Positions 1-52,691 of a DNA stretch of 52,691 nt are shown one piece after another. The stretch spans positions 1 through 52,691 of the forward strand of contig NHBO02000016.1 of assembly GCA_002167845.2 (NCBI GenBank), written 5' to 3'. The notes under the pieces are model-generated. The model saw only the letters and a list, made by a program, of their open reading frames with translations. It was not told the origin of the DNA and ran no database searches. The DNA is from Phycisphaera sp. TMED9. GTDB taxonomy: Bacteria > Planctomycetota > Phycisphaerae > Phycisphaerales > SM1A02. The position numbers and the translations under genes are program-made. Numbering within the stretch: position 1 is the stretch's first letter; the number at the start of each line of letters is the position of its first letter.

Positions 1-1
1 A

Positions 2-292
2 ATGACCGAGCAGAAGAACCAACTCGCCTCGCTGTTTGCGGCGTGCTGGAAGGACGAGGCCTTGAAGGCTCGTTTCATGAGCGATCCCAAGGCCGTCCTG
101 GCTGAGTACGACCTGCCGGTGCCTGATGGGATGGATGTCAAAGTGGTGGAGAACGCAGACAACTGCGTGCACATCACGATGCCTGCACCGCCCAGCGGCT
201 CGGTGGAACTCTCAGATGACGAGTTGAGTAACGCGGCGGGGGGTGCCGCGACCTGCGCTGGCATGGATGCGTCAGAGTTCTTTAATCCATGA
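2..292 (+). CDS. NHLP-type (nitrile hydratase leader peptide-like) RiPP precursor
   Basis: A 96-residue peptide that looks like a ribosomal natural-product precursor. The first ~80 residues resemble the alpha subunit of nitrile hydratase: an acidic/aliphatic helix region, then DLPVPDGMDVKVVEN, and an ELSDDELSNAAGG end. In the NHLP family (TIGR03793, recalled) this Gly-Gly is the site where a peptidase-containing ABC transporter cuts. Cutting after G81 would release a 15-residue core containing one Cys, one Thr and one Ser as modifiable residues. The ATG is at base 2, so the promoter and any upstream partner genes lie outside the window. No maturation enzyme or transporter is visible downstream, where the next gene is convergent mobA. 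Family call is confident; core boundaries and modification are inferred. Confidence 0.82.
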   Translation: MTEQKNQLASLFAACWKDEALKARFMSDPKAVLAEYDLPVPDGMDVKVVENADNCVHITMPAPPSGSVELSDDELSNAAGGAATCAGMDASEFFNP

Positions 293-364
293 GCAGGCTT
301 CAATGGCATGATCCCATTCCACTGTTGACGAACTGGTGGACGACGGACCTGTTGACGCGTGTTG

Positions 365-380
365 ACTGGATGAATCCAGT
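365..380. terminator. Short inverted repeat between convergent genes
   Basis: A perfect 6-bp stem (ACTGGA/TCCAGT) with a TGAA loop lies between the stop of the RiPP precursor (292) and the stop of mobA (395). The position suits a bidirectional terminator, but the stem is short and there is only a weak T-rich stretch (TTCATTCTCTC) on the plus side. Confidence 0.3.
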
Positions 381-394
381 TCATTCTCTCCTGA

Positions 395-1012
395 TCAATC
401 TGCTCTGCTTCGCAGGAGTTGGCACGCTCGCTCGTAGTCCTCCGGCGTGTTCACATTCATCAGGAGATCGACTTCGCGCGATGCCAGTGGGACTTTCGTA
501 GTCATGGGGCCGAGTCGCTCGACGAGACCACGGACGGCCCGATCGCCCGCATCCAACATCTCGATGACCGGCGGAAGACATGCGGTGCCGATCCGGCATG
601 GGAGCGCACGGGTTTCTGGGCCTTGTTCGGTCGGCGTTTCGAAACACGCCATGCCATCGTCCTCGCCGACGAGAAGACGAGCGAGCAATCCCGCGGGGAG
701 GAGCGGCAAATCACATGGAACCATGAGGTACTGTGGCGAGATCCCGCTGGAGAGTGCGGCTTCGATCGCGGCCAGAGGCCCCGAGTCGGAACGGAGGTCC
801 TGGATCACCTGGTGGCCGACCACACCGTGGGGGCTCCCGGAAATCACGACCTGACCGCAGAAGCTCGCGAGCATGTCCCTCGTTCGCTCCAGCATGTTTC
901 GGCCGTCTGGGAGCAGCATTCCGCCTTTTGGAACGCCCATTCGCCGACTGCCCCCGCCCGAGAGGATGACCGCAGCGTGCGGCCAGGGTTTCGGTGGCTC
1001 GAGACTGATCAT
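395..1012 (-). CDS. mobA: Molybdenum cofactor guanylyltransferase MobA
   Basis: About 205 residues. MobA transfers GMP from GTP to molybdopterin to make the bis-MGD form of the molybdenum cofactor in the cytoplasm. The N-terminus has the nucleotidyltransferase signature VILSGGGSRRMGVPKG, and the metal-binding region PCDLPLL follows. A conserved-type MNVNTPEDYERA sits near the end. The ATG at 1012 overlaps the stop of the MOSC gene (ATGA, 1009-1012), so the two are probably translated together. The reading frame is open further upstream, but that extension overlaps the MOSC gene and resembles nothing. No molybdoenzyme is in the window. Confidence 0.85.
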   Translation of the reverse strand: MISLEPPKPWPHAAVILSGGGSRRMGVPKGGMLLPDGRNMLERTRDMLASFCGQVVISGSPHGVVGHQVIQDLRSDSGPLAAIEAALSSGISPQYLMVPCDLPLLPAGLLARLLVGEDDGMACFETPTEQGPETRALPCRIGTACLPPVIEMLDAGDRAVRGLVERLGPMTTKVPLASREVDLLMNVNTPEDYERACQLLRSRAD

Positions 1013-1581
1013 GAGCCGGCGTTCGCCGTCACGGGCCGAGATGATGATCCAAGCAGAATGCGTCGGGCGAATTCGGCTCCGTCGATGCAGCCGTCCTTTG
1101 GTCGTCGGGTCAACGGCCGAGGTCCGGTTCCGCACCGTTCGACCGTGATCGTCTGGCCGACCTCGAGCGAGCCGGGCGTGAGAACCGAGGCATACATGCC
1201 GATGCGGTTCCAGAGCGTCTTCTTGAAATCGGGAGACAAGGGGTCCAATACGTAGCAGGGTGGTCGAACTCGCGTGATCCGGAGTTCCACGCCACCCTCG
1301 AATCTCAGTCGGTCGTCGGCCGCGAGAAGCTGGACGCCGACGCCTTGGAGCGTCAGATTCTCGCCGAGAGCGCCGGGGGGGAGGTGGACTCCTGATTCAT
1401 CGGCGATCGCCTCCATGACTTCCAGATCAAGGATCGACACCGCCTGAATCGGGGTCCGGTGCTTTTCGTGGTCATGTCCGTCGCCCTTCAGTCCAAGGAC
1501 CGACAGCATCGCCGAAGGGATGGGGTGCTTGGGAATACCTCCGGGTGACGTATTGATGGACCGGATACTGGACATGTCCAT
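1009..1581 (-). CDS. MOSC domain protein
   Basis: About 190 residues. MOSC domains are the sulfur-carrier domains found at the C-terminus of molybdenum cofactor sulfurase and alone in bacterial YiiM-like proteins. The GALGENLTLQG stretch and the conserved cysteine in RVRPPCYVLD fit. The C-terminus ends ATGA-coupled to mobA, so molybdenum or cofactor handling is a reasonable role; the precise reaction cannot be read from sequence. The start is either ATG 1581 or ATG 1575 (MDM). The promoter must lie in the 61 bp shared with the divergent SDR gene. A standalone MOSC of this size is normal. Confidence 0.75.
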   Translation of the reverse strand: MDMSSIRSINTSPGGIPKHPIPSAMLSVLGLKGDGHDHEKHRTPIQAVSILDLEVMEAIADESGVHLPPGALGENLTLQGVGVQLLAADDRLRFEGGVELRITRVRPPCYVLDPLSPDFKKTLWNRIGMYASVLTPGSLEVGQTITVERCGTGPRPLTRRPKDGCIDGAEFARRILLGSSSRPVTANAGS

Positions 1582-1642
1582 ATGGTACGCGGGGACCGTC
1601 GGAAGCCCGCCTCCAATCCCGTCCTTCGGTACCCTCCATTCC

Positions 1643-2446
1643 ATGAGCCAGACCACCATCGATTTCAGTCTCTCGAATCGCCACGCCGTCGTGTGTGGGA
1701 GCACCCAGGGGATCGGACGGGCGATCGCGGAATCTTTCGCCGCAGCCGGCGGAACGATCACCCTCGTCGGCCGGAACGAAGACGGTCTCGCGCAGGTGCT
1801 CGCCGGGCTGGCGACCCCGGAGAGCCAACAGCATCGAACGCTCTGCGTCGATTTCTCGGATTGGAAAGCGGTGCAGGCGGCCGCCGACCAGCACGCCCGC
1901 GCGCATGGTCCGGTCCACGTGCTGGTCAACAACACCGGAGGCCCGGCGGCAGGGTTCGCGGTCGATGCCGAGCCGGACGATTTCCTGAAGGCGTTCCAGA
2001 TGCACCTTGCGTGCGGTCAGGCGTTGGTGCAGGCATTCGCTCCCGGTATGCGAGAAGCGGGGTACGGCCGAGTGATCAACGTCATCTCGACGTCGGTGGT
2101 CACGCCGATCAAGGGACTTGGGGTGAGCAACACCATCCGCGGTGCGGTGGCGAACTGGGGTCGAACCCTCGCGGTCGAACTCGGTGGCTTCGGCATCACG
2201 GTCAACAACATCCTTCCCGGTTTCACCGATACCGCTCGGCTCGCGTCGCTCTTCGAGGGGAAGGCGCGTCGGGCTGGAACCACCCCCGATGATGTCCGGT
2301 CTCAGGCCGTCTCGGGAATCCCCGCGGCCCGGATCGGAGAACCATGGGAGATCGCGGCGGCCGCGCTCTTCCTCGCTTCGCCGGCGGGTGGATATGTGAA
2401 CGGCGTCAATCTTCCCGTCGACGGCGGTCGAGTCGTGCAGTCGTGA
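1643..2446 (+). CDS. Atypical short-chain dehydrogenase/reductase (SDR)
   Basis: 267 residues with a Rossmann nucleotide site GSTQGIGRAIA near residues 19-29, an NNTGG motif in place of NNAG, and the C-terminal LPVDGG signature of 3-oxoacyl-ACP-reductase-like SDRs. Where the family has YxxxK, this protein reads SNTIR (in GLGVSNTIRGAV). Both the catalytic Tyr and Lys are therefore replaced, as in a known non-canonical SDR subgroup with an SNxxR motif. It is the first gene of a plus-strand run with the 2-aminomuconate semialdehyde dehydrogenase only 20 bp downstream. A role in the same degradation route, or a regulatory or isomerising role, is possible. Substrate unknown. Confidence 0.8.
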   Translation: MSQTTIDFSLSNRHAVVCGSTQGIGRAIAESFAAAGGTITLVGRNEDGLAQVLAGLATPESQQHRTLCVDFSDWKAVQAAADQHARAHGPVHVLVNNTGGPAAGFAVDAEPDDFLKAFQMHLACGQALVQAFAPGMREAGYGRVINVISTSVVTPIKGLGVSNTIRGAVANWGRTLAVELGGFGITVNNILPGFTDTARLASLFEGKARRAGTTPDDVRSQAVSGIPAARIGEPWEIAAAALFLASPAGGYVNGVNLPVDGGRVVQS

Positions 2447-2466
2447 GCGTGCAGGAGAGCAGAACC

Positions 2467-3921
2467 ATGATCGAGATCTCGAACCTTCGCTCGGGCCAGA
2501 TGCTCGAGCCATCGGCGCACGTCGATCGGATGCCGGTGATCAACCCCGCCACCGCGGAGGCCATCGCCTCCGTTCCGGTCGGAACCGCGGAGGACGTCGA
2601 CCTTGCGGTGGTCGCCGCTCGTGAGGCATTTCCAATCTGGAGCGGTCTTCCAGCATCGGAGCGGGCGGCCTGTCTGCATCGACTGGCGGATCTGGTCGAC
2701 GCCAACGTCGACGAGTTGGCGCGGCTCGAGACCGACGACAACGGCAAGCCGCTGGCCCTTGCTCGCGACCTCGAGATTCCGCGGGCCGCATCGAACCTTC
2801 GGTTCTTCGCGGGAGCCATCCTGCACACGAAATCGGAGGCCTACGATCTCGGTGGCATGGGACTGAGCTACTCTCTCCATCGCCCGCGAGGAGTAGCGGC
2901 ATGTATCTCGCCCTGGAATCTGCCGCTCTACCTCTTCACGTGGAAGGTCGCTCCGGCGCTGGCGACGGGCAACACCGTGGTCGCGAAACCGAGCGAAGTC
3001 ACGCCGCTCAGTGCATTCAGATTCTCACAACTCGCGACCGAGGCGGGTTTTCCGCCGGGCGTGTTCAACGTCGTCCATGGTCGAGGTGACGTGGTCGGCC
3101 AGCGTCTCGTGGAGCATCCCGACGTTCCGACCATCACGTTCACTGGAGGCACTTCGACCGGGGCCCGGATCGCCGCCACGGCCGGGCCGATGTTCAAGCG
3201 GACATCGCTCGAACTCGGCGGAAAGAACGCGGTGGTGATCTGCGAGGACGCGGATCTCGAAGCCGCGATGCCGACCATCGTTCGATCGTGTTTCCAGAAT
3301 CAAGGCGAGATCTGCACCTGTGGCTCGCGCATCCTCGTGCACCGTGATCGGATGAAGGCATTCGTCTCCCGGTTTCTCGACTCGGTCGCCGGCCTCAAGG
3401 TCGGTGATCCGCTGGATGCCGAGACCGACATGGGGCCACTGGTCTCCGCGGATCATCGCGACAAGGTTGAAGCCGCGATCGAGCGGGGCAAGGCCGAAGG
3501 CGGAACCCTCGCCTGTGGAGGCGGCCGGCCGACGCATCTCCCCGATCGGGTGAAGGATGGTTTCTTCCTCGAGCCGACGGTCTTCATGGGTCTCGACCAG
3601 GACAGTCGCACCAATCAGGAAGAGATTTTCGGCCCGGTGGTGACCATCCAGGGATACGACTCCCACGGCGAAGCGGTCGATCGCGCGAACGCCACTCCCT
3701 ACGGGCTCGCCTGTTCGATCTGGACCCGGGATCTGGAGCGAGCGCATCGCATGGCGGCCAGAATCGAATCGGGAATGACCTGGGTGAATGCCTGGATGCT
3801 GCGTGATCTTCGCACCCCGTTCGGCGGCATGAAACAGTCGGGCGTCGGACGGGAAGGTGGAGAGGAGGCGCTTCGCTTCTTCACCGAGACCCGGAGCATC
3901 ACCATCGCGCATCCCGGATGA
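2467..3921 (+). CDS. nbaE: 2-aminomuconate 6-semialdehyde dehydrogenase
   Basis: 484 residues, usual length for an aldehyde dehydrogenase. It oxidises 2-aminomuconate semialdehyde to 2-aminomuconate with NAD+. Visible landmarks are the NAD site ISPWNLPL (N151), the general base in LELGG (E249), and the catalytic cysteine in NQGEICTCGSR (C283). NQGEICTCGSR and the NAWMLRDLRTPFGG C-terminal segment are typical of the hydroxymuconic/aminomuconic semialdehyde group rather than betaine aldehyde dehydrogenases. The kynurenine genes next door and a RidA-type deaminase directly downstream support the amino- over the hydroxy-substrate. Start is the ATG at 2467; the frame is open further upstream inside the SDR gene. 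Confidence 0.9.
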   Translation: MIEISNLRSGQMLEPSAHVDRMPVINPATAEAIASVPVGTAEDVDLAVVAAREAFPIWSGLPASERAACLHRLADLVDANVDELARLETDDNGKPLALARDLEIPRAASNLRFFAGAILHTKSEAYDLGGMGLSYSLHRPRGVAACISPWNLPLYLFTWKVAPALATGNTVVAKPSEVTPLSAFRFSQLATEAGFPPGVFNVVHGRGDVVGQRLVEHPDVPTITFTGGTSTGARIAATAGPMFKRTSLELGGKNAVVICEDADLEAAMPTIVRSCFQNQGEICTCGSRILVHRDRMKAFVSRFLDSVAGLKVGDPLDAETDMGPLVSADHRDKVEAAIERGKAEGGTLACGGGRPTHLPDRVKDGFFLEPTVFMGLDQDSRTNQEEIFGPVVTIQGYDSHGEAVDRANATPYGLACSIWTRDLERAHRMAARIESGMTWVNAWMLRDLRTPFGGMKQSGVGREGGEEALRFFTETRSITIAHPG

Positions 3922-3977
3922 CCGGCGGCGATTCGAGAATCGACCAGCACACGAAACCACATGGCTCCGGAGCCCGC

Positions 3978-4412
3978 ATGACCACCGATTCAGATCGCAT
4001 CGACTCGCAAGCCGCCCCCGAACCGGTCGGCGCCTATCCGCACGCTCGCCGCGCGGGCAATCTGCTGTTCCTCTCGGGCGTCGGTCCGCGGAAGCGTGGT
4101 TCGAAGGACATTCCCGGAGTCACTCTCGGCGCGAACGGAGAGGTGGTGGCCAAGGACATCGACGCCCAGTGCCGGTCGTGCTTCGACAATGTCAAGGCGA
4201 TCGTCGCCGACGCCGGTGTCCCGTGGACCAACGTGGTGGACGTGCTGGTGTTCCTCACCGACATGAAGAACGACTTCAAGGCCTACAACGAGGTCTACGC
4301 GGAGTACTTCGCGGGCGAGGAAAATCCCAACCCGACCCGGACCACCATTGAGATCAACGCCCTGCCGACCCCGATCGCGGTCGAGGTGAAGGTCGTCGCC
4401 ACCATCGATTGA
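3978..4412 (+). CDS. nbaF: 2-aminomuconate deaminase (RidA family)
   Basis: 144 residues from ATG 3978, close to the length I recall for Pseudomonas 2-aminomuconate deaminase. The protein has the RidA/YjgF trimer-forming fold: LLFLSGVGP, an ANGEVVAKD strand, and the conserved arginine in NPTRTTIEI, followed by an AVEVKVVATID end. It would hydrolyse the amino group of 2-aminomuconate, giving 4-oxalocrotonate and ammonia. A GGAG lies just before 3978. An alternative ATG at 3918 overlaps the dehydrogenase stop (ATGA) and would add 20 unrelated residues; coupling there is possible, but family length favours 3978. It converges with the gene ending at 4426, leaving 13 bp between them. Confidence 0.85.
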   Translation: MTTDSDRIDSQAAPEPVGAYPHARRAGNLLFLSGVGPRKRGSKDIPGVTLGANGEVVAKDIDAQCRSCFDNVKAIVADAGVPWTNVVDVLVFLTDMKNDFKAYNEVYAEYFAGEENPNPTRTTIEINALPTPIAVEVKVVATID

Positions 4413-4425
4413 TGAACCAGTGTGA

Positions 4426-4983
4426 TCAGCCCGCGCTGTCGTCGCCGAGGCTGGGCTGCGCCTTGAGCGAGTCCTTCTCCTGCGGGTCCTCGAAGAGAAA
4501 CACATGATCGGGGACCGCGGTCAGGATTCGACCGTCGGCCGTGAAGGCGTAGGTGTAGTGCGCAGTTCCTCCGACTTCGGCGGTGGGCAGCACGATTTCG
4601 AAGTTCTTCGCGGTCACTCTTCGGTAGACGGGAGTCGCGGTGAAGCCGGTCGCCTGCTCGATGATCGGTCGGTTCTCGAGACTCTTGACCAGAGAGTTGC
4701 CATCGGCGTCCGCGGGCAGGGCGCCGTCGTGCGACTTCGCCCAGTCGGTGATGCCGGCGGCGGCCCAGTTGGCGACCGGCTGGAGCACGGAGTCCATCTG
4801 GACGGAGGTCATGCTGCTGTTGATCGTCTTGGTCTCGGCATCGCCGTCTTCGACCCCCAAGGCGATGGCCACGGCAGAGGCGATCAGGGCGGCGAGGACC
4901 ACGACGAGCACGATCGCCGCGTTGCCGCGTTGAGGAGAAGACAAGGAGGAACGGTTGGGTCGGATTGGGTTCATCGGGATCAT
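4426..4983 (-). CDS. Hypothetical protein with one N-terminal membrane segment
   Basis: 185 residues, no recognised family. A basic, proline- and serine-rich N-terminus is followed by RGNAAIVLVVVLAALIASAVAIAL (about residues 19-42), a single membrane segment. The rest, about 140 residues, is probably exported, with alternating strands and an acidic, lysine-containing C-terminus. The RGNAA-hydrophobic start is loosely like prepilin or TadE-type anchors, but no cleavage motif is convincing. It lies 43 bp downstream of kynB on the same strand and could be the last gene of that operon. No functional link to kynurenine catabolism can be read from it. Confidence 0.6.
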   Translation of the reverse strand: MIPMNPIRPNRSSLSSPQRGNAAIVLVVVLAALIASAVAIALGVEDGDAETKTINSSMTSVQMDSVLQPVANWAAAGITDWAKSHDGALPADADGNSLVKSLENRPIIEQATGFTATPVYRRVTAKNFEIVLPTAEVGGTAHYTYAFTADGRILTAVPDHVFLFEDPQEKDSLKAQPSLGDDSAG

Positions 4984-5026
4984 CCGGGCCTGTGAAGTGT
5001 GAAATCGGAAGGCAGTCGAGGGCTGC

Positions 5027-5650
5027 TCAGGCGAGCGATCGTAGCACCGCCCGCACCGGGCTGCCGTCGAAGCCGACGAGCTTGAGCGGTGGTGCGATCA
5101 GCTCATATCGCCCCTCCGCGACGTCATCGAGGGCGAGTCCCTCGATGATCGCCATGTCGTTGGCGAGGAATCGCTGGTGAGCGAGGATCTTCGGATCATC
5201 GAAGAGGTCGACGCTCGGGGCATCGGTTCCAACCAGGCGGACGCCGTGCTCGTGGAGGTGATCCACAAGGGACGGCTCCAGACCGCTGAAGTCCTGGTTG
5301 AACACGCGAAATCCGTCGAAGGTCCCGGTCGACAGGAGGAGTCGGGCTTCGGTCGGGGTCCGGGGAAGATCCTCGATTCCGATCCGTTCTCCGCGTCGGC
5401 CCGGGACACGCATGACTTCGCAGCGCCCGATGTAGAGGTCGAGCGGTTGGTCCTCGATACCGCGTTCGCCCTCGCCGTAATGACAGGGTCCGTCGGCATG
5501 AGCGCCGAGATGAACACTGCTGTGAAGCGTGGAGAGATTCACCGTGGCGCCGTCGGCGATCTTCCAGAGAAACTCCTGAGTCGGAGGGGTGTCGCCCGGC
5601 CAGACCTTCGAGATGCCGGGTTCGATGGGCGGAGTGATGTCGATGAGCAT
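5027..5650 (-). CDS. kynB: Kynurenine formamidase (KynB, cyclase family)
   Basis: 207 residues, the normal size for the bacterial metal-dependent enzyme. It hydrolyses N-formylkynurenine to kynurenine and formate. The metal-binding signature HLGAHADGPCH (H47, H51, D53, H57) is the family's HxxxHxDxPxH pattern with Ala in place of the usual Thr before His. The WPGD, FNQDFSGL, GTDAPSVD and C-terminal APPLKLVGFDGSPVRA blocks also match bacterial KynB. It is 24 bp downstream of kmo on the minus strand and is co-transcribed with kynU and the decarboxylase gene by spacing. The enzyme that makes its substrate, tryptophan or indoleamine dioxygenase, is not in the window. Confidence 0.92.
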   Translation of the reverse strand: MLIDITPPIEPGISKVWPGDTPPTQEFLWKIADGATVNLSTLHSSVHLGAHADGPCHYGEGERGIEDQPLDLYIGRCEVMRVPGRRGERIGIEDLPRTPTEARLLLSTGTFDGFRVFNQDFSGLEPSLVDHLHEHGVRLVGTDAPSVDLFDDPKILAHQRFLANDMAIIEGLALDDVAEGRYELIAPPLKLVGFDGSPVRAVLRSLA

Positions 5651-5674
5651 GTGAAATTCCGGATCGCAGAGGGG

Positions 5675-7045
5675 TCAGATCGATGATTGAATGAGAAGGG
5701 TGAAGACCAGAAGCAGGACGATCACCAGGATCGGCAGCAGAAAGGACGCCATCGTCTTCAGGGTCTGCGCCTGCCGCCGGGATTTCGCCAGCGCGGTCGC
5801 ATAGGGGATCCGAGTGAAACTCACCATGTCGTAGAGCGGAGTCCACCAGAACGGAACGACGGCGCCGAGAAACTGGCTGCCCTTCTTCGCGAGTCGCTGG
5901 GTTCTGCTTCCGGAGCGGTCTCGCATGTCGATGAATTGATCGAGTGCGAGATCCGCGATGGCGTTGGCGTTCTCGATCCGGCTTGCTTCATAGGCGGTGA
6001 TCGCGTCATCGAGGTCGGAAGGATGCGCGGCCAGTGCCGAGACCAGGCCTTCGACGTCCTCGAAGGATGCGTTGGCACCCTGGCCATAGAAAGGAACGAT
6101 GGCGTGGGCGGCGTCACCGAGGAGCACGGCGCGGCCGCGGTGCCAGGGGCGGCAGCGAATGGTGACCAGCGGGCTGGTCGGATTGTGGTTCCAGTCCTCG
6201 ATCAGGGTCGGCATGTGAGGAACGGCATCGCCGTAGTGGCGTTCAAAGAACGCACGAACCGTCTCGTCGTCGGCGTTCTCGAGCGTGGCGAAGGAATGGT
6301 CGCCCTCGAACGGCCAGAAGAGGGTGCAGGTGAACGAACCGTCGATGTTCGGCAGCGCGATCATCATCGACCCACCGTGCGGCCAGACGTGCAGCGCGTT
6401 GGGTTCGATTCGGAAGCGGCCATGGGGGCCGTCCTCGTGGTCGGCAGGAGGGATGGTCAGTTCCTTGTAGCCCGCAGCAAGATAGGTCTGGGAGAAGTCG
6501 AATCGACTGGTCCGCTGCATCGCGGCGCGGACTGCGCTGAAGGCGCCATCGGTCCCGATCACGAGGTCCGCTTCGATCCGCTCTCGTCGCCCGTCTTCGT
6601 GTTCGAAGACCGCCGCCGGGCGTTGATGGTCGGTGAAGTCCGCATCCACGCATCTCGCCTCGAAAATCACCTCGACGCCGGGACTGGCCGCCGCCGCTTC
6701 GACCAGCAGGCGGTTCAGTCCGCTTCGGCTCACGGAATTGATCGCCCGTTTCGGATCCCGGCTGTAGGCGGAGAAGATCTCCTGGCCGTCAAGGTGAACC
6801 ATCCGGCCAGGCATCTTGATCGCTTCGGCGAGCACTTCGGCTTCGACACCAGCGCTCTGCAGGGCGTGCAGCCCTCGGACACTGATCGCCAGATTGATCG
6901 AACGTCCACTCTCCGCGTCGGCGCGTCGCGGATCTCGCCGCCGCTCGAAGAGCCGCACTCGGTGTCCGGCTTTTCCGAGCTCGGCGGCGAGCATGGCTCC
7001 GGCGAGTCCGGCTCCGGCGATCACGATGTCGTGCGATTCAGGCAT
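5675..7045 (-). CDS. kmo: Kynurenine 3-monooxygenase with C-terminal membrane anchor
   Basis: 456 residues. This FAD- and NADPH-dependent hydroxylase makes 3-hydroxykynurenine from kynurenine. It has the FAD motif GAGLAG (11-16), the family block RSINLAISVRGLHAL (48-62), the GTDG turn (164-167) and the second FAD motif LLGDAAHAIVPFYGQGANAS (308-327). ENANAIADLALDQFIDMRD near the end is also KMO-specific. After residue 430 comes a ~20-residue very hydrophobic segment, FLLPILVIVLLLVFTLLI, that looks like a tail anchor. Eukaryotic KMO is anchored by its C-terminus, and the Pseudomonas enzyme is, as I recall, soluble, so this is notable. The gene lies 31 bp downstream of kynU. Confidence 0.93.
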   Translation of the reverse strand: MPESHDIVIAGAGLAGAMLAAELGKAGHRVRLFERRRDPRRADAESGRSINLAISVRGLHALQSAGVEAEVLAEAIKMPGRMVHLDGQEIFSAYSRDPKRAINSVSRSGLNRLLVEAAAASPGVEVIFEARCVDADFTDHQRPAAVFEHEDGRRERIEADLVIGTDGAFSAVRAAMQRTSRFDFSQTYLAAGYKELTIPPADHEDGPHGRFRIEPNALHVWPHGGSMMIALPNIDGSFTCTLFWPFEGDHSFATLENADDETVRAFFERHYGDAVPHMPTLIEDWNHNPTSPLVTIRCRPWHRGRAVLLGDAAHAIVPFYGQGANASFEDVEGLVSALAAHPSDLDDAITAYEASRIENANAIADLALDQFIDMRDRSGSRTQRLAKKGSQFLGAVVPFWWTPLYDMVSFTRIPYATALAKSRRQAQTLKTMASFLLPILVIVLLLVFTLLIQSSI

Positions 7046-7076
7046 GGAGGATTCGGTCGATCAAGAGGGAGGGGAG

Positions 7077-8393
7077 TCAGAGCGACCGGAGAACTTCGGC
7101 GACGCGGAGGCAGTCGGCGAAGGTGTTGTAGAGAGGAACCGGCGCGATCCGAACCACATCGGGAGGTCGGAAGTCGGCGAAGATCCCTTGTGGTGCGAGG
7201 GCCTCGAATCGTTCGCGGGCCCGGTCCGCGATCCGGACCGACAACTGACAGCCGCGTTCTTCGGCGTTCCCGGGGGTGATCACCGAACTTCCTTCGGGAA
7301 GCATCTCCTGAAGGCAGGTATGGAGGAAACCCGTCAGGACGCGACTCTTGGACCGGAGCGCCGGGAGACCGGCCTCCATGAAGAGGTCGAGTGATGCGAC
7401 CAGAGGCGCCATCGCGAGAATCGGCGGGTTGCTCAGCTGCCAGGCCTCGGCGGTCGGCACCGGAACGAAGGTGTCCTCAAGATGCATGCGGAATCGGGTG
7501 TCCGGATCATTTCCCCACCATCCGGCGAATCGAGGGATATCGCCGTTGGTGGCGTGCCGCTCGTGAATGAAAGCGCCAGCGACGGCCCCCGGCCCACCGT
7601 TGAGATACTTGTACGTGCACCATGCCGCGAAGTCGACGTCCCAGTCGTGAAGAGCGAGCGGAACGTTTCCTGCGGCGTGTGCGAGATCGAAGCCGGCGAT
7701 GGCACCCGCGGCGTGCGCCGCATCGGTGATGGCCGCAAGGTCGAGCAACTGACCGGTTCGGAAGTTGACCCCGCCGAGCATGACGGTCGCGAGTCGGTCG
7801 CCGAGCCGTTCGATCTCCGCGAGGATGTCTTCGGTTCGAAGGAGATCTTCACCCGGCCTCGGGGCCACCCGGACGATGTCGGCGCCAGGGTCTCCGCCCC
7901 GAGCCGCGATGTGGGTCTGGACGGCATAGGTGTCACTGGGAAAGGCGCCGTCCTCCATGAGGAGGATCCGGCGATCACCTTCGGGACGGTGGAAGGACAC
8001 CATGAGCAGATGCAGATTCACGGTCAGCGAGTTCATCGCGACGACTTCGGACGGAAGCGCCCCGACGATGTGAGCGAAGCCGTCTCGAAGATTCTCGTGA
8101 TACGGATACCAGGGTCGCGCCGCATCGAAGTGCCCCTCGACGCCGAGCTGCGCCCAGTCATCGAGTTCCTGTTCGATGATCGCTCGCGCCGCGACCGGCT
8201 GCAGGCCGAGGGAGTTCCCGACGAAATACGAGGCATCGCCGCCATTCGGTCGTTGTGGAAGATGGAATCGACTTCGGAATCCGGCGAGTGGATCGAGGCC
8301 GTCGAGATGAGCGGCTCCGGACGCGGTCGGATCGAGATCCGCGGCGGTGATCCCGTCGAAGGGAGACGTCGGAGGTGCGTCTGGGACGGTCAT
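7077..8393 (-). CDS. kynU: Kynureninase
   Basis: 438 residues. A PLP-dependent hydrolase that cleaves 3-hydroxykynurenine (or kynurenine) into 3-hydroxyanthranilate (or anthranilate) and alanine. The PLP lysine is K262 in [11 protein letters not shown], and the cofactor-binding aspartate lies in FDLAHAAGN (D236). The N-terminal [11 protein letters not shown] and [10 protein letters not shown] segments are standard for the family. Its ATG (8393) overlaps the stop of the decarboxylase gene (ATGA), indicating translational coupling. With kmo immediately downstream, the 3-hydroxy substrate is the more likely one in vivo (inference). Confidence 0.94.
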
Positions 8394-9418
8394 CGATCCA
8401 CCTTCATCGCGGAGACCGGCAGGCCGAGAAATTCCAGAGCCGTTCCACCGAGGAGACGGTCTCGCGTGGCATCATCGAAGGCCTCGATCGATCGGATGAG
8501 CGCTCCTGGCACGTGTTCGCCCAGAGGGAACGGATAATCGCTTCCCATCGCGATGCGTTCGGCGCCGACGAGATCGACGAGGTGGCGGAGTGCGCCGGCA
8601 TCATGGAGGAGCGAGTCGTAGACGAAGCGGTCGAGAAAATCGCGGGGTGGCGTCGGGCTGTCGACGGCGCAGAGATCCGGCCGCACTGCGTGTCCGTGCG
8701 CGATCCGGCCGATCGTGAAGGGGAAGGAGCCGCCGCCGTGTGCGAGCCCGATTCGAAGGTCGGGCAGACGGTCGAGCACGCCGCCCATCGCGAGAGAGCA
8801 GGCGGCTCGGGCGGTCTCGGCCGGCATTCCCACCAGCCACGGCAACCAATACTTCGGCATCTCGGGGCTACCCATCATCTCCCACGGATGGACGAAGACG
8901 GCGGCGCCGAGTCGGGCCGCGGTCTCGAACACCGGAAAGAGCTCAGGGGCGTCGAGATTCCACTTCTCGACGTGCGAACCGATCTGGACACCGCGAAGAC
9001 CGAGCTCGTTCACGCATCGTTCCAGTTCGGCGCAGGCCAGATCCGGAGCTTGCATGGGAATCGTCCCAAGTCCTTGGAAACGATCGGGCCGATCTCGCAC
9101 CACGCCGGCGAGGTGGTCATTGAGCAGTCGCGAGACCTCGAGTGCGTCCGCGGGCTTCGCCCAGTAACTGAACATCACCGGGACGGTGGAGAGCACCTGG
9201 ACATCGACGCCGTGGGAATCGCAATCGGCGATGCGTCTTTCGGTCGACCAGCAGCGATCGTCGACCTCGCGAAACGACTTCCCGTCGATCACCATCCGGG
9301 CCCGGCACGGTGCGCAATGATCGAGGGAGATCCACCCGCCGTAGCCGAACTTCTCGGCGAGGTCCGGCCAGCGTTCGGGGAGGAGGTGGGTATGCAGATC
9401 GACGACGGGTCCTGACAT
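8390..9418 (-). CDS. nbaD: 2-amino-3-carboxymuconate 6-semialdehyde decarboxylase (ACMSD)
   Basis: 342 residues, amidohydrolase fold. It decarboxylates ACMS, the ring-cleavage product of 3-hydroxyanthranilate, before it can cyclise to quinolinate, and so commits carbon to catabolism rather than NAD synthesis. The zinc-binding VDLHTHLLP (H9, H11) is at the N-terminus. Long stretches are close to the human enzyme as I recall it, including the [15 protein letters not shown]-type block, the [14 protein letters not shown] block and [23 protein letters not shown] is present here as SDYPFPLGE. It is 32 bp downstream of the GNAT fusion gene and ATGA-coupled to kynU. Confidence 0.94.
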
Positions 9419-9450
9419 GCGGTCGATCGTACCCCGCGAGACGGATTCGT

Positions 9451-10962
9451 TCAGTCACGGCCCAGAATCACAGACGCGAGTTCGTGCCCGAGATCGCCTT
9501 CCACGACGATTCCCGCCTCGTCCACCGGACTCAGAACACGTTGGAGGCGGAGGACGTCCTCGGCACCGTCGCCGGTGCGTCGGAATCGAGGGCCGATGCC
9601 CGCCAGCCGGCAACCCTCGTCGAGAAGCCGCTCGGCGAGCCCGGCGCAGCCCGGGTCATCGATCGGGAGGTCGATGAAGATGACCGCGGCATGAGCGGCG
9701 GTCTCCATGACCGCGAGCCCCGAGCGGACGGCCTCGATCGAGGCCGGGCCGATCGAATCGATCTCGATCCGTCCGACTCGTCGAGCGGCATCGAATCGGG
9801 CGTGCAGGACGCCTTCGCCTTCCCGGGCCAGGGTGCCGGTGGTTTCGATCGTCGTCTCACGTCCCCGCGCGGCGTAGATCCTCCCGATCAATCCCGCCAG
9901 GGCTGCCGGTACGAAGACGGTGATCGGAGCCTCGGGCTGGAGGGGATGCCAGTAGAGGAAGCAGGAGTGCCGTGAAGCGGCGTCTTCGGTGGAAGGCGAC
10001 TGGCCGACGCCGCCCCGGAGGGTGGTCTCGGCGGGCGTCGTCCCGAGGCAAAGACCGCAGGCTGTCGAACCGAAGCCGAGGTTCATCCGTTGGCTGAACG
10101 GATGACGTGCCGTCGGTTGGCTCCAGATTCCAAGGAGACCGATGTTCGTCCCTGCGTCTTCCACGGCGGTCCGCATCGGCTTCATCAGACCGTGCCCTCG
10201 GTGGGCATGATCGATCACCGCCTGCCCGGCTTCGCCGATCGGTCCGAGATCGGGACGCTCGAGGGCATAGTGTCCGACGAAATCGCCGGCCGAGGTCTCA
10301 CAGATGATCGATTGGATTCGTCCCTCTGAATTGAGTGCGTCGATCCGGTCGGGATAGTAGAGATCGGGATTCGGATAGGAGTGGCCGTAGGACTCGTAGA
10401 TCCGCCGGGCGACCTCGAGCCCGTCGCCCCGGCGATAGTCGCGGATTCGGTATTCGCTGGTGATGGCCGACGGCGTGGTCTTCGCATGGTCGGCCTCGGC
10501 GGCCTCGTGGTCGAGCCGATGGGCGGCGGATTCCAGAGTCGAGATGCTCGCGTGGGGTCGGTGGGCTCGAAGGTGCAGTTCCGATCCTTCGGGGCCTTTC
10601 TGGACCCACCAGAGGCGATCGAAGACTCTGGCGGGTCTGATCTGTTCGGGGATCGCGTGCCCGGCCGAATCGAGATCGTCTTCGCCCATCGGGGTGCCGC
10701 TCTCCAGCACCGAGAATTCGAGCGCCGCGGAATCGATGATCGCCGAGATGTGAAGGGTCACGGCCTCGTGTTCGGTGGTTTCGAGTTCACGCTCGACCAG
10801 ATTGACGGCGGAGATCATCGCTTCCAGAAGATCGGTGCTTCGATCGTCTTCCATGTCGGCGAATTCGATGGCCCGGGAGGTGAAGTCCCGAAGCATCGGT
10901 TCCATCTCGGGAAGGCCGGGGATTACCAATCGAAGTTCAAGGCGGTCGTCCATTGCAGGCAT
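9451..10962 (-). CDS. Fusion of degenerate anti-sigma-type ATPase domain and GNAT acetyltransferase
   Basis: 503 residues. Residues 1-135 look like the anti-sigma-factor HATPase fold: the [13 protein letters not shown] helix corresponds to the N-box helix, and the acidic [11 protein letters not shown] follows. The usual Asn appears replaced by Ser, and no glycine-rich G-box is evident, so ATP binding is doubtful. After a linker, residues 170-310 form a GNAT domain beginning [11 protein letters not shown], with the acetyl-CoA loop HRGHGL (254-259). Residues 325-503 are a further alpha/beta region that may be a second GNAT-like half. It is the first gene of the minus-strand run into nbaD-kynU-kmo-kynB, so acetylation-based or regulatory control of the pathway is conceivable. 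No substrate can be named. Confidence 0.65.
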
Positions 10963-11100
10963 CAGGAGGCGTGCTCTTCTCTGGTGGTGGAGATGATCGG
11001 TCCGATTCGAGCAGCGTACCGAATCGGACGAGCTGTCCTTCTCGAATCATCAGGTCCGCTGCAACCCGAGTGGATCATGTCGGTCTAGGATCGCTCTCTC

Positions 11101-13335
11101 ATGGAACTCTCCCCCCTGATCCCGGATACCCACTTCAGCCGGTCGGTGATCGGGCTGGTGGTGGCGATCACCTTCGCGGCCGCAACACAGGCCTCCCCCC
11201 AGTCGGTGGATCCGGTGGCCGAAGGTGACGACGAGGCGGCGACGATCCTGGACGGCGAAGTCCCGCAGACGACGTCGGCGCCGCGGGTGTTCGGGGTGAC
11301 CGAGGCGCCCGAGATCGATGGCGTGCTGGAGGAGATCTGGAAGGACGGAACGTTGCTCGCCGACACCTGGCGGCAGGTCGATCCCGACGAGGGGGCGTTG
11401 CCGAGCCAGCGGACCGAGGTCCGGCTGATGCGCGATTCTCGGAATCTCTACGTGGGCGTTCGCTGCTTCGACGACGAGCCGTCCAAGATCGTCTCGCGGG
11501 TGATGATCCGAGGGGGGCCGATCAACCGGGACGACAACATCCTGATGGTTCTCGATCCCAAGCGAGATCTCCGCACCGGCTACATCTTCCGGATCAATCC
11601 CAACGGCACCCGAGCCGACGCCCGGCTCGTCAACGGTCGATCCGACTACGACTGGGACGGGCAGTGGTTCGGAAGATCGGCGATCGACGACGAAGGCTGG
11701 ACCGCGGAGTTCGTGGTGCCGTTCCGGACGATCTCGATCGATGCGGACAATCTCGACTGGGGCATCAATTTCGAACGCGACATCCGCCGCAACAACGAGA
11801 CGATCCGGTGGCAGTCCGCCGATCGCGACGTTCGCGTCACCTCGGTCGCGGACGCGGGGGTGGTCGAGATGTTCGGCGACATCGATCAGGGCTCCGGCTT
11901 CGATGTTCGTCCCTACGGGAAGATCACCGCTCAGGAAGACGATGGCACCGATGTCTCCGGCACCGGGGGCGTCGACGTGTTCTGGAAGATCACTCCGGGG
12001 CTCACCTTCGTCGGCACCGTCAATCCGGACTTCGCCGAGACCGAAGTCGACCAACGAGTCATCAACTTCTCCCGGTTCTCGATTCGTTTTCCCGAGAAGC
12101 GTGACTTCTTCCTTGAAGACGCGGGATACTTCAACTTCGGCGGTATTCGTTCGACGCCCTTGCCGTTCTATTCTCGACGGATCGGACTTTCGCCGCAGGG
12201 CGAGCCCCAGACCATTCTGGGCGGCGTCAAACTCACCGGATCGATCGAGGACGTCTCCGTCGGCATCCTCGATACGCAGATGGACGACGAGGTTTCGCCG
12301 GCAGGCCGGAACTACTTCGCAGGGCGGGCGTTGTTCAACGTGTTCGAGCAGTCTTCGGTCGGCATCATCGCCACGAACGGCAATCCGCTCGGGCCGGAGT
12401 CGAACAGTCTGCTGGGAGCGGATTTCAACTTCGTGACCACGGATCTCGCCGGTGGTCGCACCTTGTCGGGAAATGCCTGGTTCCAACAGACCTTCACGGG
12501 AGGTGAAGAGGACTCGGATGCCACCGCGATGGGGGCGCGGATCAGTTATCCCAACGACATCCTCAACTGGAGACTCGGCTGGGCGCGGATCGGCAGCGAC
12601 TACTTTCCGGCCCTCGGATTCGTGCAGCGGACGGGCATCCACGAACTCTTCGGTGGCGGCCGGTATCGATGGCGGCCTGATTCCTCGCTGGTGCGGACGG
12701 TCGACCTCGGAGTGGGGGGATTCGTCGTCACGGATCTCGACCTCGAGATCGAGAGCATGGACTTCGAATTCGACGTGCCGAAGATCCAGTTTGAACGAGG
12801 AGATACGGCCTATCTCGAATACGGCATCCAGCAGGAAGTCCCCACGCAGGACTTTCTCGTCGCGAACGAACTCCTCGTCCCCGCGGGGAACTACACGTGG
12901 AGCAGGGTTCAAGCGGGATTCGAAACGACGTCGAAGGAGCCGCTTGAGATCGGAGGATCGGCGGCATGGAGCGGGTACTACGGTGGCTCGCGGACCACGG
13001 TTTCCGGCAACCTGCGGTGGCAACCGGCTCCCAGTCTGCTCCTGTCCGCATCTGCGCAATGGAACGACATCAGCCTTGATACCGGACGTCTGGAGACCTG
13101 GTTGGTTTCCAGTCGCGTGAACTTCTACTTCACGCCGGAAGTCTCCTGGGAAAACCTCCTTCAATACGACACGCAGTCCGGAACTGTCGGCGTGAACAGC
13201 CGTTTTCGATGGGCGTTCCGCGACGGGCAGGAGGTCTTCCTCGTCTTCAACCAGAACGTCGAGGCCGATGATCTGGACTTCACGATCGATACCACCGAAT
13301 TCGTCGCGAAGATTGGCTGGACGTTCTCGTTCTGA
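11101..13335 (+). CDS. DUF5916-type outer-membrane protein with CBM9-like N-terminal domain
   Basis: 744 residues. A hydrophobic segment near residues 16-31 is a likely signal peptide. Residues ~58-240 form a carbohydrate-binding family 9-like beta-sandwich (EIDGVLEEIWKDG, NLYVGVRCFDD, GWTAEFVVPF). Residues ~270-744 are the DUF5916 barrel region, recognisable from NPDFAETEVDQRVINFSRFSIRFPEKR and FFLEDAGYFNF, and the protein ends in an aromatic WTFSF as outer-membrane barrels do. The role is unknown; glycan binding or outer-membrane transport are guesses from fold. It is divergent from the GNAT fusion gene, with 138 bp between them, and a second barrel and the NRPS genes follow on the same strand. 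Confidence 0.78.
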   Translation: MELSPLIPDTHFSRSVIGLVVAITFAAATQASPQSVDPVAEGDDEAATILDGEVPQTTSAPRVFGVTEAPEIDGVLEEIWKDGTLLADTWRQVDPDEGALPSQRTEVRLMRDSRNLYVGVRCFDDEPSKIVSRVMIRGGPINRDDNILMVLDPKRDLRTGYIFRINPNGTRADARLVNGRSDYDWDGQWFGRSAIDDEGWTAEFVVPFRTISIDADNLDWGINFERDIRRNNETIRWQSADRDVRVTSVADAGVVEMFGDIDQGSGFDVRPYGKITAQEDDGTDVSGTGGVDVFWKITPGLTFVGTVNPDFAETEVDQRVINFSRFSIRFPEKRDFFLEDAGYFNFGGIRSTPLPFYSRRIGLSPQGEPQTILGGVKLTGSIEDVSVGILDTQMDDEVSPAGRNYFAGRALFNVFEQSSVGIIATNGNPLGPESNSLLGADFNFVTTDLAGGRTLSGNAWFQQTFTGGEEDSDATAMGARISYPNDILNWRLGWARIGSDYFPALGFVQRTGIHELFGGGRYRWRPDSSLVRTVDLGVGGFVVTDLDLEIESMDFEFDVPKIQFERGDTAYLEYGIQQEVPTQDFLVANELLVPAGNYTWSRVQAGFETTSKEPLEIGGSAAWSGYYGGSRTTVSGNLRWQPAPSLLLSASAQWNDISLDTGRLETWLVSSRVNFYFTPEVSWENLLQYDTQSGTVGVNSRFRWAFRDGQEVFLVFNQNVEADDLDFTIDTTEFVAKIGWTFSF

Positions 13336-13348
13336 CGATGAAGTAATC

Positions 13349-13379
13349 GGTGGGTACGGGATCGAGAGAATCCCGCACC
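13349..13379 (+). terminator. Bulged hairpin after the DUF5916 gene
   Basis: GGTG (13349-13352) and CGGGAT (13357-13362) pair with ATCCCG (13370-13375) and CACC (13376-13379) around a 7-base loop. It starts 13 bases after the stop of the barrel gene. There is no T-run, so it is a possible terminator or mRNA-end structure, not a strong one. Confidence 0.3.
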
Positions 13380-13518
13380 GGTTCAATCAATCGACCAGCT
13401 TCGGTCCGGAAAGGTCCGATAGCGTCGTGGTGCCGAAATCGGTGCCGGTGGAGGCTGATCCGTGGGATCCGCTGCGCGTCAAGCGCTCTGCAATTCGAAT
13501 TCATGCCGAGCCTTCGGC

Positions 13519-15087
13519 ATGTGCGGCATCGTTGCAGTCTGGTCACTGGCGCTACCGCTCGCGATCTTCGGCTCGACGCTCACCGGGGTCGTGGTTCCGG
13601 TTCCCGATCTGGATGTTCCCCTTCCCTCCACGACGGCGCTCGATTCGACGTACTCATCCTTGGCTCTGCCGCTTGATTCCGGGATCGTCGATCTTCGGGC
13701 CCGCGATCTCGAGGTGCTCGATCTCATTCTCCGCAAGGACATCAAAGACTCGGCCATGCCAAGGGTCGGTGCTTTTGGACGAATCTCCGGTGTCGAAGAT
13801 CCCACTCGCGGCACGCTCGGAGTCGGAGGCATCGACATCGACTGGCGCCCGAGTTCGACGCTGTCGGTCGCGGTGGTCGCGGGCGGGCAGATCGATGCGA
13901 GCGACGCATTTCGAACGGATGATCGAGATCGATTTGATTGGGATCAAGACACCGCAGGACTCGACGACGCCGTGCGACTGGCGAGTCGCAGCGTCGCCTT
14001 CGACGGGCTTGGATTCGGTGGCGAAAGCGCCTCCGAAGCGAACCCCTTCGCCGGCGATCGGCTCTTCAACACGCCATCCGACGCCGATGGGCTGGAACGC
14101 AGTTTCATCGCGACCCGTGCGGTCCTTCGACCTTCGTCGGGTTCATCCATCGGCTTCGTGGCAACCCGGGGGGGCGGTCGAAGTGGCGACCACTCGTTGC
14201 TGGGATTCGATATCGATCAATCGATCGGCGGCCAGCGAGTCCAGGCCTGGGTACAGCACTCGATGGGTGATTCCGGAGGCCTCGAGGCACAGACGGACCG
14301 CAGCGCCGTCGGCGCCTCGATCGGCGGAACCGTCGGAAGCATCGAATACGGGGTCGCTTGGCGAAGGCTTGGCGATGGATTCGACAGCGGTCTCGGAAAT
14401 GTGGGCTCCGTCGGCAGCCATGCCATGCTTGGTCGGATGGGCTGGTCGGTTCCACTCGACGGGCTCGGCTTTCTGAAGTCCTGGAAGTTCGGTATTCGGA
14501 CTCGCGTCGACACGGATCTCGAGTTCGATCCGCGAGCCATTGATCTGGTGATCGACGCCGCGAGATTTCTCACCGTCTCGGGAGACCAGATGAGTTTCGG
14601 GATCGAGCAGAAGCATCGGACTCGATCCGAGGCTGATCGAATCACCGAGGACCAACAAGAACGATTTCGGGTCGGAATCGATACGAATCCAAACCGGCCG
14701 TTGCGATTGGGCGGAAGCGTGGCATTCGGAGACCCGGCCGGAGTCATCGCGACCGCATGGCAAGGCGCCGCCCGATGGCGAGCGGCTCCCGGCATCGACC
14801 TGGGTGGGGCGATCGCCCTCGATGAGCGGATCGACGGAATCGCCGCGGGTGACACCTTGCGAACCTCGTTCGATGGACGAGCGGCGTTGGACGAACGCGC
14901 GACTCTGGCGGCTCGAATCTCATTCGATGCGGCGGCAGAGCGGATCTCACTGGGGCAGGAGGTCGGCCTGAGGGTCGCACGAGATGCATTCATCTCGTTC
15001 CGCGTCGATCAGCATCTTCCATCATCCCGTGATTCCAAGGCCCGACCGGCTCTTCGGGCCAGTATCAAGGGTTCCTTCCGGTTCTAG
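13519..15087 (+). CDS. Predicted outer-membrane beta-barrel protein
   Basis: About 522 residues from ATG 13519; a GTG at 13462 would add 19. The start gives a short hydrophobic leader (MCGIVAVWSLALPLAIF). The body is a long series of alternating, amphipathic strands with many Gly, Arg and Asp turns, and the last residues are IKGSFRF, an aromatic-terminated barrel signature. No enzymatic motif is visible. It lies between the DUF5916 barrel and the first NRPS gene on the same strand, so it could be a surface partner of that locus, but this is only proximity. No known family recognised. Confidence 0.6.
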   Translation: MCGIVAVWSLALPLAIFGSTLTGVVVPVPDLDVPLPSTTALDSTYSSLALPLDSGIVDLRARDLEVLDLILRKDIKDSAMPRVGAFGRISGVEDPTRGTLGVGGIDIDWRPSSTLSVAVVAGGQIDASDAFRTDDRDRFDWDQDTAGLDDAVRLASRSVAFDGLGFGGESASEANPFAGDRLFNTPSDADGLERSFIATRAVLRPSSGSSIGFVATRGGGRSGDHSLLGFDIDQSIGGQRVQAWVQHSMGDSGGLEAQTDRSAVGASIGGTVGSIEYGVAWRRLGDGFDSGLGNVGSVGSHAMLGRMGWSVPLDGLGFLKSWKFGIRTRVDTDLEFDPRAIDLVIDAARFLTVSGDQMSFGIEQKHRTRSEADRITEDQQERFRVGIDTNPNRPLRLGGSVAFGDPAGVIATAWQGAARWRAAPGIDLGGAIALDERIDGIAAGDTLRTSFDGRAALDERATLAARISFDAAAERISLGQEVGLRVARDAFISFRVDQHLPSSRDSKARPALRASIKGSFRF

Positions 15088-15091
15088 GCGA

Positions 15092-15109
15092 TGATTTCAG
15101 GTGAAATCA
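15092..15109. promoter_or_regulatory. 8-bp palindrome upstream of the NRPS genes
   Basis: TGATTTCAGGTGAAATCA has two perfect 8-base arms around a GG centre. It begins 4 bases after the stop of the second barrel gene and 181 bases before the first NRPS start. It could be an operator for a dimeric regulator or a weak terminator; there is no T-run after it. A perfect -35 hexamer TTGACA lies at 15151-15156, but the -10 region 17 bases further on (TGGTCT) is poor, so no promoter is claimed. Confidence 0.35.
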
Positions 15110-15289
15110 AGGTTCGGACTTGCTACGCTCATGCGAGAGATTGAGACTCCTTGACAGTCAGGTTTTCGCTCGATGGTCTGTTCAACGTCGTAGCGGATGG
15201 TGGGGATCCGGGTCCCGCGTCCTGTGTATTGCCGAGCCGTGTGCGTTACTGCGGTATCGACGAGTCATTCACGACGAAGAAGTGACCCG

Positions 15290-17191
15290 ATGACCTCGAC
15301 GAAAAACGACGCGATCGCCAACGAAACGCTCTTGCGCGAACTCTGGACCACGCTGCTCGGTGTGTCTCCGGACATCGAACCCGACTTCATGCGGGCAGGC
15401 GGTTCCAGTCTTCTGCTGATGGAGATCCAGCTCGGCCTGCAGAAACGCTCGGGGGTCTGGATCGATCTCGAATCGCTTGATCTGCCGATTCGATTCGAGG
15501 CCGTGCTCGCTCTGGTGCAGTCGAAGTCGGAGGCGACGGTATCGGCGAATCGAGCAGATCCGAATCGGCCAGCGTCAGAGACTCCGAAAGTCACCGTGGT
15601 CGATCGCGATTGGCCCGGTAGCCCATCGAATGCGGATCGCGATGCCAGGCATGATTCCAAGAAGGCATGGCTCGTCGGCGACGCCATCGAGAAACCATCG
15701 ACGTTGCCGGAACAGGTCAGGCGCACCGCGCTTCGCGAGCCGGCCGCGCCGGCGGTCAGAGATGGCGAAGAGATACTGACCTATGGGGAACTGGTCGCGT
15801 CGGCCGACGCGCTTGCCGCGAACTTGCGGTCACTCGAAGGCGGATCGGAGCGGGTCGTCATGATTCGCTGCCATCCCGGGATCGATTACTGCATCGCGGT
15901 ACTGGGGACGATTTCGGCGGGTTGTTTCGCAGCGCCGATCAACCCGGCGCTTCCGGAGTCCCGAGTCAGGATGATGTTCGACCTCGCGGATCCGGTGGCG
16001 GTCGTCGGCGGAGACGGGAACGACGGGTGCCCGAGAGTGAGCGTTGAACGAAAGGCGACGCCCGATGCAGGCGTGCCCGCCATTGATCTTCCCACCAGCC
16101 TTGATGACCCTTGTTACGCCCTCTTCACCTCGGGCTCGACCGGGACTCCGAAGGGGGTTCGAATGCACCAACTCCCGGTCGCGAACCTGGCGAGATTCGA
16201 AGCGACCCGGAATGGTCCCGAACCGGCGGCTCGGACCGCCCAGATCGCTCCGGTCGGATTTGATGTCGCGTTTCAAGAGATGTTCGGTACGTGGGCTGCG
16301 GGCGGTGAGTTGATCGTGGTGCCGGCGGGAACCCGGCGGGATCCTGCCCGACTGGTCGAGTTTCTTGATCAACAGCAGGTGACTCGCATGTACTGCGTGC
16401 CGCTGCTTCTTCGAGTCATTGCTCGAGCGTCGAACATGCTGGAGCGGCCGCTCCAGGATTTGCAGGAAGTGATCACCGCTGGAGAGGCATTGCGGGTTGA
16501 CCAGGATGTTCGAGATTTTGGTGCTGCCTGCCGATCGCTTCGCTTGATGAACCAGCTGGGGCTTGCTGAAGCCATTCAAGCGACGCATGTCGATCTGGGT
16601 GAGAACCCGGAGCATTGGGAGGATCTGCCGGTTCTGGGCGGGCCGATCCCGGGCGTGGAGATCCGAATCGTGGATGGGAAGAAACTCGTGCTGGATCGCG
16701 GAGTTGAAGGAGAGATCGAGATCGGGGGATTTGCGACCGGTCTGGGGTACATCGGATCCGAAGATTCCGATCGATTCATCACCGACGCGGGAACACGCTG
16801 GTATCGAACCGGTGATCAGGGATTGCTCACGGAAGCGGGAAGGTTGGAGTTTCGCGGGCGTCGAGATCATCAGGTCAAGATTCGTGGATTCCGGGTGGAG
16901 ATCGGTGACGTTGAACATGCGATCACCTCGCTCCCAGACATCGAGGAGGCCGTGGTCATCGCCGTCGAGAAGCCGTCGGGTGATCGTCAGTTGATGGCGA
17001 TGGTGACGACGACCGGTGAGATCGATGAGATCGATGAGATCGGGATTCTCGAGGAACTCCAGTCGGTGCTCCCGGCCTGGATGCTCCCGCAGCGGATGCG
17101 AGTCGTCCCGACCCTTCCGAGCAATGGGAACGGAAAGCTCGACCGATCGGCCGTTCGAAAGATGTTCGAAGGGCAGCCTGCCGCCGTCTGA
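15290..17191 (+). CDS. NRPS protein with inverted order PCP-A
   Basis: 633 residues. Residues ~11-80 are a peptidyl carrier domain (RAGGSSLLLMEIQ, phosphopantetheine Ser likely S40). After a polar ~60-residue linker comes an adenylation domain (~135-630) with A3 FTSGSTGTPKG (279-289), A4 GFDVAFQE (323-330), A7 YRTGD (505-509), A8 GRRDHQVKIRGFRVE, and A10 NGNGKLDR with its lysine (K617). The aspartate of A4 that normally holds the amino group is kept, which favours an alpha-amino acid. The A5 motif reads NQLGLAE instead of NxYGPTE. There is no C domain and no carrier after the A domain, so it must load its own upstream carrier or that of the next protein. Start is ATG 15290 after GAAGAAG. Confidence 0.88.
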   Translation: MTSTKNDAIANETLLRELWTTLLGVSPDIEPDFMRAGGSSLLLMEIQLGLQKRSGVWIDLESLDLPIRFEAVLALVQSKSEATVSANRADPNRPASETPKVTVVDRDWPGSPSNADRDARHDSKKAWLVGDAIEKPSTLPEQVRRTALREPAAPAVRDGEEILTYGELVASADALAANLRSLEGGSERVVMIRCHPGIDYCIAVLGTISAGCFAAPINPALPESRVRMMFDLADPVAVVGGDGNDGCPRVSVERKATPDAGVPAIDLPTSLDDPCYALFTSGSTGTPKGVRMHQLPVANLARFEATRNGPEPAARTAQIAPVGFDVAFQEMFGTWAAGGELIVVPAGTRRDPARLVEFLDQQQVTRMYCVPLLLRVIARASNMLERPLQDLQEVITAGEALRVDQDVRDFGAACRSLRLMNQLGLAEAIQATHVDLGENPEHWEDLPVLGGPIPGVEIRIVDGKKLVLDRGVEGEIEIGGFATGLGYIGSEDSDRFITDAGTRWYRTGDQGLLTEAGRLEFRGRRDHQVKIRGFRVEIGDVEHAITSLPDIEEAVVIAVEKPSGDRQLMAMVTTTGEIDEIDEIGILEELQSVLPAWMLPQRMRVVPTLPSNGNGKLDRSAVRKMFEGQPAAV

Positions 17192-17699
17192 CTCCTGAAG
17201 ATGACAAGCAAGGCCAAGCCCCCGCCCTGTCCGGCCGGGGACTGAACACAACGAAGAACTGGTGGAGCCTGGGACCGGGGCCGCGAGGCCTCCGCCAGGG
17301 AATGGCGGCTGAGAGCACCGAAAAGCGGTGATTCACGGTGGTTCTCCGTCGTATTCCTCTGATTATCAACGCGGTTTGACCCGATACAACAGGGTGTAGA
17401 AGTCCGGGCGATTCCTCTCAGAATTCGTTCCGGGCGGTTTTCACTTATCGGGCATGTTCTTCTGCCGTGATATATCGGACGTCCGGCTCGTGAGACGAGA
17501 GAGAGGTTCCCAGGGGTATGGAAATGCGGGCAACGAAGAGCGCGGAGATCAACGAGAACTTCAGGATGCCGAGCGAGAGCATTGGAATCGTCAGGGCGGG
17601 CCGCCAGGGGACTGAAAACGAGGATCAATCGGAGCGACGGCGACCTGTCAGCCGGCGGTCTACTCTTGAGAGACATGTGTTTGGGAAAATCTCGCCTGC
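17192..17699 (+). other. 508-bp gap between the NRPS genes, with small hairpins
   Basis: No convincing gene. CCGCCA/TGGCGG (17292-17308) forms a 6-bp hairpin. CACCG (17316-17320) can pair with CGGTG at 17326-17330 or at 17336-17340, giving mutually exclusive small hairpins. GATATATC at 17469-17476 is the most AT-rich core, with only a weak TTATCG candidate 18 bases upstream. A 61-codon reading frame (17518-17703) ends in an ATGA overlap with the big NRPS start but has no recognisable features and is not an MbtH protein. A promoter for the second NRPS gene is likely somewhere here. Confidence 0.4.
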
Positions 17700-20600
17700 A
17701 TGAATGAACATGATCGCGAGTCGAATGCAGACGGTTCCTCCGGCATGAGTCCTGAGGAACATCTTGCTGCGCTCTGGGTCCAGTTGTTCGGTGTCTCCCA
17801 TGAGGACGAACCGGTGCTCGTCCGAGCGGGTGGCTCGAGTTTCGATCTGGTTGAGATTCAACTTCGCATGCTCAAGGCGACCGGATTGTCGATTGCGCTG
17901 GAGACGCTTCCACTTCCCGCGACTTTCGCTGGACTGCTCGGAGCGCTTCAAGCTTCCGGAGAGTCTCCGCGTTCTGTCGCCAGCACGACCACAGGTACGG
18001 CTTCTTCGCCAACCGGAGCGAGTCAACGTCCGACGAAAAATCGCGTGACCCTCACCGGTCCGGCTTCGCCGACTCAGTACGCGCAGTGGATCCTTGAACG
18101 AGCGAATCCCCGAAATCCGGGGAACATGATTCCATTCCTCGTGATGCTTCCCGAGGATGTCGCTTGGGGGGATCTCCACGCCGCGATCCTCGATCTGGTG
18201 GAGGCGCACCCGGCCCTCCGAACCAGAGTCGGCCTTGAATCAAATGATTCCACGGCAAATCTGCTCCAGACGGTGCCACCGGCACCGAGACGAGTCCCAC
18301 TCGAATCTCGATCAGTGGTCGACTTCACCCAGAGTTCCCTTCAGCCCATCATCGATGGCTTGATGGAAAGCCCGCCGTCAGTTGAGCAAGGAAGGGTCTT
18401 CCGAAGCGTCGGCCTGAACAAGGAAGGGCGTCTCTCGGCGGTGCTGTTTCTGTTTCATCATGCGGCGGTCGACGACCCATCGTTACGGATTCTCGAAGCG
18501 GATCTACGTGGAGCTCTTACCGGGATCGAGCCATCGCCTGAGATTCAGACTCAACTGGCCTGGTCGGCCGATGTCGATTCGGCCAGCGTCGCTCGCGAGT
18601 CGGAAGAGTGGTGGGCGGGGCAGTTGGGCGGGGTCCCCGAGGGGTTGGAGATCCTCGACGGAATCGCAGGGTCCACTTCGCGACGGATTCGATGCCACCT
18701 GGATGCTTCGGAGAAGGCGCGACTGGAGTCACGTGCGAAGGCGATCGGAGTCAGCAGGGCTGCGGTCGCGATGCACACGCTCGGGCAGGCGCTGTTGTCG
18801 TCAGGATTCGCTTCGGGTCCAAGGTTCTCGGTCGGCGTTCCAGCGTCCTTGCGTGACAGCCATGAACTGGAGCGCACCGTTGGGATGTTCCTGACGACTC
18901 TGCCGGTGGCCATCGAGCCTGATCGCGGGTTGCTCCATTCCGGGAACGCACTTCGGAGTGCATGGCGGCATCGACGAGTTCCGTATCAGAGGATCCTCGA
19001 AGCGGCGAAGAGTGATCGATCGACCGGCCGATCACCCTGGCTCGATGTCATGATCGGGATCATCGAGCATGATCGGGGCCTCTTGTCCACCGATGGGGCG
19101 CAAGAGTTGTTCAGTGGGGGCGGCGCGGCGCCGATCTTCGCAACCGTGTTCTTTGAAACGGATTCCGTCGAGATCCATCTGGATCTCGATGTGACGCTCA
19201 TCTCCGAGTCTGCCGGAGATCGTCTCATGTCTCAATGGTCCGAGCGGCTTCGCTGGCTTGAAGATGTACCGCTTGAGCATTCACAGATCTCGGGGCCGGA
19301 AAGCCCGGAGACGGAGGAGATTCAATCTGTTTCGCAGATGGTCCTTGCTTCGGCGACTCGCAGGCCAGAGGCCATCGCGGTCGAGAATGAAGACGGCGAT
19401 GAATGCACCTACGAGGAACTCGTCCTCGATGCAGAACGAATCGCCACGGCCATTCGAGCATGCGATGTACCGGCGGGTGCGACCGTCGCCATCTTCGCAT
19501 CGCCGGGAATCGGCTATTCCAAGGCGCTGCTCGGGGTCACGTTTGCTCGCGGCGGCCCGATGCCGATCACCCCCGATCTTCCACCAGCACGAATTCAGCA
19601 GATGGTCGAAGTCGTCGATCCTGCGATCGTCATCGCGGTCGATCCGATCGCTCCGGAGGTCCGTCAGACCCTGGGTGACACCCCCGTGGTCGACCTTCAC
19701 GAGGTGCTCGGAGATGCGTCGGTCAATGTGGTGATCCCGTCCGAAGATGAATTGCAGACTTGCCTTGAAGATCCATGCTTCGTTCTCTTCACCAGTGGTT
19801 CGACGGGCGAACCGAAGGCAGTTCGCGGTTCTCAGGCGTCCCTGGTGAATCTCGTCGCGGCCGAATGCGATCGATGCGAGGGTGAGATCGTCTCCAAGAC
19901 GGGTCAGTTTGCGCCGCTTGGATTCGACGTCGCCTTCCAGGAGATCTTCTCGACCTGGGCGGCGGGTGGAACGCTCTGTCCGATGCCGCTCGAGATTCGG
20001 GCGGACCCCGAGGGGATCGATGCTTTCCTTCGGCGAAAGAACATCACGCGGACGTTTCTTCCGCCGTTGATGCTTCGCGCCCTGGCGGCGGCCTGTACCT
20101 CCGGTTTTCCGCCATCGCTCCGTGAGGTGCTCTGTATCGGTGAGCAACTTCGCATCGACGATGCGGTGCGAAGTGCGGCTCGGCCTTCGGCTTCCATCCG
20201 AATCATCAATCAGTACGGCCCGGCGGAGGCGCCACAGGTCACAAGCCTGGATCTCGGGACCGATCCGGATGAGTGGCCTGATCGTCCGACCATCGGACCT
20301 CCCATTCGCCGGGTACAGATTCGTATCGAAGACGACGCAGGGAATCTGACTTCCTTCGGTACCCCGGGTGAAGTCATGATTGGGGGCGTTTCGGTCGGCC
20401 TTGGCTACGCGAATGACCCTGGGAACATGCGATTCACGGAGATCGACGGTATCCGCTGGTATCGCACGGGCGACCTCGGTCGTCTGCTGCCCGATGGCGA
20501 TATCGAGTATCTCGGACGCGTGGACCATCAGGTCAAGGTCGCCGGTCATCGGGTGGAACCGGGCGAAGTCGAAATGGCGCTGGCCGCGATGTCGGAGATC

Positions 20601-23600
20601 AACGAGGCGGGCGTGGTGACCTGGACCGAATCGGATGTGACCCGACTTGCGGCCTTCATCGTCACCACCAGAGACATCGATGCGATCCGATCGGAATTGG
20701 CCGTATCACTGCCCCCGTGGCTGGTCCCCACGGTCATCGCGGCCGTCCCCGAGATTCCTCGAAATCGAAATGGAAAAATCGACCGGGTGGCGCTTCGGGA
20801 ACGAGCAGCGAGTTGGGGGAACGAGAGCAACGGTTCGGAGTCGGCACTCGATGCGCAGATGCGCGCGAGACTGGCGGAACTTGGAGTACCACCATCAACC
20901 TCGTTCCATGCCGATGTCCCACTGGTGGAGCAAGGCCTCGACAGTCTTGGTGCGATTCGCGTGCAGATTCGAGCGAGAGAGGAATACCAGTCGAGTATCC
21001 CCATCGACCAGATTCTCCGTGCGACACCGGCCGAGTTCCTACAGCGCGTCGAGGTGACCTCAGGCCGGGTCGGTCGAGTCCAGGCGGTCTCGGACGATTC
21101 CGGTCGTCCAGTCGACTTGGAAGGCGCTTCGCCCGTTCGAGGGTCTCTCTGGGAGCCTCTGGATCCCCTGGTGCGTGATCTCCTGTTCGAGGACGCCATC
21201 TCGGCGCCAGGGAGTTATCACCTTGCCTGGCGAATCACCGGGCCGATCTCGATGGATGTCGAGGCCGTCAAACGGCGAGTCGAGAACATGCGATCGCACT
21301 GGGCGACGTTGCGAACTTGTCGGCATCCAAACCTGGGTTCTCGAGTAGCGAAAGCTGCGGAATTGGATCCAGTGGTGGTCGAGGTCTATTCCCACGAACC
21401 TCAGTCCCGAGAGCTCGAGCATCTTCTGCGGCATCCACTGGATCTCCGGGGAGGCGAGTGTTTCAGGTGCGCCACCTGGATCGAAGCTGGACGACGGGTC
21501 ACGCTGTTGGTGTTTCACCATGTCGCGGTGGACGGGCGACTCGCGGAGCAGATCATCCGGGGAACTTTCGTCGATGAAGAAGCGGCACGGTCTCGCCCGG
21601 ATTCAGGTGGAGGGCTGAAGATCCTCTCCGATGCGGAAGACTGGTGGGTCAACAAGGTCAAACTCGAGTTGCAAGGTGACCCGCTTCCCCAGATTCCGAT
21701 CCACGAGTCCGGTGATTCTGAAATCACGTTGACCACCTCTCTTGATGGACTCGACACCCTCAAAGAGGCCACTCGTCTTTCGATCGCCGAATGCGGCAGC
21801 CCGATGGCGGTGAGCACGCTTGCCTGGGCGCTGCTTCTGGGCCGTTCTTCCGGAAAGTCGCGAGTCGTGGTAGGTGTTCCGTTCGCGAGCGAGTCCGGTG
21901 ATGGCGGATTGGGCGTCAGCCTGCTTCCGATCGTCGTTCCGGTTGGTGACAGCATTCCGATGTCGGCAGCGATCGCCGCCACGGCGGAGATGATCGTCGG
22001 AGGCATGGAACATCGTCAGGCTGCGATCGGGCCGATCATCCGTCGCCTTGATCCGAATCGGACCCACGTTCGGCCGCCGCTCGACGGCGTGATCACGCAG
22101 GACGACCTCCATCGATCTTATGAAGAGATCGACGTCCGATGGCAGTCGATCGGGCGAGGGCCTTTTCAGGCGACGTTGGTGATCCCGAGTGCCGGATCGT
22201 CGAATTCGCCGGTGGGTCTGGAGGCCGAACCATCGCTTCTCGACGGTGAAACCGGTGACTCGTTTCTTTCCAGATATCTCGTGATCCTGAAGCAGATCAG
22301 TACCGCGTTGTCGAGAGGAGACTCGGGTCTCTTGCTCGGTGCCGTTCAAGAATTGAGCCCTGAGTCGAGGGGCAGAATCAAAACGTTTGAAGAGGGAGAT
22401 CATTTTGATTCCACGTATCAGTCGGTGACCGAGCGGTTTGATGATCAGGTCCGGCTCGCGGGAGACGCCGTCGCCGTCATCGAAGCTGATCGATCGTTCA
22501 CCTATGAGGAGATCAGCCGTTGGAGTCGGAGCATCGCGGGGCAACTCGTCGCGGCTGGCCTCGCTCCTGGCGATTCGGTGGCGTTGACCGGATCCAGGAG
22601 TGCAGCCACGATCGCGGCGATGCTGGGCACCGCCAGAGCAGGCGGCTGTTTCGTACCGATCGAGTCGAATCTTCCACCTGATCGCATCAACGCACAACTC
22701 GCGTGCGCCCGGCCACGCTTCGCGATCGGCCCGGACGCGGGGCAGTTTCCGTCCTGCAACGTGGAAGCCTGGATCGATCCCGGCTCCGATGAGGGCAAGT
22801 CCCATGCGGCGGCTTTCTCGTCCGAAGTCGGGCCCAATTCCCCTCTCTACTCGATGTTCACTTCCGGAACGACCGGGGAGCCTCGCGGTGCGGTGATTCC
22901 CCATCGAGCGGTCTTGCGATTGGTCGACGACGCCTGGTTTCTTCCGAACGAGCCGGGATTCAAGATGTTCCATGCGGCGCCGCTGGCGTTCGATGCTTCC
23001 ACATTGGAAATCTGGTGGACGATCTTGAACGGCGGATCGATCGTCTGCTGGGAAGGAGTCGGGGCCGATCTTCAAGGAATGGCGGATCGAATCCGGCGTG
23101 AGCAAGTACGTGGGGCATGGATCACCGCCGCGCTCTTTCATGCGGCCGTCGACCAATTCCCGCTTCTGTTCGAGCCCCTTTCGGTCGTTCTCACCGGTGG
23201 AGACGTCGTCTCCGCGGATCATGTTCGCCGGATTCAAGAGCGATTCCCGGATCTCGTCGTGGTCAATGGTTACGGCCCGACGGAGAACACGGTCTTCACG
23301 GCCTGTGAGGTGATCAGTGCGGGGTCATTGGAGAAACAGAAGTCGATTCGAATCGGTCGGCCGATTCGTGGAACCCGAATACGAATTCTCGACGCCAGAG
23401 GGCACCAGGTTCCGCTCGGCCGATTCGGTGAACTGGTGGCCGAGGGCGATGGCGTCGGTCTGGGGTACCTCGATTCGGTCGCGGCGATTTCACTGAGCGG
23501 TGGATTTCAGAGCGATGGTTCCAAGGGCGCTCTCTACCGCACCGGCGATCGCGCACGCTGGTCTCCGGACGGGCGAATTGAATTCGCGGGCCGGCTCGAC

Positions 23601-24917
23601 CACCAGGTCAAGATTTCCGGGCGACGGATCGAGCTTTCCGCAATCGATGACGAACTGCGAAGAATCGCCTCCATCAAGGATGCGGCAGCGAGCATCATCG
23701 AGGCGCCTGATCGCCCCCGTCGGCTCGGCGCCGTGGTTGTCTCCGGAGGTGATCGGGGCTTTGATGTCGATGCGATTCGCACGACTTTGTCACATCGGCT
23801 CCCGGCGTGGGAGGTTCCCACGGAGATTTTCGGTGTGGAGCGGATCCCCATGACGCGCAACGGGAAGATCGATCGGGCCGAGGTCTCGCGGCTGCTCGAG
23901 GCGGCTTCGACCGACTCGTCAGTTCGTTCCTCCGCTCGGTCGGAGGCATCCTCCGACGAGGTGGTCCAGATCATCATCGAGGCCGTCGAGGAGATCACCG
24001 GCCAGGTGATCAAGGATCCATCTCGAACGCTGTCGCAACTGGGTGTCGATTCGATCGAACTGCTCCGATTGGCGATCAGATTGGAAGAACGGCTGGCCCG
24101 TCCGATTTCGCTTCCGGATGTGATGGATGGCTCGAACATCCGGATGATCGCGTCCAAGATTCGATCGGACATCAAGCGGGAATCGCAACCTCTGATCAGC
24201 CTTTACAGTCCGGACTGCGTGACCAGCCGGGCCCTCTTCTGCATCCCCGGTGTCGGCGGGACCGTCTTCAGCTTCCAGTCGCTTCTCGACGGTTTGCCGG
24301 AGACGCTTCCCGTCTTCGGCCTTCCCTATCCTGGCGCCGGTGGGATGCGGAAGCCTCTCCGGCGAATCGAGGACCTGGCAACGGGCTTCGGAGAGATCGT
24401 CCGCCGAACGGGAATGAAGCGAATCTCCATCGCGGGGTATTCACTGGGTGGATTCGTCGGTTTCGAGCTGGCACGTATTCTGCAGCGAGAGAATTTCGAG
24501 GTGCGTTTGCTCGTGGTGGATGCGCCGGTGTCTTCTCTTCCGCGACGTCAATGGTCAGGCGGCAGACTGGTCGGCAAGGCCGAACTCCGGGTTCGCCTTC
24601 AAAACGTGCTGCCCGAAGCCTTGCACGGCATCGTGAATTCAAAGCGTCAGAGCAGCATGGCGTCCCTTCGACGGGTCATCGCGTCGAGTTTCGCCGCATG
24701 GAGGGCGTACGATCCGACGCCGCTCGACATCGACCTGACGCTGGTGCGATCCGCCGACAGTCTCAAGACGGAAGCGACGTCCGACCATTCACTGGGATGG
24801 GGAGAACTCGTCCGGTCGATCCAGATCAAGACGGTGCCGGGTGGCCATCTGGACGTCTTCCGTGCCGGATCCATGGATCTGGCACGGGCCATCGAAGACA
24901 TGATCGATCGATCTTGA
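17700..24917 (+). CDS. Multimodular NRPS: PCP-C-A-PCP-C-A-PCP-TE
   Basis: 2405 residues. Domains in order: PCP (~18-85, S47 in RAGGSS); condensation (~115-530, FHHAAVDD with H254, D258); adenylation (~545-1035, FTSGSTGEPKA 697-707, GFDVAFQE, NQYGPAE, YRTGD, NGKIDR); PCP (~1045-1115, S1082 in GLDSLG); condensation (~1145-1545, FHHVAVDG with H1274, D1278); adenylation (~1570-2065, FTSGTTGEPRG, FDASTLE, NGYGPTE, YRTGD, NGKIDR); PCP (~2085-2155, S2118 in LGVDSI); type I thioesterase (~2170-2400, GYSLGG with S2248, likely D2274 and H2383). All key motifs look intact; the first C domain has HHxxxDD in place of HHxxxDG. Together with the upstream PCP-A protein this could build a tripeptide released by the TE. 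No MbtH protein, phosphopantetheinyl transferase, exporter or tailoring enzyme is visible nearby. Confidence 0.92.
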   Translation: MNEHDRESNADGSSGMSPEEHLAALWVQLFGVSHEDEPVLVRAGGSSFDLVEIQLRMLKATGLSIALETLPLPATFAGLLGALQASGESPRSVASTTTGTASSPTGASQRPTKNRVTLTGPASPTQYAQWILERANPRNPGNMIPFLVMLPEDVAWGDLHAAILDLVEAHPALRTRVGLESNDSTANLLQTVPPAPRRVPLESRSVVDFTQSSLQPIIDGLMESPPSVEQGRVFRSVGLNKEGRLSAVLFLFHHAAVDDPSLRILEADLRGALTGIEPSPEIQTQLAWSADVDSASVARESEEWWAGQLGGVPEGLEILDGIAGSTSRRIRCHLDASEKARLESRAKAIGVSRAAVAMHTLGQALLSSGFASGPRFSVGVPASLRDSHELERTVGMFLTTLPVAIEPDRGLLHSGNALRSAWRHRRVPYQRILEAAKSDRSTGRSPWLDVMIGIIEHDRGLLSTDGAQELFSGGGAAPIFATVFFETDSVEIHLDLDVTLISESAGDRLMSQWSERLRWLEDVPLEHSQISGPESPETEEIQSVSQMVLASATRRPEAIAVENEDGDECTYEELVLDAERIATAIRACDVPAGATVAIFASPGIGYSKALLGVTFARGGPMPITPDLPPARIQQMVEVVDPAIVIAVDPIAPEVRQTLGDTPVVDLHEVLGDASVNVVIPSEDELQTCLEDPCFVLFTSGSTGEPKAVRGSQASLVNLVAAECDRCEGEIVSKTGQFAPLGFDVAFQEIFSTWAAGGTLCPMPLEIRADPEGIDAFLRRKNITRTFLPPLMLRALAAACTSGFPPSLREVLCIGEQLRIDDAVRSAARPSASIRIINQYGPAEAPQVTSLDLGTDPDEWPDRPTIGPPIRRVQIRIEDDAGNLTSFGTPGEVMIGGVSVGLGYANDPGNMRFTEIDGIRWYRTGDLGRLLPDGDIEYLGRVDHQVKVAGHRVEPGEVEMALAAMSEINEAGVVTWTESDVTRLAAFIVTTRDIDAIRSELAVSLPPWLVPTVIAAVPEIPRNRNGKIDRVALRERAASWGNESNGSESALDAQMRARLAELGVPPSTSFHADVPLVEQGLDSLGAIRVQIRAREEYQSSIPIDQILRATPAEFLQRVEVTSGRVGRVQAVSDDSGRPVDLEGASPVRGSLWEPLDPLVRDLLFEDAISAPGSYHLAWRITGPISMDVEAVKRRVENMRSHWATLRTCRHPNLGSRVAKAAELDPVVVEVYSHEPQSRELEHLLRHPLDLRGGECFRCATWIEAGRRVTLLVFHHVAVDGRLAEQIIRGTFVDEEAARSRPDSGGGLKILSDAEDWWVNKVKLELQGDPLPQIPIHESGDSEITLTTSLDGLDTLKEATRLSIAECGSPMAVSTLAWALLLGRSSGKSRVVVGVPFASESGDGGLGVSLLPIVVPVGDSIPMSAAIAATAEMIVGGMEHRQAAIGPIIRRLDPNRTHVRPPLDGVITQDDLHRSYEEIDVRWQSIGRGPFQATLVIPSAGSSNSPVGLEAEPSLLDGETGDSFLSRYLVILKQISTALSRGDSGLLLGAVQELSPESRGRIKTFEEGDHFDSTYQSVTERFDDQVRLAGDAVAVIEADRSFTYEEISRWSRSIAGQLVAAGLAPGDSVALTGSRSAATIAAMLGTARAGGCFVPIESNLPPDRINAQLACARPRFAIGPDAGQFPSCNVEAWIDPGSDEGKSHAAAFSSEVGPNSPLYSMFTSGTTGEPRGAVIPHRAVLRLVDDAWFLPNEPGFKMFHAAPLAFDASTLEIWWTILNGGSIVCWEGVGADLQGMADRIRREQVRGAWITAALFHAAVDQFPLLFEPLSVVLTGGDVVSADHVRRIQERFPDLVVVNGYGPTENTVFTACEVISAGSLEKQKSIRIGRPIRGTRIRILDARGHQVPLGRFGELVAEGDGVGLGYLDSVAAISLSGGFQSDGSKGALYRTGDRARWSPDGRIEFAGRLDHQVKISGRRIELSAIDDELRRIASIKDAAASIIEAPDRPRRLGAVVVSGGDRGFDVDAIRTTLSHRLPAWEVPTEIFGVERIPMTRNGKIDRAEVSRLLEAASTDSSVRSSARSEASSDEVVQIIIEAVEEITGQVIKDPSRTLSQLGVDSIELLRLAIRLEERLARPISLPDVMDGSNIRMIASKIRSDIKRESQPLISLYSPDCVTSRALFCIPGVGGTVFSFQSLLDGLPETLPVFGLPYPGAGGMRKPLRRIEDLATGFGEIVRRTGMKRISIAGYSLGGFVGFELARILQRENFEVRLLVVDAPVSSLPRRQWSGGRLVGKAELRVRLQNVLPEALHGIVNSKRQSSMASLRRVIASSFAAWRAYDPTPLDIDLTLVRSADSLKTEATSDHSLGWGELVRSIQIKTVPGGHLDVFRAGSMDLARAIEDMIDRS

Positions 24918-24965
24918 CGCGGATGAACTCGGTTTGACGCGGTGTGGTTTCAGCCGGTCCGAGGA

Positions 24966-25592
24966 TCAGGATCGAAACTTGGCCGGAAGTTCATAGGGGC
25001 CCGGCTTGGTCACGTGAGCCCCACAATTGCCGCATTTGTTCTTCGAGTCGTCGGCCCAGAAGTCTTCCATCGCATCGCGGAAGTGGACGACGATGTCCTT
25101 GCAGTCGAACGCTTGATCATGGACCAGCTCGCCGCAGGATTCGCAGAAGAACATCTGATGCTCGATCTCTCCTTCGGGACGGCGACGTTCAACGACCAAC
25201 CCCAGGGTGTCCGCGGGTCGGCACGGTGCGTGCGGGACGTTGGGCGGAATGAAGAACGTCTCGCCTTCTTTGACGAGGTGATCGACGATGCGGCCGTCCT
25301 CCCAGGTCTTGAGGACGATGTCCCCCTTCAATTGGATGAAGAACTCCTCGCTGTCGACCTTGTGGAAATCGTTCCGAGCGTTGGGGCCCCCGATCACCAT
25401 GGTGAAGAAGTCACGGCCGCTATACAGGTACTTGTTGCCGACGGGTGGTTGAAAGTCCGCGTGGTGCTCGGCCGCCCACTTCATGAGATGGAGCGGGCCG
25501 CTGACCGAGCCGTCGGCTTCGAAGCCGTCTGGTTCGAGTGGCGTGTCGGGGTTGGCGGTGGTGCGTGCGGGGTCGGTCGAGGAGGTCGGCAT
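24966..25592 (-). CDS. nbaC: 3-hydroxyanthranilate 3,4-dioxygenase
   Basis: 208 residues. An Fe(II) cupin dioxygenase that opens the ring of 3-hydroxyanthranilate to ACMS, the substrate of the decarboxylase encoded near 9 kb. The catalytic iron ligands are H77 and E83 (NDFHKVDSEEFF) and H121 (NVPHAP). A rubredoxin-like second metal site uses C150/C153 and C187/C190, as in bacterial and fungal enzymes. A polar ~27-residue N-terminal extension is longer than the ~174-residue Cupriavidus protein as I recall it. It converges on the NRPS (48 bp apart) and is about 15.5 kb from the rest of the kynurenine genes. Confidence 0.94.
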   Translation of the reverse strand: MPTSSTDPARTTANPDTPLEPDGFEADGSVSGPLHLMKWAAEHHADFQPPVGNKYLYSGRDFFTMVIGGPNARNDFHKVDSEEFFIQLKGDIVLKTWEDGRIVDHLVKEGETFFIPPNVPHAPCRPADTLGLVVERRRPEGEIEHQMFFCESCGELVHDQAFDCKDIVVHFRDAMEDFWADDSKNKCGNCGAHVTKPGPYELPAKFRS

Positions 25593-25728
25593 GGATCGTC
25601 TCCGAAGACAGGCGACTCCCGAGGGCTGATGACTTCAGGCCTCCGGAAAGTCGCCTCATTCCAATGGTTCAGGGTAGCGACCACGGTGGGTTGGACGCGA
25701 GTCCGATTCATCGCGTACCGTCGCATTG

Positions 25729-26262
25729 ATGAACCAGCGGGATTCCACCATTTCGAGCCCACCAGTACCGGTCGACGCCGAGGTCGCGGCGGCTGGACCT
25801 CTCGAGACGGCGTGGACGGCATGGCCCGCGGCGGAGCGACCGGCCAGGACGTGTGTGCTGCTGATCTTCATCGCGGCTCTGGCGGTTCTCGCGGGCATGA
25901 TCGGAGGCGATGTCCTTTGGAGCGTCACGGCGGTGGTACTGCTCTTCTCGACTCTGAATCGCTGGTTTCTTCCGACCAGTTACCGCGTGAACGGCGAGCG
26001 GCTTGAAGCCGCGTATCCACTGCGGCGGCGATCCGTCCGCTGGGTGGAAGCCCGGAGGCTGGCGATCGATCCGGCAGGCGGATGGCTCTCGGTTCGGCGA
26101 GGTGGATCCCGTTTCGATGTGCGGTCGGGCCTTGATCTCTACTGGGGGCGTCAACCGGAGGACACCATGAATGCGGTGGCCGAGGCGGCGAAGTCCACGC
26201 TTGCGGAGGGGACACCCATCAAAATATTCGATCACCGACGAAAAGGCGGGGGGAAGAGATGA
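25729..26262 (+). CDS. Two-helix membrane protein with PH-like domain
   Basis: 177 residues from ATG 25729 (a TTG directly before it is less likely). A polar N-terminus precedes two adjacent hydrophobic segments (CVLLIFIAALAVLAGMIGG and VLWSVTAVVLLFSTL, about 43-76). Then comes SYRVNGERLEAAYPLRRRSVRWVEARRLAID and GGWLSVRRGG, the pattern of bacterial membrane PH (bPH2/YdbT-like) proteins. Such domains sit at the cytoplasmic face with unknown ligands. The next gene starts in an ATGA overlap with its stop, so the two work as a pair. Family assignment is moderate. Confidence 0.6.
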   Translation: MNQRDSTISSPPVPVDAEVAAAGPLETAWTAWPAAERPARTCVLLIFIAALAVLAGMIGGDVLWSVTAVVLLFSTLNRWFLPTSYRVNGERLEAAYPLRRRSVRWVEARRLAIDPAGGWLSVRRGGSRFDVRSGLDLYWGRQPEDTMNAVAEAAKSTLAEGTPIKIFDHRRKGGGKR

Positions 26263-26720
26263 CCGACGAGCGGTCCGTGTTCAAGCGGTTGAAGCATGCC
26301 TTCGCGATCGAAGATGCCGCGGCCTTCCAGCCGACGGAACGAGAGCATGAGACGGCGGAGAAACTCTGTCGAGAGGTGGTTCGGCGACGGATGACCGTCC
26401 CCGCCTTGATGTTGCTCGAGATGTCCCGGCCGCTGAATTATCTCGGGGCGCAGGCGTTGCACTTCTTCCAGCCGTTCGGCACGGTGCTGGTCGACCCGGG
26501 CGCCTGGGAGACGTTCGCCGGCTTCATCGAGCGGCGGGGGTCGGTCGAGTACCTCTGCCGGTTGATTGAAGATATCGAAGCGGACCGGCCCGAGGCCACG
26601 GAATCGTCGGATGAGGGGTCGCCGTCCGAGTCGGGCGGCACCGAGGACGGAGAATCGAGTGATTCAGGTGCCGTCACCGGTGAATCGAACTCCGAGCCGA
26701 CCTCCGACACCACCGACTGA
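26259..26720 (+). CDS. Hypothetical protein with acidic low-complexity tail
   Basis: 153 residues. The first ~108 residues are a compact, mostly helical domain (FKRLKHAFAIED, EKLCREVVRRRM, ALMLLEMSRPLNYLGAQALHFFQPF). PLNYLGAQALHFFQPF is a pattern I associate with small uncharacterised proteins but cannot name. The last ~45 residues are a Ser/Glu/Asp/Thr-rich disordered tail. A strong purine-rich ribosome site (GGGGGAAGAG) precedes the ATG, which overlaps the stop of the PH-like gene. The pairing suggests a membrane-associated complex with the PH-like protein (inference). Confidence 0.55.
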   Translation: MTDERSVFKRLKHAFAIEDAAAFQPTEREHETAEKLCREVVRRRMTVPALMLLEMSRPLNYLGAQALHFFQPFGTVLVDPGAWETFAGFIERRGSVEYLCRLIEDIEADRPEATESSDEGSPSESGGTEDGESSDSGAVTGESNSEPTSDTTD

Positions 26721-26835
26721 GGCCCGGATTCGAGGTCGGAATCGGGTACCCTCCACGTTCATTCGCGCGTGATCCCGAGGGCCTCGGCCGCTTCGGGAGC
26801 TCGTCTTCGCATTCAGATCAGAGTTTCGACGTCGC

Positions 26836-28704
26836 ATGCATTCCGAACCAGAACCTCCCGCTCTCGATCCCGACCGAATCAAGGTCATCGTCGCCACCGA
26901 TTGCGGCTCGACGACGACCAAGGCCATCATGATCGAGGAGGTCGACGGGGCATACCGTCAGACCTTCCGTGGAGAGGCGCCGACCACCGTGGAGGAGCCC
27001 TTCGCGGACGTGACGGTGGGTGTCGTCAATTCGGTCACCGAACTTCAGGAACTCTCCGGCCGCCGATTGATCGCGGACGACGGAACGATCATTCGACGCA
27101 CGTCGATCGATGATGCGGACGGATGTGACATCTACATCTCCACCTCTTCGGCCGGTGGCGGGCTTCAGATGATGGTGGCCGGCGTGGTTCGGGAGATGAC
27201 CGCGGCGAGTGCGAAACGGGCGGCACTCGGCGCTGGTGCGATCGTGATGGATGTCATCGCCAGCAATGACAAGCGACGCCCACACGAGCAGATTCAGAGA
27301 ATCAGGGAGTTACGGCCGGACATGGTGCTGCTCTCCGGCGGGACCGATGGCGGCAACTCGACCCAGGTCGTTCAACTGGCCGAACTGGTCGCACCAGCGA
27401 AACCCCGACCGCGATTCGGCGGCGCGTATCAACTGCCGATCATCTTCGCGGGGAACTCCGACGCGCGGACCGAGATCGAACGGGTCTTCACCGTCGAGGA
27501 CGACGCGACGGGCGGATTCGACCTCTCGGTCGTCGAGAACCTGCGTCCCACGCTGGAACAGGAGAATCTCGGGCCGGCCCGTGACTGCATTCACGATGTC
27601 TTTCTCGAGCACGTGATGGCGCACGCGCCCGGTTACGACAAGTTGATCGACTGGACCAACGCACCCATCATGCCCACCCCGGGCGCGGTGGGAGACATCC
27701 TCCAGACCATCGCCCGGACACAGGGAATCAACGCGGTCGGTGTCGACATCGGCGGTGCCACCACCGACGTCTTCAGCGTCTTCGACGGCACGTTCAATCG
27801 AACGGTGAGCGCCAATCTGGGCATGAGTTATTCGATTTCGAACGTCTGTGCGGAAGCGGGCATGGATCAGATCCTCCGTTGGGTCCATCTGGACATGGAG
27901 GAGCGAGAGCTTCGAAACCGGGTCAAGAACAAGATGATCCGTCCGACCACGATTCCTCAAAGCGCGGAGGCCCTGGTCTTCGAGCAGGCGGTCGCCCGCG
28001 AAGCACTGCGACTCGCCTATCAGCAGCACAAGGAATTCGCGACCACGCTCAAGGGCGTGCAGCAGCAGCGGACGGTCGGTGACGTCTTCAGCCAGGAAGT
28101 CGGTGGCTCGAGCATCGTCGACGGAATGACGCTCGATCTGCTCGTCGCTTCCGGTGGTGTGTTGAGCCATGCTCCAAGAATGCAGCAGACGGCGATGATG
28201 CTGATCGACGCCTTCGAGCCCGAAGGTTTCACGACGCTGGCGAAGGACTCGATCTTCATGATGCCTCACCTCGGCGTACTCAGCTCGGTTCACGAGCGGG
28301 CGGCGATGGAGGTCTTCGAGAAGGACTGCCTGGTGGTGCTCGGCACCTGCATCGCGGCGAAGGGCCAGGGCAAGCCCGGCAAGCCCTGTTTCTCCTATCG
28401 CATGAGTGGTGGTTCCACCGCCAGCGGTGATCTCGCGTACGGGGATCTCGTCGTCGTTCCCTTGGCTGCCGAAGAGACGGCGGAAGTCGAAGTGACGCCG
28501 GCTCGCGGCTTCGATCTCGGAAACGGACCCGGCAAACCGATCACCCGAACCGCGAAGGGTGGGCCGGCGGGAATCATCCTTGATGCGCGAGGCAGGCGGC
28601 TCGAACTTCCGGAGGACCCGGTGGAGCGTCGGCAGGCGGTGACTCGAATGGTGGAATCGACCGGGATGTACGACGATCTGGAGGTCGCGCCCAACGGCGC
28701 GTGA
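26836..28704 (+). CDS. ASKHA-fold ATPase of the MutL/GlmL-like family
   Basis: 622 residues. The two phosphate-binding motifs of the actin/Hsp70/sugar-kinase fold are clear: VATDCGSTTTKA (19-30) and GVDIGGATTDVF (302-313). GAGAIVMDVIASND, MVLLSGGTDGG and LLVASGGVLSHAP follow the glutamate mutase accessory protein GlmL/MutL pattern, and databases would probably call it 'glutamate mutase L'. It is about 150 residues longer than the ~460-residue GlmL I recall, the extra part being mostly C-terminal. Neither glutamate mutase subunit is nearby. It heads a six-gene run in which all later genes are separated by 12 bp or less, so its client is more likely the membrane proteins encoded downstream. Function unknown. 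Confidence 0.72.
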   Translation: MHSEPEPPALDPDRIKVIVATDCGSTTTKAIMIEEVDGAYRQTFRGEAPTTVEEPFADVTVGVVNSVTELQELSGRRLIADDGTIIRRTSIDDADGCDIYISTSSAGGGLQMMVAGVVREMTAASAKRAALGAGAIVMDVIASNDKRRPHEQIQRIRELRPDMVLLSGGTDGGNSTQVVQLAELVAPAKPRPRFGGAYQLPIIFAGNSDARTEIERVFTVEDDATGGFDLSVVENLRPTLEQENLGPARDCIHDVFLEHVMAHAPGYDKLIDWTNAPIMPTPGAVGDILQTIARTQGINAVGVDIGGATTDVFSVFDGTFNRTVSANLGMSYSISNVCAEAGMDQILRWVHLDMEERELRNRVKNKMIRPTTIPQSAEALVFEQAVAREALRLAYQQHKEFATTLKGVQQQRTVGDVFSQEVGGSSIVDGMTLDLLVASGGVLSHAPRMQQTAMMLIDAFEPEGFTTLAKDSIFMMPHLGVLSSVHERAAMEVFEKDCLVVLGTCIAAKGQGKPGKPCFSYRMSGGSTASGDLAYGDLVVVPLAAEETAEVEVTPARGFDLGNGPGKPITRTAKGGPAGIILDARGRRLELPEDPVERRQAVTRMVESTGMYDDLEVAPNGA

Positions 28705-28712
28705 GAAGACCC

Positions 28713-29846
28713 ATGGCCAAGGCATATACCCCCGGACTCAAGGTCGCGGCTCGTACGACTCACCGCGCACGTCGGCTCCTCCCCATTTCGGGTGAGGTCC
28801 GGGTCGCGGTCGGTGACGTCGTCGCCGCCAAGGACGTCGTCGCGGAAACGTTCATGGACGGTGACATCACGCCGATGAACATGGCGAATCGTCTGAGCTG
28901 CCCAGCCGGCGACGTGGCGGGACTCATGCTGAAGCAGATCGGCGAGGCCGTGGAAAAAGGCGAGCCGATCGCGAGAAGCAAGGGGATCTTCGGCGCCTTC
29001 AAGACGGAAGTTCCATCCGACGCGACCGGGACGATCGAACAGGTTTCATCGGTCACGGGTCAGGTCATGGTTCGCGGCGCCGCGATTCCGGTGCAGGTCC
29101 GAGCCTATCTGTCGGGCAAGGTCGTCGAGGTGCTGCCGAAGGAAGGCTGCATCATCGAAAACGACGTGATGTTCGTGCAGGGAATCTTCGGTATCGGCGG
29201 CGAGACCGAAGGCGTCATCCATGTCGCGTGCTCGAGCCATGAGGAAACGCTGGAAGCCGATGCGATCACGCCCGAGATGAAGGGGGCCGTCGTTCTCGGT
29301 GGCGCCCGAATGACGGCGGCGGCGCTTCGGAAGGCGATCGAAGTGGGCGCGGCCGCGGTGGTCTCGGGAGGGCTGGATGATCAGGATCTGAAGGAACTCC
29401 TGGGACGAGACCTCGGTGTCGCGATCACCGGAAGCGAGCAGATCGGCATCACGGTGATCGTGACCGAAGGATTCGGCGACATCGCCATGGCGGAACGAAC
29501 CTGGCGCCTGCTCGCGGATCGAGCCGGTCGGACCGCGAGTGTGAACGGTGCCACCCAGATCCGCGCCGGCGTGATGCGGCCGGAGATCCTGGTGCCGCTC
29601 GAGCCGGGCGAAAACGAGAACGAGGTCGATCCGACGCTGGCCAAAGAGGCGGGGATGCTGGATCTTGGTACAACCGTGCGGGTCATTCGTGATCCGTACT
29701 TCGGACTCCTGGGTGAGGTGGCGTCATTGCCGGCCGAACCCGCGGTCCTCGGGTCGGGCTCCAGAGCCCGTGTCCTCGAGGTCCGATTCCCCGACGGTGC
29801 CACGGCAGTCGTGCCGCGTGCCAACGTCGAACTCATCGAGGGCTGA
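28713..29846 (+). CDS. KOW/barrel-sandwich domain protein
   Basis: 377 residues from ATG 28713; a GTG at 28701 overlapping the ATPase stop (GTGA) would add four. No signal peptide. The N-terminal half has two strand-rich blocks that look like a split lipoyl/biotinyl-type hybrid barrel (GEVRVAVGDVVAAKDVVAE and LSGKVVEVLPKEG), without an obvious modification lysine. The middle (~180-280) has alternating helix and strand with GAVVLGGARMTAAALRKAIE and GAAAVVSGGLDD. The last ~70 residues contain a KOW-like strand turn, FGLLGEVASLP. Its tight position between the ATPase and membrane genes implies a cytosolic adaptor role. No known function. Confidence 0.55.
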   Translation: MAKAYTPGLKVAARTTHRARRLLPISGEVRVAVGDVVAAKDVVAETFMDGDITPMNMANRLSCPAGDVAGLMLKQIGEAVEKGEPIARSKGIFGAFKTEVPSDATGTIEQVSSVTGQVMVRGAAIPVQVRAYLSGKVVEVLPKEGCIIENDVMFVQGIFGIGGETEGVIHVACSSHEETLEADAITPEMKGAVVLGGARMTAAALRKAIEVGAAAVVSGGLDDQDLKELLGRDLGVAITGSEQIGITVIVTEGFGDIAMAERTWRLLADRAGRTASVNGATQIRAGVMRPEILVPLEPGENENEVDPTLAKEAGMLDLGTTVRVIRDPYFGLLGEVASLPAEPAVLGSGSRARVLEVRFPDGATAVVPRANVELIEG

Positions 29847-29849
29847 CGC

Positions 29850-31256
29850 ATGAAGAGACCAAGCTCACTTCTTCAGACGAACTCACTTCTCGCGATGCTC
29901 ACCGTCATGGTGATGATCTCGGGCGCGTTCGCGGCGCCACCGGCGCCGACCGACGTCGTCGCGGAGGATCTGCCGGCGGATGGTGGTGGGGCGGCGGTCG
30001 TCACCTGGACGATTCCGGAGGGAGTCGACGGACTGGAAGGATTCCAGGTCTGGAGAACCGAGACCGTTTCGGAGTCCACCTCCAGGGTGGGCAACGAACG
30101 TGGCGCGGCGCTCCTGGCCATTCAGAACCAGGCGTACGCCAACGAATATCAGCGACTCGTCGACGTCGAGGGCGTGGCGCCCGAGGACGCGTCGATGCAG
30201 GCGCGGGCCGTGGCTCGCCAGGCGGTCATCGACCAGCGAACCTCGGTGACACCTACCGAGACCGGGCCGCATGGTCGGTTCTGGGTGCTGGTCGACACGG
30301 TTTCGGACGATACCGACCGCCTTCAAGTCGGGAAGTTGAGTCCGTCCGACGAATATCGATTCATGGTCTACACGGTCGCCAAGACGTCGGATGGCGGTGT
30401 TGAAAAGAGCGCCGCCTCGGCGGAGAGCGGCATGGTGCTTCCGGTGGCGAGCGGCATCGACGTAAAGAGGCTTCCGCTCTTCTTCATCCTCGCGTTGCTC
30501 TGCGGAGCGGTGTTGTTCTTCATCTACTGGGCGAGAAGCGGACGCCCCATCACCATTCGAAAGATCGCCGGACTCTCCGCGGTCGACGAAGCGGTCGGCC
30601 GGGCGACGGAGATGGGCCGGCCCATCCTCTATGTCCCGGGCATTCAGGACATGGATGACCTGCAGACGGTCGCGGGCATCACGGTGCTCGGAAGAGTCGC
30701 CAAGACGGCGGCCGAATACGACGCCCGCATCGAGGTGCCCACCAGCCGTTCACTGGTGATGAGCGCGGCTCGCGAGACGGTGCACTCGTCGTACCTTGCC
30801 GCCGGTCGGACCGACGCCTACAACCCCGATCTCATCTACTACGTGACCGACGAACAGTTCGGTTACACGGCGTATGCGTCAGGTCTCATCGTTCGAGAGA
30901 AGCCTGCCGCCTGTTTCTACATGGGTTGCTTCTTCGCGGAGAGTCTGATTCTCGCGGAGACCGGCAACTCGGTGGGAGCGATTCAGATCGCGGGTACCGC
31001 GATGCCGAGTCAGCTCCCGTTCTTCGTCGCGGCCTGCGACTACACGCTCATCGGCGAGGAGTTCTTCGCGGCGAGCGCCTATCTCTCCGGTCAACCCGAT
31101 CAGTTGGGAAGTCTGAAGGGACAGGACATGGGCAAGATTATCGTTGGCGCCGTGCTCATCGTCGGTTGTCTCATCGCCACGGCCGCCGTCGTCACGGGGA
31201 GTGAATCCCTGATGCACGCCGTCGACTGGTTCAAGGGATCCGTCCTGAGCGCCTGA
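29850..31256 (+). CDS. Membrane protein with fibronectin III-like ectodomain (DUF6754-like)
   Basis: 468 residues. A signal peptide (MLTVMVMISGAFA, cleavage near residue 28) leads to a fibronectin III-like region (~33-195: PTDVVAEDL, VVTWTIPEGVDGLEGFQVWR, SPSDEYRFMVYTVA). A membrane helix follows (about 208-228, LPLFFILALLCGAVLFFIYW). The ~200-residue cytoplasmic domain begins with ITIRKIAGLSAVDEAVGRATEMGRPILYVPG and contains EKPAACFYMGCFFAESLILAE. A final membrane helix lies near 430-450. I believe this matches DUF6754, from memory and unverified. Its ATG is 3 bp after the previous stop. Confidence 0.6.
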   Translation: MKRPSSLLQTNSLLAMLTVMVMISGAFAAPPAPTDVVAEDLPADGGGAAVVTWTIPEGVDGLEGFQVWRTETVSESTSRVGNERGAALLAIQNQAYANEYQRLVDVEGVAPEDASMQARAVARQAVIDQRTSVTPTETGPHGRFWVLVDTVSDDTDRLQVGKLSPSDEYRFMVYTVAKTSDGGVEKSAASAESGMVLPVASGIDVKRLPLFFILALLCGAVLFFIYWARSGRPITIRKIAGLSAVDEAVGRATEMGRPILYVPGIQDMDDLQTVAGITVLGRVAKTAAEYDARIEVPTSRSLVMSAARETVHSSYLAAGRTDAYNPDLIYYVTDEQFGYTAYASGLIVREKPAACFYMGCFFAESLILAETGNSVGAIQIAGTAMPSQLPFFVAACDYTLIGEEFFAASAYLSGQPDQLGSLKGQDMGKIIVGAVLIVGCLIATAAVVTGSESLMHAVDWFKGSVLSA

Positions 31257-31266
31257 GGAGGCTCAC

Positions 31267-31968
31267 GTGAAACGAATCGTTCCACTCTGGATCACCGCGA
31301 TCGTCGGCCTTGTGCTGATCATCTCGAATTTCCTTCCCGGCACCCGTTCCTGGGGAGAGGAAGCCACGACCTGGTTCGGCATCATTGCCGCGGTGGCCTT
31401 CGTCCTCGGTGGCGGAAGTCTGCTGAAGGTTCATCTCAAGAAGATCTCCGATCGAAACTCGGGATGGGCGTATTCGATGATCGTGCTCGGCACGTTCTCC
31501 GCCACGCTCGCGGTCGGCCTCTTCAAGATCGGCGTCTCGCCGAACCCGGCATTCCCCGACGTGCCTTGGAGCGGTGACGTCCAGGGCCAGGGCACGCCGT
31601 TCTGGTGGGTGTACGAGTACGTCTTCAAGCCATTGACCGCGACGATGTTCGCCATGCTCGCGTTCTACATCGCGTCCGCGGCGTTCCGAGCGTTCCGAGC
31701 CAAGAATTTCGAGGCGGTGCTGCTTCTGGGAACCGCCTTCATCATCCTGCTGGGCCGAACGTTCGCCGGCTACTTCATGACGAGCTGGATTCCGGTCGAC
31801 GGACCGTTCAGCGGACTGCGACTCGAAGAGTTGAGCGTCTACATCATGCAGGTCTTCAACACCGCGGGCAATCGAGCGATCATCATCGGCATCGCCCTCG
31901 GCATCGCCGGCACGAGTCTGAAGATCCTCATGGGTCTCGATCGTTCCTATCTCGGTGGAGGAGACTGA
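31267..31968 (+). CDS. Polytopic membrane protein, about six helices
   Basis: 233 residues starting with GTG, preceded by a strong GAGGAGG site. Six hydrophobic segments are visible: near 5-23, 38-55, 70-92, 125-146, 153-174 and 198-220. The longest polar piece lies between the third and fourth (VSPNPAFPDVPWSGDVQGQG). No catalytic motif or known transporter signature is seen. It stands 10 bp after the FnIII-like gene and 3 bp before the next, clearly within the operon. Probably a membrane scaffold of the same complex (inference). Confidence 0.55.
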   Translation: MKRIVPLWITAIVGLVLIISNFLPGTRSWGEEATTWFGIIAAVAFVLGGGSLLKVHLKKISDRNSGWAYSMIVLGTFSATLAVGLFKIGVSPNPAFPDVPWSGDVQGQGTPFWWVYEYVFKPLTATMFAMLAFYIASAAFRAFRAKNFEAVLLLGTAFIILLGRTFAGYFMTSWIPVDGPFSGLRLEELSVYIMQVFNTAGNRAIIIGIALGIAGTSLKILMGLDRSYLGGGD

Positions 31969-31971
31969 CCC

Positions 31972-33015
31972 ATGAATCTCATCGACCGCATGGCCAATCT
32001 CGATCGACGTTGGATCTTCCTGATGATGGGGCTCGCCGTGGGCATTCCGATCATCGTGATCGGCATCACCGGGAAGACGTTGCCGGAGGAACCCACGCCA
32101 TTGGCGCAGGCCGCCTTCGACGTGCTGGACGACCTCGAGCCGGGATCTCGGATCCTGATGGCGTGGGACTTCGATCCGGCGAGCGAGGGCGAACTCGGCC
32201 CGATGGCGACCTCCTTCATCCGGCAGTGTGCTCAGAAGGGGCATCGGATGTACTTCATCGCCCTCTGGCCGGTCGGGGCGCAGATGATTCGCTCCAGCAC
32301 CAGCCGGGTGATCGGCGGGTACTACCCCGATCTGGTCTACGGCGAAGACTGGGTCGATCTGGGATTCAAGGCGGGAAACGAGGCGGTCATCAAGACGATC
32401 GTCACGGACTTCGCCCAGTACTTCCCGACCGATGCACGGGGCACTTCAGTCGACGCGATCCCCATGATGGAAGGGATTTCCAGTCTGGCGAACTTCGACG
32501 CCATCGTGAACGCCAGTGCGGGATATCCCGGAAGCAAGGAATGGGTGCTCTACGCGGCGACGCCGCTGAAGAAACCGTTGATCGTCGGTTGTACCGGAGT
32601 CCAGGCACCGCAGATGTATCCGTACGTTCCGAATCAGGTCCAGGGTCTGCTTGGAGCGATCAAGGGAGCGGCGGAGTACGAGTCCGTCGTGAACAAGTGG
32701 GTTCGGAGCGAGCAGATGCTCGACGCATTGGAGTCCGGAGGGATCACCGAGCCGGCCTCGAGCGAACTCGCGGCCCGATTCGCCGCGAATCCGTCGGAAG
32801 CATCCACCTGGACGACTGAAGCGGCGGCCGCCGCGATGAGTCCGGAAGCCAAGACGAGGCTCATCGAACTGGCCTCCGCGCCGACGCCCGGAATATTCCT
32901 GGAGGCGCAGCGGAGGATGGGGCCTCAACTCGTGGCCCACCTGTTGATGATCGGATTGATCATCGCCGGCAACGCCATCTTCTTCGCGACTCGACGTCGG
33001 GGAGGTTCCCAGTGA
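31972..33015 (+). CDS. Membrane-anchored protein with a helix at each end
   Basis: 347 residues, with GGAGGAG before the ATG. One membrane helix near residues 13-35 (WIFLMMGLAVGIPIIVIGI), then about 280 soluble residues, then a final helix (LLMIGLIIAGNAIFFA) and a basic end. The soluble part has a Rossmann-like rhythm (SRILMAWDFDPASEGELGPMATSFIRQCAQKGHRMYFIAL; FDAIVNASAGYPGSKEWVLYAATPLKKPLIVGCTG). GVQAPQMYPYVPNQVQGLLGAIKGAAEYE is a distinctive block. No family known to me. The next gene starts in a GTGA overlap with its stop. Confidence 0.55.
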   Translation: MNLIDRMANLDRRWIFLMMGLAVGIPIIVIGITGKTLPEEPTPLAQAAFDVLDDLEPGSRILMAWDFDPASEGELGPMATSFIRQCAQKGHRMYFIALWPVGAQMIRSSTSRVIGGYYPDLVYGEDWVDLGFKAGNEAVIKTIVTDFAQYFPTDARGTSVDAIPMMEGISSLANFDAIVNASAGYPGSKEWVLYAATPLKKPLIVGCTGVQAPQMYPYVPNQVQGLLGAIKGAAEYESVVNKWVRSEQMLDALESGGITEPASSELAARFAANPSEASTWTTEAAAAAMSPEAKTRLIELASAPTPGIFLEAQRRMGPQLVAHLLMIGLIIAGNAIFFATRRRGGSQ

Positions 33016-34433
33016 ATCGCCAGCAACTCACTCTTCTCAGCATCGTGGGGATCTTCGTGATCCTGCTCGTGGCTCGCGCGTTCACCGGCAACGGCTTCGG
33101 GCGAATCTACGTGGAGCGTGGCGATGCCTCGTTCGTCAAGGTCGAAGTACCGGTGCTCGATACGCCGGATGGCGAGGAAGCCGAGGGCAAGGCTGATGGA
33201 GTTCGATGGACCTGGGTCGACGCGTCGTCGGATGAGGCCGTGGACTTCGCGAAAGCGGAGTCCCCTCGCGCCGCCTGGGAGTCGGTCACGCCGGTGTCGC
33301 CTCGCGTGTACTTCGAGGCGACCATCGCGAACGAGGCACTGCAGGCCGCGGCCGAGACCGCGTACGCCGGCGCCATGACCGGAGTCGATCTCGGAACTGC
33401 GCTCGAGACCTGGCGTCTGGCCTTGCTCGAGAAGGCCAATGCGGTCGCGGCGGGGAAGGCTCAGCCCGCGGTCGAAGTGAACTGGGCGGCCCTTCGCACT
33501 GCCGGATTCACGAGAAAGACGTCGATCTCCGCGAAGGCGGGGGGTGATTTCACTGCGTCCCTTGATGCCATCTTCGATGCGGCGCGAGCCACCGGGGAAT
33601 CGGATGCCGAGACCACGTTCGTGGTCGCCGACGGGAGAGGTACGGTCACCACGACCGCGGATGACGTGGTTCCGGCGATCGGCCTGAGTTGGTCTCGCAC
33701 CATCGGTCTCTGGCTCGCCGCGATCTTCACGCTGGCGATCTTCTCGTTCCTCTACAAGGACAATCCGCTCTACAAGACCGCGGAGTCGGTGGTGGTCGGC
33801 GTGTCGGCCGCGTACTGGATGGTCATCGGGCTCTGGGACATGATCGTTCCGAATCTGCTCGGTCAGCTCGCTCCGGGATTCGTTCAGGGGAATCTCATCC
33901 CCGGCCTCGCGGCCTCGGACCCCAACTGGGCCTACCTGGTACCGGCGATCTTCGGCGCCTTGCTGCTCATGCGTCTGGCGCCAAAGGGGCAGTACCTGAG
34001 TCTCTGGACCCTGGCATTCATCGTCGGTACGACGGCGGCCCTCCGCATGGTCGCGTACATCGAAGGCGATTTCCTGAGCCAGATCAATGCCACGATCGCG
34101 CCGCTCTATCAGGAAGTGGTGAACGCGGACGGCACCGTGAACGGATACTCGAGCTTCTGGGCGAGCGTGCGGCAGATCACATTGGTCATCGGCGTGCTCG
34201 CTTGCCTGACGTACTTCTTCTTCTCGGTCGAGCACAAGGGCGCGGTCGGGAAGGTGGCGCGAGTCGGCATCTGGTTCCTGATGATCACCTTCGGTGCGGC
34301 ATTCGGTTTCACCGTCATGGGTCGCATCGCCCTGCTCGCGGCTCGTTTCGAGTTCCTCTTCGACGACTGGCTCTGGCTGATCGATCCGATGAATCAGCGA
34401 TCTGCGGCCGTCGCCGTGAGTTGCCTGTTCTAG
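33012..34433 (+). CDS. Polytopic membrane protein with N-terminal soluble domain
   Basis: 473 residues from GTG 33012, overlapping the previous stop; GGGAGG is well placed before it. One N-terminal helix (LLSIVGIFVILLVARAF), then about 195 polar residues rich in Ala, Thr and Asp. Six to eight membrane helices follow from about residue 232 to 460 (e.g. IGLWLAAIFTLAIFSFLY, LVPAIFGALLLMRLAP, ITLVIGVLACLTYFFFSV). The paired layout of a large extracytoplasmic domain with a polytopic half resembles transport or assembly components, but no signature is recognised. It is the last gene of the six-gene operon and is followed by a strong hairpin. Confidence 0.55.
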   Translation: MNRQQLTLLSIVGIFVILLVARAFTGNGFGRIYVERGDASFVKVEVPVLDTPDGEEAEGKADGVRWTWVDASSDEAVDFAKAESPRAAWESVTPVSPRVYFEATIANEALQAAAETAYAGAMTGVDLGTALETWRLALLEKANAVAAGKAQPAVEVNWAALRTAGFTRKTSISAKAGGDFTASLDAIFDAARATGESDAETTFVVADGRGTVTTTADDVVPAIGLSWSRTIGLWLAAIFTLAIFSFLYKDNPLYKTAESVVVGVSAAYWMVIGLWDMIVPNLLGQLAPGFVQGNLIPGLAASDPNWAYLVPAIFGALLLMRLAPKGQYLSLWTLAFIVGTTAALRMVAYIEGDFLSQINATIAPLYQEVVNADGTVNGYSSFWASVRQITLVIGVLACLTYFFFSVEHKGAVGKVARVGIWFLMITFGAAFGFTVMGRIALLAARFEFLFDDWLWLIDPMNQRSAAVAVSCLF

Positions 34434-34478
34434 CGATCGGCGAACTCACGCTGATCTTGATCGCAGCGATCACGAAAA

Positions 34479-34510
34479 ACCGCGGCACTTCCATTTGGAG
34501 GTGCCGCGGT
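34479..34510. terminator. 14-bp hairpin after the six-gene operon
   Basis: ACCGCGGCACTTCC pairs with GGAGGTGCCGCGGT around an ATTT loop, with a single G-T mismatch in 14 pairs. It lies 46 bases after the last operon stop. The run AAAAA is on its left, so the classic U-tract would apply to minus-strand transcripts; on the plus strand only the hairpin is present. Still the best terminator candidate for the operon. Confidence 0.65.
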
Positions 34511-34574
34511 GTCGTATGGTCGGAGCTGAAGAGGGGGCCTCGGAGCCCGGGGAGAGATTTCCGGGATCAACGGC

Positions 34575-35399
34575 ATGGGCGATCTGATTCGAGAAGCGGA
34601 ACGAGTGGTCGCGGGGACGCGGGGTGGGCATCGACGTGGGAACGCCCTGAGGGTGCTGCGGCGGTCGGCATCGGGCTCGGAGAGGGAGAAAAGGTCCGGT
34701 GAGCGGTCCCGTTGTCGACCGGTCCCGGGGAGTGCATCAAGGCGTTTTTGGAGCGGTTGCGGTGTTCTGGCCCTTCTCCTCGCGGGTTTGTCGGCGGAGA
34801 GCCGGGCGGACCTGCTCGCGGGTTGGAATTTCAATTCCATCGATGCGACTGCGCCGATGCTCTCGGCGAATGTGGGATTCGGAGAGATCGATCCCGCAGC
34901 CTCGGCTGACGCGATGGAGTTCTTCTCAGGAACGACGATGAACGGTCTCCCGGAATGGCCGGCGGGAGAGTCTCTGGGATTCAGAGGAGCTGATGCGGAA
35001 GGCGGCTCGTTCATCGTCAACGCCTGGCCCGCGCCGGGGCTCGGACTGCCGGCCGATCAACTGACCGCTTCGTTCGCCGCGAAGAGAAGTGCGACCGGGT
35101 GTGACCTCGTCCGAATCGACCAATGGCGAGACGGAGAGTGGTCCGAGGCGGGATTCGCCACGATCGGGACCGAGTGGGAGACCCATCACTTCGGACTGCC
35201 GAGGGTGGAGCCGTTCATCGATGCCATCGCCTTCCGAATCACGATGACCGGATCGACCGGTTCCCAGGGAACCCTTCGATTCGACAATCTGATGCTCCAC
35301 GGAACGTCGGTTCCCGCGCCGGGATCACTGGCGTTGCTCGCACTCGGCGGCGTCATGTCCGCACGGCGTCGGCGTCCTGGCAGCCGTCGCCTCCGCTGA
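34575..35399 (+). CDS. Secreted PEP-CTERM-like protein
   Basis: 274 residues from ATG 34575. A long basic N-terminus of ~55 residues leads to RRFWSGCGVLALLLAGLSAESRA, a signal peptide with a twin arginine; an internal GTG start closer to it is possible. The body (about 80-245) is a beta-rich domain with WNFNSIDAT near its start. The C-terminus has the exosortase-type sorting signal VPAPGSLALLALGGVMSARRRR: motif, membrane helix, basic tail. Such proteins are processed by exosortase/archaeosortase-like enzymes; none is in the window. Function unknown, probably surface-located. Confidence 0.75.
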   Translation: MGDLIREAERVVAGTRGGHRRGNALRVLRRSASGSEREKRSGERSRCRPVPGSASRRFWSGCGVLALLLAGLSAESRADLLAGWNFNSIDATAPMLSANVGFGEIDPAASADAMEFFSGTTMNGLPEWPAGESLGFRGADAEGGSFIVNAWPAPGLGLPADQLTASFAAKRSATGCDLVRIDQWRDGEWSEAGFATIGTEWETHHFGLPRVEPFIDAIAFRITMTGSTGSQGTLRFDNLMLHGTSVPAPGSLALLALGGVMSARRRRPGSRRLR

Positions 35400-35501
35400 A
35401 TCTCGATCGGAGAAACCTTTCTCCTCCGGGGGGGCGATGGGCGTGCTGCTCGTCGCCCCTCTTGCGGAGCGTGGTCGGTCCGGTCGGCTTGGATTCGGTC
35501 G

Positions 35502-36572
35502 TCAGCGGAGACGCGTGCCGTCGGTGCTCTTCGCCGGCGCCTGGCGTCTTCGGGTGGCCAGGTCGATGGCGAGTTCGATCGAGCGGCGCATCGATCCGGC
35601 ATCCGCCTTGTTCCGGCCCGCGATGTCGAAGGCCGTTCCGTGGTCGGGGCTGGTTCGAACGATCGGCAGCCCGAGCGTGATGTTGACCGCCTTGTCCCAG
35701 CCCAGCAGTTTCACCGGGATCAGGCCCTGGTCGTGGTACATCGCCACCACGAGGTCGTACTTGCCCGAGGCGGCGGCGATGAAGATGGTGTCCGCCGGAT
35801 GAGGGCCGGTGGCGTTGATGCCCTGTTGGACGGCGACGTCGATCGCCGGCGCGATGATTCGCCCGTCTTCATCACCGAGGACGCCGTTCTCGCCGGCGTG
35901 TGGATTCAATCCGCAGACCGCGATTCGGGGACGCTCCACGCCGAGTTGGCGGCACAGCTCGTTGCCCAGTTCGATCGACTCGTGGACTCTTCCGATGGTC
36001 AGGACGTTCTTCACATCCATCAGCGGGACGTGGGCCGTCGCGAGCACCACCTTGAGCTGCGGCGAAACGAACGCCATCGCATGCTGTTTCGACTTGGTTC
36101 GATGGGCCAGCAGCTCGGTGTGGCCGGGCCATCGAAAGCCCGCCATCGACCAGGACTCCTTGCAGATCGGCGCGGTCACCACGCCGTCGACGTACCTGGT
36201 ATCCGTGGAATCCAGCAGCGAGTCGGCGATCGCCTCTTCCACGAACTGCTTCGAAAGGTGTCCGCCGGTCCGGCAAGGGGCGGCTTCATGCGGGGGGATG
36301 AAGTCGATTTCGTGGAAGTCCACGACGGTGACCGGAGGAAGCAGGGAGCCTCGGGCGCGATCGCTGCCATGAGCGACTCTGAACCAATATGGTCTGATCC
36401 CGGCGCGATCCGCCGCGAGCGTGAGCAGTTCGTTTCTTCCGTACACCACGAAGCGAGCGGCGTCGTGAAGGGCCGGATCCGCCAGTGCCTTCACCACGAC
36501 CTCGGGGCCGATGCCGTTCGGCTCGCCCATGCTGATCCCGATCACGGGGAGGTTGTCGTCAGGTGACGTCAT
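35502..36572 (-). CDS. pdxA: 4-hydroxythreonine-4-phosphate dehydrogenase PdxA
   Basis: 356 residues. It oxidises 4-phosphohydroxy-L-threonine in the DXP-dependent route to pyridoxal phosphate. Family blocks are present in order: ISMGEPNGIGPE, TAPICKESW, WPGHTELLAHRT, CGLNPHAGENG, GPHPADT, AMYHDQGLIPVKLLG, and RTSPDHGTAFDIAG near the end. The histidines in GHTE, YHDQ and the intervening segment are the metal ligands of the family. The kynureninase encoded at 7-8 kb needs PLP, but there is no operon link. About 67 bp separate it from the L,D-transpeptidase stop on the same strand's downstream side. Confidence 0.94.
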   Translation of the reverse strand: MTSPDDNLPVIGISMGEPNGIGPEVVVKALADPALHDAARFVVYGRNELLTLAADRAGIRPYWFRVAHGSDRARGSLLPPVTVVDFHEIDFIPPHEAAPCRTGGHLSKQFVEEAIADSLLDSTDTRYVDGVVTAPICKESWSMAGFRWPGHTELLAHRTKSKQHAMAFVSPQLKVVLATAHVPLMDVKNVLTIGRVHESIELGNELCRQLGVERPRIAVCGLNPHAGENGVLGDEDGRIIAPAIDVAVQQGINATGPHPADTIFIAAASGKYDLVVAMYHDQGLIPVKLLGWDKAVNITLGLPIVRTSPDHGTAFDIAGRNKADAGSMRRSIELAIDLATRRRQAPAKSTDGTRLR

Positions 36573-36639
36573 GCCCGCATTCTAGTCCGTCTGCACGCTC
36601 GAATCGACTGGTTGCGAGCCGCGGAAACAGACCAGAGGC

Positions 36640-37827
36640 TCAGTCGCGGATCTCGATGGTGGATCCGGGATGCGTGAGCACTTCGTAGACCAGTTGGACG
36701 TCGTCGCCGAGCATTCGGACGCATCCCATCGACTTCTGGCCACCGATCGAAGCCGGGTCGATGGTGCCGTGGATTCCGTAGCCGTCGACGTCGCGATTGG
36801 CATTCTCGATGCCTTCGAGCCCGATCCAATGTTCGCCGATCGGGTTGTCTGGATCGTTCGGCTTGAACTCTTCTCGAGTCCGGGGATTGATCCAATGCGG
36901 ATTGACGAGCTTTGAGTTCACTCGGACCCGGAAGAGCCCGGTCGGCGTCGCGTTGAACTCGCCCAGGCCGACGGGGAGCACCGCCACGATCGCTCGGTCC
37001 TCACCGGTTCGCTGGAAGAGGGTGAGCGAGTAGTCCGACTTGTCGACGACGGCATCGAAGACGCCGTTGGGAAGACGAAGAGTCTGTCCGATTCGGATCG
37101 AGTCCGGATTCGAGAGGTTGTTCATCCGGGCGAGCAGCATCTTGTCGATCTGGAGATCTTCACGCTTCGCGATCCGGTCCAGACTGTCGCCGCTTCGCAC
37201 CTTGTATTCTCGAACGTACGGATTGTCGGGAAGTGACGGCCGGTCGAAGAGGGTGAGTTCACTCAGCGTCTGGGCCATCCGAATCGCTTCGGCCTTGTCC
37301 GCCGGTGAAAGTTCCCCGGCGACCCAGGCGGTGGTCAACGACTGTCTCGCCGCGACCGGGTTGGTGCTTGCAAGGCGTCGAGCTTCCGCGAGCGCCGTAC
37401 CGGCATTCCGGTTCGTGACGGGGGCCTTCGGCGCTGAGATTCGTTCGTTCGTGGGCGACGAACCGTTCGGCGTCTTCGGCGCATCGACGCGGGCGGTTTG
37501 ATCACCGGATCCGGAACCCGGTGTTCGAGCCGACGCGGGTGCCTTGGCCGTGTTTCGATTCGGCGTGCGGCGTCCATCATCAAAGACGATCTCGGATTCC
37601 TTCGATGAAGCGATGGATTCCGATGGTGTCGGGTCCGCGGGAACATCCGACTTCGCGGCTTCAGACTCGACGGGTTCCTGTGATCCCGAGATGAACCACC
37701 ACCCGGCCACGCTGGCGATCGCGAGGAGCAGGATGCCCAGAATCCACCGGCTTCGGCGAGATCGGCGACGGCTGCTCATGTAGCTTCGACGGCTGGTGGA
37801 TCGACCGGACTGGCTGGCGAGGGCCAT
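36640..37827 (-). CDS. LysM-containing L,D-transpeptidase (YkuD family)
   Basis: 395 residues from ATG 37827, preceded by a clean GGAGG. A very basic N-terminus (RRRSRRSR) and one membrane helix (28-46) anchor it in the inner membrane facing out. A disordered Ser/Thr/Pro-rich stretch follows, then a helical segment, a LysM repeat (YKVRSGDSLDRIAKRE ... IGQTLRLP, ~220-270), and the YkuD catalytic domain ending in HGTIDPASIGGQKSMGCVRM, with H353 and nucleophile C369. It would crosslink peptidoglycan peptides or attach proteins to them. Presence fits a peptidoglycan-containing planctomycete relative. Confidence 0.9.
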   Translation of the reverse strand: MALASQSGRSTSRRSYMSSRRRSRRSRWILGILLLAIASVAGWWFISGSQEPVESEAAKSDVPADPTPSESIASSKESEIVFDDGRRTPNRNTAKAPASARTPGSGSGDQTARVDAPKTPNGSSPTNERISAPKAPVTNRNAGTALAEARRLASTNPVAARQSLTTAWVAGELSPADKAEAIRMAQTLSELTLFDRPSLPDNPYVREYKVRSGDSLDRIAKREDLQIDKMLLARMNNLSNPDSIRIGQTLRLPNGVFDAVVDKSDYSLTLFQRTGEDRAIVAVLPVGLGEFNATPTGLFRVRVNSKLVNPHWINPRTREEFKPNDPDNPIGEHWIGLEGIENANRDVDGYGIHGTIDPASIGGQKSMGCVRMLGDDVQLVYEVLTHPGSTIEIRD

Positions 37828-38092
37828 GGTGGCCTCCTTCGGCTGACGCCGAGTGGTTTCTGGATCGGACTTCGAGTTTCCCCCGCGGGTGCATCGCACC
37901 GTCAGGGCTCGCGATTCCGGGGTATCCGGACCGCGAACATCGATCTCCCTCAAACTCCGCCGATGCGGATCTCGACTGGTGAACCCTACCCTCGATCGGT
38001 CGGTTCGGTCGCGTCTTTTTTGATCGGCCAGACGACCGGCCAGGGTGGAGAATCCACCAGCCGATTTCGATGGGTTCTCGAAGGCATGCCGG

Positions 38093-38671
38093 TCACGTGG
38101 CTGGAGGATCTTCCGGGGCGATCAGAAGTTCGTCGACTGGCACGTCGTGTCCGTCGATCGGGAGGTCGGCTCGAAGCTGTCGGGCATGGCAGACGCCGAT
38201 CCGCCACGTCGTCGGCGGTAGATCGGCCAGGAAGCGGTCGTAGTACCCGCCACCACGGCCCAGCCGCCGACCATCCGACGTGAAGGCCACGCCGGGGACG
38301 AAGATCAGCTCCAGCGTGGCGGGTTCGATCGGATCGACCGGAGGCTGTGGAGTACGAATTCCATGTCGGTCCGTGGCGAGGGCTTCCGTTTGGAGTGTCG
38401 TGAGTCGTCCACAGGTCATCCGCCCCTGATCCACCGAGACGATCGGGACCCCGAGGATCATCCTCGGATTCATCAGCAGCTCGGTGATCGCGGGATCGAA
38501 ATCGATTTCTCGATCATCTGCGAGGAAACCCATGACGCATCCGGGCTGGCGATCGGCGATGACGCGGCGGACCTGGCTTGCAAGCGTCAACGCCGCTGCC
38601 GACCTCGCTCCGGCGGAGAGCGGGCTCATCGCGGCGATCACTTCGTTCCGAATGACCTTCTTCGGGTCCAT
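38093..38671 (-). CDS. fau: 5-formyltetrahydrofolate cyclo-ligase
   Basis: 192 residues. It converts 5-formyl-THF to 5,10-methenyl-THF with ATP in folate one-carbon metabolism. The C-terminal signature VPGVAFTSDGRRLGRGGGYYDRFL is the family's substrate/ATP site, and the end DVPVDELLI is typical. The start ATG follows the rarA stop directly (TGAATG on the minus strand), so the two are one transcript. A possible small hairpin GGTGGA/TCCACC lies at 38044-38058, 35 bp past its stop, without a T-run. Confidence 0.9.
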   Translation of the reverse strand: MDPKKVIRNEVIAAMSPLSAGARSAAALTLASQVRRVIADRQPGCVMGFLADDREIDFDPAITELLMNPRMILGVPIVSVDQGRMTCGRLTTLQTEALATDRHGIRTPQPPVDPIEPATLELIFVPGVAFTSDGRRLGRGGGYYDRFLADLPPTTWRIGVCHARQLRADLPIDGHDVPVDELLIAPEDPPAT

Positions 38672-40081
38672 TCACCCCTCCGTCTTCGGGTTGGTGCCGT
38701 CATTCGTCGCCGTTCGCCGGCGTTCCCGGATGATCTCGAGCGCTTCGGCGTGCGCCGCTTCTCTTCCTCGATCGACCGGGTTGTAGAAGGCTCGGTCGAC
38801 GCCGAGATAGGTCGTGGTCCCGACGCCGTCGCCGGCCTTGTGCGGTGATCGATAGTCCGGGGCGTCCGGGGCTCGGCCCTTCTTCATCCCGCTGATGAGT
38901 TCGAGCGGGACCGGGTGGGTCCGGCCGTCCTTGACCTCCTGCATCGCGGACCAGATGGCGGTCGATGTGGCGTCGCTCTTCGGGGCCATGGCCATGTGGA
39001 TCGCCGCCTGAGCCAGCGTCAACTGGGCCTCGGGCATCCCGATCTTCTCCACCAGGTTCCACGCCGCATTGGCCACCGCGATCGCGGATGGATCCGCCTG
39101 GCCGATGTCCTCGCTGGCAAGGATCGCGATCCGTCGTGCGATGAATCGGGGGTCTTCGCCGGCATGGAGCATCTTGGCCAGCCAGTAGACGGTCGCATCC
39201 GGATCCGAACCCCGCATGGACTTGATGAAGGCGCTGATCGTGTCGTAGTGACCGTCGCCGGTGCGATCGTAGACCACGGCGCGACTTCCGATCGAAGCTT
39301 CCGCGGTCTTCAGATCAAGGAGCACGGGTTCGCCTTGATCTCGTTGCGGTGGACGCAGACTTCGAGCGGCGACCTCGAGCGCGGTCAAGGCGCGTCTCGC
39401 GTCGCCTTCGCAACTCGCGGCGAGATGGGCGGCAGCGTCGGGAGAAAGTTCGATGGCGAGTGATCCGAGCCCGCGGGGGTCGAGTATCGCGCGTTCGAGG
39501 AGAACGATGATGGTGGGTTCGTCGAGCGTCTTGACTTCCAGCACGGTCGATCTGCTGGTCAAGGCCGCATTCACGGCGTACCAGGGGTTTTCAGTCGTCG
39601 CGCCGATCAACGCGATTCCGCCGCGTTCGACATGCCCGAGCAGGACGTCCTGCTGGCTTCGGCTGAAGCGGTGAATCTCGTCAAGGAAGAGGATCGTTCG
39701 CCGGCCGTCGTCGCCGAGTCGTCGATCCGCGGCGGCGAGGATCTCGCGGATGCGGGGGACGCCGACCTGCGCCGCGTTCTCACATTCCAAGTGTGCGCCG
39801 AGATGCCCGGCGATCAGCAAGGCGAGCGTGGTCTTCCCGGTTCCGGGTGGCCCGTGCAAGAGCAGAGAGCCGACGATTCCGGCGTCGAGCATCCGTCGGA
39901 GCACCTGGCCCTCGCCCAGGAGGTGCTCCTGACCCAGCAGATCTTCGATACTCGCGGGGCGCAATCGATGCGCGAGCGGCTCCGCCGCCCTTCTCCGAAG
40001 GTCTCGACCGTCTTCCCAGAGATCCTGCACCCCCAGATCGTATCGGTCGGGAACGGCCGGGGAGGGGTCTCGCTGGTGCAT
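38672..40081 (-). CDS. rarA: Replication-associated recombination protein RarA (MgsA)
   Basis: 469 residues from ATG 40081; a TTG at 40156 is in frame but unlikely. A clamp-loader-like AAA+ ATPase acting at stalled replication forks. Walker A GPPGTGKTT (77-85), Walker B LFLDEIHRF (131-139), sensor 1 GATTENP, and the C-terminal tetramerisation region with SFIKSMRGSDPDA-type (here AFIKSMRGSDPDA) and YWLAKMLHAGEDPRFIARR are all present. The last residues, TYLGVDRAFYNPVDRGREA, differ slightly from the typical YLPxxLxxxxYYxP end. Divergent from glmS. Confidence 0.93.
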   Translation of the reverse strand: MHQRDPSPAVPDRYDLGVQDLWEDGRDLRRRAAEPLAHRLRPASIEDLLGQEHLLGEGQVLRRMLDAGIVGSLLLHGPPGTGKTTLALLIAGHLGAHLECENAAQVGVPRIREILAAADRRLGDDGRRTILFLDEIHRFSRSQQDVLLGHVERGGIALIGATTENPWYAVNAALTSRSTVLEVKTLDEPTIIVLLERAILDPRGLGSLAIELSPDAAAHLAASCEGDARRALTALEVAARSLRPPQRDQGEPVLLDLKTAEASIGSRAVVYDRTGDGHYDTISAFIKSMRGSDPDATVYWLAKMLHAGEDPRFIARRIAILASEDIGQADPSAIAVANAAWNLVEKIGMPEAQLTLAQAAIHMAMAPKSDATSTAIWSAMQEVKDGRTHPVPLELISGMKKGRAPDAPDYRSPHKAGDGVGTTTYLGVDRAFYNPVDRGREAAHAEALEIIRERRRTATNDGTNPKTEG

Positions 40082-40231
40082 CTGGTGCGATCCGATCGGG
40101 TTTTCGGTCCTTTTCCGAGCCGGGCTCACGGGGTTTTTTCGATCGGTCGATGGCAAGTGCGGCGGGATGGGGCAAGAATGCTCCGTTCGTCGCTGTTTTT
40201 CGTCTGGTCAGAGATCCGGAGACCGTCCGAC

Positions 40232-42079
<1,848 letters not shown>

Positions 42080-42269
42080 GCGGAATCTCAGGAACCTGAG
42101 GATCGCCCTTTCGGACGCCTGAGCGGCCGGACGGGACGATCTCGTTCGGGTTCGGGGAGTCCGAATCCACCCGTCGCCGGTTTCGAAGACAATGAACCCG
42201 ACCGTCGAGTCGGCGTCGCCGCCATGGCGACGTCGCCTCATCGCCGCATCTCGAAATCAGGAATCTCCC

Positions 42270-42941
42270 ATGCCCGCTCGAAACAACGCCTCACGCCCGA
42301 TCACCAATCTTCGCAGCCGAGTCGCGGGCGCCGTCGCCGGTGTGGCGATGGCGGCCGCGGGGATCGCCTGCACCCAGTCGATGCCGGTCACCGACGAGCT
42401 CCGCGAGAAATGGAACGACAAGACGATGTTCGATCTTCAGGCCAAGACCTTGGATGGGAAGGATGTGAAGTTCGCCGACTGGAAGGGGAAGGCCGTCCTC
42501 GTCGTCAATGTCGCGAGCCGTTGCGGCTTCACTCGCCAGTACGCGGGGCTCCAAGCGCTTCAGGAAGCATTCAAGGATCAAGGGCTCGTGGTCGTCGGTT
42601 TCCCCTGCAACGACTTCGGCGGACAGGAGCCCGGAACGGCCGGTGAGATCAAGACGTTCTGCTCTTCGAAGTACGGCGTGACGTTCCCGATGATGTCGAA
42701 GATCTCGGTGAAGCCGGGATCCAATCAGAGTCCGGTCTACGAGTTCCTCGGAACCAGGACCGGAAAACTCCCCGGTTGGAACTTCTGCAAGTACCTCGTG
42801 TTCCCCGATGGCAAGACGATCGAGTTCTTCGACAGTCGAGTCGATCCGGGAAGTGCCGGTTTCAAGTCGGCGATCGAAAAGGCCATCAAGCAGGTCAAAC
42901 CGGCCGCGGCCCCGAAGAAATCGCCAGCCGCCGAGGCCTGA
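42270..42941 (+). CDS. Glutathione peroxidase-like protein, probably exported
   Basis: 223 residues from ATG 42270. A thiol peroxidase of the GPx family, Cys type: NVASRCGFTRQYAGLQAL holds the peroxidatic Cys in place of selenocysteine, and GFPCNDFGGQEPGT carries the second cysteine and the Gln. KYLVFPDGK matches the family's Trp-Asn-Phe-xK block (WNFCKYLV). The N-terminus has a basic patch and a hydrophobic stretch ending GVAMAAAGIACTQS, compatible with a signal or poor lipobox. The C-terminus has a Pro/Ala/Lys tail. It converges with the membrane gene ending at 42963. Exported GPx proteins occur in several Gram-negative lineages. Confidence 0.85.
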   Translation: MPARNNASRPITNLRSRVAGAVAGVAMAAAGIACTQSMPVTDELREKWNDKTMFDLQAKTLDGKDVKFADWKGKAVLVVNVASRCGFTRQYAGLQALQEAFKDQGLVVVGFPCNDFGGQEPGTAGEIKTFCSSKYGVTFPMMSKISVKPGSNQSPVYEFLGTRTGKLPGWNFCKYLVFPDGKTIEFFDSRVDPGSAGFKSAIEKAIKQVKPAAAPKKSPAAEA

Positions 42942-42962
42942 TCAGATCGTCGGGATGAGACA

Positions 42963-44192
42963 TCAAGCGGGGCGTTCGAGCGAACGGGCGAATCGACGTC
43001 GTAACGGCGCCGTCACATCGAGCGTGGCCGCGGCAAGCACCAGCGAGATCGCGAGTCCTGGGCTGATCAGTCCGAGGGCGACCGCCCCGCCCGCAATCGC
43101 GAGCTGAGGCCCGGCGGTATCGATGGCGGCGAGTGAGCGCCGGAAGGCGACTCGGGCGACGCCGGGCGAAGATCCATCTCGGGAGTCCGATGCTTGATCA
43201 GGCTCGAACCCCGAAAACAGCAGGCCAAGGAACCAGCCCAGCCATCGACCATCCCCCGCGATCACGATCAGCAGGATCGTGAGGAGCCAGGGCGTTTCCA
43301 GGAACAACTCGCTTCGAACGACGGTCAAGGCGGCCAGCGAAGGAAGCAGGATGGTGTCGCGAAGCCTTCGAACCGGCCACCGCCGGGAGGAGGCCGCTCC
43401 AGAGACGACCAGCGGTAGCAACGCCACGCCGACGAGACCCCATCCGGTCTGCGCTCGCCACGCCGCGATCAGAATCAGAACGGCGGCGAGCATGGTGGCG
43501 ACGTTTCCCGCCCGGAGCAGTTCGATTCGAGCATTCCGTCCACCCGCCAATCGTCGATCGATCGGGTCAAGCGTCCAGGCGCCGATGCCGACGGCGGCGG
43601 CGACGACGAGGCTGGTCGCGTTGAAGGCGTCGTTCCCGAGAATCGTGAACGTCAGAATGGCGGCGAGGATCGGCACGGCCGCGGCCCAGGCGCCGACGGC
43701 GGCGGCGTCAGCAAGTCCGGTACCCGCCGGCTCGTGATCATCACCGGGACTCGTCTTCGGCCGTCGAGATCTTCTCGCGAGTCCACCGCACGCGGCGGCG
43801 CCGACGGCAAGCATCACGGTGAGAATCATCCAGGGGCGGGCATGTCGTTCCTCGGATTCACGAAGGGCCTGCTTCATCGGGAGGACTTCCAGCCATTGGC
43901 GCTCGGCTTCGAGTTCCATCTCTTCGATGCTCAGAGGGACGGCCCCGGCGGCGAACTGCCAGGCCGCGTGCGCCCGCTCGGTTTCCTGAACCGCCGACCG
44001 AAGTTCCGTTCCGCCCATCATGATGTCGGCCCACGGCTCGGGTGCGATCCGTCCGAGCACGGTCGGTCCGAATGCGATCCCGACCACCAGGCCGCCGACC
44101 ACACGCGATCCGGGGAGGCCGAGCCGTCGGAAGAGGAGCGAGGTCGCGATGGCGGCAAGGGCGATGAGGATGAGTGAGCCGAGGAAGAGCAC
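42963..44192 (-). CDS. Polytopic membrane protein resembling a cation:proton antiporter
   Basis: 409 residues beginning with GTG. About ten hydrophobic segments. The N-terminus (LFRRLGLPGSRVVGGLVVGIAFGPTVLGRIAPE) is like the first helices of CPA2/Kef antiporters. A polar, helical, Glu/Arg-rich stretch of ~65 residues (about 62-125) then interrupts the helices before they resume. I cannot place the conserved acidic pair of an active exchanger, so transport is uncertain. It diverges from the secreted-protein gene at 44280. Confidence 0.5.
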   Translation of the reverse strand: MLFLGSLILIALAAIATSLLFRRLGLPGSRVVGGLVVGIAFGPTVLGRIAPEPWADIMMGGTELRSAVQETERAHAAWQFAAGAVPLSIEEMELEAERQWLEVLPMKQALRESEERHARPWMILTVMLAVGAAACGGLARRSRRPKTSPGDDHEPAGTGLADAAAVGAWAAAVPILAAILTFTILGNDAFNATSLVVAAAVGIGAWTLDPIDRRLAGGRNARIELLRAGNVATMLAAVLILIAAWRAQTGWGLVGVALLPLVVSGAASSRRWPVRRLRDTILLPSLAALTVVRSELFLETPWLLTILLIVIAGDGRWLGWFLGLLFSGFEPDQASDSRDGSSPGVARVAFRRSLAAIDTAGPQLAIAGGAVALGLISPGLAISLVLAAATLDVTAPLRRRFARSLERPA

Positions 44193-44279
44193 GTGGAATC
44201 AGCCTTTGATCGAAACAGGGGGCCAGGGGTCGGAAACAAGGCTCCGCTCGACGTAGAGTACGGGCCTTGGAGCCATGTC

Positions 44280-46031
44280 ATGTCGATTCGTATCGTTCCT
44301 GCCCGGTATCGCGTTCTCAGTCTCCTGGTTGCGGCCTGCACCTGTAGCCCGTCGGCGGTCGCCGATCGACTCGATGAGTCGCTCGCCCTCGTTCCGTCGA
44401 ATGCGGTGGCGTGGGCGGTGGTGCCGAGCATGTCGGGACTCAACGCCGACCTGGCGGACATGCTCGATCGAGCCAATCGCCCGGAGCTCGCGGTCGCAGG
44501 TCGGCCGATTGATGTCCTGGTCTCGCAATTCGGAATATCCGCAGGCTTCGACGAACGCGGTTCGCTGCTGGCCTGGGCCACATCCGCGGAGGCGATGACC
44601 GAAGGAGAGGGTGTGATCGCGATCCCAGTCGAGGACTCCGGCCGATTCATCCAGGCGAATTTCGATCCCGATCCGAAAGAGGAGGCGATGGCGTATCGCA
44701 CCAGGGACGGTGAGCGGGTGTTCATCAAGTCCATCGAGACGCACGTCCTGATCGCTCCTCGGCGTGAGTTCCTGGAAGAGTGGAAACCCGACGCCGGCAC
44801 GGCGGCGGCGCTCGAGCGCGGATTCGGTGTGAATGCGACCAAAGAGATGCGGTCGACCGACCTCCTCATCTGGATCGATGGCAGCGTCGTCGCGAAGACG
44901 CGAGAAGCGGCCATCGCTGCAGCAGAGGCCAATGATCTTGAAGTCGGGATGGCGGGGTTGGGTGGGAATGATCTGATCCAGCGGCTCGGAGACGATGCTG
45001 AAGACTTCGTGATCTCCGTCGACGTCGACGCGCTGGCGATCGGCCTTCGGAGTTGGACGAGATTCTCGAGTGATGGCGCCTGGTCGGGGTTGGCCAAGAG
45101 CGCTTCGGGCGGACTGGACCGGCCGTTGCTGGGGCGTCTGCCGAAACAGGCCTTCTACATGGCGATGGGCGTCGACTTCGCAGGCTTCGGCGGCTATCAG
45201 GGAATGATGGACGTACTGAAGATTCTCGATGTGGATACCGATGTGCTGCCCGAATGGATGGCTGCGATCGGCCCTTCGATGCGCGGGATGGAGTTCGCGA
45301 TGTATCCCAGCAAACTCGGAGTCGCGATGGGCGGTGCGCTCAATGATGCCTCGTTGTTGCTGGATACCACCGATCCTGAGTCGCTCCGGAAGGCGATCGG
45401 CACGTCGATCGAAGGCATGCAGGGCGTCACCGGGGCCATCGATCGAGAGACGGTCTGGGAGACGGACGTGCGGCAGCGCAAGGGGGGAACCGCCGACGAG
45501 TTCACGATGACCACGGAGATCGCACCTTCCGATCGTCGTACCGACGAGGGAACGGTCGGCGACGCCTCGTTGCAGATGACGGTCGAGAAGATGCTCTTCG
45601 GGCCTCGAGGCCTGAAAGGGCTCGGCCAGACGATCGACGATGGGTATGTGATGACCTTCAGTCGGCGTCCCGACGTTCTTCAGCGATCGATCGAAGCCGG
45701 AAACACCGGGAACGGACTTGCCTCCGATCCGGTGCTGACCTCGATGCAATCCTGGCTTCCGGCGGATCCCGATTTCGAGATGTTCATCGATGTGGGTCAA
45801 CTCGGAAAACTCGCCCGCCAGATCGCCGCGTTGTTCCCGGGCGGCGCGGGAATGATCCCGGAACTTCCGTTGTCGATGCCACCGATCGGTGTCGGAGTGT
45901 CGTTCGGAATCGTCGATGAACGGGCCAGCCTGGAATGGGCGGTGGTCGTCCCGAGCGAGGTGGTCGGTGTCGCGGTGGGGAACACGATCGAGCAGATGAT
46001 CTCGGCACCGGGCGCCGAGGGCGGAAGATGA
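44280..46031 (+). CDS. Large secreted protein of unknown function
   Basis: 583 residues from ATG 44280, giving a normal signal peptide (RYRVLSLLVAACTCSPSAVA). The mature protein starts DRLDESLALVPSNAVAWAVVPSMSGL, the sort of opening seen in DUF3352-like substrate/lipid-binding secreted proteins of planctomycetes; I cannot confirm the family. The rest is alternating helix and strand with no cysteine cluster or catalytic motif. It overlaps folP by ATGA at 46028-46031, an unexpected coupling of a secreted protein to a folate gene, probably incidental operon packing. Confidence 0.6.
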   Translation: MSIRIVPARYRVLSLLVAACTCSPSAVADRLDESLALVPSNAVAWAVVPSMSGLNADLADMLDRANRPELAVAGRPIDVLVSQFGISAGFDERGSLLAWATSAEAMTEGEGVIAIPVEDSGRFIQANFDPDPKEEAMAYRTRDGERVFIKSIETHVLIAPRREFLEEWKPDAGTAAALERGFGVNATKEMRSTDLLIWIDGSVVAKTREAAIAAAEANDLEVGMAGLGGNDLIQRLGDDAEDFVISVDVDALAIGLRSWTRFSSDGAWSGLAKSASGGLDRPLLGRLPKQAFYMAMGVDFAGFGGYQGMMDVLKILDVDTDVLPEWMAAIGPSMRGMEFAMYPSKLGVAMGGALNDASLLLDTTDPESLRKAIGTSIEGMQGVTGAIDRETVWETDVRQRKGGTADEFTMTTEIAPSDRRTDEGTVGDASLQMTVEKMLFGPRGLKGLGQTIDDGYVMTFSRRPDVLQRSIEAGNTGNGLASDPVLTSMQSWLPADPDFEMFIDVGQLGKLARQIAALFPGGAGMIPELPLSMPPIGVGVSFGIVDERASLEWAVVVPSEVVGVAVGNTIEQMISAPGAEGGR

Positions 46032-46921
46032 TCGAACCGCCCGAGTGGCGCGTGAACGCCGATCGGGTGCTGTCACTCGATCCGTGGTGTCTGATGGGCG
46101 TTCTCAACGTCACGCCGGACAGTTTTTCCGACGGCGGGCTTCATCTCGATCCGAAACACGCCGTCGAGTCCGGAATCAAGATGGTCGGTCAGGGGGCGAA
46201 GGTCCTCGACATCGGAGGCGAATCGACTCGTCCCGGAGCCGCCGCCGTCTCGAGTGATCAGCAGATTCGTCGTGTCGTGCCGGTCATCGAGGGAATCCGA
46301 AGACATCCGGAGGCCGCGGGGGTGGTGATCACCATCGATACCACGCGAGCCGACGTCGCGGAGGCGGCACTGGATGCCGGCGCCGATGCCGTCAATGACG
46401 TCTCTGCAGGGACTGATGACCCGGGGATGCTCCCGCTCGTCGGACAACGGGATTGCGGCGTGATTCTGATGCATCGCCTTCGCCCTCCCGAAGAGGACTC
46501 GTTCAGCGACCGCTATGAAGAGGAGCCGGTCTACGCCGACGTCGTCGGGGACGTCCGTACATGGCTCGATGAGCGGGTCGCGGCCGCGACGCAGGCAGGC
46601 GTCGATCCGGACTCCATCGCGGTCGATCCCGGACTCGGTTTCGGGAAGTCCGTGGCGCAGAACCTCCAGCTCCTGGTGGGCCTGCCGGAACTGATCGCCG
46701 ACGGAAGGCCGGTGCTGGTCGGGGCCAGCCGAAAGAGCTTTCTGGGGGCCGTGACCGGCAATTCCGAGCCACGATATCGGGATTCGGAGTCGATCGTCGC
46801 GGCCGTCGAAGCGTGGAGACGGGGGGCACGCTTCTTCCGGGTTCACGCACCCGAGGTGCATCTTCGGGCGTTGATGGTGGCGGAGGCCGTGTCGGCCGCG
46901 TCGGCCGCGTCGAGTTCCTGA
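46028..46921 (+). CDS. folP: Dihydropteroate synthase FolP
   Basis: 297 residues. It joins 6-hydroxymethyl-dihydropterin pyrophosphate and p-aminobenzoate to form dihydropteroate. The signature blocks are clear: MGVLNVTPDSFSDGG, DIGGESTRPGA, INDV-type VNDVSAG, LMHR, and DPGLGFGKSVAQN followed by LVGASRKSFLG. The ATG overlaps the preceding stop. The C-terminus carries a short Ala/Ser repeat from a reiterated GCGTCGGCC in DNA, of no evident importance. With fau at 38 kb it is a second folate gene in the window but a separate unit. Confidence 0.95.
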   Translation: MIEPPEWRVNADRVLSLDPWCLMGVLNVTPDSFSDGGLHLDPKHAVESGIKMVGQGAKVLDIGGESTRPGAAAVSSDQQIRRVVPVIEGIRRHPEAAGVVITIDTTRADVAEAALDAGADAVNDVSAGTDDPGMLPLVGQRDCGVILMHRLRPPEEDSFSDRYEEEPVYADVVGDVRTWLDERVAAATQAGVDPDSIAVDPGLGFGKSVAQNLQLLVGLPELIADGRPVLVGASRKSFLGAVTGNSEPRYRDSESIVAAVEAWRRGARFFRVHAPEVHLRALMVAEAVSAASAASSS

Positions 46922-47114
46922 GGAGTACTCGGAGGCGGACGCCGCCCCGTTCGGGCCCATTTCAAGACCGGAGACTCGGGATCTTCGCGGGGCCGGAATC
47001 CTGCTCCGCCGGAATCCGATCGACCGGCTAAAATCCATCCTCCAAATCGTATTCTTCGATTCGTCTGGTGGCGGATCGTCGTCCATTCATGCCAGTCAGC
47101 AAGGAGCCATCCGC

Positions 47115-47444
47115 ATGGCCAGTACCGCCGTCTTCGAGTTCACCGACGCCAACTTTGCAACCGAGGCCATGCAGTCCTCCCAACCGGTCGTCGTCGATTT
47201 CTGGGCCGAGTGGTGCGGACCGTGCCGAGCGCTCGCGCCGGTCATCGATGAACTGGCCGGAGACTTCGAAGGGACGGCGAAGATCGGAAAACTCGATGTC
47301 GACGCCAACAAGGAAGTCGCTCAGCAGTTCGGCATCATGTCCATCCCGACCGTGGTGGTCTTGAAGGACGGACAGCTCGTGAAGAAGTTCGTGGGAATCT
47401 CCAGCAAGGAAGATCTTGCGGCGGCCGTCAACGGCGCCATGTGA
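47115..47444 (+). CDS. trxA: Thioredoxin
   Basis: 109 residues, standard length. The active site is WAEWCGPC (C34, C37), with the buried Asp in VVVDFW, the cis-proline in SIPTVVVLKDG, and a normal C-terminal helix. A general cytosolic disulfide reductant. AAGGAG lies 8 bases before the ATG. TAAAAT at 47029-47034 is a plausible -10 box but no good -35 is seen. Followed by a perfect terminator hairpin. Confidence 0.96.
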   Translation: MASTAVFEFTDANFATEAMQSSQPVVVDFWAEWCGPCRALAPVIDELAGDFEGTAKIGKLDVDANKEVAQQFGIMSIPTVVVLKDGQLVKKFVGISSKEDLAAAVNGAM

Positions 47445-47510
47445 TCTTCGTCGGTCTCGCCGGCCATTGGTTGATTGCGAGCCGTCTTCGTGGATCATCT
47501 CCGCAACTGA

Positions 47511-47547
47511 ACGCCCCGCTCGATTCATGATGAATCGAGCGGGGCGT
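47511..47547 (+). terminator. Perfect 17-bp terminator hairpin after trxA
   Basis: ACGCCCCGCTCGATTCA (47511-47527) pairs without mismatch with 47531-47547 around a TGA loop and is followed by CTTCTTC. It ends the trxA transcript 67 bases past its stop. Confidence 0.88.
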
Positions 47548-47616
47548 CTTCTTCGGAGACTTCGGAGCGGACTGTCGATTCCTCACGAGGAGGATTCGAT
47601 CCGCCACAATGAAACG

Positions 47617-49920
47617 ATGAACCGATCGATACTCCTCTCTCTCTTCGGACTGGTGGCTTTCATGGCGACATCGACTCCACAGGCACACGGTGAGGACGCG
47701 GACGTGATGCCGTCCATCACCACGCTCGATCTGCTCCGGCTTCGGACGATTCGAGAGGTGGATGTCGACCGATCGGGTCGGTTCGCGATCATCGCGATCG
47801 AGTCGTTCGCCGCGTCGAAGCGGTTGGAAGGTCCTCTTCGAGTCGGGGATTACGAGATCCGGCGTCATCTCTTCCACGTGAACCTTCTTGAAGCCGACGA
47901 GGCTCCTCGGCAATTGACGCATGGCGAACGGCTGGATTCGAGTCCGATGATCTCGCCAAACGGCCGCGAGGTGGCGTTCGTTCGAGTCCCCGCCAAGCCT
48001 GATGACGCCGACAAGGAAAAGCCGCGTGGGCAGGTCTGGGTGCTTCCGCTCGACGGTGGAGAAGCCAGACAGGTCACGACGCTCGAACACGGTGCGGCCC
48101 GTCCGAGGTGGTCTCCGAACGGTCGGTCGCTGCTCGTCGATTCGAAGATTCCACTCGATGAGATCATCGCGTCGGATGGCCCTCCGACGTGGAGCCCGAC
48201 GCGTCCGGGAAAGAAAGTCCATGACGAGTCCGCTCGGCTTGAGGCGGAGCGGAACGAGATCGAACCGAATCCGGCCGGAAGTCTCGAGGAGATTCGGTCC
48301 TGGCTTGAAAGTAATGCGCGAGCCAGCGACCCGAGGGTCGTCGATCGAATCGCCTTTCAAGGTGAGCAGGCGCTCGAAGAGCGCACTCGATTGGGACAGG
48401 TCTTCGAGGTGAGTCTGGGGCCGGACGGCACCCCGCCGCGCCGCATCGGTCGCGGTGCGGTCTCAAGGTTCGATGCGATCTACTCCGTCGACGGCAGGCA
48501 GGTCATCATGGCCGCGCGAAGCGGCGAAGTTCATCCGGACGAGATCCTCGATTCCAGACTCGAGCGATTCACGTTGGAGCCGTCAGGGCTTGAGAACGCG
48601 ACGGTGCTCCTGGAAATGCCCGGGTGGGCGTTGTCCGATCCACTCCCCGGGCCCGACGGGAGTCTGGTTGCATTCAGGGGTTCACCGATCGATGAACCGT
48701 TCTATCGCGGTCGTCGGCTCGGGCTCATCCCGGTGACCGGTGGTGAGCCCATCTGGGCCACCGATGGCGCCAATCTGAGCGTCGGGGAGTTCTGCTGGGC
48801 GAACGAAGCGGCCCGAGTGCTCTTCACGGCGCCGGATCGAGGCGCCGTTCCGCTGCTGGCGGCGAGTCCGGCCACTTTGGAGCCGGTGGATCTGATCCGG
48901 GTTCGTGATGGTCTGCCCACGCAGGTTGGTTCCTTTGATGCCGGCGGAGATGCCGTGGTCTGGGCGGAGTCCTCCGCGAGCAACCCTTCGGTCCTGAGGG
49001 CTCGGGTCGCGGGCGAAGATCGAGTCGTGTACGACGCGAATCCATGGATCACCGAGCGAAGGATTTCGAGGCCCACCGAAGGCTGGGTCGATCGCCCGGA
49101 TGGGAAACGCATTCAGTATTGGCAACTCCCTCCGGTCGGTCTCGAAGAAGGTGACCAGGCACCGATGGTGCTGGCGATTCACGGCGGGCCGAGTGCGATG
49201 TGGGGACCGGGCGAGTCTTCAATGTGGTTCGAGTGGCAACTCGCGGCGAGCTGGGGATTCGGCGTCGTCTACTGCAACCCGCGAGGTTCGGGTGGATATG
49301 GCGAGGAGTTTCAGCGTGCCAATCACCAGGACTGGGGTCCGGGCCCGGCCTCGGACTGCCTGAGCGTTCTGGACGAAGCATGTCGTCGAGAATGGGTCGA
49401 TCGTTCGCAGCTCGTGGTGACCGGAGGTTCTTACGGCGGATTCCTCACTGCCTGGATGGTCGCGCATGACGATCGGTTCAAGGCCGCGGTGGCTCAGCGC
49501 GGGGTCTATGACCTCGGGACGTTCTTCGGCGAGGGGAATGCGTTTCGGTTGGTCGAGTGGGCGTTCGGTGGCCAGCCCTTCGACGACCGTTTTCGAGACC
49601 TGATGGATCGGAACAGCCCATTCCAGGACGTGGAAAGAATCAAGACCCCACTGCTGATCCTTCATGGAGAGCAGGACCTCCGAACCGGAGTCAGTCAGTC
49701 GGCCATGATGTATCGGGCGCTCAAGTCGCTTGATCGTCCCGTCGAGTACGTCCTCTATCCGAAGGCGGGGCATGATCTGAGCCGGACCGGCGATCCGATC
49801 CAGCGAATGGACCGGCTCGATCGGATCCTCGAATTCTTCACTCGGTTCGTCTCCACTGGTCGGCCAACGCCCCAAGTCACGATTTCAGATGGTGACGAGG
49901 GAGAGATTCTCGGGCCTTGA
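47617..49920 (+). CDS. Secreted S9-family prolyl oligopeptidase
   Basis: 767 residues from ATG 47617 with a signal peptide (ILLSLFGLVAFMATSTPQAHG). The N-terminal ~480 residues form a TolB-like beta-propeller, and the C-terminal alpha/beta-hydrolase carries the catalytic Ser in GGSYGGF (S605), Asp in GEQDLRTG (D687) and His in AGHDL (H719). The order and spacing are those of dipeptidyl/acylaminoacyl peptidases, which cut short peptides after Pro or Ala. AGGAGG sits 24 bases upstream, further than usual; a three-codon frame (ATGAAACGATGA) overlaps the real ATG. Periplasmic peptide degradation is the likely role. Confidence 0.9.
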   Translation: MNRSILLSLFGLVAFMATSTPQAHGEDADVMPSITTLDLLRLRTIREVDVDRSGRFAIIAIESFAASKRLEGPLRVGDYEIRRHLFHVNLLEADEAPRQLTHGERLDSSPMISPNGREVAFVRVPAKPDDADKEKPRGQVWVLPLDGGEARQVTTLEHGAARPRWSPNGRSLLVDSKIPLDEIIASDGPPTWSPTRPGKKVHDESARLEAERNEIEPNPAGSLEEIRSWLESNARASDPRVVDRIAFQGEQALEERTRLGQVFEVSLGPDGTPPRRIGRGAVSRFDAIYSVDGRQVIMAARSGEVHPDEILDSRLERFTLEPSGLENATVLLEMPGWALSDPLPGPDGSLVAFRGSPIDEPFYRGRRLGLIPVTGGEPIWATDGANLSVGEFCWANEAARVLFTAPDRGAVPLLAASPATLEPVDLIRVRDGLPTQVGSFDAGGDAVVWAESSASNPSVLRARVAGEDRVVYDANPWITERRISRPTEGWVDRPDGKRIQYWQLPPVGLEEGDQAPMVLAIHGGPSAMWGPGESSMWFEWQLAASWGFGVVYCNPRGSGGYGEEFQRANHQDWGPGPASDCLSVLDEACRREWVDRSQLVVTGGSYGGFLTAWMVAHDDRFKAAVAQRGVYDLGTFFGEGNAFRLVEWAFGGQPFDDRFRDLMDRNSPFQDVERIKTPLLILHGEQDLRTGVSQSAMMYRALKSLDRPVEYVLYPKAGHDLSRTGDPIQRMDRLDRILEFFTRFVSTGRPTPQVTISDGDEGEILGP

Positions 49921-49997
49921 GGACCATTCGGCATCTGGGACGGCTCTTCCGTCTTGTCGATCCTTGCCGTTGGCCTTGGGGGGGGGTATTCTCTCCG

Positions 49998-50022
49998 GTC
50001 TTGCGACTCCAACTCGCAAGAC
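49998..50022. terminator. 9-bp hairpin between the S9 peptidase and tRNA-Ala
   Basis: GTCTTGCGA and TCGCAAGAC pair perfectly around a 7-base loop, 77 bases after the peptidase stop and 36 before the tRNA. No T-run follows. A G9 tract lies just upstream at 49978-49986. Confidence 0.45.
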
Positions 50023-50058
50023 GCTCTGGCTCGGTAACTCCGATCAGAGTCATTAAGA

Positions 50059-50131
<73 letters not shown>

Positions 50132-50448
50132 TTGAATTCGACCCGTCTCGGTCATACCGAGGCGGGTCGTTCGATTTAGAACATGGAATCGCCTTGGAGG
50201 GTGAGACACAGTACCTCCGGTATCGCACGAAGCTCTCCATGGCAGACATCGGTGTTACCGGGTGGTTCATGCGTTCCATTCGGGCCGACTGCATATCAAA
50301 GTTCGTTCTTTTTCGATCAACGGAGAGGCATGATGAACTTTCGGAGCCTGAAGTGTTACCCTTTACGATCGCCGGGCCGGATCCGGCGAGACGAGAGAAT
50401 CAAGCGACGATCTGGAACCATGAGTTCCTGGAATTGCGGAGCAGCATC
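50132..50448 (+). other. 317-bp gap between tRNA-Ala and the DUF1476 gene
   Basis: Apart from the tRNA terminator at its left end, no gene is visible. The reading frame that enters the DUF1476 gene is open across this region and even through the tRNA, but has no protein-like pattern and is chance. A 12-base perfect palindrome GCCGGATCCGGC lies at 50376-50387. CTTTTT near 50307-50315 is the only homopolymeric stretch. The promoter for the DUF1476 gene is presumably here. Confidence 0.5.
50139..50169 (+). terminator. 14-bp terminator hairpin after tRNA-Ala
   Basis: CGACCCGTCTCGGT (50139-50152) pairs with ACCGAGGCGGGTCG (50156-50169) with one G-T pair and a CAT loop, then TTCGATTT. It begins 7 bases past the tRNA end. 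Confidence 0.85.
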
Positions 50449-50769
50449 ATGAGTGAGCATGGATTTGATCGACGTGAAGAAGGCTTCGAAGCCAAGTTGC
50501 AGGCCGAGGGCGATCAGAAGTTCCGACTTGAGATGCGGCGGGACAAGCTCTTCGCGGAGTGGGTCGCGGGTCAGTTGGAGCTTTCCGGCGATGAGTGCGA
50601 AGCCTACAAGGCGTCCATCATCAAGGCCGATCTGCAGGAGCCTGGAGATCAGGACGTGATCGCGAAGGTCCATGCCGACCTGGCCACTGCCGGCATCGAG
50701 ATCTCCAAGGAAGACCTGCAGGCCGAACTCGATCTCTGTCACGAGGACGCTGCCGCCGAGGGCGGATGA
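50449..50769 (+). CDS. DUF1476 protein, F1-ATPase zeta inhibitor-like
   Basis: 106 residues. The sequence follows the alphaproteobacterial DUF1476/zeta family almost from end to end: FDRREEGFEAKLQAEGDQKFRLEMRRDKLFAEWVAGQ, then LSGDECEAYKASIIKADLQEPGDQDVIAKVHADL, then an acidic last helix. In Paracoccus the zeta subunit uses its N-terminus to block reverse rotation of F1Fo-ATPase. GGAG stands ~8 bases before the ATG. In a planctomycete-like genome this is unexpected and may reflect transfer. Whether it inhibits ATPase here is not proved by sequence. Confidence 0.85.
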   Translation: MSEHGFDRREEGFEAKLQAEGDQKFRLEMRRDKLFAEWVAGQLELSGDECEAYKASIIKADLQEPGDQDVIAKVHADLATAGIEISKEDLQAELDLCHEDAAAEGG

Positions 50770-50900
50770 GCCAGTCGACCTGAGAATCCGAGCGTTTGGA
50801 AGAACTTGGTCCAAGGATGCTGGCCGATGCCATCATGCCATCATGGCCTCGTCGAAGAGTGGTTCCTGGTCTTCCCTGCCAATGCCCGGGTGATACTTGG

Positions 50901-51974
50901 TCAGGGGCAGGATTCGCCCAGCAGTCCACGATCCAAGATCCTATCCGTGAGTTCGCTTGCGACGAGCCGACACCCCAGAGGTGTCCAGTGTCCATGTGAC
51001 TCTTCCCAATAGAGCATCTCTCCGTTCTTCTCTTCGAAGGCAGCGATCGGGCTTACGACCGGGTATTCGCCTGACCAATCGGGGAACGTCTCTTTGAATT
51101 CCGCGCGACTTCGTCGGACGGGGATCGAGAGAATCAGAAACTCCGCATCCCCGACGCGAGCAACCTCCATCATGCGTGAAAGGATCGCAAGACTAAGCGC
51201 TTCTTGAGCGGTCGGGCCCTCGGGGTCGATGGCGATGGGCGGCTCGTTGGAGGTTTTGTTGTCGCGAGACCTGAACATGGCAAGAACCTGCTTGGCCTTG
51301 CTGCCAGCCATGTCGCGAATGAGGTTGTAGAGGTGGCTTTCTCCTGCCATCCATCGATACAGACTGAAGGAGAAGAGGAACTCCCGAACCTTCACCGCTG
51401 GAAGGTAGGAGTCATTGGAGCGTTGGAGTTCACCTTCTTCAAGCACGAAGAGATTGGCGCGAGTGTCGTCGATCGGATCGTTGGACGTGAAGTACTGAAT
51501 GATCAGATCTGGTTCATACTGCATCGCGGCTTCTTCAAGAACGATGAGTTCTTCGGCGGGACCGAAACCAGAAACCGAGAAATTGAGAATCTCGACATCG
51601 CATTCGAGTTCGGTTTCCAGATTCTCTTCGAGAATCTGAAGCGATGTGTCTTCCATGTTCACGCCGTATCCCATTGAGAACGAGTCGCCGAGGACGGCGA
51701 TTCTTCGGGTGCCTGGAGGCTTTGGGATCGCGAATTCCTGATCTGCACGCATTCCTTGGGAATTTGTTCTGATCTCCACCGTGTATTCGGGAGTCTGGTG
51801 CCGGTACGTCTGGTTCGGCATGTTCGCTCGGACGCCGTGCGGTCCCGCTTCGATGTAGCGAGGCAGCATGGGAACCGGGGCGAGAAAGCGAAGAAAAAGT
51901 TCGCCGCCGACGGGAATCCACGCTGCTCCAATGAGCACTCGCATCCACCACTTCGGTTGTTTCAAGAAATTCAT
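50901..51974 (-). CDS. SGNH/GDSL hydrolase-like protein, probably polysaccharide O-acyl transfer partner
   Basis: 357 residues from ATG 51974. A membrane segment near residues 12-32 (VLIGAAWIPVGGELFLRFLA) anchors an exported domain. SGNH blocks: VLGDSFSMGYG (S98), SVSGFGPAEE, FTSNDP, and a C-terminal ESHGHWTPLGCRLVA with the catalytic His. Its gene follows the MBOAT gene by 8 bp. MBOAT plus SGNH pairs move acyl groups onto extracellular polysaccharides (AlgI with AlgJ/AlgX-type partners). The exact acceptor is unknown. It converges with the DUF1476 gene. Confidence 0.75.
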   Translation of the reverse strand: MNFLKQPKWWMRVLIGAAWIPVGGELFLRFLAPVPMLPRYIEAGPHGVRANMPNQTYRHQTPEYTVEIRTNSQGMRADQEFAIPKPPGTRRIAVLGDSFSMGYGVNMEDTSLQILEENLETELECDVEILNFSVSGFGPAEELIVLEEAAMQYEPDLIIQYFTSNDPIDDTRANLFVLEEGELQRSNDSYLPAVKVREFLFSFSLYRWMAGESHLYNLIRDMAGSKAKQVLAMFRSRDNKTSNEPPIAIDPEGPTAQEALSLAILSRMMEVARVGDAEFLILSIPVRRSRAEFKETFPDWSGEYPVVSPIAAFEEKNGEMLYWEESHGHWTPLGCRLVASELTDRILDRGLLGESCP

Positions 51975-51982
51975 TGGCGATC

Positions 51983-52691
51983 CTAGAATGCAAAGTAGAG
52001 GAACTCTTGTCCTCCTCGAGCGGACATCGCCAGAAGCGACATGCACACGAATATCCAGATATTGAGTCGAACGAACCATGGCCAACGCTGGAGTGGATCC
52101 TGAGTTCGCGTGATTCCTTGGGCGATCTGGAAGAGAACCAGGAACCAGCCGAATTTGATGACGCCGGCGAGGTCAACCCAGGTGGTTGCCGAAGCAACGG
52201 GATGGAAGAAGATGCCTTCGAGGAATGCGACGATCGTTTCCACGTTTTGTGCACGGAACAAGAGCCACCCGATGCAGGTCAGGTGGAACATGAGAATTCC
52301 AAGGAAGAAGATGGTCACTTTCGAGTACTTTCCATCCTCGGTGCGAATGCCAAGCGCACGGTAGATGGATAGAAGGAGGCCGTGATACGCCCCCCAGATC
52401 ACGAAGTTCCAGGCAGCTCCATGCCACAGGCCTCCGAGAAGCATGGTGACCGTGAGATTTCGATACGTCTTCCACGAGCCCCCGCGGTTGCCGCCGAGCG
52501 GGATGTACAGATAGTCTCGCAACCAGGAAGAGAGACTGATGTGCCATCGGTTCCAGAAGTCCGATGGGCTGGTGGCGAAGTACGGAAGATTGAAGTTCCG
52601 CATGAGATCGAAACCCAGGAGTTTCGAAATTCCTCGGGCGATGTCGGTGTACCCGGAAAAGTCGCCGTAGATCTGGAATGCAAAGGCGTAC
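51983..52691 (-). CDS. MBOAT-family O-acyltransferase (5' end cut by window)
   Basis: The frame runs off the right edge, so the beginning of the gene is missing; the first in-frame ATG inside (52603) is not the true start. Reading in from the edge gives AFQIYGDFSGYTDIARG, then DFWNRWHISLSSWLRDYLYIPLGG (the latter part recognisable from DFWNRWHIS and YIPLGG) and LWHGAAWNFVIWG, containing the catalytic His. These are hallmarks of AlgI/DltB-like enzymes. Several more membrane helices follow to a short C-terminus. It would move an acyl group across the inner membrane to the SGNH partner encoded 8 bp downstream. Confidence 0.9.
   Translation of the reverse strand, partial: YAFAFQIYGDFSGYTDIARGISKLLGFDLMRNFNLPYFATSPSDFWNRWHISLSSWLRDYLYIPLGGNRGGSWKTYRNLTVTMLLGGLWHGAAWNFVIWGAYHGLLLSIYRALGIRTEDGKYSKVTIFFLGILMFHLTCIGWLLFRAQNVETIVAFLEGIFFHPVASATTWVDLAGVIKFGWFLVLFQIAQGITRTQDPLQRWPWFVRLNIWIFVCMSLLAMSARGGQEFLYFAF

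Follow-up and report, generated by a model that had tools for sequence, protein, structure and literature searches.

A conserved eight-gene operon predicted to encode a MutL/GlmL-type ASKHA ATPase and a duplicable membrane module in Planctomycetota and other bacteria

Background

In the type IV pilus system, PilM, PilN, PilO and PilP are encoded in one operon that combines an ASKHA protein with small inner-membrane proteins. In ECF/ABC transporters with a shared energising module, one ATPase unit serves several membrane modules. MutL/GlmL, the best-known relative of the putative ATPase described here (A), is termed a chaperone for enzyme reactivation (PMC4682846).

The locus described in this study lies on a contig of Phycisphaera sp. 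TMED9 (NHBO02000016.1). The whole stretch of DNA analysed (52,691 nt) is referred to as the window.

Operon structure

The following features were identified in the window (coordinates, strand, description).

P: 25726-26262, +, membrane-anchored bacterial PH-like protein of 178 aa; first gene of the operon, accessory
H: 26259-26720, +, small protein of 153 aa; its ATG overlaps the end of P
A: 26836-28704, +, predicted ASKHA ATPase of 622 aa, MutL/GlmL superfamily (PF13941), with a C-terminal extension of ~120 aa
B: 28701-29846, +, soluble adaptor; probable start ATG at 28713
C: 29850-31256, +, signal/TM segment, optional periplasmic FnIII domain with a helical insert, TM segment, cytosolic Rossmann-like DUF6754, TM segment
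D: 31267-31968, +, polytopic membrane protein of 233 aa with five TM segments; nearly always after C
E: 31972-33015, +, TM segment, periplasmic alpha/beta domain with a conserved D[FY]DP..EL.PM motif, TM segment
F: 33012-34433, +, TM segment, variable periplasmic stretch of ~200 aa, then a conserved polytopic domain
Hairpin: 34480-34509, +, 30 nt, stem of 13-14 bp, -29.6 kcal/mol with flanks, 46 nt past F

The initial annotation had described a unit of six tightly packed genes, A to F (26836-34433). All six reading frames are real, lie on one strand (+) and overlap or are separated by 10 bp at most. As read from the sequence, A stops at 28704 and B probably starts at 28713, which is the most likely start because B homologues begin at MA.AYTPGL. 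The gaps are 3 bp (B-C), 10 bp (C-D) and 3 bp (D-E), and E and F overlap by 4 bp. While a conserved operon does exist, its boundaries had been drawn too narrowly, as P and H belong to it too. Homologues of H and P are found upstream of A or C, P and H overlap (ATGA), and the hairpin follows F. Judged by these features, the operon comprises eight genes in the order P-H-A-B-C-D-E-F, and the conserved unit begins two genes before A. The spacing from H to A is 115 bp, and the opposite-strand gene upstream of P ends at 25592. No classical T-tailed terminator was found after F; the hairpin, which lacks a T run, is a candidate for the end-of-operon terminator.

P matched bPH_6 with an E-value of 0.006, which does not reach the cut-off. 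An HMM search found P homologues in 24 loci, located just 5' of H. Iterative profile searches with H yielded 50 homologues, most of which immediately precede A, or C where A is located elsewhere. They span at least five phyla (Planctomycetota, Neomarinimicrobiota, Zixibacteria, Gemmatimonadota and Riflebacteria), and the alignment revealed a conserved core, PAI..LE..RPLNY.GSQ.M.FF.P...LE.R..IE.LI.RIE.

Directly upstream of the region, a two-module NRPS-like protein of 2405 aa is encoded (17700-24917), with condensation, adenylation and carrier-type motifs and a thioesterase-like C-terminal end; both its type and its motifs were read from the translation only. A cupin resembling 3-hydroxyanthranilate 3,4-dioxygenase (24966-25592, - strand) adjoins the operon. 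The related Phycisphaerae loci L064, L065 and L083 also contain kynureninase- and kynurenine monooxygenase-like genes, a conserved, clade-specific synteny. Right after the hairpin, a weak PEP-CTERM protein (E-value 0.01) was found at 34575-35399, and L065, L088 and L126 have similar genes behind the operon. Neighbouring genes for fatty-acid synthesis, the kynurenine pathway and PPDK are clade-specific. A function could not be derived from them, since they vary by clade and give no hint of a substrate.

Conservation and co-inheritance

A gene order that is not conserved had been named as a possible refutation of an undescribed system. The order is conserved, and not by chance: across more than 130 related loci, adjacent genes on one strand formed the pairs D-E (144), C-D (141), E-F (132), B-C (60), A-B (47), H-A (36), F-C (36) and P-H (22), and reversed pairs occurred 0-1 times. 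The order P-H-A-B-C-D-E-F recurs in Planctomycetota (anammox bacteria included), Zixibacteria, Neomarinimicrobiota, Gemmatimonadota, Riflebacteria and others.

A scan of 84,980 species revealed at least 567 relatives. The best 80 of these include Planctomycetota, Zixibacteria, Neomarinimicrobiota, Gemmatimonadota, Latescibacterota, Cloacimonadota, Stahlbacteria, Riflebacteria, Acidobacteriota, Armatimonadetes, Deltaproteobacteria and a Caldithrix-labelled bin. The MAG titles are as deposited, and some MAGs are possibly mis-binned. The components of the system are co-inherited in about a dozen bacterial phyla.

Of 199 genomes drawn from across the phylum, 50 contain DUF6754; all 14 well-known control genomes lack it. 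Within the family to which the window belongs, 34 of 35 genomes have it, and hence the system is vertically inherited there; families f2, f3 and f4, sampled from the same order, are without it. No relatives of C were found in viral contigs or plasmids, and no relatives of A in phages. Together with the near-complete presence in the family, this led to the rejection of a mobile or phage origin.

B and C occurred together in 45 of the 199 genomes (C alone in five, B alone in three; Fisher p=3e-35). Moreover, B was present in 22 of 23 genomes with C-D-E-F, mostly from other phyla and often far from C-D-E-F. Exactly one A was found in each of 23 positive genomes, and no A above the family cut-off in 12 relatives from the order or class that lack C. 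In an anammox family (f48; hydrazine synthase in seven of eight genomes tested), H-A-B and C-D-E-F are located at two separate loci; H, A and B adjoin one another in anammox genomes (L156-L159). Several genomes of family f30, which is taken to be Planctomycetaceae from the named members Thalassoglobus and Gimesia among the relatives, have scattered genes, each retained once. The split loci of genome G024 lie at 793 kb (A), 294 kb (B-C) and 3526 kb (E). There was one clear exception: an anammox relative (G153, 99% complete) has A and B, with C and E absent. This is either an assembly gap or a real loss, and A-B may have another job too.

The ATPase component A

A matched the Pfam family MutL (PF13941) with 428.5 bits (cut-off 27) over model positions 1-450 of 450, so that its first reading as a MutL/GlmL-like ATPase was borne out. 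It is the most conserved component (mean column identity 68%), without a predicted TM segment (hydropathy). The phosphate-1, phosphate-2 and adenosine motifs are all intact in A. In the homologues, the respective sequences were found in 52 of 55 (DCGSTTTK), 55 of 55 (DIGGATTD) and 55 of 55 (SGG[VI]LSH). On this profile and motif evidence, A belongs to the MutL/GlmL superfamily and keeps the ASKHA ATP-binding motifs, from which ATP hydrolysis is inferred.

An accessory role in glutamate mutase, as for GlmL, was rejected. A remained below the NCBIfam cut-offs (230 vs 475 bits for NF040745, 209 vs 600 for NF040744 and 167 vs 204 for TIGR01319), and glutamate mutase E (PF06368) was found in none of 28 genomes carrying the system or its A gene.

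In the operon, an ASKHA protein precedes bitopic and polytopic membrane proteins that have extracytoplasmic domains. The operon may encode an envelope scaffold or secretion platform comparable to PilM-PilN-PilO-PilP, in which the ASKHA protein is an inner-membrane scaffold and not a motor; the variability of the FnIII/periplasmic parts among homologues would suit this. However, A is hydantoinase/MutL-like, no operon protein has a PilM_2 or PilN/O/P match in Pfam, and the PilM_2 proteins of the host are encoded elsewhere, on other contigs. Pilus, secretin and secretion ATPase domains are missing from the operon as well. A PilM-type scaffold was set aside on these grounds, and a platform of this kind is considered unlikely. 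Anti-phage defence was also rejected: no PADLOC model matched, and the only hit was a 'control protein' match for D (0.025).

The adaptor B and its link to A

B consists of a barrel-sandwich hybrid N-terminus, an alpha/beta middle part and a KOW/SH3-like C-terminus, and has no TM segment (hydropathy). No Pfam or NCBIfam family was matched above the cut-off. Weak KOW and barrel-sandwich similarities were present, in agreement with the initial annotation. Among 26 B homologues, matches were found to Biotin_lipoyl (21, best 3.5e-9), RnfC_N (21, best 1.2e-5), NQRA_N (8, best 9e-5) and KOW (6).

The RnfC_N and NQRA_N matches to the N-terminus raise the question of an ion-translocating or redox complex of the RNF/NQR kind. 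The alignment of B contains no invariant or near-invariant cysteine, and B therefore lacks an Fe-S motif. No flavin or quinone family was found in A-F, and what is held in common is only a generic barrel-sandwich domain, of a type that is widespread. An RNF/NQR-like complex was rejected and is regarded as very improbable.

A and B are a single polypeptide in three Neomarinimicrobiota loci (L067, L069 and L095), and they are fused a second time in the paralogues described below. As these two fusions indicate, A and B are functionally one unit.

The paralogues (A'B'; MutL-like plus B-like, ~825-1000 aa) were found in Cloacimonadota, Zixibacteria and Planctomycetota. The partners and their order are the same as in A-B, but A'B' is located away from C-D-E-F and lacks the KOW end. 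Fused forms were found in L178 (3196-6009), L179 (7844-10825), L180 (7010-9958), L181 (5047-7953), L182 (5275-7749) and L183 (3310-5817), and split forms (~600 + 397 aa) in L184 (3391-6332) and L185 (2001-5017).

In several Zixibacteria, a conserved, secreted and membrane-anchored protein of 256-287 aa is encoded between A and B (L167, 2658-3521; L172, 2668-3495; L141, 5503-6273). It is a possible extra component in those Zixibacteria.

The membrane module C-D-E-F

C matched DUF6754 (PF20539) with 395.9 bits (cut-off 27) and has three TM segments (hydropathy). A weak FnIII match was found in addition. The description of C as an FnIII-bearing membrane protein thus holds for the window; the FnIII domain is optional and absent from many C homologues. 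The AlphaFold2 model had a pLDDT of 84 overall and ~91-98 over residues 211-360, and DUF6754 was modelled with confidence as an alpha/beta sandwich. The mean charge after TM2 was +3.6 in 37 C homologues, and this positive charge places DUF6754 in the cytosol. C396, D397 and GEE 402-404 are invariant in the alignment. A fold search with C returned FnIII matches only.

D, E and F had been annotated as further membrane proteins, and hydropathy predicted five, two and at least five TM segments, respectively. None of the three matched a Pfam or NCBIfam family above the cut-off. The AlphaFold2 model of E (pLDDT 88, pTM 0.82) has an alpha/beta domain between two TM segments, in the opposite orientation to C, with the domain in the periplasm according to positive-inside charges. 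A fold search with E against the PDB gave no match at E<=1e-3. E and F are fused in L125. C/E or D/F as internal duplicates were not supported by profile-profile comparison.

In Zixibacteria, C-D-E-F occurs in two or three tandem copies, usually with one A-B pair nearby. The C tree and the E tree are congruent, each with three clades according to module position, which means that whole modules were duplicated long ago and kept distinct. Gene order and trees show that the membrane module C-D-E-F is duplicated and passed on as a whole, and that one A-B pair serves one to three modules. This pattern is that of one engine for several specialised membrane complexes.

In Zixibacteria, the last F is followed by genes for a conserved basic protein of 101-119 aa and a pyruvate phosphate dikinase-like protein (L077, L097, L103, L111, L115, L116, L125, L130 and L141). 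The C domain of the three Neomarinimicrobiota loci with fused A-B is 66-71% identical to that of the window. This likeness points to horizontal transfer between Planctomycetota and marine Neomarinimicrobiota or to the mis-binning of some MAGs.

A single A-B pair for several modules would also suit the chief rival explanation, in which A-B is a reactivating or assembly chaperone and C-D-E-F a membrane enzyme or sensor that is repaired or loaded with a cofactor. The characterised member of the MutL superfamily, to which A belongs, is termed a reactivation chaperone (PMC4682846), and the conserved Rossmann-like domains of C and E could be catalytic, with the invariant residues of C as candidates. 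Yet no cofactor-binding or catalytic family was found in C-F, D and F have no enzyme match, and A-B is retained as strictly as the membrane genes, which is unusual for an accessory factor. The chaperone explanation remains possible, and support for it is tentative.

The variable ectodomains and the highly conserved cytosolic core would also be expected of a signalling or stress-sensing complex, in which periplasmic E and the C ectodomains sense the state of the envelope and cytosolic A-B reads it. As no output domain, kinase, sigma/anti-sigma factor or DNA-binding gene is consistently found nearby, a sensing role appears improbable.

Proposed function

The conserved system and its shared-engine architecture are strongly supported. 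The initial annotation had considered an ATP-driven membrane complex plausible. This interpretation was upheld and reinforced, and it fits the intact ASKHA motifs, the A-B fusion and the C-D-E-F unit; a role in assembly, repair or transport is unproven. Our main reading is a bipartite, ATP-fuelled envelope machine that actively transports or translocates an envelope substrate yet to be identified. It is inferred, and we assign it a probability of roughly 40%. It rests on the combination of a periplasmic ligand-type domain, a polytopic core, a cytosolic ATPase and a shared engine with interchangeable modules.

In such a transporter or translocase, H-A-B would be the cytosolic engine. A would bind and hydrolyse ATP and B would relay this, hydrolysis itself being inferred. 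The action of A-B would then make the Rossmann-like DUF6754 domain, on the cytosolic side of C, change its conformation; a contact between A-B and C has not been shown. The change in DUF6754 would take the D/F core in the membrane through a cycle to which the periplasmic alpha/beta domain of E is coupled. Paralogues of the C-D-E-F module would differ in their substrate. Several points speak against the transporter or translocase: there is no transporter homology, no substrate was identified, the fold of E had no match, C matched FnIII only, and MutL/GlmL is termed an enzyme-reactivating chaperone, not a pump engine (PMC4682846).

A more far-reaching and doubtful proposal is a new class of primary active transporter or translocase, in which an ASKHA-fold (Hsp70/actin/MutL-type) ATPase would power exchangeable C-D-E-F modules via the cytosolic Rossmann-like domain. 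This class would use the ASKHA fold instead of a P-loop, P-type or rotary ATPase and would be widespread in PVC/FCB-type phyla and anammox bacteria. The architecture is compatible with it and no more; the ATP-coupled transport is inferred.

Significance

The result is a strictly co-inherited membrane ATPase system of seven to eight genes in a dozen or so phyla, with no described counterpart. The system would bring seven uncharacterised families (H, B, C/DUF6754, D, E, F and the A branch of MutL) together in one machine and would add an ATPase fold not normally tied to membrane pumps. The hosts include anammox bacteria and Planctomycetaceae with cultured members, e.g. Thalassoglobus neptunius, which makes the proposal testable.

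No open-access paper was found for DUF6754, PF20539, PF13941 or TIGR01319 (subscription papers and preprints were outside the search). The operon is thus a real system with broad conservation that, relative to the open-access literature and as far as testable, is undescribed.

Comparison with known systems

A match of one of the proteins to a family of known function was the second possible refutation named at the outset, and none applies. A is below every NCBIfam cut-off, in hosts without glutamate mutase, and C is known as a DUF only. No family reached the cut-off for B, D, E, F or H, and profile searches found no relative with a solved structure for any subunit.

With MutL/GlmL (PF13941; NF040745, NF040744, TIGR01319), A shares the ASKHA domain over the full 450-position model. 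It differs in its extra C-terminal domain and its fusion or linkage to B and the membrane module, and its hosts have no glutamate mutase E. The type IV pilus PilMNOP has in common an ASKHA protein with inner-membrane proteins in one operon, but A is not PilM_2-like, PilN/O/P and secretin domains are missing, and the host has separate PilM_2 proteins. The layout with a shared ATPase is like that of ECF/ABC transporters. This is an analogy only, as A is an ASKHA protein and not a P-loop ABC ATPase, and there is no sequence relation. DUF6754 (PF20539), finally, is carried by C as a complete domain. Described until now only as a domain of unknown function, it is placed by C in an eight-gene system with D, E, F, A, B and H.
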